From contig NZ_CADFEB010000011.1 of NCBI RefSeq assembly GCF_902833085.1, forward strand, positions 248,001 through 312,000: a stretch of DNA of 64,000 bases, read 5' to 3'. How positions within the stretch are numbered: the first letter of the stretch is position 1; every line of letters begins with the position of its first letter. This document shows positions 1 through 64,000 of this stretch, piece by piece. Below the pieces are notes generated by a model. The model worked only from the letters and a program-made list of their open reading frames with translations, was not told the DNA's origin and did no database searches. The position numbers and the translations under genes were made by a program. The DNA is from Burkholderia ubonensis. Lineage in GTDB: Bacteria; Pseudomonadota; Gammaproteobacteria; Burkholderiales; Burkholderiaceae.

Positions 1-268
1 CGCGCGGCTCGGCAACGTCGACCGCGCGGCCGTCCAGCAGGATCTCGCCGCCGTCCTTCTCGTAGACCCCCGCGAGGATCTTCATCAGCGTCGACTTGCC
101 CGCGCCGTTCTCGCCCATCAGCGCATGCACCTCGCCCGCCTGCAGGTCGAAGCGGCAGTCGTCGAGCGCCTGCACGCCGGGGAAGCGCTTGCTGATGCCG
201 CGCAGCTCGACGAGCGGCGCGCCCGCGTGCGGCGGCTCGGTGGGTTGCCGGGTCGGGTCGGATTGCAT
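1..268 (-). CDS. Sugar ABC transporter ATP-binding protein, N-terminal part (runs off the window)
   Basis: Reading leftward from an ATG at 268, the first ~89 residues are those of an RbsA/MglA-type ATPase. There is an adaptor-like start with a [13 protein letters not shown] stretch, then a Walker A motif ([10 protein letters not shown]), then the [13 protein letters not shown] and LLDGRAVD segments typical of sugar importers. The protein would energise uptake of a monosaccharide at the inner membrane; the family is normally about 500 residues with two ATPase halves. It starts 35 bases after the fucose dehydrogenase stop and is probably the last visible gene of that operon, so fucose import is the likely role. 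A GTG at 292 is an alternative start; neither has a clear ribosome site. Confidence 0.85.
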
Positions 269-303
269 GTCGGCGTCCAGGGTGCGGGCCACGTTCGCGC
301 CGT

Positions 304-1119
<816 letters not shown>

Positions 1120-2397
1120 TCAGCCCCGGAAGCGATACTGCTCCAGCGATTCCGGTTTCATCTCGATCGAGAAGCCCGGCGCCGTCGGCGGCAGGTAGGC
1201 CGCGCCGCGCACCACGCACGGCGTGACGAAATGCTCGTGCAGATGATCGACGTACTCGGTCACGCGCCCCTCCTTCGTGCCGGAGATGCACACGTAATCG
1301 ATCATCGACAGGTGCTGCACGTACTCGCACAGCCCGACGCCGCCCGCGTGCGGACAGACCGGCAGCCCGTATTTCGCGGCCATCAGCATCACCGCGAGAA
1401 TCTCGTTGACGCCGCCCAACCGGCACGCGTCGATCTGCACGACGTCGATCGCGCCGCGCGCGATGAACTGCTTGAACATCACGCGGTTCTGGCACATCTC
1501 GCCGGTCGCGACCTGCACCGGCGCGATCGCCTCGCGAATCTTGCGATGCCCTTCGACGTCGTCGGGGCTCGTCGGCTCCTCGATGAACCACGGCCGCGCG
1601 AATGCGAGCGCATGCACCCAGTCGATCGCCTCGTCGACTTCCCATACCTGGTTCGCGTCGATCATCAGCTTGCGGTCGGGGCCGATCACGTCGCGCGCGA
1701 TCGTCACGCGGCGGATGTCGTCCGCGAGGTTCGCGCCGACCTTCAGCTTCACGTGGTCGAACCCGGCGTCGACCGCTTCGCGGCACAGGCGGCGCAGCTT
1801 GTCGTCGCTGTAGCCGAGCCAGCCCGCGGACGTCGTGTAGCAAGGGTACCCCTCCCGCTCCAGCGTGGCGATGCGTTCGGCCCTGGCCGGCGCCTGCCGC
1901 CGCAGGATCGCGAGCGCCTCGTCCTCGGTCAGGCAGTCGCGCAGGTAGCGGAAATCGATCGCACGCACGAACGCCTCCGGCGACAGGTCGGCGACGAGCC
2001 GCCACAGCGGCTTGCCTTCGTCCTTCGCCCACAGGTCCCACACCGCGTTGACGACCGCGCCGGTCGCGAGATGGATCGCGCCCTTGTCCGGCCCGATCCA
2101 GCGCAGCTGGCTGTCCGACGTCATGCGCCGCCAGAACCGCCCCATGTCCTCGCGAATCCAGTCGAGGTCGAGGCCGATGACGAGATGGCGCATCGCATCG
2201 ATCGCCGCGCAGCAGATCTCGTTGCCGCGCCCGATCGTGAACGTGAGCCCGTGCCCTTCGAGGCCCGCGCGATCGGTCTCGAGCACGACGTAGGCGGCCG
2301 AGTAATCGGGGTCCGGGTTCATCGCGTCGGAGCCGTCGAGCGCGCGCGAGGTCGGAAAGCGCACGTCGATGACGCGCATCGATCGAATGATAGGCAT
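1120..2397 (-). CDS. fucD: L-fuconate dehydratase (enolase superfamily)
   Basis: This 425-residue enolase-superfamily protein dehydrates L-fuconate to 2-keto-3-deoxy-L-fuconate. The family-specific N-terminal stretch ([20 protein letters not shown], residues 14-33) is characteristic of fuconate dehydratases. The barrel carries the KxK pair (K217, K219), metal ligands D247, E273 or E274, and E300, and the catalytic H350. The chosen start at 2397 gives a family-length protein; the same frame stays open about 330 bases upstream, but that part overlaps the preceding gene and has no homology. It sits 38 bases behind the FAH-family gene in the fucose operon. Confidence 0.92.
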
Positions 2398-2435
2398 GGC
2401 GAACGATCCGAGAAAGGGGTCCTGTGGGTCCGGAA

Positions 2436-3278
2436 TCAGGCCTGCACGGTGCGCTGGCGCTGCTCGCCGAGCCCGTCGATGCCGAGCGTCATCACCTGGC
2501 CCGCGCGCAGGTAGACGGGCGGCTTCTGCCCGAGCCCGACGCCCGGCGGCGTGCCGGTCGAGATCACGTCGCCCGGCTGCAGGCTCATGAAGCGGCTCAG
2601 GTAGCTGACGAGGAACGGCACGCGGAAGATCATCGTCGCGGTCGAGCCGTTCTGGTAGCGCCGGCCGTCGACGTCGAGCCACAGCCGCAGCGCGTGGGGA
2701 TCGGGCACCTCGTCGGCCGTCACGAGCCACGGCCCGAGCGGGCCGAACGTATCGCTGCCCTTGCCCTTGTCCCAGGTGCCGCCGCGTTCGAGCTGGAATT
2801 CACGCTCCGACACGTCGTTCACGACGCAGTAGCCGGCGACGTGCGACAGCGCGTCGGCCTCGTCGATATAGCGGCCGCCCCGGCCGATCACGACGCCGAG
2901 CTCGACTTCCCAGTCGGTCTTCTCCGAACCGCGCGGAATCTCGACGTCGTCGTTCGGCCCCGCGATCGCGCTCGTCCACTTGCCGAACACGACCGGCTCC
3001 TTCGGCACCTCCATCCCGGATTCGGCCGCGTGATCGGAATAGTTGAGCCCGATGCAGATGAACTTGCCGACCCGGCCGACGCACGCGCCGAGCCGCGGCG
3101 CGCCGCCGACGAGCGGCAGCGTCGCCGGGTCGAGGCCGGCGAGGCGCGCGAGCGACGCGGGCGCCAGCACGTCGCCGGCGATGTCGTCGACCACGCCGGA
3201 CAGGTCGCGCAGGCGGCCCTGCGCGTCGAGCAGGCCGGGTTTTTCATGATGCTTCGCGCCGTATCGCAGCAGTTTCAT
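2436..3278 (-). CDS. FAH-family hydrolase, probable 2,4-diketo-3-deoxy-L-fuconate hydrolase
   Basis: A 280-residue fumarylacetoacetate hydrolase-family protein. A short N-terminal domain is followed by the catalytic fold, with [10 protein letters not shown] at about 75-84, metal ligands E124, E126 and D155, and the C-terminal STGTPPGVG signature. In the non-phosphorylated L-fucose route this family cleaves 2,4-diketo-3-deoxy-L-fuconate to pyruvate and lactate. The specific substrate is inferred from its place between the keto-deoxy-fuconate dehydrogenase gene and fucD. It ends 38 bases before fucD starts. Confidence 0.85.
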
Positions 3279-3333
3279 ATCGTCGGAAAAAAGGAAGGTA
3301 AAGGGTGTGGGACGCGCGGTCAGTTCGACACGG

Positions 3334-4098
3334 TCAGTTAGACCACCCGCCGTCGATCAGATGGATCGCGCCGGTCGTGAACGACGACTCGTCGGACGCC
3401 AGATACAGCGCGAGCGCGGCGACTTCGTCGGCGCGGCCGATGCGCCCCATCGGCTGGCGCGCGATGAACGCGTCGCGCACCACGTCCGCCGACACCTGGC
3501 GCACGCGCGCCTGTTCCGCGATGCGCGCCTCCAGCGACGGCGACTCGATCGTGCCGGGGCAGATCGCGTTGCAGCGAATGCGCTGCTCGACGAAATCCGC
3601 GGCGACGGACTTCGTCAGGCCGATCACCGCGGCCTTGGTCGCGCCGTACACGAAGCGGTTCGGCACGCCCTTCACGCTCGACGCGGCGGACGCCATGTTG
3701 ACGATCGACGCGCCGCCGGCGGCGATCATCGCGGGCAGCAGCGCGCGGATCAGCCGGTACATCGACGTCACGTTCAGGTTCCACGAGAACGCCCACGCAT
3801 CCTCGTCGCAGTCGAGGATCGTGCCGTGGTGCACGTAGCCGGCGCAGTTGAACAGCACGTCGAACGGGGCTTGCGCGGCCGCCAGCCCGACCACGTCGCG
3901 CGCGCTCGTCACGTCGAGCCGCTGCGTCGACAGCGCGCCGCCCGCGCCCTGCGCGTCGGCCACGAGCCGCGCCAGCGACGCTTCGTCGATATCCGTCGCC
4001 AGCACGTCGGCGCCCTCGCGCGCAAACCGCAGCGCGGTCGCGCGGCCGATGCCCTGCCCCGCCGCCGTGACCAGCGCACGCCTGCCCTGCAATCTCAT
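3334..4098 (-). CDS. SDR-family dehydrogenase, probable 2-keto-3-deoxy-L-fuconate dehydrogenase
   Basis: A 254-residue SDR resembling the DHRS6/BDH2 type. The cofactor motif TAAGQGIG is at 11-18, NCAG at 84-87, and the active site has S137, Y151 and K155 with the ASSVKG stretch typical of that branch. In this pathway it oxidises 2-keto-3-deoxy-L-fuconate to the 2,4-diketo acid. The ATG at 4098 is preceded by a good GGGAGAGG ribosome site; a longer reading from 4146 lacks one. It is the first gene of the fucose operon and lies just downstream of a palindromic operator candidate (4139-4169). Confidence 0.85.
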   Translation of the reverse strand: MRLQGRRALVTAAGQGIGRATALRFAREGADVLATDIDEASLARLVADAQGAGGALSTQRLDVTSARDVVGLAAAQAPFDVLFNCAGYVHHGTILDCDEDAWAFSWNLNVTSMYRLIRALLPAMIAAGGASIVNMASAASSVKGVPNRFVYGATKAAVIGLTKSVAADFVEQRIRCNAICPGTIESPSLEARIAEQARVRQVSADVVRDAFIARQPMGRIGRADEVAALALYLASDESSFTTGAIHLIDGGWSN

Positions 4099-4138
4099 GA
4101 GCACCTCTCCCGATGGAGGCCGGCAGCGCGGCCGGCTG

Positions 4139-4169
4139 ATTGGCACAAAGGACTAATGGTCCAGCCAAT
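4139..4169 (-). promoter_or_regulatory. Candidate operator of the fucose operon
   Basis: Nested inverted repeats lie about 40 bases upstream of the first fucose gene. The outer pair is ATTGGC (4139-4144) with GCCAAT (4164-4169). Inside are GGAC...GTCC (4150-4162) and TGGTCCAGCCA (4157-4167). The TGG-N5-CCA element resembles sites used by FadR-type GntR regulators. No regulator gene for this operon is in the window, so the binding protein is unknown. Confidence 0.4.
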
Positions 4170-4691
4170 CATAGGAAGCGCTCGGCGATTTGTCACGGAA
4201 ATGGGATTCAGTGTTTTCCCGGGGATGGAAATGGGGATTTCGGCGGGAATTCGCCTTTATTCGCAGCGGCCCGCCGCGTCAACCTGTCAGAAACGTCATG
4301 TTCGCGTCAGCATCGCAACGGGCGCGCCGCGCGATCATGCCGATGCCGGGTTGCGCTGCCGGCGACGCCGCGCTTTTCCGCCCGCCGACGATCGTCACGG
4401 GCACTCCGTCCTGCGCGGCGCCGCCCGCGTCTGAGCGAGCAGACGCGGCGGCGCAACCCGCTTTTTCCGCCCCGGACTTCGGTCCGGGGCGCTTTTGTCG
4501 ACGATTTCCCAAGAAAATACGCGTCGATTGTTTCTGAATCGGCAAAAGGTAATTCGAACGAAGCAGGATGTTTTTTCCGGTCACAGACGCTTACATTTAG
4601 CGCACCACTACTGGAAACTGCTACGGAATCGACTTTGGCCAGTGCCATCCACTGCCGGCGCCGATACCGCACGAGCTTTAGGAAACGGCAA
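4170..4691. other. Intergenic region with tandem hairpins, no convincing protein gene
   Basis: About 520 bases between the fucose operator and the DUF3331 gene. Plus-strand reading frames here lack ribosome sites or recognisable protein content. The notable content is two consecutive hairpins: an imperfect one at 4419-4453 followed by CTTTTT, and a perfect one at 4469-4490 followed by GCTTTT. The stretch 4500-4690 is less GC-rich and presumably holds the DUF3331 promoter; I could not assign clear -35/-10 boxes. Confidence 0.5.
4469..4495 (+). terminator. Intrinsic terminator with UUCG loop, no upstream gene
   Basis: A perfect 9-bp stem (GCCCCGGAC at 4469-4477, GTCCGGGGC at 4482-4490) closed by a TTCG tetraloop and followed by GCTTTT. 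The T-run is on the plus strand, but the nearest upstream plus-strand gene lies outside the window. It therefore either ends a small RNA or acts as a leader attenuator for the DUF3331 gene 200 bases on. Confidence 0.6.
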
Positions 4692-4982
4692 ATGAAGTCC
4701 CCCCAATCCCTGCCTGCGCTCGATCCCGCGGACGTTCTCGTCGAAATCCTCGAACGTTCCGATACGCTGCTCGTCGTCCGCTGGGTCGAACCCGGCCGCT
4801 GCCATTACGGCGAACAGCGCTGGCGCCGCCGCTTCGCGCAACGCACCGGCACCTGCGCGCTGTCGCGCCAGGTGATCCAGCGCGGCGACGAAGTGTTTCG
4901 CCCCGCCGAACGCCCGGCGCCCGCGAACGCCGGCGCGATGATCTCCGCCGCCGAAGTGCTCGCACTGGCCGGCGGCAAGTAA
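4692..4982 (+). CDS. DUF3331 domain protein
   Basis: A 96-residue cytosolic protein of the DUF3331 type, a small family I know chiefly from Burkholderia and relatives; its function is not known. Visible features are a central WVEPGRCHYGEQRW stretch and a GTCALSRQVIQRGDEVFRP stretch that form the conserved core. The C-terminus (MISAAEVLAL) resembles an amphipathic helix. The start at 4692 (MKSPQSLP) gives the whole conserved domain; the frame is open much further upstream, but that part is low-complexity and unsupported. It stands alone between the hairpin region and an SDR gene. Confidence 0.75.
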   Translation: MKSPQSLPALDPADVLVEILERSDTLLVVRWVEPGRCHYGEQRWRRRFAQRTGTCALSRQVIQRGDEVFRPAERPAPANAGAMISAAEVLALAGGK

Positions 4983-5121
4983 CCGCTCGGCCCGGCGTTA
5001 GAAGCGCCGATCTATTTCCCCCGCTTGTCTGTCCCGCGGACGCGCATTATCGTTACATCAAACAATGTAATGATTGCGCGGCGCGGCGCATGGTGCCGCC
5101 GCCGAACCGAAGGAGGCAGAC

Positions 5122-6117
5122 ATGCATGCATGGAGCGCGCGCCACGTCCCGGCGCAAGGCGGCAAGGTCGCGGTCGTGACCGGCGCCAACAGCGGCCTGG
5201 GGTGGCAACTCGCCGAAACGCTCGCCGCGAAGGGCGCGCTGGTCGTGATGGGCTGCCGCGATGCCGCGCGCGCCACGGCGGCGGCCGACGCGATCCGCGC
5301 TCTCCATCCTCACGCACGCGTCGAAGTCGCCGCGCTCGACCTGGCCGACCTCGCGTCGATCGAACGCTTCGCCGCCGGCATCGGCGACCGCCACGGCTGC
5401 GTCGACATCCTCTGCAACAACGCCGGCGTGATGTTCCTGCCGCTGCGGCACACCCGCGACGGGTTCGAGATGCAGTTCGGCACGAATCATCTCGGCCATT
5501 TCGCGCTGACCGGCCGGCTGCTGCCGATGCTGCGGGCCGCCCGCCGCGCGCGCGTCGTCACGATGTCGAGCGGCTTCGCCCGAGGCGGCCGGCTGCGGCT
5601 CGACGACCTGCGCGCCGAACAAGGCTACAACCGTTATCTCGCTTACTGCGACAGCAAGCTCGCCAACCTGATATTTGCGATCGAGCTGCAGCGCCGTTTC
5701 GAGCGCGCGGCGCTGGCGGGCATCAGCGTCGCCGCGCACCCCGGCTACGCGGCGACCAACCTGCAGTTCGCCGGCCCCGAAATGGACCGTGCGCCATGGC
5801 GCGCCGCGCTGATGCGCGTCGCGAACCGTTATCTCGCGCAGCCCGCCGACATGGGCGCGCTGCCCGCGATCTTCGCGGCCACGTCGCCCGATCTCGCGGG
5901 CGGCGCCTACGTCGGCCCGTCCGGCTGGTTCGGCGCGCGCGGCCTGCCGGCGCCGGCGGGCGTGCCGCGCGCGGCGCGCGACGCCGGCGCGGCGGCGCTG
6001 CTGTGGGAGGCGTCGGAAGCCGCGACCGGCGTGCGCTTCCTCAGCGCCGAGCCGCACGCGAACCGCGCCGCGCCCCGGCCGCACGGTGCCGCCGCCACCG
6101 CACCCGATGCTCGCTGA
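5122..6117 (+). CDS. SDR-family oxidoreductase (retinol dehydrogenase/protochlorophyllide reductase-like)
   Basis: A 331-residue extended-type SDR. The cofactor motif TGANSGLG is near residues 21-28, NNAG near 98-101, and the active site reads S...YLAYCDSKLAN (YxxSK variant). It belongs to the branch annotated as retinol dehydrogenase/WWOX-like reductases, whose bacterial substrates are mostly unknown. The start at 5122 is supported by an AAGGAGG ribosome site 7 bases upstream. It appears monocistronic, between DUF3331 and DUF4148 genes, so context gives no substrate. Confidence 0.85.
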   Translation: MHAWSARHVPAQGGKVAVVTGANSGLGWQLAETLAAKGALVVMGCRDAARATAAADAIRALHPHARVEVAALDLADLASIERFAAGIGDRHGCVDILCNNAGVMFLPLRHTRDGFEMQFGTNHLGHFALTGRLLPMLRAARRARVVTMSSGFARGGRLRLDDLRAEQGYNRYLAYCDSKLANLIFAIELQRRFERAALAGISVAAHPGYAATNLQFAGPEMDRAPWRAALMRVANRYLAQPADMGALPAIFAATSPDLAGGAYVGPSGWFGARGLPAPAGVPRAARDAGAAALLWEASEAATGVRFLSAEPHANRAAPRPHGAAATAPDAR

Positions 6118-6332
6118 GCGCTCACGCTCGACCGCCCGCGTTCGTCATGCTTGTTGCATCGCTTGAAACGAAAGCTTGTTGAAAGCGTTGCTCGACGCTT
6201 TATTTTTACCGCCCAGTAAACAATCTTTAATCAAAATCAGCGTTTACCCTGAAGACCCCGGTGACTAAGATTTCATCAATCGCTTACGACATCGAGTCGA
6301 ACGCGACACCCAATAAAACATCGGAGGTCATC

Positions 6333-6635
6333 ATGAAATCGCTCATCACCGCAGTCGTTGCCGCTACCGCCCTGTCCGCTTCGTTCGGCGCATTCGCGCA
6401 AAGCACCGTGACCCGCGCGCAAGTGCGCGACGAGCTGGTCCAGCTCGAGAAGGCCGGCTACAAGCCGGGCGTGTCGAGCCCGTACTACCCGCAAGACATC
6501 CAGACGGCCGAAGCGCGCGTGCACGGCGCCGACAACAGCGGCTACGGCGCGCAAGCCGCGCCGGTCGTCCGCGCAGGCAGCCCGGCCACCGCGACGTCGT
6601 CGAACCCGCGCGACTCGATCTTCTTCGGCCAGTAA
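6333..6635 (+). CDS. DUF4148 small secreted protein
   Basis: A 100-residue precursor. Residues 1-22 form a signal peptide ending ASFGAFAQ. The mature part begins TRAQVRDELVQLEKAGYKPG, the DUF4148 signature, followed by a YYPQDIQTAEARV segment. Many Burkholderia genomes carry numerous paralogs of this small periplasmic or secreted protein; the role is unknown. The start at 6333 has a CGGAGG ribosome site; an upstream in-frame ATG at 6261 would bury the signal peptide. An efficient terminator follows at 6683. Confidence 0.85.
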   Translation: MKSLITAVVAATALSASFGAFAQSTVTRAQVRDELVQLEKAGYKPGVSSPYYPQDIQTAEARVHGADNSGYGAQAAPVVRAGSPATATSSNPRDSIFFGQ

Positions 6636-6682
6636 GCCGACGCGCCCCGCGCGGGCGCCGCGCTTCGCGCAATCCGTATCCG

Positions 6683-6713
6683 GACGAGCCCTTGAACAGG
6701 GCTCGTCTTTTTT
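6683..6713 (+). terminator. Intrinsic terminator of the DUF4148 gene
   Basis: A perfect 10-bp stem (GACGAGCCCT at 6683-6692, AGGGCTCGTC at 6698-6707), five-base loop, then six T residues. It lies 48 bases after the DUF4148 stop codon. Confidence 0.85.
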
Positions 6714-6798
6714 GTGAACGACATACCTCCGCCGCCTGGCAACAGGTGGCTTCGCCCGGGCGCTGCGCGTCCGGGCGCTTTTTCGCCGGCGCGACGGC

Positions 6799-7986
6799 TC
6801 ATGCCGTGGGCGTCGCCGCGCGAGACAGCACCCGCGACCGCGACAGCAGCTCGTCGCGATCGACGTAGCAGCCCTGCAGGTGCCGGCGTCCGGTCGACGG
6901 ATCGAACTCGGTGCGCGCATGCAGCACCCGCCGGTTGTCGAACGCCCACATGTCGCCCGCGCGCAGCCGCCGCTGTACCCGAAGGCGCGGCTCGCGCGCC
7001 AGCGCGAGAAAGCGCCGGTACGCACGGTAGATCGCCGGCATCGACGCGGCCGGCGCATCGACCGGCCCGCGCAGGAAATTCGCGTGGCGCACCTCGATCA
7101 CCTCGCGGCGCGCGTTCAGCCCGATCACCGGCGCCGAGCAGCGGTAGTCGCTGGCCGCGCTCTTGTTCCAGAACTCGAACGGCGTCGCCGCGAGCAGGGC
7201 GAAATCGTCCGGGTATGCGTCGCGCAGCGCGTCGGCGAGCGCGAAGCCGTCGATGAAAATGCTGTCGCCGCCCGTCGCGTCGTTCGCGAGGCAATGCAGG
7301 AACTGCACGCCCGGCTGCAATTCGCGGGTCGGCAGGTCGGTATGCGGCGGCAGGTTGATCGACGTGTACGCATTGCTGTCCGGGCGCGGCTTCGACTCGA
7401 CGTCGAACAGCGCGCCGAAATTGGTCTCGCGCACCAGCCCGACCCGCCGTGCGATCTCGTCCACCCGCCCGCGTTCGGGCGGCACGCCCTCGACCAGCGT
7501 CAGCCCCGTGCGCTGCAGCGCGCCGAGCCACGCGCGCAGCGCCGCGTCGTCGTGCATCACGTCGCGCCACGCGAATACCGCGATCGCGTCCGGATCGTCG
7601 CCGGTCCACATCTGGCGGCCCTGCGCCGCGTGACGCTCCGCGCGCGACGCGTCGTCGTAGGCATGCGCCCGGAGCCAGCCGGGCGACCACGCGCTGCGGT
7701 GGCCGTCGCGCCATTCGACGTGCAGCGCGCCGTCGTGGCCCACCTGCACGCCGCGCATCGCGAGCGCATCGGGCGCGTCGACGATCTCGAACACCTGCTC
7801 GCGGGTCTGCGCATGCACGCAGGCCGGACACGAACAGGTGTCGCGCAGCCAGTCGAAATGAAACGGCGAGCGGCGTCCGTCGCTCCACGCGACGCTCACC
7901 AGCCCGTCGCCGAGCGTCGCGGCCGCGATCGTCACGTCGGTGGAAAACGTCCGCCAGTCCTCGATACGCGATGGTGCTGCCTGCAT
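6799..7986 (-). CDS. Gamma-butyrobetaine hydroxylase (2-oxoglutarate/Fe(II) dioxygenase)
   Basis: A 395-residue dioxygenase that would hydroxylate gamma-butyrobetaine to L-carnitine. The N-terminal domain has the structural zinc cysteines C51, C53 and C56. The catalytic jelly roll has H215-x-D217 and distal H356 as iron ligands, with R367/R368 placed to bind 2-oxoglutarate. Length matches the family (about 380-400). The start at 7986 follows a GAGGAGG ribosome site. It is the last gene of the carnitine operon, 22 bases behind hocS, so the operon can feed butyrobetaine into carnitine degradation. Confidence 0.92.
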   Translation of the reverse strand: MQAAPSRIEDWRTFSTDVTIAAATLGDGLVSVAWSDGRRSPFHFDWLRDTCSCPACVHAQTREQVFEIVDAPDALAMRGVQVGHDGALHVEWRDGHRSAWSPGWLRAHAYDDASRAERHAAQGRQMWTGDDPDAIAVFAWRDVMHDDAALRAWLGALQRTGLTLVEGVPPERGRVDEIARRVGLVRETNFGALFDVESKPRPDSNAYTSINLPPHTDLPTRELQPGVQFLHCLANDATGGDSIFIDGFALADALRDAYPDDFALLAATPFEFWNKSAASDYRCSAPVIGLNARREVIEVRHANFLRGPVDAPAASMPAIYRAYRRFLALAREPRLRVQRRLRAGDMWAFDNRRVLHARTEFDPSTGRRHLQGCYVDRDELLSRSRVLSRAATPTA

Positions 7987-8008
7987 CGTTGCCTCCTCGA
8001 ATCGAACG

Positions 8009-8932
8009 CTACGCGCACGGCGCGCGCAGGAAATCGCCGACCATCCGGTGCATCCGCGCCGCCTGCGGGCTCGTGTCGAGCGCGCGCCAGCAGCCGTGCA
8101 CCAGCCCCGTTCCCAACCAGAAGCGCGCGGCGCCGCCTGCCGCGCGAATCCGCTCGACGTAGACCCGCGCATCGTCGCGCAGCGGGTCGTGCTCCGCGCC
8201 GATCGCGAGCACCGGCGGCAACCCGTCGAAGCGCGCGGCGTCGAGCGGCGCGACCGCGTCCACCCGGCCGTTCCAGTACAGCGCGCGATAGCAGTAGACG
8301 TCGTCGAGCGTCAGCATCGGCGCATGCGCTTCGGCATCGCGCGCCGGCGGCTGCGGTTCGAAGCCGAGCATCGGGTAGACGAGCGCGACACCGTCGATAC
8401 CCCCCTCCCCCGCATCGCGCAGCGCCGTCGCGACGGCCGCGGCGAGCATGCCGCCCGCGCTGTCGCCCGCGAGCGTCAGCGGCCGCGCACACGGCCCGAA
8501 CGGCAAGCGTTCTGCGAGCGCCGCGCGCGCGACGGCAACGCAATCGTCGAGCGCGGCCGGCGCCGGATGCTCGGGCGCGAGCCGGTAATCGACCGCGATC
8601 ACCGCGAGCCCCGTGTCGGCCGCGAGACGCGCGGTGATCAGCGCATGGCTGTCGAGCGAGCCGACGACGAAGCCGCCGCCGTGAAAGAACAGCACGGTGC
8701 CGCGTGGCGCCGCGTGCGCGTGCCGGTAGCGGCGCAGTGCAACGACACGGCCGTCCGGCGCGCGCCACGCGCCGTCGTCCTGCACGATTCCCGGCGGCAG
8801 CCCGGCAGGTGTCCACGCCGCCGCGAAACGTTCGTAGATGCGCCGCTGCTCCGCCGGCGAACGCGTGGCCGCATCGGCCGGATACCACGCGTCGACCGCC
8901 GCGACGAACGCCGAGATTTCCGTTTCGAGCAT
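8009..8932 (-). CDS. hocS: Alpha/beta hydrolase, probable short-chain acylcarnitine hydrolase
   Basis: A 307-residue hydrolase of the hormone-sensitive-lipase branch. The oxyanion motif HGGG is at 84-87, the nucleophile S158 sits in GDSAGG, and acid and base residues follow in EHDPLRDD and LVHGCW. There is no signal peptide, so it is cytosolic. In Pseudomonas the gene in this position (caiX-cdhCAB-hocS) hydrolyses short-chain O-acylcarnitines to carnitine; the symbol is assigned from that identical order. It starts 15 bases after cdhB ends. Confidence 0.8.
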   Translation of the reverse strand: MLETEISAFVAAVDAWYPADAATRSPAEQRRIYERFAAAWTPAGLPPGIVQDDGAWRAPDGRVVALRRYRHAHAAPRGTVLFFHGGGFVVGSLDSHALITARLAADTGLAVIAVDYRLAPEHPAPAALDDCVAVARAALAERLPFGPCARPLTLAGDSAGGMLAAAVATALRDAGEGGIDGVALVYPMLGFEPQPPARDAEAHAPMLTLDDVYCYRALYWNGRVDAVAPLDAARFDGLPPVLAIGAEHDPLRDDARVYVERIRAAGGAARFWLGTGLVHGCWRALDTSPQAARMHRMVGDFLRAPCA

Positions 8933-8947
8933 CGTTCGCGCGCCGCG

Positions 8948-9439
8948 CTAGCGGCGTGGCGGCAAGCCGATCACGCGCCCCGCATAAGCGGGCGGCGGGC
9001 AATCGCGCTGCAACGCGTGCAGCGCGGCGACCTGTGCTGCAACGTCGTCGTCGAACGGCGCCGACTTCGCGCCGTCGCGCGTATCGACGTGCAGCAGCAT
9101 CTGCTCGCTCGCCGATACCGCGTCGTCGCGCCCGTCGGCGAACAGCTCCAGATACAGATGCAGCCGCTTCGCGTCGTGCGCGACCACGCGCGCGTCGACG
9201 CGCACGCGTGCTCCCTCCTTGATCTCGTGCAGATAGTTGACGTGCGCCTCGAGCGTGTAGACCGAGCGCCCCCGCGACCGGCGCGCCGCATCGTCGAGAC
9301 CGATCCGGTCCAGCAGCGCATCGGTCGCGAAGCTGAAGATCAGCAGGTAGAACGCATCGCGCAGGTGTCCGTTGTAATCGACCCATTCGGGCCGCACGAC
9401 GTCGTGGTAAATCGTCAGCGGGGTATCGCCCTTCGTCAT
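8948..9439 (-). CDS. cdhB: Betainyl-CoA thioesterase
   Basis: A 163-residue hot-dog-fold thioesterase of the 4-hydroxybenzoyl-CoA type. The N-terminal VRPEWVDYNGHLRDAFYLLIF carries the catalytic aspartate-tyrosine-asparagine region, followed by the hot-dog helix and a TLEAHVNYLHEIKEG strand. In the carnitine pathway it releases glycine betaine from betainyl-CoA formed by CdhC. The start at 9439 lies 2 bases after the cdhA stop, indicating translational coupling. A longer in-frame reading upstream merely runs through cdhA. Confidence 0.88.
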   Translation of the reverse strand: MTKGDTPLTIYHDVVRPEWVDYNGHLRDAFYLLIFSFATDALLDRIGLDDAARRSRGRSVYTLEAHVNYLHEIKEGARVRVDARVVAHDAKRLHLYLELFADGRDDAVSASEQMLLHVDTRDGAKSAPFDDDVAAQVAALHALQRDCPPPAYAGRVIGLPPRR

Positions 9440-9441
9440 AT

Positions 9442-10407
9442 CTAGTCCTCGAATCGCATGCCGTGCCGCGCCTTCACCGCGGCGATCGCGCGCAGCACTT
9501 CGGTGATGCACTCGTCGCGATAGCGCTCGAGCTCCTTGATGCTGCGCGCACCCTGCTGCTCGGCCGTGCCGTCGACCACGCGGTCGATCAGCGCGTCGGT
9601 CAGCCGCGGCGCGACGAGCTTCGTCCACGGCAATTCGAGCGCCGGGCCGAACTGCCGCATGAAGTGTCGCATGCCCGCGTCGCCGCCCGCGAGCGTGTAG
9701 GTCAGGAACGTGCCCATGAACGACCAGCGGATGCCCGCGCCGAAGCGGATCGCATCGTCGATCTCCCCCGTCGTCGCGACGCCTTCGTCGACGAGATGCA
9801 GCGCCTCGCGCCACAGCGCTTCGAGCAGCCGGTCCGCGATGAAGCCGGGCACTTCCTTGCGCACGTGCAGCGGCCGCATGCCGAGCTTGCGGTAGATCTC
9901 CATCGCGGCGTCGACCGCTTCGGGCGCGGTGCGCGCGCCGCCGAGCACCTCGACGAGCGGCAGCAGGTACACCGGATTGAACGGATGGCCGACGACGCAG
10001 CGCTCCGGGTACGACGCGCGCGCGTAGAAATCCGTCGGCAAGAGGCCGGACGTCGACGATGCAATGATCGCGTCCGGCTTCGCCGCGCGGCTGATCTGCT
10101 CGTGCAGTTCGAGTTTCAGCGCTTCGCGCTCGGGCGCGCTTTCCTGGATGAAATCGGCGTCGGCGACGCATTCCTCGATCGTCGCGACGAAGCGCAGGCG
10201 CGCGGGAGAGGCGCCCGGCGCGAGGCCGACGCGTTCGAGCGCGGGCCACGCGTTCGCGACGTTCGCGCGCAGCTGATGTTCCGCGCCGAGCGCGGGGTCC
10301 CATACGACCACGTCGAGGCCGTGCGCGAGCGCGCGGGCGACCCACCCGCTGCCGATCACGCCGGTGCCGATCGCGGCGAACGTCTTGATGTCGGTGATCA
10401 CTGCCAT
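9442..10407 (-). CDS. cdhA: L-carnitine 3-dehydrogenase
   Basis: A 321-residue NAD-dependent dehydrogenase of the 3-hydroxyacyl-CoA dehydrogenase fold. The Rossmann motif is GTGVIGSGW (14-22), S117-S120 lie in ASSTSG, and the catalytic H141 is in the [10 protein letters not shown] stretch. It oxidises L-carnitine to 3-dehydrocarnitine in the cytosol. The C-terminal helical domain ([18 protein letters not shown]) is intact and length matches characterised carnitine dehydrogenases. It lies between cdhC and cdhB, as in Pseudomonas. Confidence 0.93.
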
Positions 10408-10486
10408 GTCGAACGCATCCTTGAAATCGGGTGAAATGCGACGGCGGTCTTCGCGTCGAAGCCGCCGCCGTCCTGCAATGGAAAGC

Positions 10487-11416
10487 TCAGGCGAACTCGG
10501 CGATCGCGCGGCGTTCGAGCAGCCGTTCGCCGCGCGCCGGCAAGCCGAGCTTGCGGCGCCCTTCGGCGGGCGTCAGCACACGGCCGCCGAGACGCTCGAC
10601 GATCTCTCTCGCGCGCTCGACGAGCGTGCCGTTGCTCGCATGCACGCCGCGATCGAGCCACAGGTTGTCCTCGAGGCCGACCCGCACATGGCCGCCGAGC
10701 AGCATCGCCTGCGCGACCATCGGCATCTGCATGCGGCCGATCCCGAAGCCGGCCCAGTGCGCGCCGGGCGGCAGGTTGTCGACCATCGCCTTCATCGTGC
10801 CGGTATCGGCCGGCGCGCCCCACGGAATGCCGAGGCACAGCTGGAACAGCGGCGGATCGTCAAGCAGTCCTTCCTTCAGCAGCTGCTTCGCGAACCACAG
10901 ATGCCCGGTGTCGAAGATCTCCAGCTCCGGCTTCACGCCGAGCGCCTGGATGCGCTTCGCGCCGGCGCGCAGCTGCGCGGGCGTCGACACGTAGATGTAG
11001 TCGCCGTCGCCGAAATTCAGCGTGCCGCAATCGAGCGTGCAGATCTCCGGCAGCAGCTCCTCGACGTGCGCGAGGCGCGTGAGCCCGCCGACGAGATCGG
11101 TGCCCCGGCCAAAGCGCATCGGGTCCTCGCCGGGGCCGATCTCGAGATCGCCGCCCATGCCGGCCGTCAGGTTGATGATGACGTCGACGTCCGCCGAGCG
11201 GATCCGGTCGACCACCTCGCGATACAGGCGCGGGTCGCGGCTGCCGCGCCCCGTCTGCGGATCGCGCACATGGCAGTGCGCGACCGTCGCGCCGGCCTTC
11301 GCGGCCTCGATCGCGGCGTCCGCGATCTCCTTCGGCGTGACCGGAATCGCCGGATGCTTGCCGACCGTATCGCCCGCGCCGGTGACGGCGCACGTCACGA
11401 TGACTTCGTGATTCAT
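10487..11416 (-). CDS. cdhC: 3-dehydrocarnitine cleavage enzyme (BKACE/DUF849 family)
   Basis: A 309-residue TIM-barrel enzyme of the beta-keto acid cleavage family. Zinc ligands H47 and H49 sit in [17 protein letters not shown], and the conserved NLTAGMGGD and LDCGTLNF segments follow. It condenses 3-dehydrocarnitine with acetyl-CoA to give betainyl-CoA and acetoacetate. The carnitine-specific assignment comes from its location directly upstream of cdhA and cdhB. The gap to cdhA is 79 bases, the largest in the operon, with no terminator seen. Confidence 0.9.
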
Positions 11417-11483
11417 GCTGGTTGCCTCGTTGTGTTCGGGTTGTGTCGTGTGTCTGGTGGATCGTCGCTGCGCGCCGCGGCCG

Positions 11484-12437
11484 TCACAGGCCGAGATAGG
11501 ACTTCACCGCCGGCAGGCCGTCCTTGCCGTCGAACGTCTTCACGCCCGCGAGCCACGGATCGAGCACCTGCGGATTCTTCTTCAGGTACGCCTTCGCGGC
11601 CTCGGCCGGCTTGGTCTTGTTCATCACCGCCTGCATCAGCTGGTTTTCCAGTTGCGTGGAGAAGCGCAGGTTCGTGACGAGCTTGCCCGCGTTCGGGCAG
11701 CGCGCGATGAAGTCGGGCGCGGTCAGCGTGTAGACGCGCGCTTCGCCGTAGTTCGGGCCGAACGCGGCGTCGCCGCCCGACAGGTAGTTCATGCTGATCT
11801 GGATGTTCATCGGATGCGGCTCCCAGCCGAGGAACACGACCCACTTCTTGTCGCGGATCGCGCGCTCGACCGTGACGAGCATCCCGGCCTCGCTCGATTC
11901 GACGAGCTTGAAGCCGCCGAGCCCGTACTGGTTCGTGTCGATCATCTTCTGGATCGTCGCGTTCGCGCTGCTGCCCGGCTCGATCCCGTAGATCTTGCCG
12001 TCGAGCTCCGCGCGATGCTTCGCGATGTCGTCGAAACTCTTCAGGCCGGCCTGGTATGCGTAGCTCGGCACCGCGAGCGTCGCCTTCGCGCCGGACAGGT
12101 TCGGCGGTTCGACGACGTTGATCGACTTGCTGTCGAGGAACGGCTGAAGCTGCTTCTGCTGCACGGGCCACCAGTAGCCGAGCGACACGTCGAGCTGCTT
12201 GCTCTTCAGCCCCGCGAACGAGATCGGCACCGACGCGATCGTCGTGGTCGGCTTGTAGCCGAGCGCTTCGAACACCGTCGACGCCATCGCGGTCGTCGAC
12301 GTGATGTCGGTCCAGCCGATGTCGGCGAAGCGCACGGTGCGGCAGGTCGCGGGGTCCGCTTCGGCCTGCGCCGCGGTCGACCACACACCCGCCGCCAGCC
12401 ATGCCGCGGCGAGCGCGGCGATCGTTCTCGACTTCAT
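11484..12437 (-). CDS. caiX: Carnitine-binding periplasmic protein
   Basis: A 317-residue type II glycine-betaine-like binding protein. Residues 1-25 are a signal peptide (cleavage near TAAQA). Aromatic cage segments include LGYWWPVQQ and the [10 protein letters not shown] strand. It would deliver L-carnitine to a quaternary-amine ABC permease; no permease is encoded nearby. The start at 12437 has a GGGAGGG ribosome site. It is the first gene of the carnitine operon and divergent from cdhR. A paralog, choX, lies at 27169-28140. Confidence 0.88.
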
Positions 12438-12700
12438 GGTTCCCTCCCGGTTCGACTCAGTGAGCAGCGGGTGTGCGGGATGCGTCCCGGCCTGCATCGT
12501 GGACTCAAAAGTAACGAGCCATATTCAGCGCAAGGCGACCGCCGGCGACATTTTCTTGACTGGGTGCGACTATGCGGAGAAACCACTAGATCGGATGGGG
12601 GCCTTGTCGGGCGGGGCCGAGCGGCCGGTCGAATATTGTCCGCGCTTGTCCCGTTGCGCCGCCGACGTTACGCTGCGGTCGTCCAACCCTGCCCGCCACC

Positions 12701-13645
12701 ATGCCCGAGGATTTCCACTTCCTGCTGCTGCCCGGCTTCTCCGCCCTCGGCTTCATGTCCGCGGTCGAGCCGCTGCGCGTCGCGAACCGCTTCCGCGCGC
12801 AGCTTTACCGCTGGCACGTACTCAGCGCGGACGGCGGCCCGGTGGCCGCCAGCAACGGCATCCCGGTCGCCGCGGAGGCCGCGTATGCGGACGTGGAACG
12901 CGTCGGCACGGTGTTCGTCGTCGCGGGCTTCGACCCGCTCGTCTGCTACACGCGCGCGCTCGGCGACTGGCTGCGGCGCCAGCATCGGCACGGCGCGACG
13001 CTCGGCGGCATCGATACCGGCAGCTTCGTGCTCGCCGAAGCCGGGCTGTTCGATGCGTCGCATCCGCTCACGCTGCATTGGGAAGCGCTTGCCGCGTTCC
13101 GCGAGCGCTACCCGGGCCTGAAGGCGACGCAGGAGCTGTTCGAGATCGGCGAGCGGCGCATCACCTGCGCGGGCGGCACCGCGTCGATCGACATGATGCT
13201 CGACCTGATCGGGCGGCGGCACGGCGCGGACCTCGCGGCCGCGATCTCCGAGCAGTTCGTCGTCAGCCGGATCCGCCAGCGCTCGGACAGCCAGCGGCTC
13301 GAGATCGCCGCGCGCTACGGCGTGCACAACCGCAAGCTGATCCAGGTGATCGGCACGATGCAGCGCCACATGGAGACTCCGCTCGGGCCCGACGCGCTCG
13401 CCGACGAAGTCGCGATCACGCGGCGCCAGCTCGAGCGGCTGTTCAGCGCGACGCTGAACGACACGCCGACGCGCTTCTACCTGAACCTGCGGCTCGACCG
13501 CGCGCGCGAGCTGCTGCAGCAGACCGACATGAGCATCACGTCGGTCTGCGTCGCGTGCGGCTTCGAATCGCCGTCGCACTTCTCGCGCACCTATCGCTCG
13601 CGTTTCGGGATGAGCCCGCGCAGCGACCGCCGCGCGTTGCGCTGA
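12701..13645 (+). CDS. cdhR: GATase1-like AraC-family regulator of carnitine catabolism
   Basis: A 314-residue transcription factor. An N-terminal DJ-1/PfpI-like domain (residues ~1-190, FHFLLLPGFSALGFMSAVEPLRVANRF) has no enzymatic role in this family. The C-terminal AraC helix-turn-helix pair spans ~210-310 (TRRQLERLF, then ACGFESPSHFSRTYRSRFGMSP). It is divergent from caiX across 263 bases and would activate the operon in response to carnitine, like its Pseudomonas namesake. It is related to GbdR at 46866. No strong ribosome site is evident. Confidence 0.88.
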   Translation: MPEDFHFLLLPGFSALGFMSAVEPLRVANRFRAQLYRWHVLSADGGPVAASNGIPVAAEAAYADVERVGTVFVVAGFDPLVCYTRALGDWLRRQHRHGATLGGIDTGSFVLAEAGLFDASHPLTLHWEALAAFRERYPGLKATQELFEIGERRITCAGGTASIDMMLDLIGRRHGADLAAAISEQFVVSRIRQRSDSQRLEIAARYGVHNRKLIQVIGTMQRHMETPLGPDALADEVAITRRQLERLFSATLNDTPTRFYLNLRLDRARELLQQTDMSITSVCVACGFESPSHFSRTYRSRFGMSPRSDRRALR

Positions 13646-13756
13646 CGAGCCCGCGCACAAAACAGCGGAATATTGCGCAATTCCGCATCATTTCCGGCCG
13701 CTCGATGAACAATCCCGCCAATTGCTCGAAGTATCGAAGCGAGCTTCGAAAATAAT

Positions 13757-13785
13757 TTGCAATGTTCACGAAAATATTCTGTAAC
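13757..13785 (+). promoter_or_regulatory. Candidate sigma70-type promoter for the zmpB leader
   Basis: TTGCAA at 13757-13762 and TGTAAC at 13780-13785, separated by 17 bases, in a locally AT-rich stretch. It would drive the small ORF and zmpB. This is a consensus match only. Confidence 0.35.
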
Positions 13786-13886
13786 ATGTAAAAAAAATAG
13801 ATAGGCAGCCTAACGAGGCGAACACGCCGGCCGACGCGAGTCGAGCATGCAGGCTGCCACTCCAACTTTGATCCGAGGGGTATGAC

Positions 13887-14000
13887 ATGACGATGCTCGA
13901 TACACCGTCGCAGTACCTGCCTGCCGTCCGCTTCTCCCCGTCTTCCGCCGTCCGGCGGTCCGTTCGCATTCCACCTTTCTCCTGTTTCGCTTCGACCTGA
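13887..14000 (+). CDS. Possible 37-residue leader peptide or small protein
   Basis: An ATG at 13887 preceded by GAGGGG at suitable spacing opens a 37-codon frame ending at a TGA at 13998-14000. The product is basic and rich in serine, proline and arginine (segments SPSSAVRRSVRIPPF), with no signal peptide or membrane segment. I do not recognise it. It sits between the promoter candidate and the strong hairpin before zmpB. A chance frame is possible; the ribosome site is the main support. Confidence 0.3.
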   Translation: MTMLDTPSQYLPAVRFSPSSAVRRSVRIPPFSCFAST

Positions 14001-14045
14001 CGCTTAGCTGTCCTTAGTCAGTCGCAGCGCCGCAACGCGCGTCGA

Positions 14046-14071
14046 CGCGCCGGCTTTCACAAGCCGGCGCG
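14046..14071 (+). repeat. Perfect 11-bp inverted repeat (hairpin) before zmpB
   Basis: CGCGCCGGCTT (14046-14056) and AAGCCGGCGCG (14061-14071) around a four-base loop. No T-run follows, so it is not a classical terminator. It would form a very stable hairpin in the zmpB leader and might affect mRNA stability or translation. Confidence 0.5.
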
Positions 14072-14140
14072 CGGGCCGTGTCGTACCTGCGCCTCGCGAG
14101 GGCGCGGGCTTCCCCCCAACCGTTGAATCGAGGATGACGT

Positions 14141-15853
14141 ATGCAAACATCACGCAAGGCACTGCCGTTGGCACTGAGCATCGCGCTGGGTTTCGGCGTC
14201 GCAACCAGCTCCGCCGCCGACTACAAGAACGGGGACCCGCAGGCGTCGAGCCTGCGCGAGAGCCTGACGCGCGGCGTCGCGCCGCCCGCCGCGAAATCGG
14301 ATGCGCCGAGCGGTCAGTTCCGCGCGGACGGCGTCGCCGTCACGCTGTACAACCCGCCCTATCAGGCGAAGAAGGCCGCCGCCACGCCCGCGGCGACCGC
14401 GCGCGACTTCGTCGCGTCGCAGGCCGCCCGGCTCGGGCTCGACGCGGCCGCGCTCGCCGGCCTCGTCGTCACGTCGGAGCGCAACGACCCCGACTTCACC
14501 GTCGTGCGCTTCCAACAGCAGGCGGCCGGCCTGCCCGTCTACGGCAGCGACATCGCGGTCACGGTCGGCAAGGACGGCCGCATCCTGTACGTCGCGAGCA
14601 ACGCAATCAGCGGCGCGGCCCCGAAGTCCGCCAAGTCGCAGGCCGTCGACCAGCAGCAGGCGCTCGACCGCGCGCGCGCGTATCTCGGCGTGAACGGCTT
14701 CGTGAACGTCGACGCGCAGCTCGTCGCGTTCGTCGACGCCGCCGGCACGCATACCGCGTGGAAGGTGCGCGGCAAGCCGCAGAACGGCCCGAAGGGCGAC
14801 TGGGAACTGCTGATCGACGCGGGCAGCGGCGAAGTGCTGCGCGCCGAGGACAAGGCGTTCTACGCGACCGACGGCACCGGCTTCGTGTTCCGCCCCGATC
14901 CGCTGTCGCCGACGAAAAGCAGCTACGGCAGCACCGGCTACAAGGACAACAACGACGCCGACTCCACGCAGCTCACCGCCGCGCGCGTGCGCGTGACGCT
15001 GAAGGAGCTCGCGCAATCGGGCTCGACCTACAAGCTCTCCGGCCCCTACGCGTCCTGCGTCGATTTCGATGCGCCGCTCGACAAGGCGTGCCCGGTGCAG
15101 GCAACGCCGAACTTCGAGTTCACGCGCGGCAACCTCTATTTCGAGGCGGTCAACGCGTACTACCACATCGACACGTTCCTGCGCTACGTGAACCAGACGC
15201 TCGGCGTCAAGGCGCTGCCGTACCAGTATTCGGGCGGCGTGCAGTACGACCCGCACGGCGAATCCGGCGCGGACAACTCGTCGTACTCGTCGGGCAGCGG
15301 CAAGCTGACGTTCGGCCAGGGCGGCGTCGACGACGCGGAGGACGCCGACGTGGTGATCCACGAACTGGGCCACGGCATCCACGACTGGATCACCAACGGC
15401 GGCCTGTCGCAGCAGGAAGGCCTGTCGGAAGGCACGGGCGACTACCTCGCCGCCGCCTACAGCCGCGACTTCAACCAGTGGAGCCCGTCCGACGCGCAAT
15501 ACAACTGGGTCTTCAACTGGGACGGCCACAACGAATTCTGGGGCGGCCGCGTGACCAACTGGAACGTCGGCCGCACCTATGCGCAGGCGCGCGGCGCCGA
15601 GATCCACACGGCCGGCCAGTACTGGGCGTCGTGCAACCTCGTCGCGCGCGACGCGATCGGCGGCGCGGCGATGGACAAGGCGTTCCTGAAGGGCCTGTCG
15701 ATGACCAACGGCTCGACCAACCAGAAGGCCGCCGCGCAAGCCGTGATCAACGCCGCCGCCACGCTCGGCTACAGCGCCGCGCAGATCGCCGCGATCGGCA
15801 ACGCGTACAACAAGAGCTGCACGTATGCCGTGACCGTGCCGACGAAGTCGTGA
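14141..15853 (+). CDS. zmpB: Secreted zinc metalloprotease, ZmpB-type
   Basis: A 570-residue thermolysin/fungalysin-like preproenzyme. Residues 1-26 are a signal peptide (ATSSAA region). A propeptide with FTP/PepSY-type segments runs to ~240. The catalytic domain has H407-E408-L409-G410-H411 and the downstream third ligand E430 in LSEGTGDYL. Such enzymes are exported by type II secretion and degrade host proteins. The following M28 aminopeptidase gene matches the zmpB-lap pairing I recall from the B. cepacia complex. The symbol is assigned from overall sequence character and that neighbour; a related M4/M36 paralog is the alternative. Confidence 0.85.
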   Translation: MQTSRKALPLALSIALGFGVATSSAADYKNGDPQASSLRESLTRGVAPPAAKSDAPSGQFRADGVAVTLYNPPYQAKKAAATPAATARDFVASQAARLGLDAAALAGLVVTSERNDPDFTVVRFQQQAAGLPVYGSDIAVTVGKDGRILYVASNAISGAAPKSAKSQAVDQQQALDRARAYLGVNGFVNVDAQLVAFVDAAGTHTAWKVRGKPQNGPKGDWELLIDAGSGEVLRAEDKAFYATDGTGFVFRPDPLSPTKSSYGSTGYKDNNDADSTQLTAARVRVTLKELAQSGSTYKLSGPYASCVDFDAPLDKACPVQATPNFEFTRGNLYFEAVNAYYHIDTFLRYVNQTLGVKALPYQYSGGVQYDPHGESGADNSSYSSGSGKLTFGQGGVDDAEDADVVIHELGHGIHDWITNGGLSQQEGLSEGTGDYLAAAYSRDFNQWSPSDAQYNWVFNWDGHNEFWGGRVTNWNVGRTYAQARGAEIHTAGQYWASCNLVARDAIGGAAMDKAFLKGLSMTNGSTNQKAAAQAVINAAATLGYSAAQIAAIGNAYNKSCTYAVTVPTKS

Positions 15854-15933
15854 CACCGCAGCAGGCCGGGGCGGATCGCACGACCTGCGAGCCGCCCCGA
15901 TTTCTCGACATCACTATCCTGATGAGATCGAAC

Positions 15934-17175
15934 ATGCCTACTTCATCGCTGAAACAACTGAGCGCCGCGCTATGCGGCACGCTGTTCGCCGTGGCCGCGC
16001 ACGCGGCGCCCGTGTGGATCACGCTCGGCGACGGCGCCTACCGCCAGCTGCAGCGCATCGACGCCGGCGCGACCGCGCGGTACACCACGACGGTCCCGGC
16101 CGGCCAGGCCGCCGACGGCGCCGCCCGCCGCGACACCGTCCACGTCGTGCAGGTCGACGACGCCGTGCTGGGCGAGCTCGCGGCTGCGGTGCACCGCAGC
16201 CGCGGCCACGGGCCGGGCTACGTCGTGCACGACTCCTACGACGAAGCGCGCCAGGCGCTGCAGCCGCTGCCGCTCGCGAAGCAGGCCGCGCCCGAGTACA
16301 AGGTCGCGGACTCCCAGCAGATCCGCAACTGGGTCCAGCAGCTGCAGGCCAGCAACATCGTCGGCACGATCACGTCGTTGTCCGGCTTCACGAACCGTTA
16401 TTACACGACGTCGCACGGCGTCGCCGCGTCGGACTGGCTCGCGCTGCAATGGAAGCAGCTCGCGGGCGCGCGCGCCGACGTCACCGTCGAGCAGTTCGCG
16501 CACACCGGCTGGCCGCAGAAATCGGTCATCCTGACGATCAAGGGCAGCGATCCGGCGGCGGGCACGGTCGTGCTCGGCGGCCACCTCGATTCGACCGTCG
16601 GCTGGACGACCGAGAACACCCGCTCGCCCGGCGCGGACGACGATGCATCCGGCATCGCGAGCCTGACCGAGGCGCTGCGCGTGCTGCTCGCGAACAACTA
16701 CAAGCCGAAGCGGACGATCAAGTTCATCGGCTATGCGGCGGAGGAAGCCGGCCTGCTCGGCTCGAAGGCGATCGCGAAGCAGTTCCGCGCGCAGAACGCG
16801 AACGTGGTCGGCGTGCTGCAGCTCGACATGACGAACTACAAGGGCGACGCGAAAGACATCTACCTGATCTCCGACTACACGAACGCCGCGCAGAACACCT
16901 ACCTGTCGAACCTGGCGCGCACCTATCTGCCGGAGCTGACGGTCGGCACGTCGCGGTGCGGCTATGCGTGCTCGGACCATGCGTCGTGGAACGCGCAGGG
17001 CTATCCGGCGTCGTTCCCGTTCGAGGCGGACCAGAACGACAGTCCGTACATCCATACCGTGAACGACACGCTGGAGAACTCGGATCGCCAGGCCAACCAC
17101 GCGTTGAAGTTCGGCAAGCTGGCGCTGGCCTACGCGGTCGATCTCGGCGACGGCGGCACGGCAGCCAAGCCATGA
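15934..17175 (+). CDS. lap: Secreted M28-family aminopeptidase
   Basis: A 413-residue exported peptidase. Residues 1-24 are a signal peptide ending AVAAHA. The M28 core shows zinc-binding GGHLDSTVG, SPGADDDASG, the catalytic EEAGLLGS, QLDMTNY and the final IHTVNDT histidine. It would remove N-terminal residues from peptides made by the upstream protease. The start at 15934 has a weak GAG ribosome site; an in-frame ATG at 15922 would add four residues. It lies 80 bases after zmpB, probably cotranscribed. Confidence 0.85.
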   Translation: MPTSSLKQLSAALCGTLFAVAAHAAPVWITLGDGAYRQLQRIDAGATARYTTTVPAGQAADGAARRDTVHVVQVDDAVLGELAAAVHRSRGHGPGYVVHDSYDEARQALQPLPLAKQAAPEYKVADSQQIRNWVQQLQASNIVGTITSLSGFTNRYYTTSHGVAASDWLALQWKQLAGARADVTVEQFAHTGWPQKSVILTIKGSDPAAGTVVLGGHLDSTVGWTTENTRSPGADDDASGIASLTEALRVLLANNYKPKRTIKFIGYAAEEAGLLGSKAIAKQFRAQNANVVGVLQLDMTNYKGDAKDIYLISDYTNAAQNTYLSNLARTYLPELTVGTSRCGYACSDHASWNAQGYPASFPFEADQNDSPYIHTVNDTLENSDRQANHALKFGKLALAYAVDLGDGGTAAKP

Positions 17176-17224
17176 CGGCGCGCGGCTGAGCCGCTCGCAC
17201 GCGCGAAAGCGAAACGGGCGCAAA

Positions 17225-17252
17225 ACGGGCGCGAGCGGATGTTCGCGCCCGT
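17225..17252 (+). terminator. Possible terminator after the aminopeptidase gene
   Basis: A 10-bp stem (ACGGGCGCGA 17225-17234, TCGCGCCCGT 17243-17252) lies 50 bases past the stop. Only a poor T-run (TTGTCG) follows, so efficiency is doubtful. Confidence 0.35.
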
Positions 17253-17310
17253 TGTCGCATCCGCTAGAATCGTCGCTCGCTTTCCACGCGCCGCCGTGCG
17301 CCCATCGACC

Positions 17311-17676
17311 ATGAAAGACACCGACCGCTCCCTCGACGACCTCGCGCCCGAACGCGTGACCACCGCCTTCGACCTGCCCGGCCACGCCACCGTGCGCTCG
17401 CTCGGTGTCGCGCAGGGGATCGTCGTGCGCTCGCGCTCGATCGTCGGCAGTTTCGGCGCGGCGCTGCAGACGCTGTTCGGCGGCAACATCACGCTGTACA
17501 CGTCGCTGTGCGAGAAGGCCCGCGAGCAGGCGTTCGACAAGATGCTCGCCGACGCGCGCAAGCTCGGCGCGAATGCGATCGTCGCGATGCGCTACGACTC
17601 GACCGAGATCGGCTCCGGCGTGACGGAAGTGATCTGCTACGGCACGGCTGTACGGGTGGCGCGCGCGTCGGCGTGA
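17311..17676 (+). CDS. YbjQ/UPF0145 family protein
   Basis: A 121-residue cytosolic protein of the YbjQ family. Conserved stretches are [21 protein letters not shown], a [26 protein letters not shown] helix-strand, and the C-terminal GTAVRV strand. The family forms pentameric rings; its cellular role is unclear, with a loose heavy-metal-binding annotation. The start at 17311 (MKDTDRSL) gives the complete domain; a GTG nine codons upstream is possible, as no strong ribosome site is visible. Confidence 0.8.
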
Positions 17677-17719
17677 ATCGGGCGGCGCGTTCATCGGCGA
17701 GCGCGCCGGCCACACAAGC

Positions 17720-18592
17720 TCAACCGGCAGCCGCGCTGCCGAGCGGCCGCATCTCGAACTCGTCGCGGATCGTCTGCGCGAGCTCGCGCACGAGCGCGCC
17801 GCCGGCATCGTGCATCAGCACGTATTCGACGCTCGGGAGCGGCGGCAGGCCGTCCGCCGCCGTCAGCTCCCGCAACCCGTCATCGATCGCGCTGCGCGGC
17901 AGCGGCGTCACCGCGAACCCGGCCCGCGCCGCCGCCTTCACGCCGGCCATGCTCGGGCTGACGCACGCGATGCGCGACGCGACCTCGGCGCGTGCGAGCG
18001 CCGTGAGCGCCGCCTCGCGGAACGGGCATGGCTCGGGAATGCACGCGAGCGGCAGCGCGCCGTCCGGCAATGGCTCGTGGCGCGCGAACGCCCACACGAG
18101 CGGCTCGGCGCCGAGGAGGATGCCCTGCTCGTCGCGTTCGCAACGGCTGCCGACCACCAGATCGAAGCGGCCCGCGTCGAACGCCTGAACCAGATTGCCC
18201 GGCACGTCAACGGCGAGCTCGAGCGCCAGCCCGCGATGGCGCGCGCCGAAGCGGCGCAGGATGTCAGGCAGCCAGCCGCACGCAAACTCGTCCGACGCGC
18301 CGACGCGCAGCCGCCCCGGTGCGCCCGCGCCGCCGAGGCAAGCCCTGGCCTCGGCGCTGAGATTGAGCATCGCGCGCGCATAGCCGAGCAGCAGCATGCC
18401 CTGATCGGTCAGCGACACGGTGCGGGTATTGCGCATCAGCAGCGTGCATCCGGCCTGCTCCTCGAGCCGCGCGACCTGCGCGCTGACGGCGGACTGGCTC
18501 AGATGCAGCCGGCGCCCCGCGCCGGTAAAGCTGCGTGCGTCCGCGACCGTGACGAAGGTCTGGAGCAGCGCGGTGTCGAGTGGCGCATTCAT
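17720..18592 (-). CDS. LysR-family transcriptional regulator
   Basis: A 290-residue LysR protein. The winged helix occupies residues 1-60 (FVTVADARSFTGAGRRLHLSQSAVSAQVARLEEQ), and the effector domain begins near 92 (LRVGASDEFACGWLP). It is divergent from the azoreductase gene across 130 bases and so is the natural candidate regulator of it. The ligand cannot be read from sequence. Confidence 0.9.
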   Translation of the reverse strand: MNAPLDTALLQTFVTVADARSFTGAGRRLHLSQSAVSAQVARLEEQAGCTLLMRNTRTVSLTDQGMLLLGYARAMLNLSAEARACLGGAGAPGRLRVGASDEFACGWLPDILRRFGARHRGLALELAVDVPGNLVQAFDAGRFDLVVGSRCERDEQGILLGAEPLVWAFARHEPLPDGALPLACIPEPCPFREAALTALARAEVASRIACVSPSMAGVKAAARAGFAVTPLPRSAIDDGLRELTAADGLPPLPSVEYVLMHDAGGALVRELAQTIRDEFEMRPLGSAAAG

Positions 18593-18722
18593 CCATCACC
18601 AAAACGGGTAAGTCGGAACAATTAATATCGTTTCCGGATGATACGTCGACCCGCTAGTCTTGTCGCTGTCTTCGCGAGCATCGGCTCGCGTCCTCCCTTC
18701 CCCTTGCACAAGAATGACCGAC

Positions 18723-19355
18723 ATGGCTCGACTGCTCTACATCGAATGCTCACCGCGCAAGCGCGATTCCGCGTCCATCGACATCTGCCGCGCCTTTCTC
18801 GACGCGTACCGCGAAGCCCACCCGGCGGATACCGTCGATACGCTCGACATCTGGGATCTCGCGTTGCCTGAATTCGACGGCGACGCAATGGCGGCCAAGT
18901 ACGCGGGGCTCTCCGGCGCCGCGCTGACGCCGGCCCAGGCGTCGGCCTGGGCGCGCATCGAGGCGCTCGCGGCGCCGTTTCATGCGGCCGACAAGCTGCT
19001 GTTCGGCATCCCGCTGTGGAATTTCGGCATCCCGTACAAGCTCAAGCACCTGATCGACGTCATTTCGCAGAAGGACGTGCTGTTCACGTTCGACGGCACG
19101 GGGTTCGCCGGCAAGCTCGCCGGCAGGAAGGCGGCGGTCGTCTATGCGCGCGGGCTCGATTACGCGTCGCCGGGATCGTTCACGCCGGCGCGCGAATACG
19201 ATCTGCAGCGGCCCTATGTCGAGACGTGGCTGAAGTTCGTCGGCGTGACCGACGTGCAGGGCATCGTGGTCGAGAAGACGCTGCTCGGCGACGACGGCCG
19301 CTCGGATCGGCGCGCCGCGGCGGAAGCGGCGCGCGCGCTGGCGCGCGACTTCTGA
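18723..19355 (+). CDS. azoR: FMN-dependent NADH:quinone reductase/azoreductase
   Basis: A 210-residue flavodoxin-fold reductase. The phosphate-binding loop is SPRKRDSASI after LLYIEC, and the FMN-contact segment IPLWNFGIPYKLKHLIDVIS is characteristic of AzoR. It reduces quinones and azo dyes by two-electron transfer, protecting against thiol-reactive quinones. The start at 18723 is chosen by family alignment; an ATG at 18714 would add three residues. The divergent LysR gene probably controls it. GC content falls visibly just after this gene. Confidence 0.85.
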   Translation: MARLLYIECSPRKRDSASIDICRAFLDAYREAHPADTVDTLDIWDLALPEFDGDAMAAKYAGLSGAALTPAQASAWARIEALAAPFHAADKLLFGIPLWNFGIPYKLKHLIDVISQKDVLFTFDGTGFAGKLAGRKAAVVYARGLDYASPGSFTPAREYDLQRPYVETWLKFVGVTDVQGIVVEKTLLGDDGRSDRRAAAEAARALARDF

Positions 19356-19518
19356 CGCGGCCCGCGCTTGCCGGGCCGTCAGTTCGTCAGCCTTTCGTCG
19401 GGGCGCAGCGTCAGGGCCCGCACGCCGTCTTCTTCGGTCCGAACGGCATGCCGCAACGGTTGTGAGCGAAATGCAAGCGTTCCCTCCGGTCAGCAGAATG
19501 CGGTGAAGCCGTGGGCCG

Positions 19519-19899
19519 TTACCAGTGCCAAACCTGATCGAAGCGGTCGAACAGGGCGGGAATCTCGGCACGCGCGAGCAGTGTCAGGCCGCCGATGACA
19601 TCTTCCTGCGCCAGTCCACAGTCACGCATGTCTTCCGTGACCGCATACACGGCAACGCCGACGCCGATCATTTTGTCCAGATCCTTATCGAGCGCCGGCG
19701 GATGGACCTGCCGGCGCGCGCCGAAGGCGAGGCCGGTGGCGTCCTGCCCGCGCGCTGCATAGTTCACGGCGCTTGCGCACAGCAGCAGGCTGATGTCCGC
19801 GCCGGCGTTTTTCAGCACATGGTTCAGCCACAGGATGGTGTCATCCTGTTCTTCCAGGGTAGCCCGGTACGCTGTCTCAACAATGCTCAGGATTTTCAT
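19519..19899 (-). CDS. DsrE-family protein (first of three)
   Basis: A 126-residue DsrE/YchN-like protein. The beta-alpha fold begins MKILSIVETAYRATLEEQDD, with a potential active-site C in SLLLCASAVNYAARG and a later helix-strand LAQEDVIGGLTLLARAEIP. This family handles sulfane sulfur or forms small hexameric scaffolds. It is the third gene in a tight minus-strand set (gaps of 10-15 bases) with two further DsrE-like genes, reminiscent of the three-subunit DsrEFH/TusBCD complexes. Base composition is less GC-rich than flanking genes. Confidence 0.7.
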   Translation of the reverse strand: MKILSIVETAYRATLEEQDDTILWLNHVLKNAGADISLLLCASAVNYAARGQDATGLAFGARRQVHPPALDKDLDKMIGVGVAVYAVTEDMRDCGLAQEDVIGGLTLLARAEIPALFDRFDQVWHW

Positions 19900-19909
19900 G
19901 GCGCGGCTC

Positions 19910-20323
19910 CTATTTCGTCGGGATGACCAGCACGGCGTTGCTCTGATTCGCAGAGTCGAGAAAATCCTTCGGGCTGCCTCGGCGAGGACCCTCGATCCAG
20001 TCACCTGCGCCGCGTTCGTCCACACACAGGCCGCAGTTGATCCAATCGAGCTTGACGCCCTGCTGGGCCGCGAGTTGAAACAAGGCTGCCACCCAGTCCC
20101 GGGTCGTCGGGTGATCCTCCTCCTCCACGGATGTGCCCTTGACTGGATTGGCATGTGGGGCTTGCGCCTTCATGGTCAGATTGACTGCACCTTCGTAGGC
20201 GAACACCGTCACGTCGTGCCCCCGTCGCAGTGCGGCATCCACGATGCGCAGCGCCGTCGTGCTCGCTGCCTTTTCATACGGGGGATCCATCAGTGCCAGG
20301 GTCAATTTCATACCGATAGCCAT
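19910..20323 (-). CDS. DsrE-family protein (second of three), with CGLC motif
   Basis: A 137-residue DsrE/DsrF-like protein. After MKLTLALMDPPYEKA comes an alpha/beta segment (LRIVDAALRRGHDVTVFAYEGAV), a variable loop, and LDWINCGLCVDERG with two cysteines in the position of the DsrE active-site cysteine. The C-terminus DFLDSANQSNAVLVIPTK completes the fold. The ATG at 20323 is six bases from an AAGGAG ribosome site; a GTG at 20326 is too close. It is translated together with the other two DsrE genes. Confidence 0.72.
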   Translation of the reverse strand: MAIGMKLTLALMDPPYEKAASTTALRIVDAALRRGHDVTVFAYEGAVNLTMKAQAPHANPVKGTSVEEEDHPTTRDWVAALFQLAAQQGVKLDWINCGLCVDERGAGDWIEGPRRGSPKDFLDSANQSNAVLVIPTK

Positions 20324-20338
20324 CACGTTCTCCTTGAT

Positions 20339-20665
20339 TCAGTGCCAAATGGCCTTGGTCCCAGCCACAAAGAGAAGATCCACGAGCTGCCCGATGTCCG
20401 CCTTCTGGACACCTTCCGCCGGCCGTTCGATCGCCCGTTCGCGCAGGGAGAATTCATCGGCAAGAACAGTGACGCCGCTGCGCGTCAGGTCCGCATATCG
20501 CTCGCTGAATTTTGCTCCCGGGCGAGTGGAAAGCACGCCGTTTTGAACCAGGAAAAGCGTGACCGTGTTGCCCCGCTGGCGTAAGCCCCTGACCAGTTCC
20601 TCGACGTGCCGGGTATCCCCGGCACCATATGGACCGCGCGATTCTACGAACAGGTAATTTGCCAT
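20339..20665 (-). CDS. DsrE-family protein (third of three), without cysteine
   Basis: A 108-residue DsrE/DsrH-like protein that opens the three-gene set. The fold is visible as YLFVESRGPYGAGD, an HVEELVRGLRQRGNTVTLFLVQNGV helix-strand and a VQKADIGQLVDLLFVAGTKAIWH end. It contains no cysteine, so it cannot itself carry sulfur and would be a structural partner. The start at 20665 follows GGAGG at suitable spacing. Confidence 0.7.
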   Translation of the reverse strand: MANYLFVESRGPYGAGDTRHVEELVRGLRQRGNTVTLFLVQNGVLSTRPGAKFSERYADLTRSGVTVLADEFSLRERAIERPAEGVQKADIGQLVDLLFVAGTKAIWH

Positions 20666-20823
20666 GTCAGCCTCCAGCCCGAAGAAGCAGTTCCCACCGA
20701 TGAATTGCCCCGGTGTCGCGCCAGTCGCAACGGGCGATCGACTCGCCATGCGGCGCGTGGGCCGCGCACAGCTCATGAATTGGGTATAGCAGAACGGACG
20801 GATAGTCCAAGTAACTCAACGTG

Positions 20824-21129
20824 TCACGGCTCGGGAAGGCTTATGCGTGTGGTCACGCCGTTGTTGAAGCACGGTACACGCAGGCAGCCTCTCCGGAGAG
20901 TTTCGGCCGGTACGGGCCGAGGAGCGGACATTCCCCGGTAGGCGCGAATGTCGCTTCCTGGCCGGTCGTCGTCAGTCGTGATCGGAGGAAACTGGCCGAA
21001 CGCCAACGGCTTGAGCTTTTTGCCGTCCCGTCCCGCAATGATCGGGGGCATGCCCTGGCGTACCGCTTCGCGCACAACCAGTTCGCCTGTATAGCCATAC
21101 GCACCGTAGATCATCAATTTCCCGCTCAT
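20824..21129 (-). pseudogene. Truncated saccharopine dehydrogenase-like (enoyl reductase-like) gene
   Basis: The first ~45 codons from the ATG at 21129 match the N-terminus of the saccharopine dehydrogenase-like/trans-acting enoyl reductase family: MIYGAYGYTGELVVREAV with its GxxGYTG dinucleotide motif, then IIAGRDGKKLKPLA. The family is normally 350-400 residues, but after about 20990 the frame reads unrelated sequence and stops at 20824. It therefore looks like a gene cut off by a deletion or insertion. It lies 40 bases downstream of the hydrolase gene and was probably once the third gene of the monooxygenase operon. Confidence 0.6.
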
Positions 21130-21169
21130 CTTCAAAGTCGCTTGCGTGAATCGTGTTGGCGCGCCCAGG

Positions 21170-22084
21170 CTAGACAGCCACGGTTCCGATAGGTCGGTCG
21201 GCTCCGAGGTGTCTTTTCAGGAAGGCCAGCTGCAACGCGATATTTTGCAAGCACACCGCTTCATCTTCGAGATGCAGCTCGAAGTGATTTCCATCCACAA
21301 GGTGAAATTCGCAGTCCGGAATGCGCGTCGCTGCCCGATATGCCGCCGAGGCAGGCGTGACTGTGTCGCGTCGACCGGCAACGATGAGCGTCGGTGCTTT
21401 CACCCGACGCGCGGAGCGAATCGGGCTGTAGAACGGAATCTCCAGAAAGATCCGCGACAGCACCCTGTTTTCCCAGCTTGGTCCCGCCGGAACCAAGCGG
21501 GCATAGCCCTCCGAGCACTCGGCGCTCGTCAGCGCCGCCGCGTCGCCGGGTTGCCCGACAATTGGGCTGTAGTGCGGACAGCCGAATAGTCTGCCGGCTT
21601 GGTCTCGCAACGCCGCTATCGCCAACCGAAGGGTGACGTGCGCCGGCACCTGCCGCAGGCTCGCGACACCGCTCACGTGCGGCACCTGGGCGATCACCGC
21701 GTGAATCCGCTGATCGTTTGCGGCCGTTTCGATCACGTGGCCGCCTGAAAACGAAGTGCCCCACAGGACGATGCGCGCGGTATCGATGCCGGAAAGCGTC
21801 CGCACGTGCCGGATCGCCGCAGCCCAGTCGGCAAGGTGCCGGCGCGGGCTGACCCAATGCCGCGGCATACCCTCGCTATCGCCAAAATTGCGATAGTCGA
21901 ACAGATATACCGCGTACCCTTCGTCAACGAAACGCCGCGCAAAAGCCGGTAAGCCTGCAGCGCGAATCGCGCCGAAGCCGTGCGCCATCACGATGACGGG
22001 GGGCCGTTGGCCCGAGTCGGGCAGCATGAGTGTCCCGGCGCAGTACTCGCCCTGGCTCGGGAACGTGGAGTCGAATCTGAGCAT
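21170..22084 (-). CDS. Alpha/beta hydrolase (peptidase S15/BAAT-like)
   Basis: A 304-residue alpha/beta hydrolase. Strand-loop VIVMAHGFGAIRAAG forms the oxyanion region, the nucleophile sits in LWGTSFSGGH, and D and H are in AGRRDTVTP and DGNHFELH. It has no signal peptide. It follows the flavin monooxygenase gene; this pairing suggests Baeyer-Villiger oxidation of a ketone to an ester and then ester hydrolysis, an inference from adjacency. The start at 22084 has a GGAAG ribosome site; an ATG at 22123 would add 13 residues. Confidence 0.8.
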   Translation of the reverse strand: MLRFDSTFPSQGEYCAGTLMLPDSGQRPPVIVMAHGFGAIRAAGLPAFARRFVDEGYAVYLFDYRNFGDSEGMPRHWVSPRRHLADWAAAIRHVRTLSGIDTARIVLWGTSFSGGHVIETAANDQRIHAVIAQVPHVSGVASLRQVPAHVTLRLAIAALRDQAGRLFGCPHYSPIVGQPGDAAALTSAECSEGYARLVPAGPSWENRVLSRIFLEIPFYSPIRSARRVKAPTLIVAGRRDTVTPASAAYRAATRIPDCEFHLVDGNHFELHLEDEAVCLQNIALQLAFLKRHLGADRPIGTVAV

Positions 22085-22133
22085 GGTTACTTCCGGTTCC
22101 GTCAGTTGACGAATGTCGTGCATGCATGCCGCT

Positions 22134-23645
22134 TCACGCGGACACGGTGCGCTTGTCTGCCCGGCGTGCCGGAGAAGCCGGCATGCCGCTCCCGGGGCGC
22201 CTGAATTCGAGCGCAGGGTCGGCGATCGTCTCCTTCAGCAGCATCTCGCGATCGGCCTCGAGGTTGTGAAGAACGCGCCACGGCAACGCCTGGCCCTGAC
22301 GCGGCAGGACACCCTGACCACGCTGCACGTAGCCGGATTGCAGCGAACCCATGATCGATTCGTCGAGCATCTCGCCCGACGGCGCGTGCGCCGTCACCAT
22401 GTCGAAACCTTCCGCATCCATGTGCTTCATCAAGCGGCAGACGTAGGTCGCTGCCATATCGACCTTCAGTGTCCACGGTGCGTTCGTGTAGCCGAACAGG
22501 TAGGCGAAATTCGGAACGTCCTGAAGCAGCACGCCCTTGTATGTCATCAGGGCGCTGATGTCGAGCTGTCGGCCGTCGACGTGCACCTTCATGCCGCCGA
22601 GCGATTGGAGCTGGAGACCGGTCGCCGTGACGATGATGTCCGCGTGGAGCACTTTGCCGGACTTCAGCAGAATGCCGTTTTCCGTGAACGTCTCGATGTG
22701 GTCGGTCACGACGGATGCCTTTCCTGCGCGGATGACCTTGAACAGATCGCCGTCGGGCACCGCGCACAGCCGCTCGTCCCACGGGTTGTATCCGGGTGTG
22801 AAGTGCCGCATGTCTACGCCGCCGCCGACCTGCTTCTCGACGTGGGCCAGCAACCACGACCGGATCCGGCGGGGCCATCGCTTGGCCGCCTTGTAGATGA
22901 GGCGTTGCAGCCGGATATTGCGCCAGCGGGCCATCCCGTATACCCAGCGAGTCGGCAACACGCGATCCAGCACGGCCGAGATCTTGTCGTAGCCCGGCAC
23001 CGAAAAGATGTAGCTCGGCGACCGCTGCAGCATGGTGACGTGAGCCGCCCGGCCGGCCATCGCTGGCACGAGCGTGACGGCCGTTGCGCCGCTGCCGATC
23101 ACCACGACCCGCTTGCCGCGATAGTCGAGATCCTCGGGCCAGTGCTGCGGATGGATGCGCAAGCCGGTGAATCTCTCCTGCCCCGGAAAATGCGGCAGAT
23201 ATCCGCGGTCGTGGTTGTAGTAACCCGTGCACGGAACGAGGTAGTTGCAGGTGAAGGTCGACGTGTCGCCGCTGTCTTCATGCCGGGCGCTGACCGTCCA
23301 GCGGCGCTGCTCCGTCGACCAGCGCGCGTCTTCGATCCTGACGCCGAAATGGAGGAATCGGTCGACGCCATGCTCGCGCGCGGTGTCGGCAATGTATTGC
23401 CGGATCGACGGCCCGTCAGCGAGGACCTTGTAGTCGTGCCACGGCCGGAATGCATAGCCGAAGCTGAACATGTCCGAATCGGACCGGATCCCTGGATAAC
23501 GGAACAAGTCCCATGTCCCGCCGATCGCATTGCGCCGCTCCAGAATCGCGACGCGTTTGTCCGGACACGCTTTGGCCAGATGGCACGCCATGCCGATACC
23601 GGAAATGCCTGCGCCAATGATCAACACGTCGTAGTCGGTTTTCAT
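22134..23645 (-). CDS. Flavin-containing (Baeyer-Villiger-type) monooxygenase
   Basis: A 503-residue FAD/NADPH monooxygenase. The FAD motif GAGISGIGMA is near residues 11-20, followed by GGTWDLFRYPGIRSD, and the NADPH motif VIGSGATAVT is near 183-192. The C-terminal TGLQLQSLGG completes the FMO/BVMO core. The GGTWDLFRYPG form resembles EthA/MonoxI-type Baeyer-Villiger enzymes. The start at 23645 follows AGGAGA. It is divergent from an AraC regulator and upstream of a hydrolase gene, which suggests a ketone-degradation unit. Base use is less GC-rich than the flanks. Confidence 0.85.
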   Translation of the reverse strand: MKTDYDVLIIGAGISGIGMACHLAKACPDKRVAILERRNAIGGTWDLFRYPGIRSDSDMFSFGYAFRPWHDYKVLADGPSIRQYIADTAREHGVDRFLHFGVRIEDARWSTEQRRWTVSARHEDSGDTSTFTCNYLVPCTGYYNHDRGYLPHFPGQERFTGLRIHPQHWPEDLDYRGKRVVVIGSGATAVTLVPAMAGRAAHVTMLQRSPSYIFSVPGYDKISAVLDRVLPTRWVYGMARWRNIRLQRLIYKAAKRWPRRIRSWLLAHVEKQVGGGVDMRHFTPGYNPWDERLCAVPDGDLFKVIRAGKASVVTDHIETFTENGILLKSGKVLHADIIVTATGLQLQSLGGMKVHVDGRQLDISALMTYKGVLLQDVPNFAYLFGYTNAPWTLKVDMAATYVCRLMKHMDAEGFDMVTAHAPSGEMLDESIMGSLQSGYVQRGQGVLPRQGQALPWRVLHNLEADREMLLKETIADPALEFRRPGSGMPASPARRADKRTVSA

Positions 23646-23709
23646 CGGATGTCTCCTCGCTGAGTTTTTGATCGACATACGCACTCTAGCGACCGCGAGA
23701 GGCCGGCGT

Positions 23710-23737
23710 TTGACGTCACGAGACTAATATTTTACAT
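23710..23737 (+). promoter_or_regulatory. Candidate promoter of the AraC gene in the divergent region
   Basis: TTGACG (23710-23715), 16-base spacer, TTACAT (23732-23737); transcription would start almost at the ATG. The -35 box overlaps a perfect 8-bp palindrome TGACGTCA (23711-23718) that could be an operator. The region is only 100 bases and is shared with the monooxygenase operon. Confidence 0.3.
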
Positions 23738-23745
23738 TTTGAGAC

Positions 23746-24792
23746 ATGGATCCATTGGTCAGATCAAGCGGCCTTCGCGGCTATCCGGCACTGATGCGCG
23801 ACATGGGCCACGATCCCGTGCCGCTGCTGCGCCGCTACCACATTGCGGAAGAGTCGCTGAACCGGGACGATGCATTGATTTCGCTTCGCTCCGGCACGCA
23901 CCTGCTGGAAGCCAGCGCAGAGGTGACGCGATGCGGCGATTTCGGTCTGCGCTTGTCCTCGCATCAGAGCATCGACGTGCTCGGTCCGTTGAGCATCGTG
24001 CTGCGCAACGCCCCCACGATCAGGGATGCCCTGAACGATTTGATTCGCTACCTGTTCGTGCATAGCCCGGGCATCGTCGTGTCGGTCGACGAGCGCAGCC
24101 CCGTCGTGAAGAACACGGTCGCGATATCCATCGACATTCGCCTGTCCGGCCCGATCGTCACGCGGCAAAACAGCGATCTTTGCCTCGCGGACGCACATAA
24201 TTTCCTGCGGCTGTTTGCCGGAGACAAATACGATCTACGCGCCGTATCGATACCGCACGAACCTGTCGTCAGCCGCGCGGTGTACGAGCGCTTCTTCGGG
24301 GCGAGACTGCTGACTGAACCGGTCGGCGCAACGTTGTACATTGCGCGTGATACGTATTCCGCGAACGTTCAAGGCGCGAACGCCGCGTTTCGTCAGATCG
24401 CGGAAGACTACATTTTCCGGAATTTCGGTGCGGCCCAAGGGAGCGCGTCCGATCGCGTTCGCCAAGTGCTGCGGCAAACGCTTGGCGCGTCGAGCTGCGA
24501 CAAATCCAGTGTCGCCGCGCTGCTGGCGCTGCATCCAAGAACGCTGCAGCGCCGTCTTTCGGACGAGGGCACGTGTTTCGAAACCATCAAGGACGAGGTT
24601 CGCCAGCAGCTCGCGGCGCATTACCTTCAGAACACCAGACTGACGATCGGCCAGATTTCGCTGATGCTCGGCTATCCGGCTCAGTCCGCATTGTCGCGTG
24701 CCTGCCACCAATGGTTTGCACTCACGCCATCGGATATCCGCAGCGGAAATCAACGGGATTCGAGGGCATGCGATGGAGAGACTGAAGGTTAG
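23746..24792 (+). CDS. AraC-family regulator (arabinose-binding-like N-terminal domain)
   Basis: A 348-residue regulator of the OruR/MmsR type. The N-terminal ligand domain (residues ~20-200) contains LGPLSIVLRNAPTIRDALNDL, and the AraC DNA-binding domain spans ~240-335 (ALLALHPRTLQRRLSDEG, then ISLMLGYPAQSALSRACHQWFALTP). It is divergent from the monooxygenase-hydrolase operon and probably activates it. Few bases separate the promoter candidate and start codon, so the mRNA may be leaderless. Confidence 0.85.
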   Translation: MDPLVRSSGLRGYPALMRDMGHDPVPLLRRYHIAEESLNRDDALISLRSGTHLLEASAEVTRCGDFGLRLSSHQSIDVLGPLSIVLRNAPTIRDALNDLIRYLFVHSPGIVVSVDERSPVVKNTVAISIDIRLSGPIVTRQNSDLCLADAHNFLRLFAGDKYDLRAVSIPHEPVVSRAVYERFFGARLLTEPVGATLYIARDTYSANVQGANAAFRQIAEDYIFRNFGAAQGSASDRVRQVLRQTLGASSCDKSSVAALLALHPRTLQRRLSDEGTCFETIKDEVRQQLAAHYLQNTRLTIGQISLMLGYPAQSALSRACHQWFALTPSDIRSGNQRDSRACDGETEG

Positions 24793-24825
24793 GGATCTCC
24801 CATTTCGCCCGCCGTCGGGCCCACC

Positions 24826-24862
24826 GGCCGGGGTGCATCAGGAATCGAACCCGAAAACCATG
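24826..24862 (-). other. tRNA 3'-end-like sequence (possible attachment-site remnant)
   Basis: On the minus strand the sequence reads a T-arm: five-base stem TCGGG, loop TTCGATT, stem CCTGA (one G-U pair), followed by seven bases (TGCACCC) in the place of an acceptor 3' strand. The GGTTCGATTCC core fits the universal tRNA consensus. No anticodon or D-arm is found upstream, so it is not a whole tRNA gene. Such fragments often mark the end of elements inserted at tRNA genes; chance is possible. Confidence 0.3.
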
Positions 24863-24874
24863 CGGATGTGCGGT

Positions 24875-25222
24875 CTAGCACGTGACATGCAGGATCGCAT
24901 TGGTCCGGTCAGGGTGCTCCTTGAGTTTGGCGATGGCTTCCGCCGTCGGCAGGATGACCAGTTCGACTCGTCGACGCTTGGCCTCGTGCTTCACCTCGTC
25001 CATCACCGGTAGCGCCCCGGTGCCCGTACCGATCACGAGCCGATGGCACTCCCAAGGTATATCTTCCGCCGCAGACAGCGGTGTGTGCCCGAATGCCTCG
25101 CGGAACTGCCGGGAGGGCTTCTTCTTGCGTTTGCGAACCTGCCCGTGATCAATTACCACGTCATGCTGATAGGTCACGCCATCAATGCGGATGAAACCAA
25201 ACGCAAATGCTTCGAAGCGCAT
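24875..25222 (-). CDS. Mth938-like domain protein
   Basis: A 115-residue protein of the Mth938/NDUFAF3 (DUF498) family. Visible parts are the FGFIRIDGVTYQHDVVI strands, a WECHRLVIGTGTGALPV glycine-rich turn and the final helix EAIAKLKEHPDRTNAILHVTC. The family is a small alpha/beta fold linked to complex I assembly in mitochondria; bacterial roles are unknown. It ends beside the tRNA-like fragment. A similar-sized uncharacterised gene lies 90 bases upstream. Confidence 0.75.
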   Translation of the reverse strand: MRFEAFAFGFIRIDGVTYQHDVVIDHGQVRKRKKKPSRQFREAFGHTPLSAAEDIPWECHRLVIGTGTGALPVMDEVKHEAKRRRVELVILPTAEAIAKLKEHPDRTNAILHVTC

Positions 25223-25311
25223 ACCCGCCTCCGCCGGTTTCGTGCCGACTACGTCGACAATCAGGACGTGCAGTAACGAGCGTCGTCAAGGCCGGCATAA
25301 GTCGGCCATCC

Positions 25312-25590
25312 TTATCGGCGCGCTGTCGGGTCTTTCAGTGGGCGCTTGCCGTCGATGATCGCTTTTGCTTCGTCGATGGCCGCATCCAACGCCCAGTTTT
25401 CGCGACGGTAGCCCTCTTCCTCGAGGCATTGAACCGGAATTTGCATGGCGGGCTGAGCATCGGTGTCGTTCGGGACAAGCACGAAGCCGTGGAACCCGAA
25501 TATCTGCAAATCCGCACCGCCGACGCCTTGTTTCAGGAGCGTTTGAACTGAATATTCAAAGCCATTGTGCGTATTCTCGGCGCGGGCCAT
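25312..25590 (-). CDS. Conserved-looking hypothetical protein
   Basis: A 92-residue acidic-to-neutral cytosolic protein that I cannot assign. It has a GFEYSVQTLLKQG start, a LQIFGFHGFVLVPNDTDAQP centre that looks like two strands, and a charged C-terminal helix (LDAAIDEAKAIIDGKRPLKD). There is no signal peptide or cysteine cluster beyond one C. The coding-like composition and the neighbouring small gene in the same orientation support it being real. Confidence 0.55.
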   Translation of the reverse strand: MARAENTHNGFEYSVQTLLKQGVGGADLQIFGFHGFVLVPNDTDAQPAMQIPVQCLEEEGYRRENWALDAAIDEAKAIIDGKRPLKDPTARR

Positions 25591-25703
25591 GATCGTCTCC
25601 AGCGTGGTCGTCTCTTGATCCTAGCACCAACGAATAGGGCTCGATTGCAGCGTTGGCCGAACGCCAACGATCCCCCCGCATTCTCCGGTAGTCCGCGATG
25701 AAC

Positions 25704-25732
25704 AAAAAAATAGCGCGAACCGGAGTTCGCGC
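25704..25732 (-). terminator. Intrinsic terminator of the porin gene
   Basis: An 8-bp stem (25713-25720 with 25725-25732, GCGCGAAC/GTTCGCGC) with a four-base loop. On the minus strand it is followed by A then seven T residues. It lies about 50 bases past the porin stop and roughly marks the end of the lower-GC block. Confidence 0.85.
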
Positions 25733-25779
25733 CAAAGAGAGACCTCGCTGAAGACTGGATGCCGCGGCGCTCGCCTCGC

Positions 25780-26922
25780 TCAGAACGAATGCCGCATGCC
25801 GATCCGCACGTCGGCCTGGGTCTGCGTCGTCGACGGCGTGAAGCTGTAGCCGATCACCGCATCGACGCCTTGCGACGCGCGCAGGTAATCGCCGGAGATG
25901 TACACGTCGGTGCGCTTCGACAGCAGGTAGTGGAGGCCCGCCGTGCCCTGGTTCCAGTGGTGGCCTTCGAAGCGCGTGTGCTGGTAGCCCGCAATCAGGC
26001 TGAGCGCCGGCGTGAACTGGTACAGGCCGCCGCCTTCGTACACCTGCATGTGCGACGAGTTGCCGAAGCCCTTGATCGTCGTGTACGAGTAGTTCGCGTC
26101 CAGCGTCAGCTTGCCGATCGTGTAGCTCGTGCCGACGCCGAACGTGCCCTGGCTGTCGACGTTCATCGGCGTGTTCGCGAACAGGTCGGTGCGCGCGCCG
26201 GTCGCCGGATCGACGGTGACGGTCTGCTGGCCGAGGAACGTGTGCGTGCCGATCATCGCGTACGGATCGAACGCGTAGATGCCGTTCGGGTTGTTCAGGC
26301 GCGTGTATGCGGCGCCGATCGAGAAGTCGCCCTTCGTGAAGCTCGCGCCCGCGCTCCATGCGCTGTTGCGGTGGAAGTTGCCCGCGACGTTGCCGAACGA
26401 GTACATCGCGCCGAACTTGAAGCCGCTGAGATCGTTCGACAGGAACTTCACCGAGTTCGGCAGGCGGTCGCCGTTGAAGCGGTCGAAGTCGCCCTGGTGA
26501 ATCGCGTAGCCGCTGCCCCACGCGGAGATGTTGTAGATCGACACCAGCTCGTTGGTGATGTCGAGCTGGTTGCCGAACGACAGCGTGCCCCAGTCGTTCT
26601 GCAGTCCGACATAAGCCTGACGGCCGAACTGCGCGCCGCCGAAGCCGAGCTGGCCGTTGCCGAGGTGGAAGCCGCTCTCGAGCGTGAACACCGCCTTCAG
26701 GCCGCCGCCCAGATCCTCGGTGCCCTTGAGCCCGAACCGGTTGCCGTAGGCGACGCCGTCGTCGAACTTGACCACGTGCGCGCCGCCCGTGTTGTTCACC
26801 CACGTAATGCCCGCATCCAGAATCCCGTACAACGTCACGCTGCTCTGCGCATGGCTCACTGCCGGTGCGCAGGCCGCCGCGCATGCAAGCGCGGCTGCTG
26901 CGGCCATTTTCGTCTGCTTCAT
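25780..26922 (-). CDS. Outer membrane porin (Burkholderia general porin type)
   Basis: A 380-residue 16-strand-type porin. Residues 1-25 are a signal peptide ending VSHA, and the mature protein opens QSSVTLYGILDAGITW, the standard start of betaproteobacterial porins. Strand-turn repeats follow, with an L3-like acidic stretch, and the chain ends on a terminal phenylalanine (MRHSF) recognised by the Bam machinery. It lies 246 bases downstream of choX; a role in admitting choline esters is conceivable but unproven. Confidence 0.92.
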   Translation of the reverse strand: MKQTKMAAAAALACAAACAPAVSHAQSSVTLYGILDAGITWVNNTGGAHVVKFDDGVAYGNRFGLKGTEDLGGGLKAVFTLESGFHLGNGQLGFGGAQFGRQAYVGLQNDWGTLSFGNQLDITNELVSIYNISAWGSGYAIHQGDFDRFNGDRLPNSVKFLSNDLSGFKFGAMYSFGNVAGNFHRNSAWSAGASFTKGDFSIGAAYTRLNNPNGIYAFDPYAMIGTHTFLGQQTVTVDPATGARTDLFANTPMNVDSQGTFGVGTSYTIGKLTLDANYSYTTIKGFGNSSHMQVYEGGGLYQFTPALSLIAGYQHTRFEGHHWNQGTAGLHYLLSKRTDVYISGDYLRASQGVDAVIGYSFTPSTTQTQADVRIGMRHSF

Positions 26923-27168
26923 TGTCGACCACCCTCCCTGACCATTCGATGGAAAGAACCCCAGACCTCGTTGGCGGCGTCGAGCGCCGCCTCATTCGCA
27001 TTCAGTACGTCTGATGGCTTCGCCGTTTCGTTTTCCGCAATAGCGAACGCCATGGGCAAAAAATACAAACCCATATTTCGTGTCACCCGTCTGAAGGCGA
27101 CATCAAATGGTCTGGTTACGACCGACCGGGAAAACACGGATGGCCGACGGCGCACGCTGCGCGGCCCG

Positions 27169-28140
27169 TCAGCGGCCGTCCAGCGCCGCGCGCACGGCCG
27201 GCAGCCCGGGGGCGCCCGCGGCCGTCGTCACGCCGTCCAGCCACCCCGCGACGAGCGACGGCTCGGCCTTCAATGCATGCCGGGCGGCGAGCGGAGCCGG
27301 GGTCTTGTTGTTCAGCATGTCGGCGATCATCCGGTTCTCGATGTCGACGGTGAACGTCATCTGCCGGAACAGGCGCGCAAGGTTCGCGCACTGGTCGGCG
27401 AAGCCCGCGCGGGCGACCGTGTTGACCGTCGCGCCGCCGTAGTTCGGGCCGAAGTACGTGTCGCCGCCCGCGAGATAGGTCAGGTGGAATTTCGTGTTCA
27501 TCAGGTGCGGCTCCCACGCCAGAAACACGATCCAGCGCTGGTCGCGCACCGCGCGCTCGACCTGCGTCAGCATCCCCGTCTCGCTCGATTCGACGAGCGC
27601 CCAGTTCGCCGGGCCGAGCGCGTGGTCGGCCAGCATCCGCCGGATGTTCTGGTTGGCCGGCGCGCCGGGCTCGATCCCGTAGATCTTCCCGTCGAAGCGG
27701 CCCGCATGGCGTTCGAGATCGGCGAACGTGCGCACGCCCGCGGCGGCGACGTAGTCGGGCACCGCGAGCGTGAACTTCGCGCCGCTCAGGTTCGCGTGCA
27801 GCACGTCGATCGCGCGCGCGTCGACGAACGGCTTCACGAGCGGCCCCTGCGCGGGCATCCAGTTGCCGAGGAACACGTCGACCTGCCCTTTCTTCAGCCC
27901 CTGATAGGTGATCGGCACCGACAGGTTCGACACGTCCTGCCGATAGCCGAGCGCCGTCAGCACGACGCCGGCCATCGCGTTGGTCGCGTCGATGTCGGTC
28001 CAGCCGGGCCCGGCCATCCGCACGTCGCGGCAGGCCTGCGGCTCGGCCGCGCGGGCCGCCGTCATGCACAGGGCGGCGGCGCACGCCGCGCCGGCGATCG
28101 TTCGTGCTGCGTTGCGATATCGCTTGGTCATGCGCTTCAT
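27169..28140 (-). CDS. choX: Choline-binding periplasmic protein
   Basis: A 323-residue binding protein of the ChoX/BetX type. Residues 1-31 are a signal peptide (ALCMTAARAA). Ligand-cage aromatics are in VFLGNWMPAQGP and IVFLAWEPHLMNT, and the GPNYGG loop matches choline-binding proteins. It follows betC by 37 bases, which ties it to choline-O-sulfate or choline uptake. The start at 28140 is six bases from GGAG; ATGs at 28143 and 28131 are alternatives. No permease or ATPase gene is nearby. Confidence 0.85.
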   Translation of the reverse strand: MKRMTKRYRNAARTIAGAACAAALCMTAARAAEPQACRDVRMAGPGWTDIDATNAMAGVVLTALGYRQDVSNLSVPITYQGLKKGQVDVFLGNWMPAQGPLVKPFVDARAIDVLHANLSGAKFTLAVPDYVAAAGVRTFADLERHAGRFDGKIYGIEPGAPANQNIRRMLADHALGPANWALVESSETGMLTQVERAVRDQRWIVFLAWEPHLMNTKFHLTYLAGGDTYFGPNYGGATVNTVARAGFADQCANLARLFRQMTFTVDIENRMIADMLNNKTPAPLAARHALKAEPSLVAGWLDGVTTAAGAPGLPAVRAALDGR

Positions 28141-28177
28141 CATCCGCTCCGTCTTCGGTGATCGAAATACGTGCCGC

Positions 28178-29713
28178 TCAGCGCGCGATGCGCGGAAAGC
28201 GCGCCATCGCCTCGAGCGTGTCGAGTTCAATGTGGTTGCGCATGTAGCGCTGGCTCGCGTCGGCGAACGGCTGCCAGTCCCACGCATGAATCCGGCCCCG
28301 CGTCGTCGCCGCGAAATGAAAGCGCCGCCGGCGCTGGCTCGCGAGCACCTGCCCGTGCAGCTCGGCCAGGTTCCAGCGCGCCGCCGCTTCCGCGCGGAAC
28401 GCCGCGAGCACGTCCGCCGCGTGCGGCTCACCGGCAAGGTTGTGCAGCTCGCGCGGGTCGTCCTTCAGGTGGTAGAGCTGGTCGGGATCGGCCGGGCAAT
28501 GCACGTATTTCCAGTCGCCGCGCCGGATCATCACGATCGGCGCGATCGCGCCCTCGGCCAGGTACTCGCCGAGCGCGACGTCGTGCGCCGGCGCGCCGCG
28601 CAGGTGCGGCACGAGGCTCGCGCCGTCGACCGGGTCCGGCCAGCCGCCGTCCGGCGCGCCGCCCGCGAGCTCGACGAGCGTCGGCAGCAGGTCGACGTGC
28701 GACACGGGCCCCGCCACGCGCGCCGCGTCGAAGCGGCCCGGCGCATGCACGATCAGCGGCACGCGGCAGCCGCCCTCGAAGAACGTCATCTTGTACCAGA
28801 GGCCGCGCTCGCCGAGCATGTCGCCGTGGTCCGACGTGACGATCACGATCGTGTCGTCCGCGAAGCCGCATTGCTCGAGCGCCGCCAGCACGTTGCCGAA
28901 CTGCGTGTCGACGTAGGACGTCGCGCCGTAATACGCATGACGTGCGTTGCGGACCTGCGCGTCGGTGGGCGGCGTGCGGTCGTTCTCGCAGACGGCGCGC
29001 AGCCGCCGCGAGTGCGGATCGCAGTCGGCCAAATCGAGCCGAACCGCCGGCATGTCGATCTCGTCGTCGCGGTACAGGTCCCAGTAGTCGCGCGTGATCG
29101 CGTACGGGTCGTGCGGATGCGTGAGCGACACGACCATGCAGAACGGCCGCGCATCCTGCCCGGCCGCCCGTTCGCGCGCGAGGTCGAACAGCTTCTGGCG
29201 CGCGGCGAACGCGACTTCGTCGTCGAAATCGAGCTGGTTGGTGCGCACGCACGGCCCCGCGTCCAGCACCGAGCTCATGTTGTGATACCAGCTCGGCCGC
29301 TCTTCCGGATGCGCCCAGTCGGGCACCCAGCCGAAATCGGCCGGATAGATGTCGGTCGTCAGCCGCTCCTCGAAGCCGTGCAGCTGATCCGGGCCGCAGA
29401 AGTGCATCTTGCCGGACAGCACGGTGCGGTAGCCGGCCGCGCGCAGGTAGTGCGCGAACGTCAGCGTTTGCGCCGGCAATTCGGCGGCGTTATCGTAGGC
29501 GCCGATCGCGGACGGCAGCTTGCCCGTCAGCAGCGAGAAGCGCGACGGCGCGCACAGCGGGCTCGCGCAGTACGCGGCGTCGAACACGACGCCTTGCGCG
29601 GCAAGCCGGTCGAGCGTCGGCGTGCGCGCGACGCGGTTGCCGTAGGCCGGCAGCGCGAACGGCGTGAGCTGGTCGGCCATCAGGATCAGGAGGTTCGGTG
29701 TCGGGTGCGTCAT
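28178..29713 (-). CDS. betC: Choline sulfatase
   Basis: A 511-residue type I sulfatase that cleaves choline-O-sulfate to choline and sulfate. The formylglycine site C54-x-P-S-R58 lies in SPLCAPSRFSLLTG. Metal ligands include D14 and the later SDHGDMLGERGLWYK motif. The C-terminal choline sulfatase domain (HIELDTLEAMARFPR) is intact, and length equals that of characterised BetC. It has no signal peptide, so it acts in the cytosol. It is first in a betC-choX unit, divergent from a LysR gene. Confidence 0.93.
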   Translation of the reverse strand: MTHPTPNLLILMADQLTPFALPAYGNRVARTPTLDRLAAQGVVFDAAYCASPLCAPSRFSLLTGKLPSAIGAYDNAAELPAQTLTFAHYLRAAGYRTVLSGKMHFCGPDQLHGFEERLTTDIYPADFGWVPDWAHPEERPSWYHNMSSVLDAGPCVRTNQLDFDDEVAFAARQKLFDLARERAAGQDARPFCMVVSLTHPHDPYAITRDYWDLYRDDEIDMPAVRLDLADCDPHSRRLRAVCENDRTPPTDAQVRNARHAYYGATSYVDTQFGNVLAALEQCGFADDTIVIVTSDHGDMLGERGLWYKMTFFEGGCRVPLIVHAPGRFDAARVAGPVSHVDLLPTLVELAGGAPDGGWPDPVDGASLVPHLRGAPAHDVALGEYLAEGAIAPIVMIRRGDWKYVHCPADPDQLYHLKDDPRELHNLAGEPHAADVLAAFRAEAAARWNLAELHGQVLASQRRRRFHFAATTRGRIHAWDWQPFADASQRYMRNHIELDTLEAMARFPRIAR

Positions 29714-29921
29714 CGTCGATCGTCGGGAAAGTCGGTTCAGGTCGGATGCGTGCGCGCCGCCTTGACGGCGATTCGTCTGCCGCAACGGAAGGCGGCCGAC
29801 GCAGGCCGCGCAGCATGCGGCCGCGACGTGCCAGAATGGCCGGAAGCCCTGCGTGCAGTACCGCGCAGCGCGCCGCACGACCGCACTATTGCGCGCCGAA
29901 ACCCGCCCGGGAAGGTATCCG

Positions 29922-29944
29922 GTCCTTATGGGCCCATTAGGGAC
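29922..29944. promoter_or_regulatory. Candidate LysR binding site between betC and its regulator
   Basis: A near-palindrome with a perfect 10-bp core ATGGGCCCAT (29928-29937) flanked by GTCCTT and TAGGGAC. It contains the T-N11-A pattern typical of LysR operators and ends five bases before the start of the LysR gene, where it would allow autoregulation. Confidence 0.4.
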
Positions 29945-29948
29945 GCTT

Positions 29949-30854
29949 ATGTCGAAACCCGATCCGTTGCCGTCGATGCAGGCGCTGCGCGCGTTCGAAT
30001 CGGCCGCGCGCCTCGCGAGCTTCACCGCGGCCGCGCGCGAACTCGGCTCGACGCAGCCGGCCGTCAGCCAGCAGGTGTTCCAGCTCGAGGCCGAGCTCGG
30101 CGTGCCGCTGTTCGAGCGCAGCCCGCGCGGCGTCACGCTGACCGACGACGGCCGGTGCCTGTACGAAGCGGTCCGCGCGAGCCTCGACACGCTGCGCGCC
30201 GCGACCGCGACGCTGCGCGCGCGGCGCGAGCACGGCACGCTGACGCTCGTCACCGACTTCGGCTTCGCGACCTACTGGCTGATGCCGCGCCTCGCGGGCC
30301 TGAAGCGCGTAATGCCGGACGTCGACGTGCGGGTCGTCACGTCGCAGGACTTCGACGCGCAGCGCGATCACGCCGACATCGCGATCCTGTTCGGCGACGG
30401 CCACTGGCCGACTTGCACGGCCGCGCGGCTGTTTCCGGAAGCCGTCACGCCGGTCTGCTCGCCCGCGTTCCGCGCCGCGCATCCGCGGGTCGCGCAGCCC
30501 GGCGACCTGCTCGACCTGCCGCTGCTGCACGTGCAGCCGACCCGGCCCGAGCGCTGGCTGTCGTGGCGCGGCTGGTTCGACGCGCACGGGCTCGCCGCGC
30601 CGGCGGCCGCGCACGGCGTGACCTTCAACAGCTACGCGCTCGTGATCCACGCGGCGCTGCTCGGCGAAGGCGTCGCGCTCGGCTGGACGCCGCTCGTCGA
30701 CGAACTCGTCGCGTCGGGGCAGCTCGTGACGCTCGTCGATGCGCCGGTCGTCACGTCGCGCGGGTATTTCCTCGTGCGGCCGCCGGCGCGGCCGGAGCCG
30801 AGCGCCGCGCCGGTGTTCCGCCGCTGGCTGCTCGACGCGTGCGCGCTCGCATGA
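29949..30854 (+). CDS. LysR-family regulator, probably of choline sulfate use
   Basis: A 301-residue LysR protein of the GcvA-like branch. The DNA-binding part is LRAFESAARLASFTAAARELGSTQPAVSQQV (residues ~12-42), and the effector domain starts near 98 with LTLVTDFGFATYWLMPRL. Its divergent position next to betC-choX matches the known betC regulator arrangement. The start at 29949 is chosen because the palindrome covers the alternative ATG at 29928. Confidence 0.88.
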   Translation: MSKPDPLPSMQALRAFESAARLASFTAAARELGSTQPAVSQQVFQLEAELGVPLFERSPRGVTLTDDGRCLYEAVRASLDTLRAATATLRARREHGTLTLVTDFGFATYWLMPRLAGLKRVMPDVDVRVVTSQDFDAQRDHADIAILFGDGHWPTCTAARLFPEAVTPVCSPAFRAAHPRVAQPGDLLDLPLLHVQPTRPERWLSWRGWFDAHGLAAPAAAHGVTFNSYALVIHAALLGEGVALGWTPLVDELVASGQLVTLVDAPVVTSRGYFLVRPPARPEPSAAPVFRRWLLDACALA

Positions 30855-31017
30855 TGCGCCGCGCGGCCCCGCGCTGACGCGCCGATACCAGCCACACGGC
30901 GAGTCGGTTCTATCCGCTCGGAATCTGACCTGATTTACTTGGGCATCGCGATTCGCCGTCGCGGCGCCCCCCGTGCGCCGCGCGACGCCGATCGCCCACC
31001 GAGACCCGAGGAGCCCC

Positions 31018-31887
31018 ATGAGCGACGCCCAACGCCCCGAACAATTCGTCCTGACGCTGTCGTGCCCGAGCGCGGCCGGCCAGGTCGCCGCCGTCGTCGG
31101 CTTTCTCGACCGCCACCGCTGCTACGTCGACGCGCTGAACGTGTTCGACGACGATCTCAGCAACCGCTTCTTCGTGCGCTGCGTGTTCCATCCGACCGAC
31201 GAAACGCTCAGCGTCGACGCGCTGCGGCACGAATTCACGCCGATCGCCGCCGGCTTCGACATGCAATGGGCGATCCACGACGTCAATGCGCGGCCGAAGG
31301 TGCTGATCATGGTGTCGAAGCTCGAGCACTGCCTTGCCGACCTGCTGTTCCGCTGGCGGATGGGCGAGCTGAAGATGGACATCGTCGGCATCGTGTCGAA
31401 CCATCCGGACTTCGAACCGCTCGCCGCGCAGCACGGGCTGCCGTTCCGCCATTTCCCGATCACCGCCGACACGAAGGCGCAGCAGGAAGCGCAATGGCTC
31501 GACGTGTTCGAGACGAGCGGCGCGGAGCTCGTGATCCTCGCGCGCTACATGCAGGTGCTGTCGCAGGAAACGAGCGCGAAGCTCGCGAACCGCGCGATCA
31601 ACATCCATCACTCGTTCCTGCCCGGCTTCAAAGGTGCGAAGCCGTATCACCAGGCGCACACGCGCGGCGTGAAGCTGATCGGCGCGACCGCGCACTTCGT
31701 CACCGACGATCTCGACGAAGGCCCGATCATCGAGCAGGTGGTCGAGCGCGTCGATCACGCATATCGCCCGGAGCAGCTGCTCGCGGTCGGCCGCGACGTC
31801 GAATGCATCACGCTCGCGCGCGCGGTGAAGGCGTTCATCGAGCGGCGGGTGTTCCTGAACGGGGATCGGACGGTCGTGTTTCCGTAA
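31018..31887 (+). CDS. purU: Formyltetrahydrofolate deformylase
   Basis: A 289-residue enzyme that hydrolyses 10-formyl-THF to formate and THF. An N-terminal ACT domain (residues ~8-85) is followed by the formyltransferase fold with the catalytic N-H-D set in NIHHSFLPGFKGAKPYHQAH and GATAHFVTDDLDEGPII. The start at 31018 follows CGAGGAG. In many bacteria purU accompanies betaine and sarcosine catabolism, recycling folate loaded with methyl-derived carbon; here it lies between betC and the gbc/dgc genes. Confidence 0.92.
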   Translation: MSDAQRPEQFVLTLSCPSAAGQVAAVVGFLDRHRCYVDALNVFDDDLSNRFFVRCVFHPTDETLSVDALRHEFTPIAAGFDMQWAIHDVNARPKVLIMVSKLEHCLADLLFRWRMGELKMDIVGIVSNHPDFEPLAAQHGLPFRHFPITADTKAQQEAQWLDVFETSGAELVILARYMQVLSQETSAKLANRAINIHHSFLPGFKGAKPYHQAHTRGVKLIGATAHFVTDDLDEGPIIEQVVERVDHAYRPEQLLAVGRDVECITLARAVKAFIERRVFLNGDRTVVFP

Positions 31888-32094
31888 GCGGCCGGAATTC
31901 GCGCGGGCAACGCGACGGCGCCGCAATCCGATGCGTGACGATCAACAGCAGGTACGGCGGGCCATCAGGTCATGATGGTGCCGACGCGCTTCATGCGCAC
32001 GCTCGGCGACGATACGCGGACGGCGGATGACGAGGCCGCGAGCTGAACGACGCGACGCGGCGCTGCGCACGGCAAGCCGGTGTTCGCAGGTTCG

Positions 32095-32133
32095 TCGCGC
32101 CGGACCCGTGTGCGGTTTCCGTGTCCGGCGCGA
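32095..32133 (-). terminator. Possible transcription end between purU and the permease gene
   Basis: An 11-bp inverted repeat (TCGCGCCGGAC 32095-32105, GTCCGGCGCGA 32123-32133) with a 17-base loop in the convergent gap. It has no T-run on either strand, so it is at best a weak or factor-assisted terminator. Confidence 0.3.
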
Positions 32134-32156
32134 GAATCGCTGCACCCGCTGCGTGC

Positions 32157-33812
32157 TTACTTCACCCACGCAAGGTAATACGACAGCCAGATCGTCAACG
32201 CGGCTCCAACCAGCGCCGCATACGGCGCGAGATTGGGCCATGCTGCGCGCTTCGGCACTTCGAGCTCCATGTCGCGCTGCATCTGCGCGGGGAAGCGGCC
32301 GCGATCCTGCCAGTAGTGGCGATAGAGGAACACCGGCACGATCAGCAGCATCGCGATCAGCCCGTTGCGCAGCGTGCCTTCGCCCTGCAGGTTCGCGCCC
32401 GCGCCGACGTAGACGAGGTTCGCGTAGCCGCACAGCGAGCCCGCGACGAGCAGCCACGTCGGGCAGCGGAACGGACGCTCCCAGTTGCCGCGGTCCATCC
32501 GGTGGATCCAGCCGGACTGAAGGTTCAGGAATACGAACAGCATGTAGCAGACGTTCGAGATCGACAGCACCGTCATGTAGTCCGACATCATCAGCAACAC
32601 GAGGTTGAAGCCGAGATCGGTCCACATCGCGCGCGTCGGCGAGCCGTGCTCGTTCACGTGCGACAGGTACTTCGGCAGCCAGCCGTCCACCGACGCCTGG
32701 TACAGCGTGCGCGACGAGCCCATCATCGACGTCATCACGATCAGCAGGATCGACAGCATCAGCATCACGACGACCGCGTTCGCGACCCACGCGCCGCCGC
32801 CGACGATCTTCGCCATCGCGGCCGCCACGCCGGTACCGTCGCCGATCGCCGGATCGAGCATCGCCTGCGTGCCGAGCGCGCCCTGGAACGCCATCGGCAC
32901 GAGCGTCATCACGACGAGGCACAGCGCGCCCGACCAGAAGATCGCCTTCGCGGTGTCGCGGCGCGGATCGCGGAATTCGCGCGTGTAGCAGACGGCCGTC
33001 TCGAAGCCGTACGATGCCCAGCCGGCCATGAACATCGCGCCGAGCGCCATCACGACGCCCTGCCCGTTCCACGAACCGAACGTCGTCGCGCTCAGGTTGC
33101 CCTGCGCGTCGTGGCCGAGCGGCAGCAGCGGCAACAGGTTCGACATCGGCACGTCGCCGGTCACGAACGGCACGATGCCGACGATCAAGAGCGGCGTGAG
33201 CGACGCAATGCCGAGAATGCGCTGCGTGCGCGCGGCCTTCGACGCGCCGCTGTGCTGAAGCTTGAACGTGATGAGGAGCAGGATCGTCGCGATGATGAAC
33301 GTCGCGTTGATCCGCAGGGACAGGCCCGGCTTGATGAAGCTCAGGTCTGCGATCTTGAGCTGCCATTGCAGCACCGCCGCATCGGCGGGAAAGAGGCTCG
33401 TCAGCGCGTAGCTCGCCGCGAGACCGCATCCGAGCGCGAGCATCGGCGACCACGCGAGCCAGTTGCACCACACGGATACCGGGGCAATCAGTTTGCTGTA
33501 ACGCACCCAGCCGATCGCGCCGTACACCGACGCGCCGCCCGATTTATGGGGAAATAGCCCGGAAATTTCCGCATAAGTCGCGCTCTGGATCAGCCCCATC
33601 GTGATCGCGGCGATCCAGATCGCCCACGCGGGCTGGCCGATCGTCGCGCATACGCCGCCGATCGTGAACAGCACGCCTGCCGGCACGCCGCTCGTTACCC
33701 AGAATGCATCCTTCCAAGTCAGGCCACGATGCAGCGTGTGGCCCGTCGAATCATGTGAGATGGTTGCCTCAACATCACTGGTGCCATTCGCACGCAGTCC
33801 TGCCTGACTCAT
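32157..33812 (-). CDS. APC-superfamily amino acid/amine permease
   Basis: A 551-residue inner membrane transporter with about 12 predicted helices after an ~30-residue cytosolic N-terminus. The first helices read WVTSGVPAGVLFTIGGV and PAWAIWIAAITMGLIQSATYAEISG, the family's inverted-repeat start. The substrate cannot be read. Its place at the end of the betaine catabolism block suggests an amine, betaine intermediate or amino acid. The start at 33812 follows AGGAGG; the frame is open upstream without support. Confidence 0.85.
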   Translation of the reverse strand: MSQAGLRANGTSDVEATISHDSTGHTLHRGLTWKDAFWVTSGVPAGVLFTIGGVCATIGQPAWAIWIAAITMGLIQSATYAEISGLFPHKSGGASVYGAIGWVRYSKLIAPVSVWCNWLAWSPMLALGCGLAASYALTSLFPADAAVLQWQLKIADLSFIKPGLSLRINATFIIATILLLITFKLQHSGASKAARTQRILGIASLTPLLIVGIVPFVTGDVPMSNLLPLLPLGHDAQGNLSATTFGSWNGQGVVMALGAMFMAGWASYGFETAVCYTREFRDPRRDTAKAIFWSGALCLVVMTLVPMAFQGALGTQAMLDPAIGDGTGVAAAMAKIVGGGAWVANAVVVMLMLSILLIVMTSMMGSSRTLYQASVDGWLPKYLSHVNEHGSPTRAMWTDLGFNLVLLMMSDYMTVLSISNVCYMLFVFLNLQSGWIHRMDRGNWERPFRCPTWLLVAGSLCGYANLVYVGAGANLQGEGTLRNGLIAMLLIVPVFLYRHYWQDRGRFPAQMQRDMELEVPKRAAWPNLAPYAALVGAALTIWLSYYLAWVK

Positions 33813-33979
33813 CCAAATCCTCCTGTGATGACTCCGCACAAGTGTCGCAGTGTAACAACTTTTGCGCTTTTTTGCAGAATCGGAAAAATAATTCCGGGAT
33901 ATGACGCGCACTCCGTCGCATTGCTTCGGAATCCTGCACGTCACTCCCGGACGTCGTTGTTATGTTTTCGTGTGGTGAT

Positions 33980-34843
33980 TTACTGCGCGCCTTCCGTCCA
34001 TGCATTCACGCGGTCCGCATGGGCTGCGATCCACGCATCGGCGGCGGCTTCCGGCTTCGAGCCGTTCTGGATCGCCAGCATCACGCTGTCGATTTCACCC
34101 GGCTTCCACTGGAATTTCTTCAGGAACACGACCACCGGCTTCGCCTTCGTTTCGAGGTTCGGATTCGCGACGCTGTCGACGTGCTCCGCGCCGCCGAACA
34201 CCTTCTTCGGATCGTCGAGGAAGCGCAGCTTCCACTTCGCGAACATCCAGTGCGGCGCCCAGCCGGTGACGATCACCGGCTTGTTCGCGTTGACCGAACG
34301 CGCCAGCTCCGCCGTCATCGCACTGCCCGAGCTCGGCATCAGCGAGTAGCTGAGGCCGTAGTTCTTGATCGCCTCGTCGGTCTTGCGCATCACGCCGGCA
34401 CCGGCGTCGATCCCGACGATGCGGCCGCCGAAGTCGGCCTTCTCGGCGTTCAGATCGTCGATGCTCTTCGCCTTCACGTAGGCCGGCACGATCAGGCCGA
34501 TCTTCGCGTCATTGAAGTTCGCGCCGAGATCGACGACCTTGGCCTTGTACTGATCCCAGTACGAGCCGTGCGTGACCGGCAGCCACGCGGACAGCGTCGC
34601 GTCGAGGTCGCCGCGTGCGACGCCCTGCCACATCACGCCGGCCGCGACCGGCACGAGCTGCACCTGGTAGCCGAGCTTCTTCTCGATGATGCGCGCGGCG
34701 ACGTTCGACGTCGCGACGCTGTCGTCCCAGCCTTCGACATAACCGATCTTCAGCGTGGGTTTCGTGTCGGCAAGCGCCGACGCACTCAGCGCCACCATCG
34801 CCGACAGTGCGCCGGCATACAGCAGTTTTCCGAACAACTTCAT
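33980..34843 (-). CDS. Glycine betaine-type ABC transporter binding protein (OpuAC family)
   Basis: A 287-residue periplasmic or lipid-free binding protein. Residues 1-25 are a signal peptide ending ALSASALA. The OpuAC domain runs from IGYVEGWDDS to the end, with aromatic cage segments TLSAWLPVTHGSYWDQY and VTGWAPHWMF. The likely ligand is betaine or a close analogue. It starts 116 bases after the gbcB stop, with an AAGGAG ribosome site. Permease and ATPase partners are absent from the window. Confidence 0.85.
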   Translation of the reverse strand: MKLFGKLLYAGALSAMVALSASALADTKPTLKIGYVEGWDDSVATSNVAARIIEKKLGYQVQLVPVAAGVMWQGVARGDLDATLSAWLPVTHGSYWDQYKAKVVDLGANFNDAKIGLIVPAYVKAKSIDDLNAEKADFGGRIVGIDAGAGVMRKTDEAIKNYGLSYSLMPSSGSAMTAELARSVNANKPVIVTGWAPHWMFAKWKLRFLDDPKKVFGGAEHVDSVANPNLETKAKPVVVFLKKFQWKPGEIDSVMLAIQNGSKPEAAADAWIAAHADRVNAWTEGAQ

Positions 34844-34959
34844 GGTCGATCTCCTTTGAATCGGGCGCGAATGCCCCCATGCCTCTCTAGGTTCTTCAAC
34901 CACAATTCCGCGGTATCGTTGTTTTCCGACGCGCGCTTGTCCAGTCGCGACGCCGGCGG

Positions 34960-36120
34960 CTACTTGTCGATCACGAGGTCCGTCAGCGGCTTGCTGCAGC
35001 ACAGCAGCACCATCCCCTGATCGATCTCGCGCTGGCGGATCCCGCCGTTGTGCTTCATCTCCACCTGGCCGGACACGAGCTTCACCTTGCAGGTGCCGCA
35101 CATGCCCTGCGTGCACGATGCCGGCAGCCGCACGCCCGACTGGCGCGCCGCGTCGAGCACGTGCTGCTCCGAGCCGCAGGCGATCTCACGGTTGCTCTTC
35201 GCGAAGCTGACGGTGAACTGCGTCGTCGCCTTGTCGCTGTTAGCGCCATCGCCGTTCGTGGCGGGTGCAAGGTCGGCCGCCAGTTCGTCGCTCGCCGTCT
35301 CCGCGAGCGTCTCGAACGAGAAGCTTTCCTCGTGGTACTGCTTGCGATCGAACCCGGCTTCGTCGAGCAGGTCGCGCACGGCCTTCATGTACGGCGCGGG
35401 GCCGCACGTGAAGATCTCGCGCTCCATGAAGTCCGGCGCGATCAGCTTCAGCAGCGACAGCGACAGGAAGCCCGTGACGCCCGGCCAGCTGGTGCGCGCG
35501 CCGACCCGCTCGACGACGAACGACGTGCGGAAATTCGTGTGGTTCGTCGCGATCAGGTCGAGCTCGCGCGCGAAGATGATGTCGTCGGGCGTGCGGGCGC
35601 TGTGTACGAACACGATGTCGCGATCCTCGGCGAGATCGTGATGCGCGCGGCTCATCGACATCAGCGGCGTGATGCCGGAGCCGGCCGACAGGAACAGGTA
35701 CTTGCGCGCCGGATGCCGTGCGCAGGTGAACTCGCCGGCCGGGCCGAGCACGCGAATCGGCGCGCCCGGCTGCAGGTTGTCGTGCAGCCAGTTCGACACC
35801 TTGCCGCCCGGCACGCGCTTGACCGTGATCGAGATCGTGTGCGGCCGCGCGGGCGACGACGATATCGTGTAGCAGCGGTTGATCGTCTCGCCGTCGATGT
35901 CGAGCTCGAGCGTGATGAACTGCCCGGGCTCGAACGAGAACGCACGGCCCTGCGGCGAACGGAAGAAGAAGCTCTTCACGTCGTGCGTTTCCTGCCGCAC
36001 CTGGCAGCAGACCAGTGTTTCCTCGACGTCGCTCGTCCAGCGCTCGGGAAGCGCGTTCCAGAACGCCGGGCGCGTCACCCGGCTGTCGGTCGGCTCGAAA
36101 TTCGCCGCATCTCGCATCAT
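34960..36120 (-). CDS. gbcB: Glycine betaine monooxygenase, reductase subunit
   Basis: A 386-residue ferredoxin reductase that passes electrons from NAD(P)H to GbcA. It has an FAD domain with RCYTISSSP, an NAD domain with GSGITPLMSM and FTCGPAPYM, and a C-terminal plant-type [2Fe-2S] domain with cysteines in PASCTQGMCGTCKV and a last one in LCCSK. The start at 36120 has GGAG six bases upstream. It follows gbcA by 26 bases; the pair forms the Rieske system that converts betaine to dimethylglycine and formaldehyde. Confidence 0.93.
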   Translation of the reverse strand: MMRDAANFEPTDSRVTRPAFWNALPERWTSDVEETLVCCQVRQETHDVKSFFFRSPQGRAFSFEPGQFITLELDIDGETINRCYTISSSPARPHTISITVKRVPGGKVSNWLHDNLQPGAPIRVLGPAGEFTCARHPARKYLFLSAGSGITPLMSMSRAHHDLAEDRDIVFVHSARTPDDIIFARELDLIATNHTNFRTSFVVERVGARTSWPGVTGFLSLSLLKLIAPDFMEREIFTCGPAPYMKAVRDLLDEAGFDRKQYHEESFSFETLAETASDELAADLAPATNGDGANSDKATTQFTVSFAKSNREIACGSEQHVLDAARQSGVRLPASCTQGMCGTCKVKLVSGQVEMKHNGGIRQREIDQGMVLLCCSKPLTDLVIDK

Positions 36121-36146
36121 GTCTTGCTCCGCTTTCACGCTTGTTG

Positions 36147-37388
36147 CTATGCGCCGGTTTGTTCGGCGAGCCGGCCGATGTACCAGGCCGCGAATTTCTC
36201 GACGAGGCCTTCGGTGTACGGCGAGTACGGGCCCGGCTCGTACGCGCTGCTCGTCGCGCCGCGCTGCGAAAACTCGACGAGCGCGCGGTCCTGGTCGTTG
36301 GTCGCGTTCCACACGGCCGTGAGGTTCTTCACGTCGTAGTCGATGCCTTCCTTCGCGTCCTTGTGCACGAGCCACTTGGTGCGCACGAGCGTCTTGCCGG
36401 CCGACAGCGGAATCACCGAGAACGTGACGATGTGGTCGCTCATGAAGTGGTGCCACGAGTTCGGCTGCGTCCAGAACGACAGGCCGCCGAGGTCGGCCTT
36501 GTCGAAGCCGCCGAGCAGCTTCTTCGACGCGACCTTCGCATCGAGCGTCTGCGATTCGCCGTGGCGGTCGAGCGGCAGGCGCTGCGTGCGGAACCCGGTC
36601 ACGTCGAGCAGCCTTTCGACCTCGGCGGACGGCAGGCCCATCTCGGCCCACTCCTTCCCTCGCCGGATGCACGTCTCCGCGAACGCGTCCATGCCCTCGG
36701 CGTTGGCGTCGGAGCGCTGGTAGCCGAACCCGTATTCGTACAGCGAAATCGTCAGCTCCGGATGGTTCGCGACGCAGTGATAGCACTCGCGGTTGTTCTC
36801 CATCGTGAGCTTCCAGTTGCCTTCCTCGATGATGTCGATCTGCGCGGCGATCTTCGTGTTCGGCAGGTCATGCGGCAGCAGGTACGGCTCCATCGTCGCG
36901 CGCAGCTGCGCGAAGTCCGCCGGCGGCTCGTCCGCGAGGCAGATGAAGATCAGGCCCGCGAGGTTCTGCACGTGCACCTGCTTCAGGCTGTGCTTGCAGC
37001 GGTCGAACTGCTCGCCCATGTGCTCGGCGAACATCAGCTGGCCGGTCAGGTTGTAGGTCCAGCTGTGGTACGGGCACACGATATTGCCGACCGACCCTTT
37101 GTCCTCGTTGCACAGCCGCGCGCCGCGATGGCGGCACACGTTGTGGAACGCGCGGATCTGCATGTCGTCATCGCGCACGATCAGGATCGAATCGCTCCCC
37201 AGTTGCACGGTCACGTAGTCGCCCGGCTCGGGCACGTCCGGCTCGACCGCCACCTGGATCCAGTGCTGGCGGAAGATCGCCTCCATGTCGAGCGCGAAAA
37301 TATCCTCGCTCGTATAGAACGGCGCTTCCAGGCTGTACCCCGCCTTGCGTCGTTCGATCAGTGCACGAATGTCTGCCGTTACTTTCAT
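36147..37388 (-). CDS. gbcA: Glycine betaine monooxygenase, Rieske oxygenase subunit
   Basis: A 413-residue Rieske non-heme iron oxygenase. The [2Fe-2S] ligands are C85 and H87 with C105 and H108. The mononuclear iron site includes H204 and H209 in ECYHCVANHPE. It demethylates glycine betaine to dimethylglycine, releasing formaldehyde. It is encoded 52 bases downstream of etfB in the same orientation. The family also includes stachydrine and carnitine oxygenases; pairing with gbcB and the dgc genes favours betaine. Confidence 0.93.
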   Translation of the reverse strand: MKVTADIRALIERRKAGYSLEAPFYTSEDIFALDMEAIFRQHWIQVAVEPDVPEPGDYVTVQLGSDSILIVRDDDMQIRAFHNVCRHRGARLCNEDKGSVGNIVCPYHSWTYNLTGQLMFAEHMGEQFDRCKHSLKQVHVQNLAGLIFICLADEPPADFAQLRATMEPYLLPHDLPNTKIAAQIDIIEEGNWKLTMENNRECYHCVANHPELTISLYEYGFGYQRSDANAEGMDAFAETCIRRGKEWAEMGLPSAEVERLLDVTGFRTQRLPLDRHGESQTLDAKVASKKLLGGFDKADLGGLSFWTQPNSWHHFMSDHIVTFSVIPLSAGKTLVRTKWLVHKDAKEGIDYDVKNLTAVWNATNDQDRALVEFSQRGATSSAYEPGPYSPYTEGLVEKFAAWYIGRLAEQTGA

Positions 37389-37440
37389 CGTTTGCTCCGG
37401 ATTCCTTGCGTCCCTGGGTTCTTGCCGACAGGCATCAAAA

Positions 37441-38226
37441 TCAGTAGTCGATGAGCTGATGCTCGCGCAAATACGCGAGGATCACTTGTGCTTTTTCGAC
37501 CGAACTCCCTTCATTTACGACGTTCCCGCCCCGGCTTTCGGTGGTGGTCGCCGACAGCATCCGGGCATGCCCGGAGCGCTTCTCGGCGGCGGCCAGCTTC
37601 ACCGGCTTGCGTTCGATCGCGCCGACCGTCCACGCGGCCGCGCCGGCGTCCGCGCCGGGCGACACCCGCACCGGGCGCACGCTGCCCGCCTTCAGGCGCG
37701 CATACGCGTAGCGCGGCTGCGCGTTCGCGAGCGGGTGCACGGCGACGACCGCCGGCAGCGCGGCGTCGACGCGCCTGCGCAGCCCTTTCGGCAAGAATTG
37801 CCGGACCGCCGCGCGGCCCGCGTCGATCGTCACGTCGACGGCCGAGCCGACGAGCGGATAGCCGAGCGCCGCGGCGACCTGATACGGCAGCATCCCGGTG
37901 TCGTACGCACCCTCGGCGCGCGTGCCGGTCAGCACGAGGTCGTAGCCTTCGACGCGCGCGGCGAGCGCGCGCGCGGCATCGTCGCCGTCGCGGCAGGTCA
38001 GCACCTCGACCTCCCGCGCGCCGAGCGCCAGGTATTCGGCGAGCGCCGGCGTGATCGGGTCGCCCGCGTGGATCACGTCGAGCTGCGAGTGATGGCGCTC
38101 GGCCAGCGTGCGGCCGAGCTCGAGCGCGGCCGCGTCGTTGCGGCTGTAGCGCGGCGCGCCGCTGACCGGATGCCGGCCGACCGACACCAGCACCGCGATG
38201 CGCTTCAACAGTCGGGGGGCGTTCAT
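37441..38226 (-). CDS. etfB: Electron transfer flavoprotein beta subunit (dimethylglycine branch)
   Basis: A 261-residue ETF beta-like subunit. The alpha/beta nucleotide-binding core includes RIAVLVSVGRHPVSG, LELGRTLAERH, VLTGTRAEGAYDTGMLPYQVA and a divergent recognition loop. A C-terminal extension (residues ~220-261) ends with an EKAQVILAYLREHQLIDY helix. It overlaps etfA by four bases (ATGA). With EtfA it accepts electrons from the dimethylglycine demethylase DgcAB, as in Pseudomonas. Confidence 0.85.
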   Translation of the reverse strand: MNAPRLLKRIAVLVSVGRHPVSGAPRYSRNDAAALELGRTLAERHHSQLDVIHAGDPITPALAEYLALGAREVEVLTCRDGDDAARALAARVEGYDLVLTGTRAEGAYDTGMLPYQVAAALGYPLVGSAVDVTIDAGRAAVRQFLPKGLRRRVDAALPAVVAVHPLANAQPRYAYARLKAGSVRPVRVSPGADAGAAAWTVGAIERKPVKLAAAEKRSGHARMLSATTTESRGGNVVNEGSSVEKAQVILAYLREHQLIDY

Positions 38227-39392
38227 GCTGCGACTCCTTCCGGTTGACGGGCGCCGGCCCCTGCCGGCGATGCGCCGCGCGCGGCCCGCGCGGCCTGGAC
38301 CTGCTCGATCAGCGCGGCGATCGTGCCCTGCGCGTCGCCGACCACCGTCAGGTTCGCGCGCTTCGCGATCGGCGCGCTGCCGTCGAGGTTCACCGCGATC
38401 ACGTGGCGGCAGTCCTTGATGCCCTGCAAGTGCTGCACCGCGCCCGAAATGCCGAACGCGATGTAGACGCTCGCCTCGACCGTCTTGCCGGTCGCGCCGA
38501 CCTGCTTGTCGCGCGTGAAGTGGCCGTTGTCGACCGCGACGCGGCTCGCGCCGATCGCCGCGCCGAACGCGCCGGCGAGCCGCTCGAACGCACCGATGTC
38601 GGTCACGCCGTTGCCGGCCGACACGATGAAATCGGCTTCCTCGAGCGCGACCTGCGCCGCGTCGAGTTCCTCGAGGCCGAGATCGCGATACGCGTGCGCA
38701 ACGTCGGCGGCCGGGCGGATGAAATCGCCGGCAAGGCGCTCGCCCGCGCCGACGAACGGCAGCTTGGCTTCGACCGCGTTCGGCGCGAGCAGGATCACGT
38801 CCGGCAGCGCGCGGGTCGCGAACGCGCGCCGGGCCTGTGCATAGGCGCCGACGTGCTTCGCGTCGATCTCGACGACGTTCGTCGCGACGCTCGCGCCGGC
38901 CGCCGCCGCGTGGCGCCGGCCGAGATCGCCGTCGCCGGTCGCGTTGTCGGGCACGAACACGTGCTTCGGCGCGAGCGCCGCGACGCACGCCTGCAACGCT
39001 TGCAATTCGCTTTCGGGTGCGAACGTGCGACGGTCGAAGCCGGCCAGCTCGATCAGCTTGTCGACGCCGAGTTCGGCCACGTCGTCCTTCAGTTCGCCGA
39101 ACACCAGCAGCGCGACTTCGGTCTGCGCGTCGGCAAGCAGCGCGGCGGCGGCAATCGCCTGGCGCGCATGGTCGTCGAGCGCGCCGCGCTCGCTGTGCGC
39201 CACCGCGAGCAGCACGTGCTTCGGGTCCTGCACCGCGCGGCGCGGCTTCGCATCCGCTGCCGCGTGGCCGTGCGCGGACCATTGCGCGGCGCTCGCGTCG
39301 GCGCTGCCTTCCTCGCCCAGCGTGATGCGCTTCAGGCCTGCCGCCGTGATGATGAACGGCCGGCGCGGATCGATTCGTTTGATCGTGTTCAT
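38223..39392 (-). CDS. etfA: Electron transfer flavoprotein alpha subunit (dimethylglycine branch)
   Basis: A 389-residue ETF alpha-like protein. The C-terminal FAD domain shows VSAGNGVTD, VGATGKTVEASVYIAFGISGAVQHLQGIKDC and the VNLDGSAPIAKRANLTVVGDA tail. The N-terminal domain (FGELKDDVAEL to LLAPNAVEAKLPF) pairs with EtfB. It is translated just after dgcB, whose stop is 8 bases upstream. The extra N-terminal ~60 residues relative to housekeeping EtfA are typical of this catabolic branch. Confidence 0.88.
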   Translation of the reverse strand: MNTIKRIDPRRPFIITAAGLKRITLGEEGSADASAAQWSAHGHAAADAKPRRAVQDPKHVLLAVAHSERGALDDHARQAIAAAALLADAQTEVALLVFGELKDDVAELGVDKLIELAGFDRRTFAPESELQALQACVAALAPKHVFVPDNATGDGDLGRRHAAAAGASVATNVVEIDAKHVGAYAQARRAFATRALPDVILLAPNAVEAKLPFVGAGERLAGDFIRPAADVAHAYRDLGLEELDAAQVALEEADFIVSAGNGVTDIGAFERLAGAFGAAIGASRVAVDNGHFTRDKQVGATGKTVEASVYIAFGISGAVQHLQGIKDCRHVIAVNLDGSAPIAKRANLTVVGDAQGTIAALIEQVQAARAARGASPAGAGARQPEGVAA

Positions 39393-39400
39393 CGATTCAC

Positions 39401-41326
39401 TCACTCCAGCGACGCAGCAACGAGTTCGGCCACGTCGAGCACGTCGGGGCGCGGGCCCACGACGCCTTCGAGCATCGCCGTGCAGTTCGGGCAGGCCACC
39501 GCGACCACTTCCGCGCCGATCGTGCGCGCATCGGCGATGCGGATGTCGGGAATGCGCTGCTTGCCGGGGATGTCGGTCAGCGGCGCGCCGCCGCCACCGC
39601 CGCAGCAGCGGCCGCGCATCCCGTTGCGCTCCATCTCGACGACCTGGATGCCGATCGTCTTCAGCAGCTTGCGCGGTGCGTCCGTCTCGCCGTTGTAGCG
39701 GCCGAGATAGCACGGGTCGTGATACGTGGTGCGCTTCTCGCTCAACGCGTCGACCGCCTTGGGCGAAATCCTGCCGCTCTCGGCGAGTTCGGCGAGATAG
39801 GTCGTGTGATGCTTGACCGTCACGCGCAGGCCGAGCGCGCGGTATTCGTTGCGCAGGCTGTGCATCACGTGCGGGTCGGCCGTGACGATCTGCTTGTACG
39901 ACAGCGTCGACAGCGTGCCGATCAGGCGCTTCGCGAGCTGCTGGAACGTCGCCTCGTCGCCGAGACGGCGTGCGACGTCGCCCGTGTCGGTCTCGCCGCC
40001 GCCGAGCACCGCGTAGTCGACGCCAGCGCGGTTCAGCACCTTGACGAGCGCGCGCAGCGTGCGCTGGTAGCGCATGTCGAACGCGCCCTCACCCGCGACG
40101 AACAGCACGTCGACCGGCTTGCCCGGCTGTGCGACCGGCGCGTTCAGGTCCACCGACCAGTCGTAGCGCGCGGCCGTGTCGTAGCCGCCCATCGTGCCCG
40201 TCTCGCGCAGGTTCGCGAGCACTTCCGCGCCCTTGCCGGGCACCGTGCCGTGCACGAGCGTCTGGTTGCGGCGCATGTCGACGATCGCGTCGACGTGCTC
40301 GATCAGCATCGGGCATTCCTGCACGCACGCGCGGCAGGTCGTGCACGACCACAGCGTCTGCGCTTCGATCAGCCCCGACACGATCGGGCCGTTCGGCTCG
40401 CCGTGGTGCTGGCCGACCGCGATGCCCGGCGTCGGGCTGCCCGCATACGCCGCATCGCTGCCGCCCGCCATCCCGACGACGAGATCCTGGATCAGCTTCT
40501 TCGGGTTCAGCGGCTGGCCCGACGCGAACGCGGGGCACGCGGCTTCGCACTTGCCGCACTGCACGCACGCATCGAAGCTCAGCAACTGGTTCCAGCGGAA
40601 CTCGACCGGCTTCGCGACGCCGTATTCCTGCTGCTCGATGTCGGGCAGCTTCAGCGCGGTCGGCGGCGTCGCGGTGCCGTTGCCGGTGAACGATTCGCGG
40701 GTCGCCGCGAAACGCTCCTGGCGCGGGTGGAACGCGAGATGCAGCAGGCCCGCGATCGCGTGCTTCATCGGGCCGCCCTTCGCGGCGCCGAACGTCATCG
40801 CGAATGCGCCGACACCGATCAGCACCGCGCAGAGCACCGCGAACGCGCCGGACATCGCGCCGGCCGGCACCAGCATGTACAGCACGAGGCCGAGCGAGAA
40901 CGAGCCGAGCAGCCACGGCAGCGTATTCCACGGGCCTTTGGACAGCCGCGCCGGCACGTTCCTCGCGTGACGGCGGCGCCACACGAACACCGCGCCGACC
41001 AGCATCGCGAGCGCTGCCAGGAAGATCAGCTTGTCGAGCCACGGCGAGTAGATCGCGAGGCCGTAGTTGACAAACACCAGCGCGAGCGCGGCGATCGCGC
41101 CGCCTGCCGTCGCGACGTGCGTCTTCGCGATGTACGGATCGCGGGCGACCACGTGGTGCAGGTCGACGAAGTAGCGCTTCGGGATCGCGAACAGGTTCGC
41201 GATCCCGAACGCGCCGGGCGCGGTGGCCCGGCCGAGACGCCAATACGACGAGCGCTTCGCGACCGCGAACGCGAGCCCCGCCACCGACAGCCACAGCAAT
41301 GCGGTAATCAGGAAGGACGGATTCAT
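39401..41326 (-). CDS. dgcB: Dimethylglycine demethylase, membrane iron-sulfur subunit
   Basis: A 641-residue protein. Four or five transmembrane segments lie within residues 1-195. Two 4Fe-4S ferredoxin motifs follow (C254, C257, C260, C264 and C328, C331, C334, C338). The C-terminus is heterodisulfide-reductase-like with DPC539, the C574-C575 pair in RCCGGGGG, and CPNC at 612-615. It would link DgcA and the ETF to the membrane. The spacing to dgcA is 4 bases. Confidence 0.92.
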   Translation of the reverse strand: MNPSFLITALLWLSVAGLAFAVAKRSSYWRLGRATAPGAFGIANLFAIPKRYFVDLHHVVARDPYIAKTHVATAGGAIAALALVFVNYGLAIYSPWLDKLIFLAALAMLVGAVFVWRRRHARNVPARLSKGPWNTLPWLLGSFSLGLVLYMLVPAGAMSGAFAVLCAVLIGVGAFAMTFGAAKGGPMKHAIAGLLHLAFHPRQERFAATRESFTGNGTATPPTALKLPDIEQQEYGVAKPVEFRWNQLLSFDACVQCGKCEAACPAFASGQPLNPKKLIQDLVVGMAGGSDAAYAGSPTPGIAVGQHHGEPNGPIVSGLIEAQTLWSCTTCRACVQECPMLIEHVDAIVDMRRNQTLVHGTVPGKGAEVLANLRETGTMGGYDTAARYDWSVDLNAPVAQPGKPVDVLFVAGEGAFDMRYQRTLRALVKVLNRAGVDYAVLGGGETDTGDVARRLGDEATFQQLAKRLIGTLSTLSYKQIVTADPHVMHSLRNEYRALGLRVTVKHHTTYLAELAESGRISPKAVDALSEKRTTYHDPCYLGRYNGETDAPRKLLKTIGIQVVEMERNGMRGRCCGGGGGAPLTDIPGKQRIPDIRIADARTIGAEVVAVACPNCTAMLEGVVGPRPDVLDVAELVAASLE

Positions 41327-41330
41327 GGCG

Positions 41331-43394
41331 TTAGAAATCCTTCACGAGACGCAGCGAGTCGTAGATCGCGCCATGGACGTTGTGCATCGAGATGCAGTCG
41401 CCGACACGGAACAGCAGGAAACGGCCGTTGCCGAGCTCTTCCGACAGGCACGGCTGCGGCTCGGCCGCAAACAGCGTGTGCGGATCGATCTGGCCGCGGT
41501 TCAGCGATTCCGGCTTGAGCTTCCAGTACAGCTCGTCGTTCGGCGACGAACCGTTCTCGATCACCACCTGGTCGACGGCGCGCTCTTCCAGCTCCTCCGT
41601 GTACTCGTTGCGCAGCACGGCGATCTTCTTGCCGTCTTCCTCATACACGCGGTCGAGCATATAGTTCGGCGTCGGGATCACGCCGAGCGCGTACAGGCGG
41701 CGATAGAAGATCGGGAACGTCGTGCCGCCGCAATCGTCGGCCACCTTCACGTCGGGCGTGACGACCTCGACCTTCGAGCCGCGGCTCGCCATGAAGTCGG
41801 CCACACCCGCGCCCGCATGGGTGCTCACGCCGTCGAACAGCAGCACGTTCTGCTTCGGCTCGACCTTGCCGGTCAGGATGTCCCACGAGCTGACGGCCAG
41901 GCCCTCGGCCACGCCCCACGCCGGCACCTGCCACGTGAAGCTGGAGCCGCCCGTCGCGAGCACGACGATGTCCGGCTTCTCGGCCATGATCATCTTCTCG
42001 TCGGCGGCCACGCCGAGGCGGCGGTCGACGCCCAGGCGCTTGGTTTCCATGTCGAACCAGCGGATGATCCCCGACATCTGTTCGCGCTGCGGCGCCTTCG
42101 CGGCGATCATCACCTGCCCGCCCACCTCCGTGTTCTTCTCGAACAGCACCACGTCGTGCCCGCGCAGCTTCGCGACGCGCGCCGCCTCGAGGCCCGCCGG
42201 GCCGGCGCCCACCACCACCACCTTGCGCTTCGGGCCGCGCGACTTCTCGATGATGTGCGGCATCGTCGCTTCGCGCGAGGTGGCCGCGTTCTGGATGCAC
42301 AGCACGTCGAGGCCGTTGTACTGGCGGTCGATGCAGTAGTTCGCGCCGACGCACTGCTTGATTTCGTCCTCGCGGCCGTCGCGGATCTTGATCACCATGT
42401 GCGGATCGGCGATCTGTGCGCGCGTCATGCCGACCAGGTCGATCATGCCGGTGGCGAGCAGGCGCTCGGCCTGGCCCGCGTCGCGGATGCTCTGCGCGTG
42501 CATCACCGGAATCTTCACGACCGACTTGATGCCGGCCGCGAGGTGCACGAACGGCTCCGGCGGCAGCGCCATCGGCGGCATGCAGTTCGCGATCGTGTTG
42601 TGCGTATCCCCGCCGGAACCGACCACGCTCAGGTAGTCGATCAGGCCCGTCTCCGACATCGCCTGCGCGATTTCCTTCAGCGCCTCGTGATCGAGGCCGT
42701 CCTCGTGGAATTCGTCGCCGCACATGCGCAGGCCGACGCAGAAATCCTTGCCGACCGCCTCGCGCACGGCCGTCAGCACTTCGATGCCGAAGCGCAGGCG
42801 GTTCTCGAGGCTGCCGCCCCATTCGTCGGTGCGATGGTTCGAGCGCTTGCTCCAGAACTGGTCGATCAGGTGCTGGTGGGCGGCCGAGATTTCGATGCCG
42901 TCCATGCCCGCGGCCTTCACGCGCTTCGCGGCCGCCGCGAAATCGCCGATGATGCGGCGGATTTCCTCGATCTCGATGATCTTCGCGTTGCCGCGGTGCA
43001 CCGGCTCGCGCACGCCCGACGGCGACATCAGGTGCGGCCAGTGCTCGCCGTGGAACGACGAGCGGCGGCCCATGTGCGTCGCCTGGATCATGATCTTCGC
43101 GCCGTGCTTGTGCATCGTGTCGGCGAGGCGCGTGAGCGGATCGATGATCCTGTCGTTCGACAGGTTCACCGATTTCCACCAGCCCTGCGGGCTGTCGATC
43201 GACACGGGGCTCGACCCGCCGCAGATCGCCAGGCCGACGCCGCCCTTCGCCTTCTCTTCGTAATAGCGGATGTAGCGGTCGCCCGGCAGGCCGCCCGGCT
43301 CGGCATACACCTCCGCGTGGGCGGTACTGACGATCCGGTTGCGCAGCGTCAGCTGGTTCAGCTGCATGGGTTTGAACAGGTGGGGATAACGCAT
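41331..43394 (-). CDS. dgcA: Dimethylglycine demethylase, flavoprotein subunit
   Basis: A 687-residue trimethylamine dehydrogenase-type enzyme. An OYE-like FMN barrel (~1-370) is followed by a FAD/NAD-binding half starting with GAGPAG at 396-401. It oxidatively demethylates dimethylglycine to sarcosine. The iron-sulfur region reads C348-V-G-A351-N-Y-C354 with C366: the second of the four cysteines usual in this superfamily is alanine here. It is the upstream partner of dgcB. Confidence 0.92.
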   Translation of the reverse strand: MRYPHLFKPMQLNQLTLRNRIVSTAHAEVYAEPGGLPGDRYIRYYEEKAKGGVGLAICGGSSPVSIDSPQGWWKSVNLSNDRIIDPLTRLADTMHKHGAKIMIQATHMGRRSSFHGEHWPHLMSPSGVREPVHRGNAKIIEIEEIRRIIGDFAAAAKRVKAAGMDGIEISAAHQHLIDQFWSKRSNHRTDEWGGSLENRLRFGIEVLTAVREAVGKDFCVGLRMCGDEFHEDGLDHEALKEIAQAMSETGLIDYLSVVGSGGDTHNTIANCMPPMALPPEPFVHLAAGIKSVVKIPVMHAQSIRDAGQAERLLATGMIDLVGMTRAQIADPHMVIKIRDGREDEIKQCVGANYCIDRQYNGLDVLCIQNAATSREATMPHIIEKSRGPKRKVVVVGAGPAGLEAARVAKLRGHDVVLFEKNTEVGGQVMIAAKAPQREQMSGIIRWFDMETKRLGVDRRLGVAADEKMIMAEKPDIVVLATGGSSFTWQVPAWGVAEGLAVSSWDILTGKVEPKQNVLLFDGVSTHAGAGVADFMASRGSKVEVVTPDVKVADDCGGTTFPIFYRRLYALGVIPTPNYMLDRVYEEDGKKIAVLRNEYTEELEERAVDQVVIENGSSPNDELYWKLKPESLNRGQIDPHTLFAAEPQPCLSEELGNGRFLLFRVGDCISMHNVHGAIYDSLRLVKDF

Positions 43395-43455
43395 CGCTGG
43401 CGACCTCTGGCGTTCGTGTGTCTCGTGTTGCGGGTGTTGTTCCGTGTCTGCTGTG

Positions 43456-43989
43456 TCAGTGCGCGAGCGGCGACACTTCGAACACGCAGTGGTCGTGGTG
43501 CTCGGCCGCGCACTGCACTTCCTTCGATTGCGAGCGCGGCGCGCCCTTGCCTTCCGGCGTCGTGTCGTTCACCCAGTCCATCGCGCCGGCGAACCAGCCG
43601 GCGAACATGTAGCAGAGCTTGCCTTCCTTGCCGGGCTGCTGGAGCACGAACGACGAGTGGCGCAGCTCGATCTTCGCGCGCGCCGTCGCCGGATCGGCCT
43701 CGATGATCGAGAACAGGCCCCAGCCGCGCTGCGACAGGCGCTTCAGGTAGTGCTCGAACACCGCCATGCCGGTCAGGCCGTGCAGCTTCGCTTCCTTGTC
43801 GCACCAGTGGTACGCGGACTTGTAGCCGGCCTTGTAGAGGATCTCGGCATACGCTTCGACGCCGAGCGCTTCCTCGACGGCGACGTGGTTGTTCGTGAAG
43901 AAGTGGCGCGGCACGTACAGCATCGGCAGCGCGTCGGTGGTCCAGACGCCGGTATCGGGATCGACGTCGATCGGCAGTTGCGGTTGCAT
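43456..43989 (-). CDS. V4R-domain/DUF5943-type protein of the dimethylglycine locus
   Basis: A 177-residue soluble protein. The core resembles the 4-vinyl reductase (V4R) small-ligand domain: PRHFFTNNHVAVEEALGVEAYAEILYKAGYKSAYHWC, then LKRLSQRGWGLFSI and a C-terminal SKEVQCAAEHHDHCVFEV with C and H residues. In Pseudomonas the same small gene sits beside dgcA and is needed for dimethylglycine use. Its molecular role is unknown. The start at 43989 (MQPQLPI) gives the family-length protein, 61 bases before dgcA. Confidence 0.8.
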   Translation of the reverse strand: MQPQLPIDVDPDTGVWTTDALPMLYVPRHFFTNNHVAVEEALGVEAYAEILYKAGYKSAYHWCDKEAKLHGLTGMAVFEHYLKRLSQRGWGLFSIIEADPATARAKIELRHSSFVLQQPGKEGKLCYMFAGWFAGAMDWVNDTTPEGKGAPRSQSKEVQCAAEHHDHCVFEVSPLAH

Positions 43990-44129
43990 CGTGGTGACTC
44001 CGTGAGGAAATTGGCCGCGCGGCTCAGTGCGCAGGCGCGACATCGTCCGCGCGCCCGCGCGGCTTGCGCGGGCACGTCCCGATTTTTTTAATGTTGAATC
44101 GCGGGTGGCGGTTCGGCTCGATGCGGCGC

Positions 44130-45101
<972 letters not shown>

Positions 45102-45141
45102 ATCTGCCTCTCGCTTGAGTCTCTGGTCTTGTCGGTGTCGA

Positions 45142-46416
45142 TCAGTAAATCGGGAAGCGCTCGCACAACGCGAAGATCTCGCGGCGCACGCGCTGCTCGG
45201 TGGCATGGTCGCCCTCCGGGTTCGCGCGCAGCGCGTCGAACACCTCGAGGATCAGGCGGCCGACCTCGCGGAATTCCGCGACGCCGAAGCCGCGCGTCGT
45301 GCCGGCCGGCGTGCCGAGGCGGATGCCCGACGTGACGGTCGGCTTCTCGGTGTCGAACGGGATGCCGTTCTTGTTGCAGGTGATGCCCGCGCGTTCCAGC
45401 GCCTGCTCGACCGGCGCGCCCTTCAGGCCCTTCGGGCGCAGGTCGACGAGCAGCAGGTGGTTGTCGGTGCCGCCGGTGACGAGATCGACGCCGCCCGCCT
45501 TCAGCACTTCGCCGAGCGCCTGCGCGTTCGCGAGCACGTTGTCGATGTAGGTCTTGAAGTCCGCGTGCAGCACTTCGCCGAACGCGACGGCCTTGCCGGC
45601 GATCACGTGCATCAGCGGGCCGCCCTGCAGGCCGGGGAACACGGCCGAGTTGATCTTCTTCGCGATGTCCTCGTCGTTGGTCAGCACGAAGCCGCCGCGC
45701 GGGCCGCGCAGCGTCTTGTGGGTGGTCGACGTGACGACGTGCGCGTGCTCGACCGGATTCGCATGGCGGCCCGCGGCGATCACGCCCGCGATGTGCGCCA
45801 TGTCGACCATCAGCTTCGCGCCGACGCTGTCGGCGATCGCGCGGAAGCGCGCGAAGTCGAGCTTGCGCGGATACGCGGAGAAGCCGGCGATGATCAGGCT
45901 CGGCTTGTGCTGCTGAGCCAGTTCCTCGACCTGGTCGTAGTCGATCAGCATCGTGTCGCGGCTCACGCCGTACTGCACCGCGTTGAACCACTTGCCCGAC
46001 AGCGCCGGCTTCGCGCCGTGCGTCAGGTGGCCGCCCGCGTCGAGCGACATGCCGAGCACCGTGTCGCCAGGCTTCGCGAGCGCGAGCATCACCGAGCCGT
46101 TCGCCTGCGCGCCCGAGTGCGGCTGCACGTTCGCGTAGCCGGCGTTGAAGATCTGCTTCACGCGCTCGATCGCGAGCGCCTCGACTTCATCGGCGAATTC
46201 GCAGCCGCCGTAGTAGCGCTTGCCCGGATACCCTTCCGCGTACTTGTTGGTCAGCACCGAGCCCTGCGCTTCGAGCACCGCGCGCGACACGATGTTTTCC
46301 GACGCGATCAGCTCGACCTGCGACTGCTGTCGCTCGAGTTCCTTCAGGATGGCGCTGCGGACCGGCGCGTCGCGCTCGGCGAGGGGCTGCGAGAAGAAAG
46401 ACTGGGTGTTCGACAT
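45142..46416 (-). CDS. glyA: Serine hydroxymethyltransferase (catabolic copy)
   Basis: A 424-residue PLP enzyme interconverting glycine and serine with methylene-THF. The PLP lysine lies in [15 protein letters not shown], with QPHSGAQAN and [13 protein letters not shown] nearby. As first gene of the gbcA/dgc side and adjacent to gbdR, it is the regulon copy that turns betaine-derived glycine into serine; a housekeeping copy is presumed elsewhere. The start at 46416 (MSNTQSFF) lacks a strong ribosome site. Confidence 0.93.
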
Positions 46417-46865
46417 AGAGCATCCGTGACGAAGAATAGTGGGCGGCAATCAATGCTTGAGGCCCGCCGCGCCTGGGTTTCCGGCATGTCCAGGGCATGG
46501 CTGCCGACGGCTCTATTCTTGTCGTTCGGATTTTCGGTCGATTGATGAATTTAGACGCGTTCTTTGCCTTTTCCGCCATGCGCGTCCGTTTTATACAAGT
46601 GACCGATCGTGCTTTTTCGGATCGCCAAGCATCGCCGCCGCAGCGCGGCAATGGCCGGCAGGCACTGCCGCGGTGCCGCCGCCGCCCGTCGCGGGTGCAG
46701 CCGGTCACGAATTCGGTGCAGTGCAGCAACGCACTTGAGCCAAATCAACGTATGTAGCTAGGGTTTCGCCGTATGGCACGCTTGTTGCGCTCGCTCACAC
46801 AATACCGCAGCCCGATTTTGTGCCTCGGGCCATAGCTATTAGCAGAGATTCTAGGAACGCTCCCC
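46417..46865. other. Divergent glyA-gbdR control region
   Basis: About 450 bases. The plus side holds a sigma54 promoter at 46774-46789 for gbdR and, about 80 bases before its predicted start, a GTGC-N6-GCAC dyad (46721-46734). The minus side must hold the GbdR-dependent glyA promoter; I could not fix its boxes. No glycine riboswitch-like sequence was recognised. Short plus-strand frames here are not convincing genes. Confidence 0.5.
46774..46789 (+). promoter_or_regulatory. Sigma54 (RpoN) promoter of gbdR
   Basis: TGGCACG-N4-TTGCG with the invariant GG (46775-46776) and GC (46787-46788) exactly ten bases apart, matching the -24/-12 consensus at every key base. Predicted transcription start is near 46800, giving a 66-base leader to the gbdR ATG. 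Confidence 0.75.
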
Positions 46866-47894
46866 ATGTCGCCCGACCGCACAGCGTCGCTGTCTCATTT
46901 CGCGTTCATGCCGTTGCCCAACTTCACGATGATCGCGTTCACGAATGCGATCGAGGTGCTTCGGATGGCGAATTACCTGAGCGGCCAGCCGCTCTACCGC
47001 TGGTCGGTCATCAGCCCGGAGGGCGGCCCGGTCACGGCGAGCAACGGCCTGACCGTCGACACCGGCCCGGCCGAATGCGCGGGGCAGCCGGACATCGTGT
47101 TCGTGTGCGGCGGTGTCGACGTGCAGCGCGCGACCACCGCCGCCCACCTGTCGACGCTGCGCCGCTTCGCGCGTTCGGGCATTCCGCTCGGCAGCCTGTG
47201 CACGGGCACCTATGCGCTCGCGAAGTCGGGCCTGCTCGCGGGCTACGCGTGCGCGATCCACTGGGAGAACATGTCCGCGCTGAAGGAGGAGTTTCCCGAC
47301 ACGCGCTTCCTGAAGGAGCTGTTCGTGATCGATCGCGACCGCATCACGTGCACGGGCGGCGTCGCGCCGCTCGACATGATGCTGAACCTGATCGCCGCGC
47401 GCGTCGGCACCGCGCGCGTCACGCAGATCGCCGAGCAGTTCATCGTCGAGCACGTGCGCGACACGAGCGCGCAGCAGCGGATGCCGCTCGTCGCGCGGCT
47501 CGGCTCGGCCAACAAGTCGCTGTTCGAAGTGATCTCGCTGATGGAGAACAACATCGAGGAGCCGCTGTCGCGCGAGGAGCTCGCGCGCCTCGCGAACATG
47601 TCGCAGCGGCAACTGCAGCGGCTGTTCCGCGAGCATCTCGGCATGACGCCGACACACTACTACCTGACGCTGCGGCTGCGCCGCGCACGCGAGCTGCTGC
47701 TGCAGACCGACATGTCGATCATGCACATCACGATGGCGTGCGGGTTCCAGTCGGCGTGCCATTTCAGCAAGAGCTACCGCGACGCGTTCGGCGTGGCGCC
47801 GACGCGGGAGCGCCGCAAGCAGGTTGCGCCGCTCGCGCAGGGGGCGGGCGGCGGCGCGTCGGCCTTCCCGGCGTCGCTCGCGATGCATGCGTGA
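46866..47894 (+). CDS. gbdR: GATase1-like AraC-family activator of betaine catabolism
   Basis: A 342-residue regulator with an N-terminal DJ-1/PfpI-like ligand domain (FAFMPLPNFTMIAFTNAIEVLRMANY to about residue 200) and a C-terminal AraC domain (LARLANMSQRQLQRLFREHLGMTP, ACGFQSACHFSKSYRDAFGVAP). In Pseudomonas, GbdR binds betaine or dimethylglycine and activates gbc, dgc, glyA and transporter genes. It is divergent from glyA and homologous to CdhR at 12701. A bidirectional terminator follows. Confidence 0.92.
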   Translation: MSPDRTASLSHFAFMPLPNFTMIAFTNAIEVLRMANYLSGQPLYRWSVISPEGGPVTASNGLTVDTGPAECAGQPDIVFVCGGVDVQRATTAAHLSTLRRFARSGIPLGSLCTGTYALAKSGLLAGYACAIHWENMSALKEEFPDTRFLKELFVIDRDRITCTGGVAPLDMMLNLIAARVGTARVTQIAEQFIVEHVRDTSAQQRMPLVARLGSANKSLFEVISLMENNIEEPLSREELARLANMSQRQLQRLFREHLGMTPTHYYLTLRLRRARELLLQTDMSIMHITMACGFQSACHFSKSYRDAFGVAPTRERRKQVAPLAQGAGGGASAFPASLAMHA

Positions 47895-47913
47895 CGCCTG
47901 CGTCGCATGACGT

Positions 47914-47941
47914 AAAAAAGCGGCCTTGCTGGCCGCTTTTT
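47914..47941. terminator. Bidirectional terminator between gbdR and the convergent propeller gene
   Basis: AAAAAAGCGGCC and GGCCGCTTTTT around a five-base loop, 20 bases after the gbdR stop and 17 before the convergent gene's stop. T-runs are present on both strands. Confidence 0.85.
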
Positions 47942-47957
47942 CGTTTGCGCTGGACGC

Positions 47958-49370
47958 TCAATACCCCCACACCTGCATTTCGTCGAGCGAGTAGCCCCAC
48001 TGCGTCGCGCGCTTCGTGCCGTACATCCGCACGTAGCGGCCGTGGCCGTTGAGATTCGGGATCGCGACATGACCCCACGCCACGCCGTTGCTGGTCGAGT
48101 AGATCGTCGTCCAGTTCACGTTGTCGCTCGACGTCTGGATCTGGTAGACGAGCGCGCCGGCGTCCCAGTAGAGATCGACGCCGTTGATGGTCTTCACGGC
48201 CCCGAGATCCACGGAGATCCATTGCGGATCGACGCCGGCGCCCTCCGGCGAATCCCAGCGCGTGCTGGTGGTGTTGCCGTCGAATGCCTTGTCCGGCGTC
48301 AGGGACGAGTTGTAGCTGGCCGACGCGGCAGCGGGACGCCCTTGCGACAGCAGCGTGGTCTGGCCGGCGGCCGCACCGCCGTAGTAGTTCGACCCGAGCT
48401 TGGCCTTCGTGGTGTCGGCGTTCACGCCGAACTGCGACAGGCTCCAGCGCTGGCCGGTCGTCACGTCGCCCACGTAGAGCTGATAGCCGCCGGCCGTCGT
48501 CGACGAGAAGAACACGTAGTTCGTGCCGTTCACCGGCGCCGGATCGGAGTTGTTGCTGATGCAGTCGTTGATCGCGAGCTGGTTCGGCGTCGACGCCGGG
48601 TCCGAGGTCTTCGAATAGATCTGGTCGAGCTGGCTCGTGTCCTTCCAGCGCGCGTAGAACACCGTGCCGTCCGCGCGCACGATCGGATAGTAGGTCTGCA
48701 GGCCCGCCGGATTATCGAACACGGCCGTGGCGCCGGTCGCGATCGTGCGTTTCATCAGGCCCATGTTCGCGCCGGTGCCGGTGGCGTAGTAGACGGCGCT
48801 CGCGTCCGGCGCGAGAAACGGCATCGAATACTCGGCGCCGGCCGGCGCGTTCGTCAGGCTCACGACCGACGTGAACACCGGGCCCGCGCTCGTGTACGAC
48901 AGCGTCGCCTGCTTGACGTCGCCGTTCTGCTTGAACACGAGGGACTTGCCGTCCGCGCTGAATTTCGGGTCTTCGTTGCGGGTGGCGCCCGTGCTGTTGG
49001 TCATGTTGATCGGCGGATTGCTGGTGCCGAGCTGAACCATGAACACGTTCCATGCGCCGTTCATGATGCCCATGAACGCGAGCCACTTGCCGTCGGGGCT
49101 GAACACGCCGTTCATCGGATCGGTGATGCCCCACGAACTCTTGCTCAACTGGGTCAGCGTGCGCGCCGAGAAATCGTAGAGGAACAGCTGGCTCGTGCCG
49201 TCGCCGTAGTTGACGTAGCTGTGATAGACGAGCTTGCCCGTCAGTGCGCTCGGAAACGATGCGTTGGACTGGGCCGGAGGATTGCTGATGCATGCCGCTT
49301 CGGCCGCACCGCCGGAAAGATTGAGGGCGATACCGGCCACGAGGCCCGCGACGAGGGTCTTCAATTTCAC
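47958..49370 (-). CDS. Exported TolB-like beta-propeller protein with C-terminal F5/8 (discoidin) domain
   Basis: A 470-residue precursor. Residues 1-26 are a signal peptide ending GGAAEA. Residues ~45-320 hold propeller blades with FSPDGKWLAFMG and FSADGKSLVFKQ repeats. The C-terminal ~130 residues form an F5/8 type C-like domain (KAFDGNTTSTRWDSPEG, WISVDLGAVKTINGVDLYWD, VRMYGTKRATQWGYSLDEMQVWG), usually carbohydrate- or lipid-binding. The likely start is GTG at 49370 with an AGGA ribosome site; no ATG fits. The function is unknown; an extracellular glycan-binding role is plausible. Confidence 0.75.
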   Translation of the reverse strand: MKLKTLVAGLVAGIALNLSGGAAEAACISNPPAQSNASFPSALTGKLVYHSYVNYGDGTSQLFLYDFSARTLTQLSKSSWGITDPMNGVFSPDGKWLAFMGIMNGAWNVFMVQLGTSNPPINMTNSTGATRNEDPKFSADGKSLVFKQNGDVKQATLSYTSAGPVFTSVVSLTNAPAGAEYSMPFLAPDASAVYYATGTGANMGLMKRTIATGATAVFDNPAGLQTYYPIVRADGTVFYARWKDTSQLDQIYSKTSDPASTPNQLAINDCISNNSDPAPVNGTNYVFFSSTTAGGYQLYVGDVTTGQRWSLSQFGVNADTTKAKLGSNYYGGAAAGQTTLLSQGRPAAASASYNSSLTPDKAFDGNTTSTRWDSPEGAGVDPQWISVDLGAVKTINGVDLYWDAGALVYQIQTSSDNVNWTTIYSTSNGVAWGHVAIPNLNGHGRYVRMYGTKRATQWGYSLDEMQVWGY

Positions 49371-49542
49371 GCTGGGTATTCCTGGGTGAGAGGTGGAGAC
49401 GCCGGCAGACAAGGCCCTGCGCGAACGCTCAGGACCACGGATCAGCCGTCGGGCAGCGTGAATTCCGTCTGGATTGGACACCGGATGAAAAAAGGTGCCG
49501 AGAGGATGCCCGCTAATCGGACGAATGAAAAGGATCAGGGCC

Positions 49543-49570
49543 TTGAAAAAACAAGCAGATCAGATATGAG
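49543..49570 (+). promoter_or_regulatory. Candidate promoter for the MocR gene
   Basis: TTGAAA (49543-49548), 16-base spacer, TATGAG (49565-49570), about 70 bases before the start codon. This is a consensus match only. Confidence 0.3.
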
Positions 49571-49641
49571 GACCAGATGGTGCGCGACGTGCCCCGTGCT
49601 ACTCTTTTTTTCAACGAGGCACGGATCGGCCGAGGACACGC

Positions 49642-51057
49642 ATGAAGCGATACGCGGCGCTGGCGCAGACGATAGCCGATTCCATTCGGCGCGGCGATCT
49701 GGTGCCCGGTGCGCGCATTCCGACCATTCGCGATGCCAGCAAGGCGTTCAAGGTCAGCCCGACGACCGTGTTCCGTGCGTACTACCTGCTCGAGAGCGAG
49801 GGCCTGATCGTCGCGCGAACGCGCTCCGGCTATTTCGTTTCGGATGTCGGGGACAAGCGCGCGCGCCCGAGCCACGGCCCGCCGCGCAAGGCGCCCGTTG
49901 CACGCAGCGGCGTCGACGATGCGCTCGCCAGGCTCATGGATTCCATCAAGGATCAGCACGTCGTTCAGTTGGGATCGGCGTTCGCCAGCTATTCGCTGTT
50001 TCCGATGAGCAGCCTGTGGCGCTGCGTCACGTCGGTGGCGCGCAACATGAATCGCACGCGGCTGCTGTCCGGTTTTCCCCCCGGGGACGAAGGGCTGCGC
50101 CGGCAGATTGCATTGCGGTACCTGATCGCGGGCGCCGCGTTGCCGATGGATGAAATCGTCATCACGACCGGCGCGCTGGAGGCGCTGACGCTGAGCCTGC
50201 AGGCGCTGACGCGCCCCGGGGAACTGGTCGCGATCGAACGTCCGGCCTTCCACGCGGTGCTGCAGGCGGTGCAGCGCCTGCATCTGAAGGCCGTAGAAAT
50301 CCCGGTCGATCCGCGCACGGGGCTCGATCTCGACGCGCTCGCCGAAGCGCTCGACCAGCACCCGATTCGCGCGTGCTGGCTCATGACGTCGTTCCACAAC
50401 CCGACCGGCGCGACGTTGTCCGACGAGCGCAAGCGCGCGCTGATCGACCTGCTCGCCGCGCATCAGGTGCCGCTGATCGAAGACGACGTCTACAGCGAAC
50501 TGTATTTCGGGCCCGCGCCGATGCGGCCCGCCAAACTGTACGACGATAGCGGGCTCGTGCTCCACTGCGGCTCGTTTTCGAAATGCCTCGCGCCGGGTTT
50601 CCGCATCGGCTGGGTCGCGGCCGGGCGTTACGTGCATCAGATCCGGCAGGCGAAATGCGTCGCGGCGCCGTCGGCCGACGTGCCGGCGCAACTGGCGATT
50701 TCGAGCTATCTGCAAGACGGCGGATACGACCGCTTTCTGCGCAAGCTGCGGCGCAATCTCGCCGCGCATCAGGAACAGATGATCGCGGCGGTGCGCGCGT
50801 ATTTTCCGCAGGGGACCGAAGTATGCACCCCGCTCGGCGGCTATTTCCTGTGGATCGAACTGCCGCCGCGCGTGGATGCGCTGCGCCTGTTCGGCGCCGC
50901 GATGGAGAACGGCATCAGCATTGCGCCCGGGCCGATCTTTTCCGCGACGGGCGGATTCCGCCGTTACGTCCGGCTCAACTACGGCCGCCCGTGGACGCCC
51001 GCCGTCGAGAACGCGATGCGCATCATCGGCGCGCTCGCGGCGCGGCAGCGTCAGTAG
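49642..51057 (+). CDS. MocR-type regulator (GntR helix-turn-helix fused to aminotransferase)
   Basis: A 471-residue fusion. The N-terminal winged helix (residues 1-70: RGDLVPGARIPTIRDASKAFKVSPTTVFRAYYLLESEGLI) joins a fold-type I aminotransferase domain with the PLP lysine in SFSKCLAPGFRIGWV, and NPTG and DDVYSEL motifs. Such proteins use PLP to control a nearby operon, and the aldolase gene 167 bases downstream is the natural candidate target. The inducer is unknown. Confidence 0.88.
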   Translation: MKRYAALAQTIADSIRRGDLVPGARIPTIRDASKAFKVSPTTVFRAYYLLESEGLIVARTRSGYFVSDVGDKRARPSHGPPRKAPVARSGVDDALARLMDSIKDQHVVQLGSAFASYSLFPMSSLWRCVTSVARNMNRTRLLSGFPPGDEGLRRQIALRYLIAGAALPMDEIVITTGALEALTLSLQALTRPGELVAIERPAFHAVLQAVQRLHLKAVEIPVDPRTGLDLDALAEALDQHPIRACWLMTSFHNPTGATLSDERKRALIDLLAAHQVPLIEDDVYSELYFGPAPMRPAKLYDDSGLVLHCGSFSKCLAPGFRIGWVAAGRYVHQIRQAKCVAAPSADVPAQLAISSYLQDGGYDRFLRKLRRNLAAHQEQMIAAVRAYFPQGTEVCTPLGGYFLWIELPPRVDALRLFGAAMENGISIAPGPIFSATGGFRRYVRLNYGRPWTPAVENAMRIIGALAARQRQ

Positions 51058-51224
51058 CACGGGGCGTGCCGTGCCGATCGCGCGTAAATCATAATCATCG
51101 CGTGCCTTGCGTTCTGATCGACGCGCGACAAAAAATGAAGATCGGAGCACTGACGTTGCGACGCGCAACGTGGAGCCGACCCGGCCGCGTGGCGCTGCAT
51201 CGCGGTCTTCATGGAGGAGATCAG

Positions 51225-52247
51225 ATGAGCATCGACAGCGAACTCCAGGCGACGATCGACGCACTCGTGCAGGACGGCAAGGGTTTGCTGGCCGCCGACG
51301 AAAGCGGCCCGACCATCGCGAAGCGCTTCAAGACGATTGCGGTCGAATCGACTGAGGAGAACCGCCGCGCATGGCGCAGCCTGTTGCTGTCGACGCCGGG
51401 CCTCGGCGAATTCATCAGCGGCGTCATCCTGTATGAAGAGACGCTGGGGCAACGCGCGGACGACGGCACGCCGTTGCCCGAACTCGCCGAGCGCCAGCAG
51501 ATCGTGCCCGGCATCAAGGTCGACGCGGGCAAGATACCGCTCGCGCACGCGCCCGGCGACGAAATCACGCAAGGGCTGGACGGGCTCGCGATTCGCGTCG
51601 ATCGCTATAAGCAGCAAGGCGCGCGTTTCGCGAAATGGCGCGCGGTGTACAACGTGTCCGATACGCTGCCGAGCCGCCTCGCGATCGACGCGAACGCCGA
51701 ATCGCTGGCACGCTATGCGGCGATCTGCCAGGAAGCCGGCATCGTGCCGATCGTCGAGCCGGAAGTGCTGATCGACGGCGATCATTCGATCGCGCGGTGC
51801 GCGGCCGTGACCGACGCGGTGCTGCATGCGGTGTTCGACGCGCTGCATCGGCATCGGGTCGTGCTGGCGCACATGCTGCTCAAGCCGAGCATGGTCGTCC
51901 CGGGCAAGGAGCACGCGGCACAACCGGCGCCCGACGAGGTCGCCGACGCGACGGTCCGTCTGTTGCGCGGCGTCGTGCCGGCCGAAGTTCCCGGCATCTT
52001 CTTCCTGTCCGGCGGGCAGACGCCCGAGGAAGCGACGGCCAATCTGGACGCGATGAATCGCCGCTCCGGACGGCCGTGGCTGTTGAGCTTTTCCTATGGA
52101 CGCGCGCTGCAGGAACCGCCGCTTGCAGCCTGGAAGGGACAGGCGGCCAATGTGCGCGACGCGCAGCAAGCGCTGCTCCTGCGCGCGCGCCTGAACGGTG
52201 CGGCCTGTCGCGGTCGGTACGACGCCGCCATGGAGCGCGCGGCATGA
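51225..52247 (+). CDS. Class I fructose-bisphosphate aldolase
   Basis: A 340-residue Schiff-base aldolase. Near the start is GKGLLAADESGPTIAKRF, the class I signature. The Schiff-base lysine is in HMLLKPSMVVPG, with catalytic partners in KWRAVYNV and EPEVLIDG; the phosphate loop is FLSGGQTPEEAT. The start at 51225 follows GGAGGAGA. Burkholderia usually rely on a class II enzyme for glycolysis, so this copy may serve gluconeogenesis or a special condition. It is under a MocR gene. Confidence 0.9.
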   Translation: MSIDSELQATIDALVQDGKGLLAADESGPTIAKRFKTIAVESTEENRRAWRSLLLSTPGLGEFISGVILYEETLGQRADDGTPLPELAERQQIVPGIKVDAGKIPLAHAPGDEITQGLDGLAIRVDRYKQQGARFAKWRAVYNVSDTLPSRLAIDANAESLARYAAICQEAGIVPIVEPEVLIDGDHSIARCAAVTDAVLHAVFDALHRHRVVLAHMLLKPSMVVPGKEHAAQPAPDEVADATVRLLRGVVPAEVPGIFFLSGGQTPEEATANLDAMNRRSGRPWLLSFSYGRALQEPPLAAWKGQAANVRDAQQALLLRARLNGAACRGRYDAAMERAA

Positions 52248-52302
52248 ATGGATCCGGGCAGATTTCGTTCGGTCAGTCGGGCGAATCTGTCCTCGTCGAA
52301 CG

Positions 52303-53127
52303 ATGCAAGTCCTGCTCAGCCGGAAAGTCATCGCACGCGACACCCTGACGGGTGCGCTGAACACGCATGCCAGATCGCGACAGGCGACCGGTTATCGCTG
52401 CAGTCAGTGCGGCTTCGTCGCTTTCCGCGCGCTCGAGCACTGCCCCGTATGCGGAAAGTGGAACTGGCCGTTCGATGTGCATGCCGGCAGCCCGGCGCGG
52501 CCGTCGTTCGACAGCTGGCCTGCGCGCATCGCGCGTTTTCTGCATCACGTCGCCATTCATCAACCGCGCGCGTCGTCGGCGCCGATACTGAGCCTCGCGA
52601 CGCTCGTGCTGGTGTTCGGCGGCTACGTCGCGCTCGACAAGATGTGCCAGGCGGACCCCGTCTGCCGCGCATCGAACCTGCCGGGTGCATCGGTGATCAT
52701 CGGCGATTTGCGCACGCCGGCGGACCTGGTGCCGCCGCTCGGCGATCCGGCACTGCCGATGCTGCCGCTGCCGGCCTATCCGTTTCATTCGCTCGACGAA
52801 GCCCAGCTCGCGGCCGACGCGCCCGCCGGCCCGAGCGTGGATCAACCCGCGGACCGGACGATCGCAAGCGCGGCACCTGCCGGCGTGCGACATGCTAGCG
52901 CCGCGCACGCGCCGGGCACGATGGTTGCCGCGCACCCGTGCAAGGCCCGTGCCGCACCCGGTTGCGTACGGGCGCATGCCGCGCCGATCCGCACCGCGGA
53001 ACTGCGGAACAGGCCGCCCCCGACGCATCACGCACAGCCGATCCGCCGCGTCGGCGCGCACCCCGAGCCGGCGCAGCGGCAGGCGTCGAACCAGATGGAC
53101 GCTACCGGGCTCTATCGCAGGCGTTAG
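52303..53127 (+). CDS. Zinc-ribbon membrane protein of unknown function
   Basis: A 274-residue protein I cannot assign. Residues ~30-55 form a rubredoxin-like zinc ribbon (CSQCGF...CPVCGKW). One transmembrane segment follows at ~88-106 (ILSLATLVLVFGGYVAL). The remaining ~165 residues are alanine-, proline- and histidine-rich and look disordered. It may anchor a cytosolic zinc ribbon at the inner membrane. It lies 55 bases after the aldolase. The start lacks a clear ribosome site. Confidence 0.6.
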   Translation: MQVLLSRKVIARDTLTGALNTHARSRQATGYRCSQCGFVAFRALEHCPVCGKWNWPFDVHAGSPARPSFDSWPARIARFLHHVAIHQPRASSAPILSLATLVLVFGGYVALDKMCQADPVCRASNLPGASVIIGDLRTPADLVPPLGDPALPMLPLPAYPFHSLDEAQLAADAPAGPSVDQPADRTIASAAPAGVRHASAAHAPGTMVAAHPCKARAAPGCVRAHAAPIRTAELRNRPPPTHHAQPIRRVGAHPEPAQRQASNQMDATGLYRRR

Positions 53128-53141
53128 GTCCACATGCAAGA

Positions 53142-53174
53142 AGGGCCGGGGCGTTCGACCGCCCCGGCCCTTTT
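53142..53174. terminator. Bidirectional terminator between the zinc-ribbon and formaldehyde dehydrogenase genes
   Basis: A 10-bp stem GGGCCGGGGC (53143-53152) and GCCCCGGCCC (53161-53170), followed by TTTT on the plus strand and TTCTT on the minus strand, in the convergent gap. Confidence 0.8.
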
Positions 53175-53197
53175 CGTCTACCGTGCCTTCAGCCGCG

Positions 53198-54394
53198 TTA
53201 CGCCGCCAGCAACCCGTGCGGGTCGATGACGAATTTGCGCGGCGCGCCGCCGTCGAACTTCTTGTAGCCTTCCGGCGCCTGGTCGAGCGAGATCACCGTG
53301 ACGTTGACGATCTGCGCGATCGGCAGCCGGTCGAACAGGATCGCCTGCATCAGGTTGCGGTTGTACTTCAGCACCGGCGTCTGCCCCGTGAAGAACGAAT
53401 GCGACTTCGCCCAGCCGAGCCCGAAGCGGATGCTCAGGCTGCCGTGCTGCGCGGCCTTGTCCTTCGCGCCCGGATCGTCGGTCACGTACAGGCCCGGAAT
53501 GCCGATCGCGCCCGCCGGCCGCGTGATTTCCATCAGCGAGTTCAGCACCGTCGCGGGCGCTTCCTCCGAGTGGCCGGACGAGCCGTGGCCGTGCGCCTCG
53601 AAGCCGACGCAGTCCACTGCGCAATCGATCTCCGGCGTGCCGAGGATCTGCGCGATCTGCTCGCCGAGCGTCGCGTCCTTCGACAGGTCGACCGTCTCGA
53701 AGCCCATCGCCCGCGCGTGCGCGAGACGCTCCGCGTTCATGTCGCCGACGATCGTGACCGCCGCGCCGAGCAGGCGCGCCGATGCGGCCGCCGCCATCCC
53801 GACCGGGCCCGCGCCCGCGATGTAGACCGTCGAGCCGGGCTTCACGCCCGCGCTCACCGCGCCGTGATAGCCGGTCGGCAGAATGTCCGACAGGCACGTG
53901 AGGTCGCGGATCTTCGCCATCGCCTGATCGCGGTCGGGGAACTTCAGCAGGTTGAAGTCCGCGTACGGCACCAGCACGTACTCGGCCTGCCCGCCGATCC
54001 AGCCGCCCATGTCGACGTAGCCGTATGCGCCGCCCGCGCGCGACGGGTTCACGTTCAGGCACACGCCCGTCTGCTGCTCCTTGCACATCGGGCAGCGGCC
54101 GCACGCGACGTTGAACGGCACCGACACGATGTCGCCGATCTTCAGCGTCTCGACGTCGCGGCCGACCTCGACCACCTCGCCGGTGATCTCGTGGCCGAGC
54201 ACGAGCCCGACCGGCGCCGTCGTGCGGCCGCGCACCATGTGCTGGTCCGAGCCGCAGATATTGGTGCTGACCACCTTCAGGATCACGCCGTGGCCGATCG
54301 CGCGGCCGCTCGGATCGACCATCTTCGGATAATCGATCTTCTGCACCTCGACCTGGCCCGGCCCAAGATATACGACTCCTCGATTGCTGCTCAT
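53198..54394 (-). CDS. fdhA: Glutathione-independent formaldehyde dehydrogenase
   Basis: A 398-residue zinc-dependent MDR enzyme. Catalytic zinc ligands include C47 and H68-E69, the structural zinc has C98, C101, C104 and C112, and NAD binding is by GAGPVG. The long insert (GFEAHGHGSSGHSEEAPATVLN) is typical of the Pseudomonas putida enzyme, which holds NAD tightly and dismutates aldehydes. It detoxifies formaldehyde released by betaine demethylation. The start at 54394 follows GGAGAC. It lies downstream of emrA in the same orientation but has its own upstream dyad. Confidence 0.93.
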   Translation of the reverse strand: MSSNRGVVYLGPGQVEVQKIDYPKMVDPSGRAIGHGVILKVVSTNICGSDQHMVRGRTTAPVGLVLGHEITGEVVEVGRDVETLKIGDIVSVPFNVACGRCPMCKEQQTGVCLNVNPSRAGGAYGYVDMGGWIGGQAEYVLVPYADFNLLKFPDRDQAMAKIRDLTCLSDILPTGYHGAVSAGVKPGSTVYIAGAGPVGMAAAASARLLGAAVTIVGDMNAERLAHARAMGFETVDLSKDATLGEQIAQILGTPEIDCAVDCVGFEAHGHGSSGHSEEAPATVLNSLMEITRPAGAIGIPGLYVTDDPGAKDKAAQHGSLSIRFGLGWAKSHSFFTGQTPVLKYNRNLMQAILFDRLPIAQIVNVTVISLDQAPEGYKKFDGGAPRKFVIDPHGLLAA

Positions 54395-54483
54395 CGCATT
54401 GTCTCCATGTCTCGTTGGATGGCGCTGCCGCGTACGACAGCGTGCCGTTCGAGAGTAGTCCGGGACATGGGTGCGCCGATGTC

Positions 54484-54504
54484 TCAAACGCGACATGCGT
54501 TTGA
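54484..54504 (-). promoter_or_regulatory. Inverted repeat upstream of fdhA
   Basis: A perfect 8-bp dyad TCAAACGC-N5-GCGTTTGA, about 90 bases before the fdhA start. Its spacing and position suit an activator or repressor site for formaldehyde or betaine response. The cognate protein is unknown. Confidence 0.4.
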
Positions 54505-54577
54505 TTCGTGCCGACATCGGCGGCCGGAGAACGTGGTTGAGCGATCGAGGTGACTGCCTTCTGCGCGAGCGGACCGC

Positions 54578-55768
54578 TCACCCGCCCTGGTTTTCGCGGA
54601 TCACCGCCGCGGCGGCCGCCTCGGCCTCGCTCGCGACGCCGTCGTGCACGCGTGTACTTTCGGCCGGCGTCGGCGGCTCGCCGTCGAGCGCGTGCCCGCC
54701 GCGCTCGTGCGTATCGACGCTCGCCCGCATCGACAGCCCGACCCGCAGCGGATGCGCGGCGAGGTCGGCCGGCTCGATCGAGATCACCACCGGCACGCGC
54801 TGCACGACCTTGATCCAGTTGCCCGCCGCGTTCTGCGACGGCAGCATCGAAAACGCGCTGCCCGTCCCTGCCGAGAACCCCTGCACGCGGCCGCGATAGA
54901 CGACCCGCGCGCCGTAGATGTCCGACACGATCTCGACCGGCTGCCCGACGCGCATGTGCCGGATCTGCCCCTCCTTGAAGTTCGCCTCGACCCACAGGCG
55001 CTTCAACTGCACGATCGACATCAGCGGCACGCCGGGCCCGACCTGCTGCCCGACCTGCACCGCGCGCTGGCCGACGGTGCCGTCGACCGGCGCGACGATC
55101 GTCGTGCGCTTCAGGTTGCGGTACGCGAGCTTGAACTGCGCGGCCGCCTGCACGACGGCCGGGCTCTCGTCGACCGGCAGCTTGCTGCCGAGCGCGCGCG
55201 CCGCGTCGAGCTGGGCCTGCGCGGCCGCGAGATTCGCCTGCGCGCCGGCGGCCGCCGCGCGGGCGCGCGCGAGCTCCTCCGGCGCGACGATCTCGACCGA
55301 TGCGCCCGCGCGCGCGGCGAGCGCGCGCTGCGCGAGCGCAAGATCCGCGCGCCGCGCATTCACCGCCTCCACGTACATCGTGTTCGAGATCTTCGCGTTC
55401 GCTACCTGCCGCACCGCCTGCGCGAGCTGCGCCTTCGCCTGCGCGAACGCGACCGACGCCTCCGTGTCGTCGAGCCGCACGAGCACCTGCCCGGCGCGCA
55501 CCGGGTGCGTGTCGCCGGCCAGCACGTCGATCACCGTGCCCGGCACCTGCGCGGAGATCTGCACGATGCTGCCGGCCACGTAGGCGTCGTCGGTTTCCTC
55601 GTAGTAGCGGTCGCGGATCAACCACACCGCGAGCCACGCGACGGCGGCCAGCAGCAAGGCCGCGAAGAACACGAGAAAGCGCTTGCGGCGCGTCGCGCGC
55701 CGTGCGTCGAGCGCGGCATCGGCCTGCGATGCCGGCATCGGAGCGGTGTGAAGGTTGTCGTGGTGCAT
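54578..55768 (-). CDS. EmrA/HlyD-family periplasmic adaptor of the rhamnolipid operon
   Basis: A 396-residue membrane fusion protein. After a cytosolic tail, one membrane segment (~31-50, FLVFFAALLLAAVAWLAVWLI) leads to YYEETDDAYVAG, the EmrA signature. A long alanine-rich coiled-coil hairpin spans ~110-200, and beta-barrel and lipoyl halves contain APVDGTVGQRAVQVGQQV. It would couple the DHA2 pump to the NodT channel. It starts directly at the nodT stop and is the last gene of the operon. Confidence 0.88.
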   Translation of the reverse strand: MHHDNLHTAPMPASQADAALDARRATRRKRFLVFFAALLLAAVAWLAVWLIRDRYYEETDDAYVAGSIVQISAQVPGTVIDVLAGDTHPVRAGQVLVRLDDTEASVAFAQAKAQLAQAVRQVANAKISNTMYVEAVNARRADLALAQRALAARAGASVEIVAPEELARARAAAAGAQANLAAAQAQLDAARALGSKLPVDESPAVVQAAAQFKLAYRNLKRTTIVAPVDGTVGQRAVQVGQQVGPGVPLMSIVQLKRLWVEANFKEGQIRHMRVGQPVEIVSDIYGARVVYRGRVQGFSAGTGSAFSMLPSQNAAGNWIKVVQRVPVVISIEPADLAAHPLRVGLSMRASVDTHERGGHALDGEPPTPAESTRVHDGVASEAEAAAAAVIRENQGG

Positions 55769-57376
55769 TCAGTCGCTTTGCGTGACGGTCAAACGGTCGT
55801 GCTGGAACATCGGATTCGACGGCGCGTCGGCCAGGCTCGGGGCCACCGGCGTTGCGCGCACGGTCGCCTTCCGGCTCGCGGATGCGGCGCCGCGTTTCGC
55901 CGGCGCGTTCGGCGTCGCGCCCGCGTCGAAGCCGCCGCCGAGCGCGCCGATCAGCCCGACGCGCAGCGTGCGCTGCTTGCCGAGCAGGTCGATCAGCTGC
56001 GCGCGCTCGTCGATCAGCGTCAGCTGCGCGACGTCGACGTCCTTCTGCATCAGCAGCCCGCGCCGGTGGCGGTCGGTCGCGATCTGCACGATCTTCTGCG
56101 CGGCCGCCACCGCATCCTGCTGCTGCGCAATGAGCGTCTGCGAGGTCTGCAGCGACGTGACGAGCTGCGCGACCTGCCCGAGCGCGTCGTCGACGGTCTT
56201 GTTGTACAAGCCGATCGCGACGTCCGCCTGCGCGACGTCCGCGCCGAGCTTCGCCTTCAGCCGCCCGCGATCGAAGATCGGCAGCGACACCGCCGGGCCG
56301 ACCGAGCCCGCCAGCGCGTCGCGCGAGAACAGCGACGCGGGCGTCAGCGCGAACACGCCGCCGAGGCCGATGAGGTTCACGTCCGGAAAGAACTGCGCGC
56401 GCGTCGAATCGGCGTTCGCATACGCGGCCTCGACGCGCAGCCGCGCGGCGACGATGTCGGGCCGGCGGCCGAGCAGGTCGGCCGGCAGCCGTGCGGGCAG
56501 CGCCGCGTCTCCGAACTTGCCGACGTGGGGCCGCTGCAGCGCGAGGCCGCGCTCCGGCCCGCGCCCCGACAGCACGCCGAGCTGCAATTGCGCGAGCTTG
56601 ATCTGCTCGTCGTTCAGCGCGATCTGCCCGAGCAGGCGGCTGCGCTTGATCGACGCGTCGCTCGCGTCGTACGCGTTGTCGATGCCGCGCGCGGTGCGCT
56701 CGCGCAGCACCGTCGTGACCCGCTGGCTGACCTTCAGCTTTTGCTGCAGCAGGTCGCGCGCCGCGTAGGCCTGGTCGAGCTGGCAGTAGACGGCGACGAT
56801 CGCGGTCGACATCGCAAGCCGCACCTGGTCGGCCTCGACGCGCGCCGCGTCGCGCAGCGACATCAGGCTCTTCGTCGCGGCCTTGTTTCTGCCCCACAGG
56901 TCGAGCTGGTAGTTCAGTGCGACGAACACCGACGACGGCGACGCGGCCGGATCGCCGAAGATCTGCACCGGCACCTTGTAGCCGCCGATCGTCACGTCGG
57001 CGACGTCGCCCGGCTGCGGCATGCGTGCGCGGTTGACTGTCGCGCCGGCGGTGCCGGTCAGCCCGGTCAGCGCGTCGAACTGCTGCAGCTGCGCCTGCGC
57101 GATCCGCAGCCGCGCCTGCGCGACCTGCAGGTCCGGATTCTGCTGCAGCGCCTCCGCGACCAGCTGATCGAGCTGCGGGTCCTGCAGCTGCGCGACCCAG
57201 TCCGGCGCGGGCCATGCGCCGGCCGCGCCGGGGCCGGCCGTGCGCGCGAGCGCGTCGTCGGCCGGCGCGCGCAACGACAGCGACGGCAGGAACCCCGACG
57301 GCGCGCAGCCGCTCAACGCCAGCAACGCAGCCAGCGCGCCGGCCGTCCAGCCGGTCATCCTCGTCGAACCCCGCAT
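55769..57376 (-). CDS. NodT/OprM-type outer membrane efflux lipoprotein of the rhamnolipid operon
   Basis: A 535-residue outer membrane channel. Residues 1-~25 are a lipoprotein signal with lipobox LALSGC. Two repeats of the TolC-like coiled coil follow (VAEALQQNPDLQVAQARLRIAQAQL, LNYQLDLWGR, then LLGRRPDIVAARLRVEAAYANAD). The start at 57376 has GAGG seven bases upstream; an ATG at 57388 overlapping the rhlC stop (ATGA) is also possible. Gene position indicates export of rhamnolipids or another toxic amphiphile. Confidence 0.87.
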   Translation of the reverse strand: MRGSTRMTGWTAGALAALLALSGCAPSGFLPSLSLRAPADDALARTAGPGAAGAWPAPDWVAQLQDPQLDQLVAEALQQNPDLQVAQARLRIAQAQLQQFDALTGLTGTAGATVNRARMPQPGDVADVTIGGYKVPVQIFGDPAASPSSVFVALNYQLDLWGRNKAATKSLMSLRDAARVEADQVRLAMSTAIVAVYCQLDQAYAARDLLQQKLKVSQRVTTVLRERTARGIDNAYDASDASIKRSRLLGQIALNDEQIKLAQLQLGVLSGRGPERGLALQRPHVGKFGDAALPARLPADLLGRRPDIVAARLRVEAAYANADSTRAQFFPDVNLIGLGGVFALTPASLFSRDALAGSVGPAVSLPIFDRGRLKAKLGADVAQADVAIGLYNKTVDDALGQVAQLVTSLQTSQTLIAQQQDAVAAAQKIVQIATDRHRRGLLMQKDVDVAQLTLIDERAQLIDLLGKQRTLRVGLIGALGGGFDAGATPNAPAKRGAASASRKATVRATPVAPSLADAPSNPMFQHDRLTVTQSD

Positions 57377-57384
57377 CGCCGCCC

Positions 57385-58323
57385 TCATCCTTGCCGCACG
57401 TGCGGCACCCGCGCGGCCAGCCGCGGACGCGTGCGCTCGAGCGGGCCGAGCCGGCCGAACAGCCCGTCGGCGATGCCGAGCACGATGCCGCCGAGCTTCG
57501 CGCGCTTGTCGCGCTCGACGAGCGCGATCTGCACGATCTGCCACAACGTCAGCAGGTTCGGCACGATCGCCACCGGAAAGCGCAGGCCGTACTGGATGCC
57601 GAGCTGCACGGCGTTGCGCGCGCTGTAATAGCGCCGCTGCCACGGGTGATTCATCGACGTCATCGCGAAAGGGCCGAGCGCATGGCGCCGCTTCGCGCCG
57701 ATCCGGTGCGTCAGCACCAGCGACGGCACGACGTAGAGCGGCACGTTGCGTGCGAGCGCGCGGAAGCAGTATTCGGTGTCGACGTGATCGATGAAGAGCG
57801 TCTCGTCGAACGGGCCGAGCGTGTCGTACGCGTCGCGCGATACGACGCAGCCCGACGAGATCAGGAACGCGCAGCGCTGCATCGCGGCGCCCGGCTCGAT
57901 GTTCAGGCGGCGCAGCGTGATGCCGTTGGTCGACAGCTCCGGCAGGAAGCTGCGCGCGTTCTCGTCGAAGATGCGCGGGCCGGCCAGGAACGCGCGCGGC
58001 GCGAGCCCCGCGCAGACGTCGCGCATCGCCGGAAAGTACGCGTCCGGCGCCGTCGAATCCTGGTCGAACAGCGCGACCGCGTCGACCCGCTCGCGAAACA
58101 GCGCGGCGAGCCCCGCGTTGAACGCGCCTGCGATGCCGCCGCGATTGCCGTGATGCAGCAGCGCGATGCCGTCGCGCGCGCAGGCGTCGCGGGCCCGCGC
58201 GTCCGGCTGCGGCGAGTTGTCGACGACGAGCAGCGCGTCGCTCGCGCGCCGCAGCGCGTCGAGCGACGCGAGCTGTGCGTCGGTCGGGTGGTAGAGAATC
58301 ACGAGCGCGCCGAGTGCCGTCAT
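57385..58323 (-). CDS. rhlC: Rhamnosyltransferase 2 (GT2 family)
   Basis: A 312-residue glycosyltransferase of the A fold. It opens LGALVILYHPTDAQL, with donor-site VVDNSPQP, NRGGIAGAFNAGL and the LFDQDST acidic motif, then SSGCVVSRDAYDTLGPFDETLFIDHVDTEY. It adds a second L-rhamnose to mono-rhamnolipid. It stands between the DHA2 pump and NodT genes, an arrangement known from Burkholderia rhamnolipid clusters. Dirhamnolipids are therefore the expected product. Confidence 0.88.
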   Translation of the reverse strand: MTALGALVILYHPTDAQLASLDALRRASDALLVVDNSPQPDARARDACARDGIALLHHGNRGGIAGAFNAGLAALFRERVDAVALFDQDSTAPDAYFPAMRDVCAGLAPRAFLAGPRIFDENARSFLPELSTNGITLRRLNIEPGAAMQRCAFLISSGCVVSRDAYDTLGPFDETLFIDHVDTEYCFRALARNVPLYVVPSLVLTHRIGAKRRHALGPFAMTSMNHPWQRRYYSARNAVQLGIQYGLRFPVAIVPNLLTLWQIVQIALVERDKRAKLGGIVLGIADGLFGRLGPLERTRPRLAARVPHVRQG

Positions 58324-58345
58324 GTTGCCTCCGAGGAACGCGTTC

Positions 58346-59944
58346 CTAATGACCGAAGGACGCCGCCGCGCCCCGCTTCGGCCGGGTGAGCCACATCATC
58401 GCGGCGAGCACGAGACACGTCATGCTCGCCATCCAGAACATGTCGCCCGTCGCCATCATGTACGCCTGCTGCTGCACGATGCGGTGCAGCGTCGTCAGTT
58501 CGCGCGTGCCGTCGATGCCCATCGCGTTGAGCGTGTGCACGAAGCGCTGCGTGTTCGCCGCGGCCTGCGTGACCGACTGCGACACGACGTCGTAGTGCCA
58601 GGTCGCGCGGTTGTCCCACAGCGTCACGCTCATCGCGGTGCCGAACGCGGCCGACAGCGTGCGCAGGAAGTTCGACAGGCTCGACGCGGCGGCGAGCTTG
58701 TCGTCGGGGATGCGCGACAGCGTCGCCGCGGTCAGCGGAATGAAGAAGCACGGCAGCCCGATGCCCTGGATCAGCCCCGGCGTGACGATCTGCGCGAACG
58801 TCATCTTCAGCGTGAAGTGCGCGTCCCACGCGAGCACGCCGGCGAACACGAGAAAGCCGAAGGTCGCGAGCACACGCGCGTCGAAGCGGTGCGCGTGCAG
58901 CCCGACGAGGATCGAGAACACCAGCGCGAGGATGCCGAGCGGCGCGGTCGCGAGCCCCGCATGGAACGCGTTGTAGCCCATCACCGCCTGCAGCCACAGC
59001 GGGAACACCACGCCGACCACCGAGAAGCTCATCATCCCGAGCGAGATGATCAGCACGCAGAACGAGAACGTGCGGTCGCGGAACAGGCTCAGCTCGACCA
59101 CCGGATGCGCTTCGCCCGCTTCCCAGATCAGCAGCGACACGATCGCGATGCCCGCGACGATCGCCAGCGTGACGATCAGCGGCGAGCCGAACCAGCCTTC
59201 GTCGTGGCCGAGGTCGAGCACCGCCTGCAGCGCGCCGACGCCGATCACGAGCAGCACGATGCCCGGCACGTCGACCGGGCCGGCCGCGCCGCGCTGCGCG
59301 TCGGGCCGCAGCATCGCGGTGCAGACCGCGAACGAGAAGATGCCGATCGGCAGGTTGATCAGGAAGATCCACGGCCACGAGAAGCTGTCGATGATCCAGC
59401 CGCCGACCACCGGCCCGAAGATCGGCGCGAGCAGCACCGTCATCGCCCACAGCGCGAGCGCGACCGTGCGCTTCTCGGGCGGGAACGCGCGCAGCAGGAT
59501 CGTCTGGGACAGCGGCACCATCGGCCCGGAGCACAACCCCTGCAGCGCGCGGCACACGACCAGCACGTGCAGGTCGCGCGCGAGGCCGCACAGCAGCGAC
59601 GTCAATGTGAACAGCAGCACCGCGCCGACGAACAGCCGCAGCTCGCCGATGCGGCGCGCGAGCCAGCCGGTGAGCGGCACCGCGATCGCCGCGGCGACCG
59701 AATACGAGCTGATCACCCAGGTGCCCTGGCTGTTCGACACGCCGAGACTGCCCGAGATCGCCGGCACCGCGACGTTGGTCACGGTCGAGTCGAGCACCTC
59801 GATGAAGGTCGCGAGCGACAGCGCGAACGTCAGCAGCGCGAGGCGCGCGCCGCGCAGCGGGCGCGCGGCCTGCGCTGCGACCTGCACTGCGGCTGGGGTG
59901 GTCGGGGCGGCGCTCGCGGCGTGCCGCGTCGAAGCGGTGCTCAT
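58346..59944 (-). CDS. DHA2-family (EmrB-like) efflux transporter of the rhamnolipid operon
   Basis: A 532-residue major facilitator transporter with about 14 helices. It opens with LATFIEVLDSTVTNVAVPAIS, the DHA2 motif D1; GWLARRIGELRLF is motif A, and GPVVGGWIIDSFSWPWIFLINLPIG is motif C. The start at 59944 overlaps the rhlB stop (ATGA). With the EmrA-like adaptor and NodT channel it forms a tripartite exporter, presumably for rhamnolipids. Confidence 0.9.
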   Translation of the reverse strand: MSTASTRHAASAAPTTPAAVQVAAQAARPLRGARLALLTFALSLATFIEVLDSTVTNVAVPAISGSLGVSNSQGTWVISSYSVAAAIAVPLTGWLARRIGELRLFVGAVLLFTLTSLLCGLARDLHVLVVCRALQGLCSGPMVPLSQTILLRAFPPEKRTVALALWAMTVLLAPIFGPVVGGWIIDSFSWPWIFLINLPIGIFSFAVCTAMLRPDAQRGAAGPVDVPGIVLLVIGVGALQAVLDLGHDEGWFGSPLIVTLAIVAGIAIVSLLIWEAGEAHPVVELSLFRDRTFSFCVLIISLGMMSFSVVGVVFPLWLQAVMGYNAFHAGLATAPLGILALVFSILVGLHAHRFDARVLATFGFLVFAGVLAWDAHFTLKMTFAQIVTPGLIQGIGLPCFFIPLTAATLSRIPDDKLAAASSLSNFLRTLSAAFGTAMSVTLWDNRATWHYDVVSQSVTQAAANTQRFVHTLNAMGIDGTRELTTLHRIVQQQAYMMATGDMFWMASMTCLVLAAMMWLTRPKRGAAASFGH

Positions 59945-61245
59945 GCGCCTGCCGCGGCGACGGCCGCCGGCGCGGGCTGCCCGGCCATGCGGCCCGGCTC
60001 CGGCGCGAACCGCTCGATGAAATCCGCCGCGCGCTCGCACCCGTCCGCCGCGCCGGTGATCCGCGCCCGCGCGCGCGCGCCCTGCGCCGCGAACCCGGGA
60101 TCGTCGAGCACGCGCCGCAGCGCCGCGCCGAGCCGCGCGCCGTCGACCGGACCGTCGATGCGCACGCCGCAGCCGCTCTGCGCGACGCGCTGCGCGTTGT
60201 CGAAGTGGTCGTGCGCGAACGGCGTCACCACCTGCGCAATGCCGGCCTCGTAAGCGAGCGCCGCGGTGCCGATGCCGCCGTGGTGCACGAGCGCACGGCA
60301 ACGCGGCAGCAGCGTGCGCATCGGCACGAAGCGCCGCACGAGCAGGCGGCCGTCGCGCGGCGGCGCATCAGCCGACGCATCCGCCGGCGTCAGCAGGATG
60401 CCGCGCGCGCCGGTGGCGCGCAGCGCTTCGCCGACCGCGCGCGCATACGCGGCGTGATCGACGAGCGTGGAGCCGGCGGTGAACACGACCGGCGGCTCGC
60501 CCGCCGCGAGGAACGCATCGAGCTCGGCATCGTCGTCGCGCTCGCCGACGTCATTGAACAGCGGAAAGCCGCTTTGCAGATGCCGCGCGGGCCAGTCCGG
60601 CTGCGGCGGCGCGAACCAGTCGGGAAACAGGCACAGCACGCCGTCGGTCGAGTGCAGCCAGCGGCCGAGCACGCGCCGCGCGGGCGGCAGCCCGAGGTCC
60701 GCGCGCACGGCGTTCAGCGCGGGGCCGCACACGCGATCGAGCACGAGCCGCTCGATCAGCGTCATCAGCGCCGACTTGACCGGCAGCGGCCAGCGCGCGG
60801 GGATCGTCAGGCGCGGGTGCGTCGGCGGCACATGCGCGGACAGGAGCGTCGACGGCGACACCTGCACCGACACATACGGGGTGCCGTGCAGCTCCTGCAT
60901 GAAGCGCGCGGAGAACGCCCACAGCGTGCCGACGAGCACGGTGTCCGCGTCGGTCAGCGCGCGCAGCGCGTCGTAGTGCGGCTTCAACACCGGCGCGATC
61001 ACCTGCCACAGCGTGCGGAACGACGTACGCGGGTTCCACAGCGCCGGATTCGCCATCGCCGCGTCGTATTCGGCAGCGGTGCCGACCGGCACGAACGCGA
61101 AGCCGAAACGCCGCGCGGCCGCCTCGAACGGCGGATGCGTGCAGAACACGATCGCGTGGCCGCGCGCCGCAAGCGCGCGCGCGATGCCGAGCAGCGGATG
61201 CACGTCGCCCGCCGAACCGATCGCGGTCACGATTACCTTCGCCAT
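59941..61245 (-). CDS. rhlB: Rhamnosyltransferase 1 (GT1 family)
   Basis: A 434-residue GT-B glycosyltransferase. The N-terminus VIVTAIGSAGDVHPLLGIARALAARGH is the acceptor-side signature, and the C-terminal donor motif is HHGGIGTAALAYEAGIAQVVTPFAHDHFDNAQR. It transfers L-rhamnose from dTDP-rhamnose to the hydroxyalkanoyl lipid made by RhlA, giving mono-rhamnolipid. The start at 61245 has a GCGAGG ribosome site 17 bases after the methyltransferase stop. Confidence 0.92.
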   Translation of the reverse strand: MAKVIVTAIGSAGDVHPLLGIARALAARGHAIVFCTHPPFEAAARRFGFAFVPVGTAAEYDAAMANPALWNPRTSFRTLWQVIAPVLKPHYDALRALTDADTVLVGTLWAFSARFMQELHGTPYVSVQVSPSTLLSAHVPPTHPRLTIPARWPLPVKSALMTLIERLVLDRVCGPALNAVRADLGLPPARRVLGRWLHSTDGVLCLFPDWFAPPQPDWPARHLQSGFPLFNDVGERDDDAELDAFLAAGEPPVVFTAGSTLVDHAAYARAVGEALRATGARGILLTPADASADAPPRDGRLLVRRFVPMRTLLPRCRALVHHGGIGTAALAYEAGIAQVVTPFAHDHFDNAQRVAQSGCGVRIDGPVDGARLGAALRRVLDDPGFAAQGARARARITGAADGCERAADFIERFAPEPGRMAGQPAPAAVAAAGA

Positions 61246-61262
61246 CGCGCGCCTCGCGGGAG

Positions 61263-61832
61263 TCAGTAGAAGCCGGGGATCAGCGCCGCGACCTCGCGGC
61301 GGTACTGCGCGTAGGCCGCCCCGAAATGGCCGGTCAGCCAGCTCTCCTCGACGCGCACCTTGTAGGCGAGCGATGCGAACACGAGCAGCACGCCGAGCAC
61401 GCCGCGCCACTCGCCGCCGAGCAGCGCGGCGCCGGCGAGCGCGAGCAGGCAGCCCGTATAGATCGGATGCCGAACGAGTGCGTACGGGCCGCTGCGAACG
61501 AGCTCGTGGCCGTCCTTCAGCGTGACCGACACGCTCCAGTTCGTGCCGAGATGCCGCCGCGCCCACACGGAGAACAGCAGCCCGGCGATCAGCACCGCGA
61601 GGCCGGCTGCCGACTGCAGGCCGAAACGCTGCCAGTCGGGCGTGAGCGCCTGCCACGTCGGGTCGGGCAGGATGATCAGCGCGCCGCCGACGATCAGCGG
61701 AATCGACTGCAGCGTGCGCGAGCGCGACGCCTCCTTGCGCACGGTCGTCTTCACGGCCTTCGACGTGGCGATCCAGTATGCGAGCCACGCGGCCCACGGA
61801 ACGACGATGGCGATGCTCTGAACGATATTCAC
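61263..61832 (-). CDS. Isoprenylcysteine carboxyl methyltransferase-family membrane protein in the rhamnolipid operon
   Basis: A 189-residue integral membrane protein with about five hydrophobic segments (starting IVVPWAAWLAYWIA). The C-terminal ICMT/PEMT core has G115-P116-Y117, R121-H122-P123 with Y125, and E162-E163 near the end, the residues that bind S-adenosylmethionine and water in this family. The start is GTG at 61832, 47 bases after rhlA. Family members methylate carboxylates (or amines) of lipids at the membrane. Position between rhlA and rhlB suggests methyl-esterification of HAA or rhamnolipids. This is inference, not shown by sequence. Confidence 0.88.
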   Translation of the reverse strand: MNIVQSIAIVVPWAAWLAYWIATSKAVKTTVRKEASRSRTLQSIPLIVGGALIILPDPTWQALTPDWQRFGLQSAAGLAVLIAGLLFSVWARRHLGTNWSVSVTLKDGHELVRSGPYALVRHPIYTGCLLALAGAALLGGEWRGVLGVLLVFASLAYKVRVEESWLTGHFGAAYAQYRREVAALIPGFY

Positions 61833-61879
61833 GGCTGGCCTGCCTCGTGTGGAGTGGAGAAACGGATGGCTGCGCGGCG

Positions 61880-62782
61880 TCACGACGACAGCGCGGGCCA
61901 CGGCGCGCTCACGCATGCCTGCGATACGTCGGGCGACTCGCCGGCCGCGGCCTGCGCGGCGCCGCAGAGGAAGCCGAGCAGTTCCGCGCGCGTGCTCTCG
62001 CGCTGCGCGCGGCCTTCGATGTCGAGGAAATGCCCGGCGGCCGGAATCGTCGCGAAGTGCGCGCGCGGCACGTGCGCGGCGAGCCGGCGGACTTCGGCCG
62101 GCGTCGTGTATTCGTCGAGCGCGCCGTTGACGAACTTCAGCTCGCAGCGGATGTTCGAGAACTCGCTCAGGTAGCGCTCGGGCTGCAGCGACAGGATCTG
62201 GTCGACGTGGAACGCGACCTGGTCCTGCTCGTCGCGCGGCAGCCGCGTCAGGTAGCGGTAGTTGTACAGCTTCATGATGCGCGGCAGGTAGCGGCCCACG
62301 GTGTCGTTGAGCAGCTGCGCGGCCTTCAGGTTCTCGCCGGCGGCGATGTGGTCGCGCGCGCGGGTCACGTAGTCGACCATCGCGTCGTTGAGGAACGGCG
62401 AGAACGAGCAGATCACCGCGCGCCGCACGCTCGGGCAGCCGCGCGCGAGCGCGAACAGCGACGCGACGCCGCCCCACGACACCGACACGAGGAACGTGGG
62501 CGCGAAGCGCTCGACGAGGTGCTGCAGGATCTCGACCTCGTCGTCCTTCGTCAGGACGAAGCAGCCCGGATTGTGCTGGCGCGACTGCCCCGCATACGGC
62601 AAGTCGAAGCAGATCGTGTTCATCCGCTCGCCGAGGTACTGGACGGTCTGCCCGAACGACGCCGTGGTCGCGAGCGCGCCGTTGACGAGAATGGCCGTGT
62701 CGAAAGCCGGATCGAAGATCTGGCGCTCGACGTATACCTTCAGGCCATTCGGCAGCGGGACCACGTGTTTTTCCGTCGGCAT
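61880..62782 (-). CDS. rhlA: HAA synthase (3-(3-hydroxyalkanoyloxy)alkanoate acyltransferase)
   Basis: A 300-residue alpha/beta hydrolase-fold acyltransferase that joins two 3-hydroxyacyl chains to form the lipid part of rhamnolipids. The catalytic triad S102 (VSVSWGG), D223 (NGALDEYTT) and H251 (AAGHFLD) falls at the same residue numbers as I recall for the Pseudomonas enzyme. The start at 62782 follows CGGGAGA. It is the first gene of the seven-gene operon, downstream of a 729-base control region shared with betI. Confidence 0.93.
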   Translation of the reverse strand: MPTEKHVVPLPNGLKVYVERQIFDPAFDTAILVNGALATTASFGQTVQYLGERMNTICFDLPYAGQSRQHNPGCFVLTKDDEVEILQHLVERFAPTFLVSVSWGGVASLFALARGCPSVRRAVICSFSPFLNDAMVDYVTRARDHIAAGENLKAAQLLNDTVGRYLPRIMKLYNYRYLTRLPRDEQDQVAFHVDQILSLQPERYLSEFSNIRCELKFVNGALDEYTTPAEVRRLAAHVPRAHFATIPAAGHFLDIEGRAQRESTRAELLGFLCGAAQAAAGESPDVSQACVSAPWPALSS

Positions 62783-63511
62783 CGTCGTTCTCCCGGTGGA
62801 TTCGGCGTCTCGGCATGGTTGCTTGCTGCACGCGCACACGTGCGCGACGGCGACGCGCCGGCCCCCCCGGCGCGAGCCTCGATCGCGCTGTCGCCGACGC
62901 ACTGCGTCAGGTTCGGCTGCGTCGATTGATTCTCGTCAATGCGGCGCAATGTTAATACGCGTCAAATTGATTGCTCAAGCCGCACCAAATATCCCCTCTA
63001 CTCAGGTAGGAAATACGGCGGATTCAAATTTTTTCCGCATTTTTTATGGTATGCGGAACGGTACGATGCTGCCGGAAATCGTTTCCATTGCAGCCGCACC
63101 AGGTCTAAACAAACGCCAATATTTATTAATATTCAACCATTTACAACGTTTCAAACGAGTTTCAGAAACGCACCTCATCCGCCCCTCCCCCATTCGAATG
63201 TTTCTTCGTTTTCCGCGGCGCCGCTAAAATCGGCCGCGTCAACATTCTTTCATTGAGAAGGGATCCGAAAATATCCCGCCATTCGTTAACTATCTCGTTC
63301 AATTCAGAATCCTGTTTTAAACAAACTTCGCTTTATTCAACAGTCTTACGATTTCGTTTTCCGCAACTGCACATGACTTGCGCCGCATCGGTCGCCCGCG
63401 GCTCCCTCGCGAATCCCTTCCGACCCCGGTTTTTTATTGATTGAACGTTCAATAAAAAACCGCTAAGCTCTCGGCTTCCATCCATCCGCCGTCCGTGCAC
63501 AGGGAGTCGCG
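62783..63511. other. Divergent rhlA-betI control region
   Basis: About 730 bases, markedly AT-richer between 62940 and 63460 than elsewhere in the window. The betI side holds the BetI operator (63428-63461). On the rhlA side a weak -35/-10 pair can be drawn on the minus strand (TTGAGC at 62978-62973, TATTAA at 62957-62952, 15-base spacer). I see no convincing LuxR-type box and no credible gene. Confidence 0.5.
63428..63461 (+). promoter_or_regulatory. BetI operator
   Basis: A perfect 14-bp palindrome ATTGAACGTTCAAT (63440-63453), embedded in a second inverted repeat GGTTTTTTATT (63428-63438) and AATAAAAAACC (63451-63461). The core closely resembles the known enterobacterial BetI site. It lies 58 bases before the betI start, positioned to autorepress the bet operon until choline is present. 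Confidence 0.8.
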
Positions 63512-64000
63512 ATGCCGAAAGTGGGAATGCGGGAAGTCCGCCGCGCGCAACTGATCGACGCGACGCTGCGCTCGATCGACGAAGCGGGCCTGCCCGGCAC
63601 GACGCTCGCGTCGGTTGCGCAGCGCGCGAAGATCTCGACCGGCATCGTCAGCCACTACTTCGGCGACAAGGACGGCCTGCTCGAAGCGACGATGCGGCAC
63701 GTGCTGCGCGACCTATGGTCGGCCACCACGCGCCGCCGCGTCGCCGCGCGCAAGGACCCGCGCGCCCGGCTGCGCGCGATCGTCGCCGCGAACTTCGACG
63801 ACACGCAGATCAGCGCGCCCGTGATGAAGACGTGGCTCGCGTTCTGGTCGCAGAGCATGCACGAGCCGGCACTCAAGCGCCTGCAGCACGTCAACACGCG
63901 GCGCCTCTATTCGAACCTGTGCGCGGAGTTCGCGAAAGCGCTGCCGCGCGCGAAGGCGCGGGAAGCCGCCAGCGGCCTCGCCGCGCTGATCGACGGCCTG
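63512..64000 (+). CDS. betI: TetR-family choline-responsive repressor, N-terminal 163 residues (runs off the window)
   Basis: The visible part begins [19 protein letters not shown], the BetI signature, with a TetR helix-turn-helix ([28 protein letters not shown], residues ~31-58) and ligand-domain segments [18 protein letters not shown] and RRLYSNL. BetI represses betIBA, the choline to betaine genes presumably continuing beyond 64000. The start at 63512 follows AGGGAG. About 30 more residues are expected. Confidence 0.93.

Follow-up and report, generated by a model that had tools for sequence, protein, structure and literature searches.

The window analysed here, a 64,000-nucleotide stretch of a Burkholderia ubonensis contig, carries a rhamnolipid (rhl) operon on its minus strand. 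The first gene, rhlA (61880..62782), encodes a 300-aa protein of the alpha/beta-hydrolase fold (Abhydrolase_6 above cut-off) that, with its conserved neighbours, we take to be the HAA synthase. After a gap of 47 bases (61833-61879) follows rhlM (61263..61832), encoding a 189-aa membrane methyltransferase of the ICMT/PEMT family by its Pfam matches, and after a further 17 bases (61246-61262) the ATG of rhlB (59941..61245; 434 aa), named as the first rhamnosyltransferase gene on the basis of its GT28 N-terminal and EryCIII-like C-terminal domains and its conserved neighbours. The next gene, encoding a 532-aa MFS exporter of the DHA2/EmrB type (58346..59944; TIGR00711 above cut-off), has its ATG at the very end of rhlB, the two genes overlapping by four bases. 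It is followed by rhlC (57385..58323; 312 aa), for the second rhamnosyltransferase (TIGR01556, 219.3 bits for a cut-off of 200.55), by a gene for a NodT-type outer-membrane efflux protein (TIGR01845 above cut-off; 55769..57310 in the stretch scanned, the true start lying somewhat upstream in an open frame that reaches 57643) and by a gene for a 396-aa periplasmic adaptor of the EmrA/HlyD type (54578..55768; HlyD_3 above cut-off), whose best NCBIfam matches are EmrA models scoring below their cut-offs. All of these genes are on the minus strand. An Rfam scan of the window at the gathering score returned no match to a described RNA element, and a second rhlA in the genome was rejected, since the search for it gave only one other match, a weak one (9e-4).

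Upstream of the operon and divergent from it lies betI (63512-64000, truncated where the window stops; both NF001978 and TIGR03384 score above cut-off), for a choline-responsive repressor that is part of choline metabolism and probably has no connection with rhl. An inverted repeat is located upstream of betI (63430-63459), with the core ATTGAACGTTCAAT at 63440-63453. When 26 intergenic regions, that of the window among them, were aligned, conservation was at least 95% at every core position but one, and the repeat is likely to be the BetI operator. Elsewhere in the window, the region 36147-46449 bears genes for a Rieske oxygenase, an FMN/FAD oxidoreductase, a DUF3483/Fe-S protein and a serine hydroxymethyltransferase, and is adjoined by a gene for an AraC-type regulator (46866-47894). 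We take these genes, near betI and rhl, to resemble a glycine betaine/dimethylglycine degradation cluster.

The rhlM frame runs uninterrupted for 189 codons from a GTG (61832-61830) to a TGA (61265-61263). As 28 of the 33 relatives listed begin with VNIVQ or MNIVQ, the GTG start is supported. A chance open reading frame was ruled out by conservation, namely by the existence of relatives and by dN/dS values. RhlM scores 54.1 bits against the Pfam ICMT model (PF04140, cut-off 24) and 53.8 bits against PEMT (PF04191, cut-off 25). An earlier note on this DNA had described an intact ICMT/PEMT-family gene between rhlA and rhlB at these two spacings, which agrees with our analysis; the note did not mention the strand. 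Against the NCBIfam model for protein-S-isoprenylcysteine O-methyltransferase (NF040696) RhlM reaches 83.4 bits, below the cut-off of 160, and hence is a member of the family and not that enzyme itself. Three further PF04140 matches above cut-off are found in the same genome, on contigs C1, C5 and C9 (loci L069, L066 and L067).

Relatives of known structure were found by sequence in the PDB: 4a2n (1.3e-12), 5v7p and 5vg9 (3-4e-5) and, more weakly, 8xku. RhlM contains an RHP motif at residues 121-123 and EE at 162-163, so that the histidine is residue 122 and the first glutamate residue 162. RHP and EE are kept in all 24 rhl-located sequences compared, and the letters NRHPEE are common to 29 of the 31 sequences compared; however, six of the seven compared ICMT relatives outside rhl clusters also keep RHP and EE, and these residues thus mark the family and not the substrate. 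The AlphaFold model of RhlM is helical and of moderate confidence (mean pLDDT 73.9, with values below 50 at 98-110 and 112-120, among others), with long helices at 3-24, 36-54, 72-95, 121-139 and 142-170.

A search of contigs with RhlM, which reaches close relatives only, yielded 34 loci, in 32 of which (L002-L033) rhlA, rhlM and rhlB lie in this order on one strand; the remaining two, from a Comamonadaceae MAG (L034) and an Acidobacteria MAG (L035), have no match to rhlA or rhlB at E<=1e-15. Among the named carriers are B. cepacia, B. cenocepacia, B. lata, B. ambifaria, B. stagnalis, Paraburkholderia bannensis and Caballeronia udeis. We also surveyed 299 family genomes, an even sample of a larger group. 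At E<=1e-30, 45 of them have an RhlM match; the gene lies between rhlA and rhlB in 41, the genome of the window included (30 in L036-L065 and 11 in L072-L082), and outside rhlA/rhlB in four (G048, G072, G075 and G171). rhlA is present in 43 of the 299 genomes at the same threshold, and 41 of these 43 have rhlM. The earlier note had asked for such a survey of co-occurrence and had presented the gene as inserted into the operon. The latter view is not upheld: rhlM is no oddity but a usual part of rhl operons in many Burkholderia and related genera, both in our survey and in the account of Liu et al. (PMC11069360), who report it in one of the two Burkholderia subclades (it is absent from the other but for a single case) and in 92% of the Paraburkholderia species that have an rhl cluster. 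Among the Burkholderia genomes of the survey, 36 of 41 have rhlA at E<=1e-30, a lower share than the 95% of species given in that paper.

The contig search and the survey overlap in genomes, and their counts are therefore not to be summed. Together they comprise 73 rhl loci, not all of them distinct; none of the 73 departs from the common order and strand, and rhlM is separated from rhlB by 17 bases in 52 loci and by 16 in 12. The relatives located between rhlA and rhlB are full-length or nearly so and 62-93% identical to RhlM. The two survey genomes with rhlA and without rhlM are G083, which has two rhl clusters, as do B. thailandensis and B. pseudomallei according to PMC2804600, and G052, which has one. 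A remnant of rhlM was sought in these clusters (L087-L089), and no RhlM match was obtained at E<=1e-3; G083 has two weak matches (27-31% identity) elsewhere than in its rhl clusters, and G052 has none. Of the six members of the genus in which rhlM is missing, five are without rhlA as well, and within this sample and genus G083 alone has an rhl cluster without rhlM. Some clusters are rearranged: in L081 rhlC comes after the efflux genes, and in L082 it directly follows rhlB, with no MFS match in the stretch fetched. In L075 the rhlA match (6051-6948) consists of two overlapping pieces in different frames, from decay or an assembly error, with rhlM and rhlB alongside free of stops.

The four relatives outside rhl clusters (L083-L086) are 41-54% identical to RhlM, and none of their genomes matches rhlA at E<=1e-30; we took them as paralogs. 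A family scan of 20 neighbouring proteins from L083, L085 and L086 placed the L083 relative next to genes for MdoG and LtrA, that of L085 near genes for a sigma factor, an Nramp protein and a squalene/phytoene synthase, and that of L086 near sigma-factor and Nramp genes. In a FastTree of 31 sequences, in which the RhlM of Paraburkholderia kirstenboschensis F3 is not included, the 24 rhl-located proteins are set apart from the seven others with a branch support of 0.943 (a value of 0.816, seen after re-rooting, belongs to another node). Identity distances of RhlM correlate with those of RhlA (0.977) and RhlB (0.98) over 40 loci, a correlation that species distance alone could produce; within Burkholderia (27 loci) the correlation is 0.75 with either protein. 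On the strength of this co-divergence and of the separation in the tree, rhlM seems to have been inherited together with its operon. The dN/dS of the window gene against 29 relatives, the equal-length sequences of L002-L033 with three shorter ones left out, ranges from 0.22 to 0.45. One locus, L058 (genome G205), has the RhlA (92%) and RhlB (90%) nearest to those of the window, yet its RhlM is only 88% identical and those of L022 and L024 are closer (93%), a mismatch that may reflect recombination inside the operon.

The function of such a gene is already published and the system is a known one, as the earlier note had suspected might be the case in some Burkholderia. Liu et al. (2024, ISME J; PMC11069360) named rhlM a gene annotated as ICMT downstream of rhlA in P. 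kirstenboschensis F3 (its RhlM is RW095_02150) and mapped RhlM across Burkholderia sensu lato. Deletion of rhlM in F3 abolished the rhamnolipid methyl esters and complementation restored them, and D3-methionine labelled their methyl group. The authors give H122 and E162 as the SAM-contact residues, numbers identical to those of the window protein, and tie methylation to stronger surface activity, swarming and an antifungal effect (PMC11069360). Because of the shared residue numbers, the gene order and the clade account of that paper, the window gene is likely an ortholog of the published RhlM and an ordinary member of the known rhlM system. Judged from its sequence and context, it is very probably rhlM, the rhamnolipid carboxyl O-methyltransferase gene.

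The earlier note had proposed that SAM-dependent methylation yields neutral methyl esters of HAA or of rhamnolipids. The rhamnolipid part is borne out by the deletion, complementation and labelling experiments in F3, whereas the HAA part is disfavoured by the F3 rhlB deletion mutant, in which HAA was present and methylated HAA was absent (PMC11069360). The position of rhlM, second in the operon and between rhlA and rhlB, could be read as placing the enzyme on HAA, or on mono-rhamnolipid, and not on the finished di-rhamnolipid, but the order of reactions is not set by the order of genes. The authors place methylation last, after rhamnosylation, and inferred Rha-Rha-C14-C10 as the main acceptor (PMC11069360). 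Since the F3 mutants put methylation after rhamnosylation, methyl-HAA is an unlikely product, and we consider it very improbable that the window enzyme methylates HAA or mono-rhamnolipid instead of di-rhamnolipid. It is a somewhat different proposal, improbable in our opinion, that the acceptor range is broader in this Burkholderia lineage than in P. kirstenboschensis and extends to mono-rhamnolipid or HAA as well; were it so, the operon would yield surfactants graded from charged to neutral, as a mixture.

The similar scores of RhlM with the PEMT and ICMT models, and the existence of four relatives outside rhl clusters, might suggest an enzyme that acts on an unrelated lipid, such as a phospholipid, a quinone or a prenylated compound, and that sits in the operon by chance. 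This is extremely unlikely given that 41 of the 45 relatives at E<=1e-30 lie between rhlA and rhlB, that the other four form a separate group in the tree and that deletion of the published rhlM has the phenotype described above (PMC11069360). Nor did we find any sequence sign that rhlM is decayed or silenced in this strain: the intact frame, the dN/dS range and the conserved residues all speak against decay, and such a state of the gene is hardly credible.

Methylation of the finished di-rhamnolipid would then complete the following pathway. RhlA would make HAA, RhlB would add the first rhamnose and RhlC the second. RhlM, as an inner-membrane enzyme, would take in the lipid carboxylate through a lipid-facing tunnel and transfer the methyl group of SAM to the carboxyl of the di-rhamnolipid, giving a nonionic rhamnolipid methyl ester, which presumably is exported by the MFS, adaptor and NodT proteins of the same operon, a route that we infer. 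Activity and substrate of RhlM in this strain are predictions. Methylation takes away the negative charge of rhamnolipids, and methyl esters are to be expected from many Burkholderia rhlA-rhlB operons, beyond the free acids known from Pseudomonas.

The rhl clusters of B. thailandensis, B. pseudomallei and Pseudomonas aeruginosa have rhlA, rhlB and rhlC in common with the window and, unlike it, no methyltransferase among their listed ORFs (PMC2804600). For B. thailandensis, whose cluster also shares EmrB-, NodT- and EmrA-type genes with the window, the ORF list comprises rhlABC, ORFs for transport or efflux and a single hypothetical protein; no word beginning with 'methyl' appears in the text of that paper (PMC2804600). 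This is consistent with the statement in the earlier note that the B. thailandensis clusters have no such gene. The ICMT structures 4a2n (M. acetivorans) and 5v7p/5vg9 (eukaryotic, 5vg9 being named as T. castaneum in PMC11069360) belong to the same family as RhlM by sequence, although the eukaryotic ICMT methylates prenylated proteins, unlike RhlM (PMC11069360). The RhlM of B. lata (L005) is 89% identical to that of the window, and the genes of the two loci follow each other alike from rhlA through to the adaptor; it comes from another species, and the rhamnolipid methyl ester from B. lata cited by Liu et al. (PMC11069360) would be a product of this locus. The closest parallel of demonstrated function is the RhlM of P. 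kirstenboschensis F3, which like the window protein belongs to the ICMT family, is encoded downstream of rhlA and has H122 and E162; it comes from the genus Paraburkholderia, and the activity shown there (PMC11069360) is predicted for the window protein. The window locus adds one further genome to the distribution already mapped in that study (PMC11069360).
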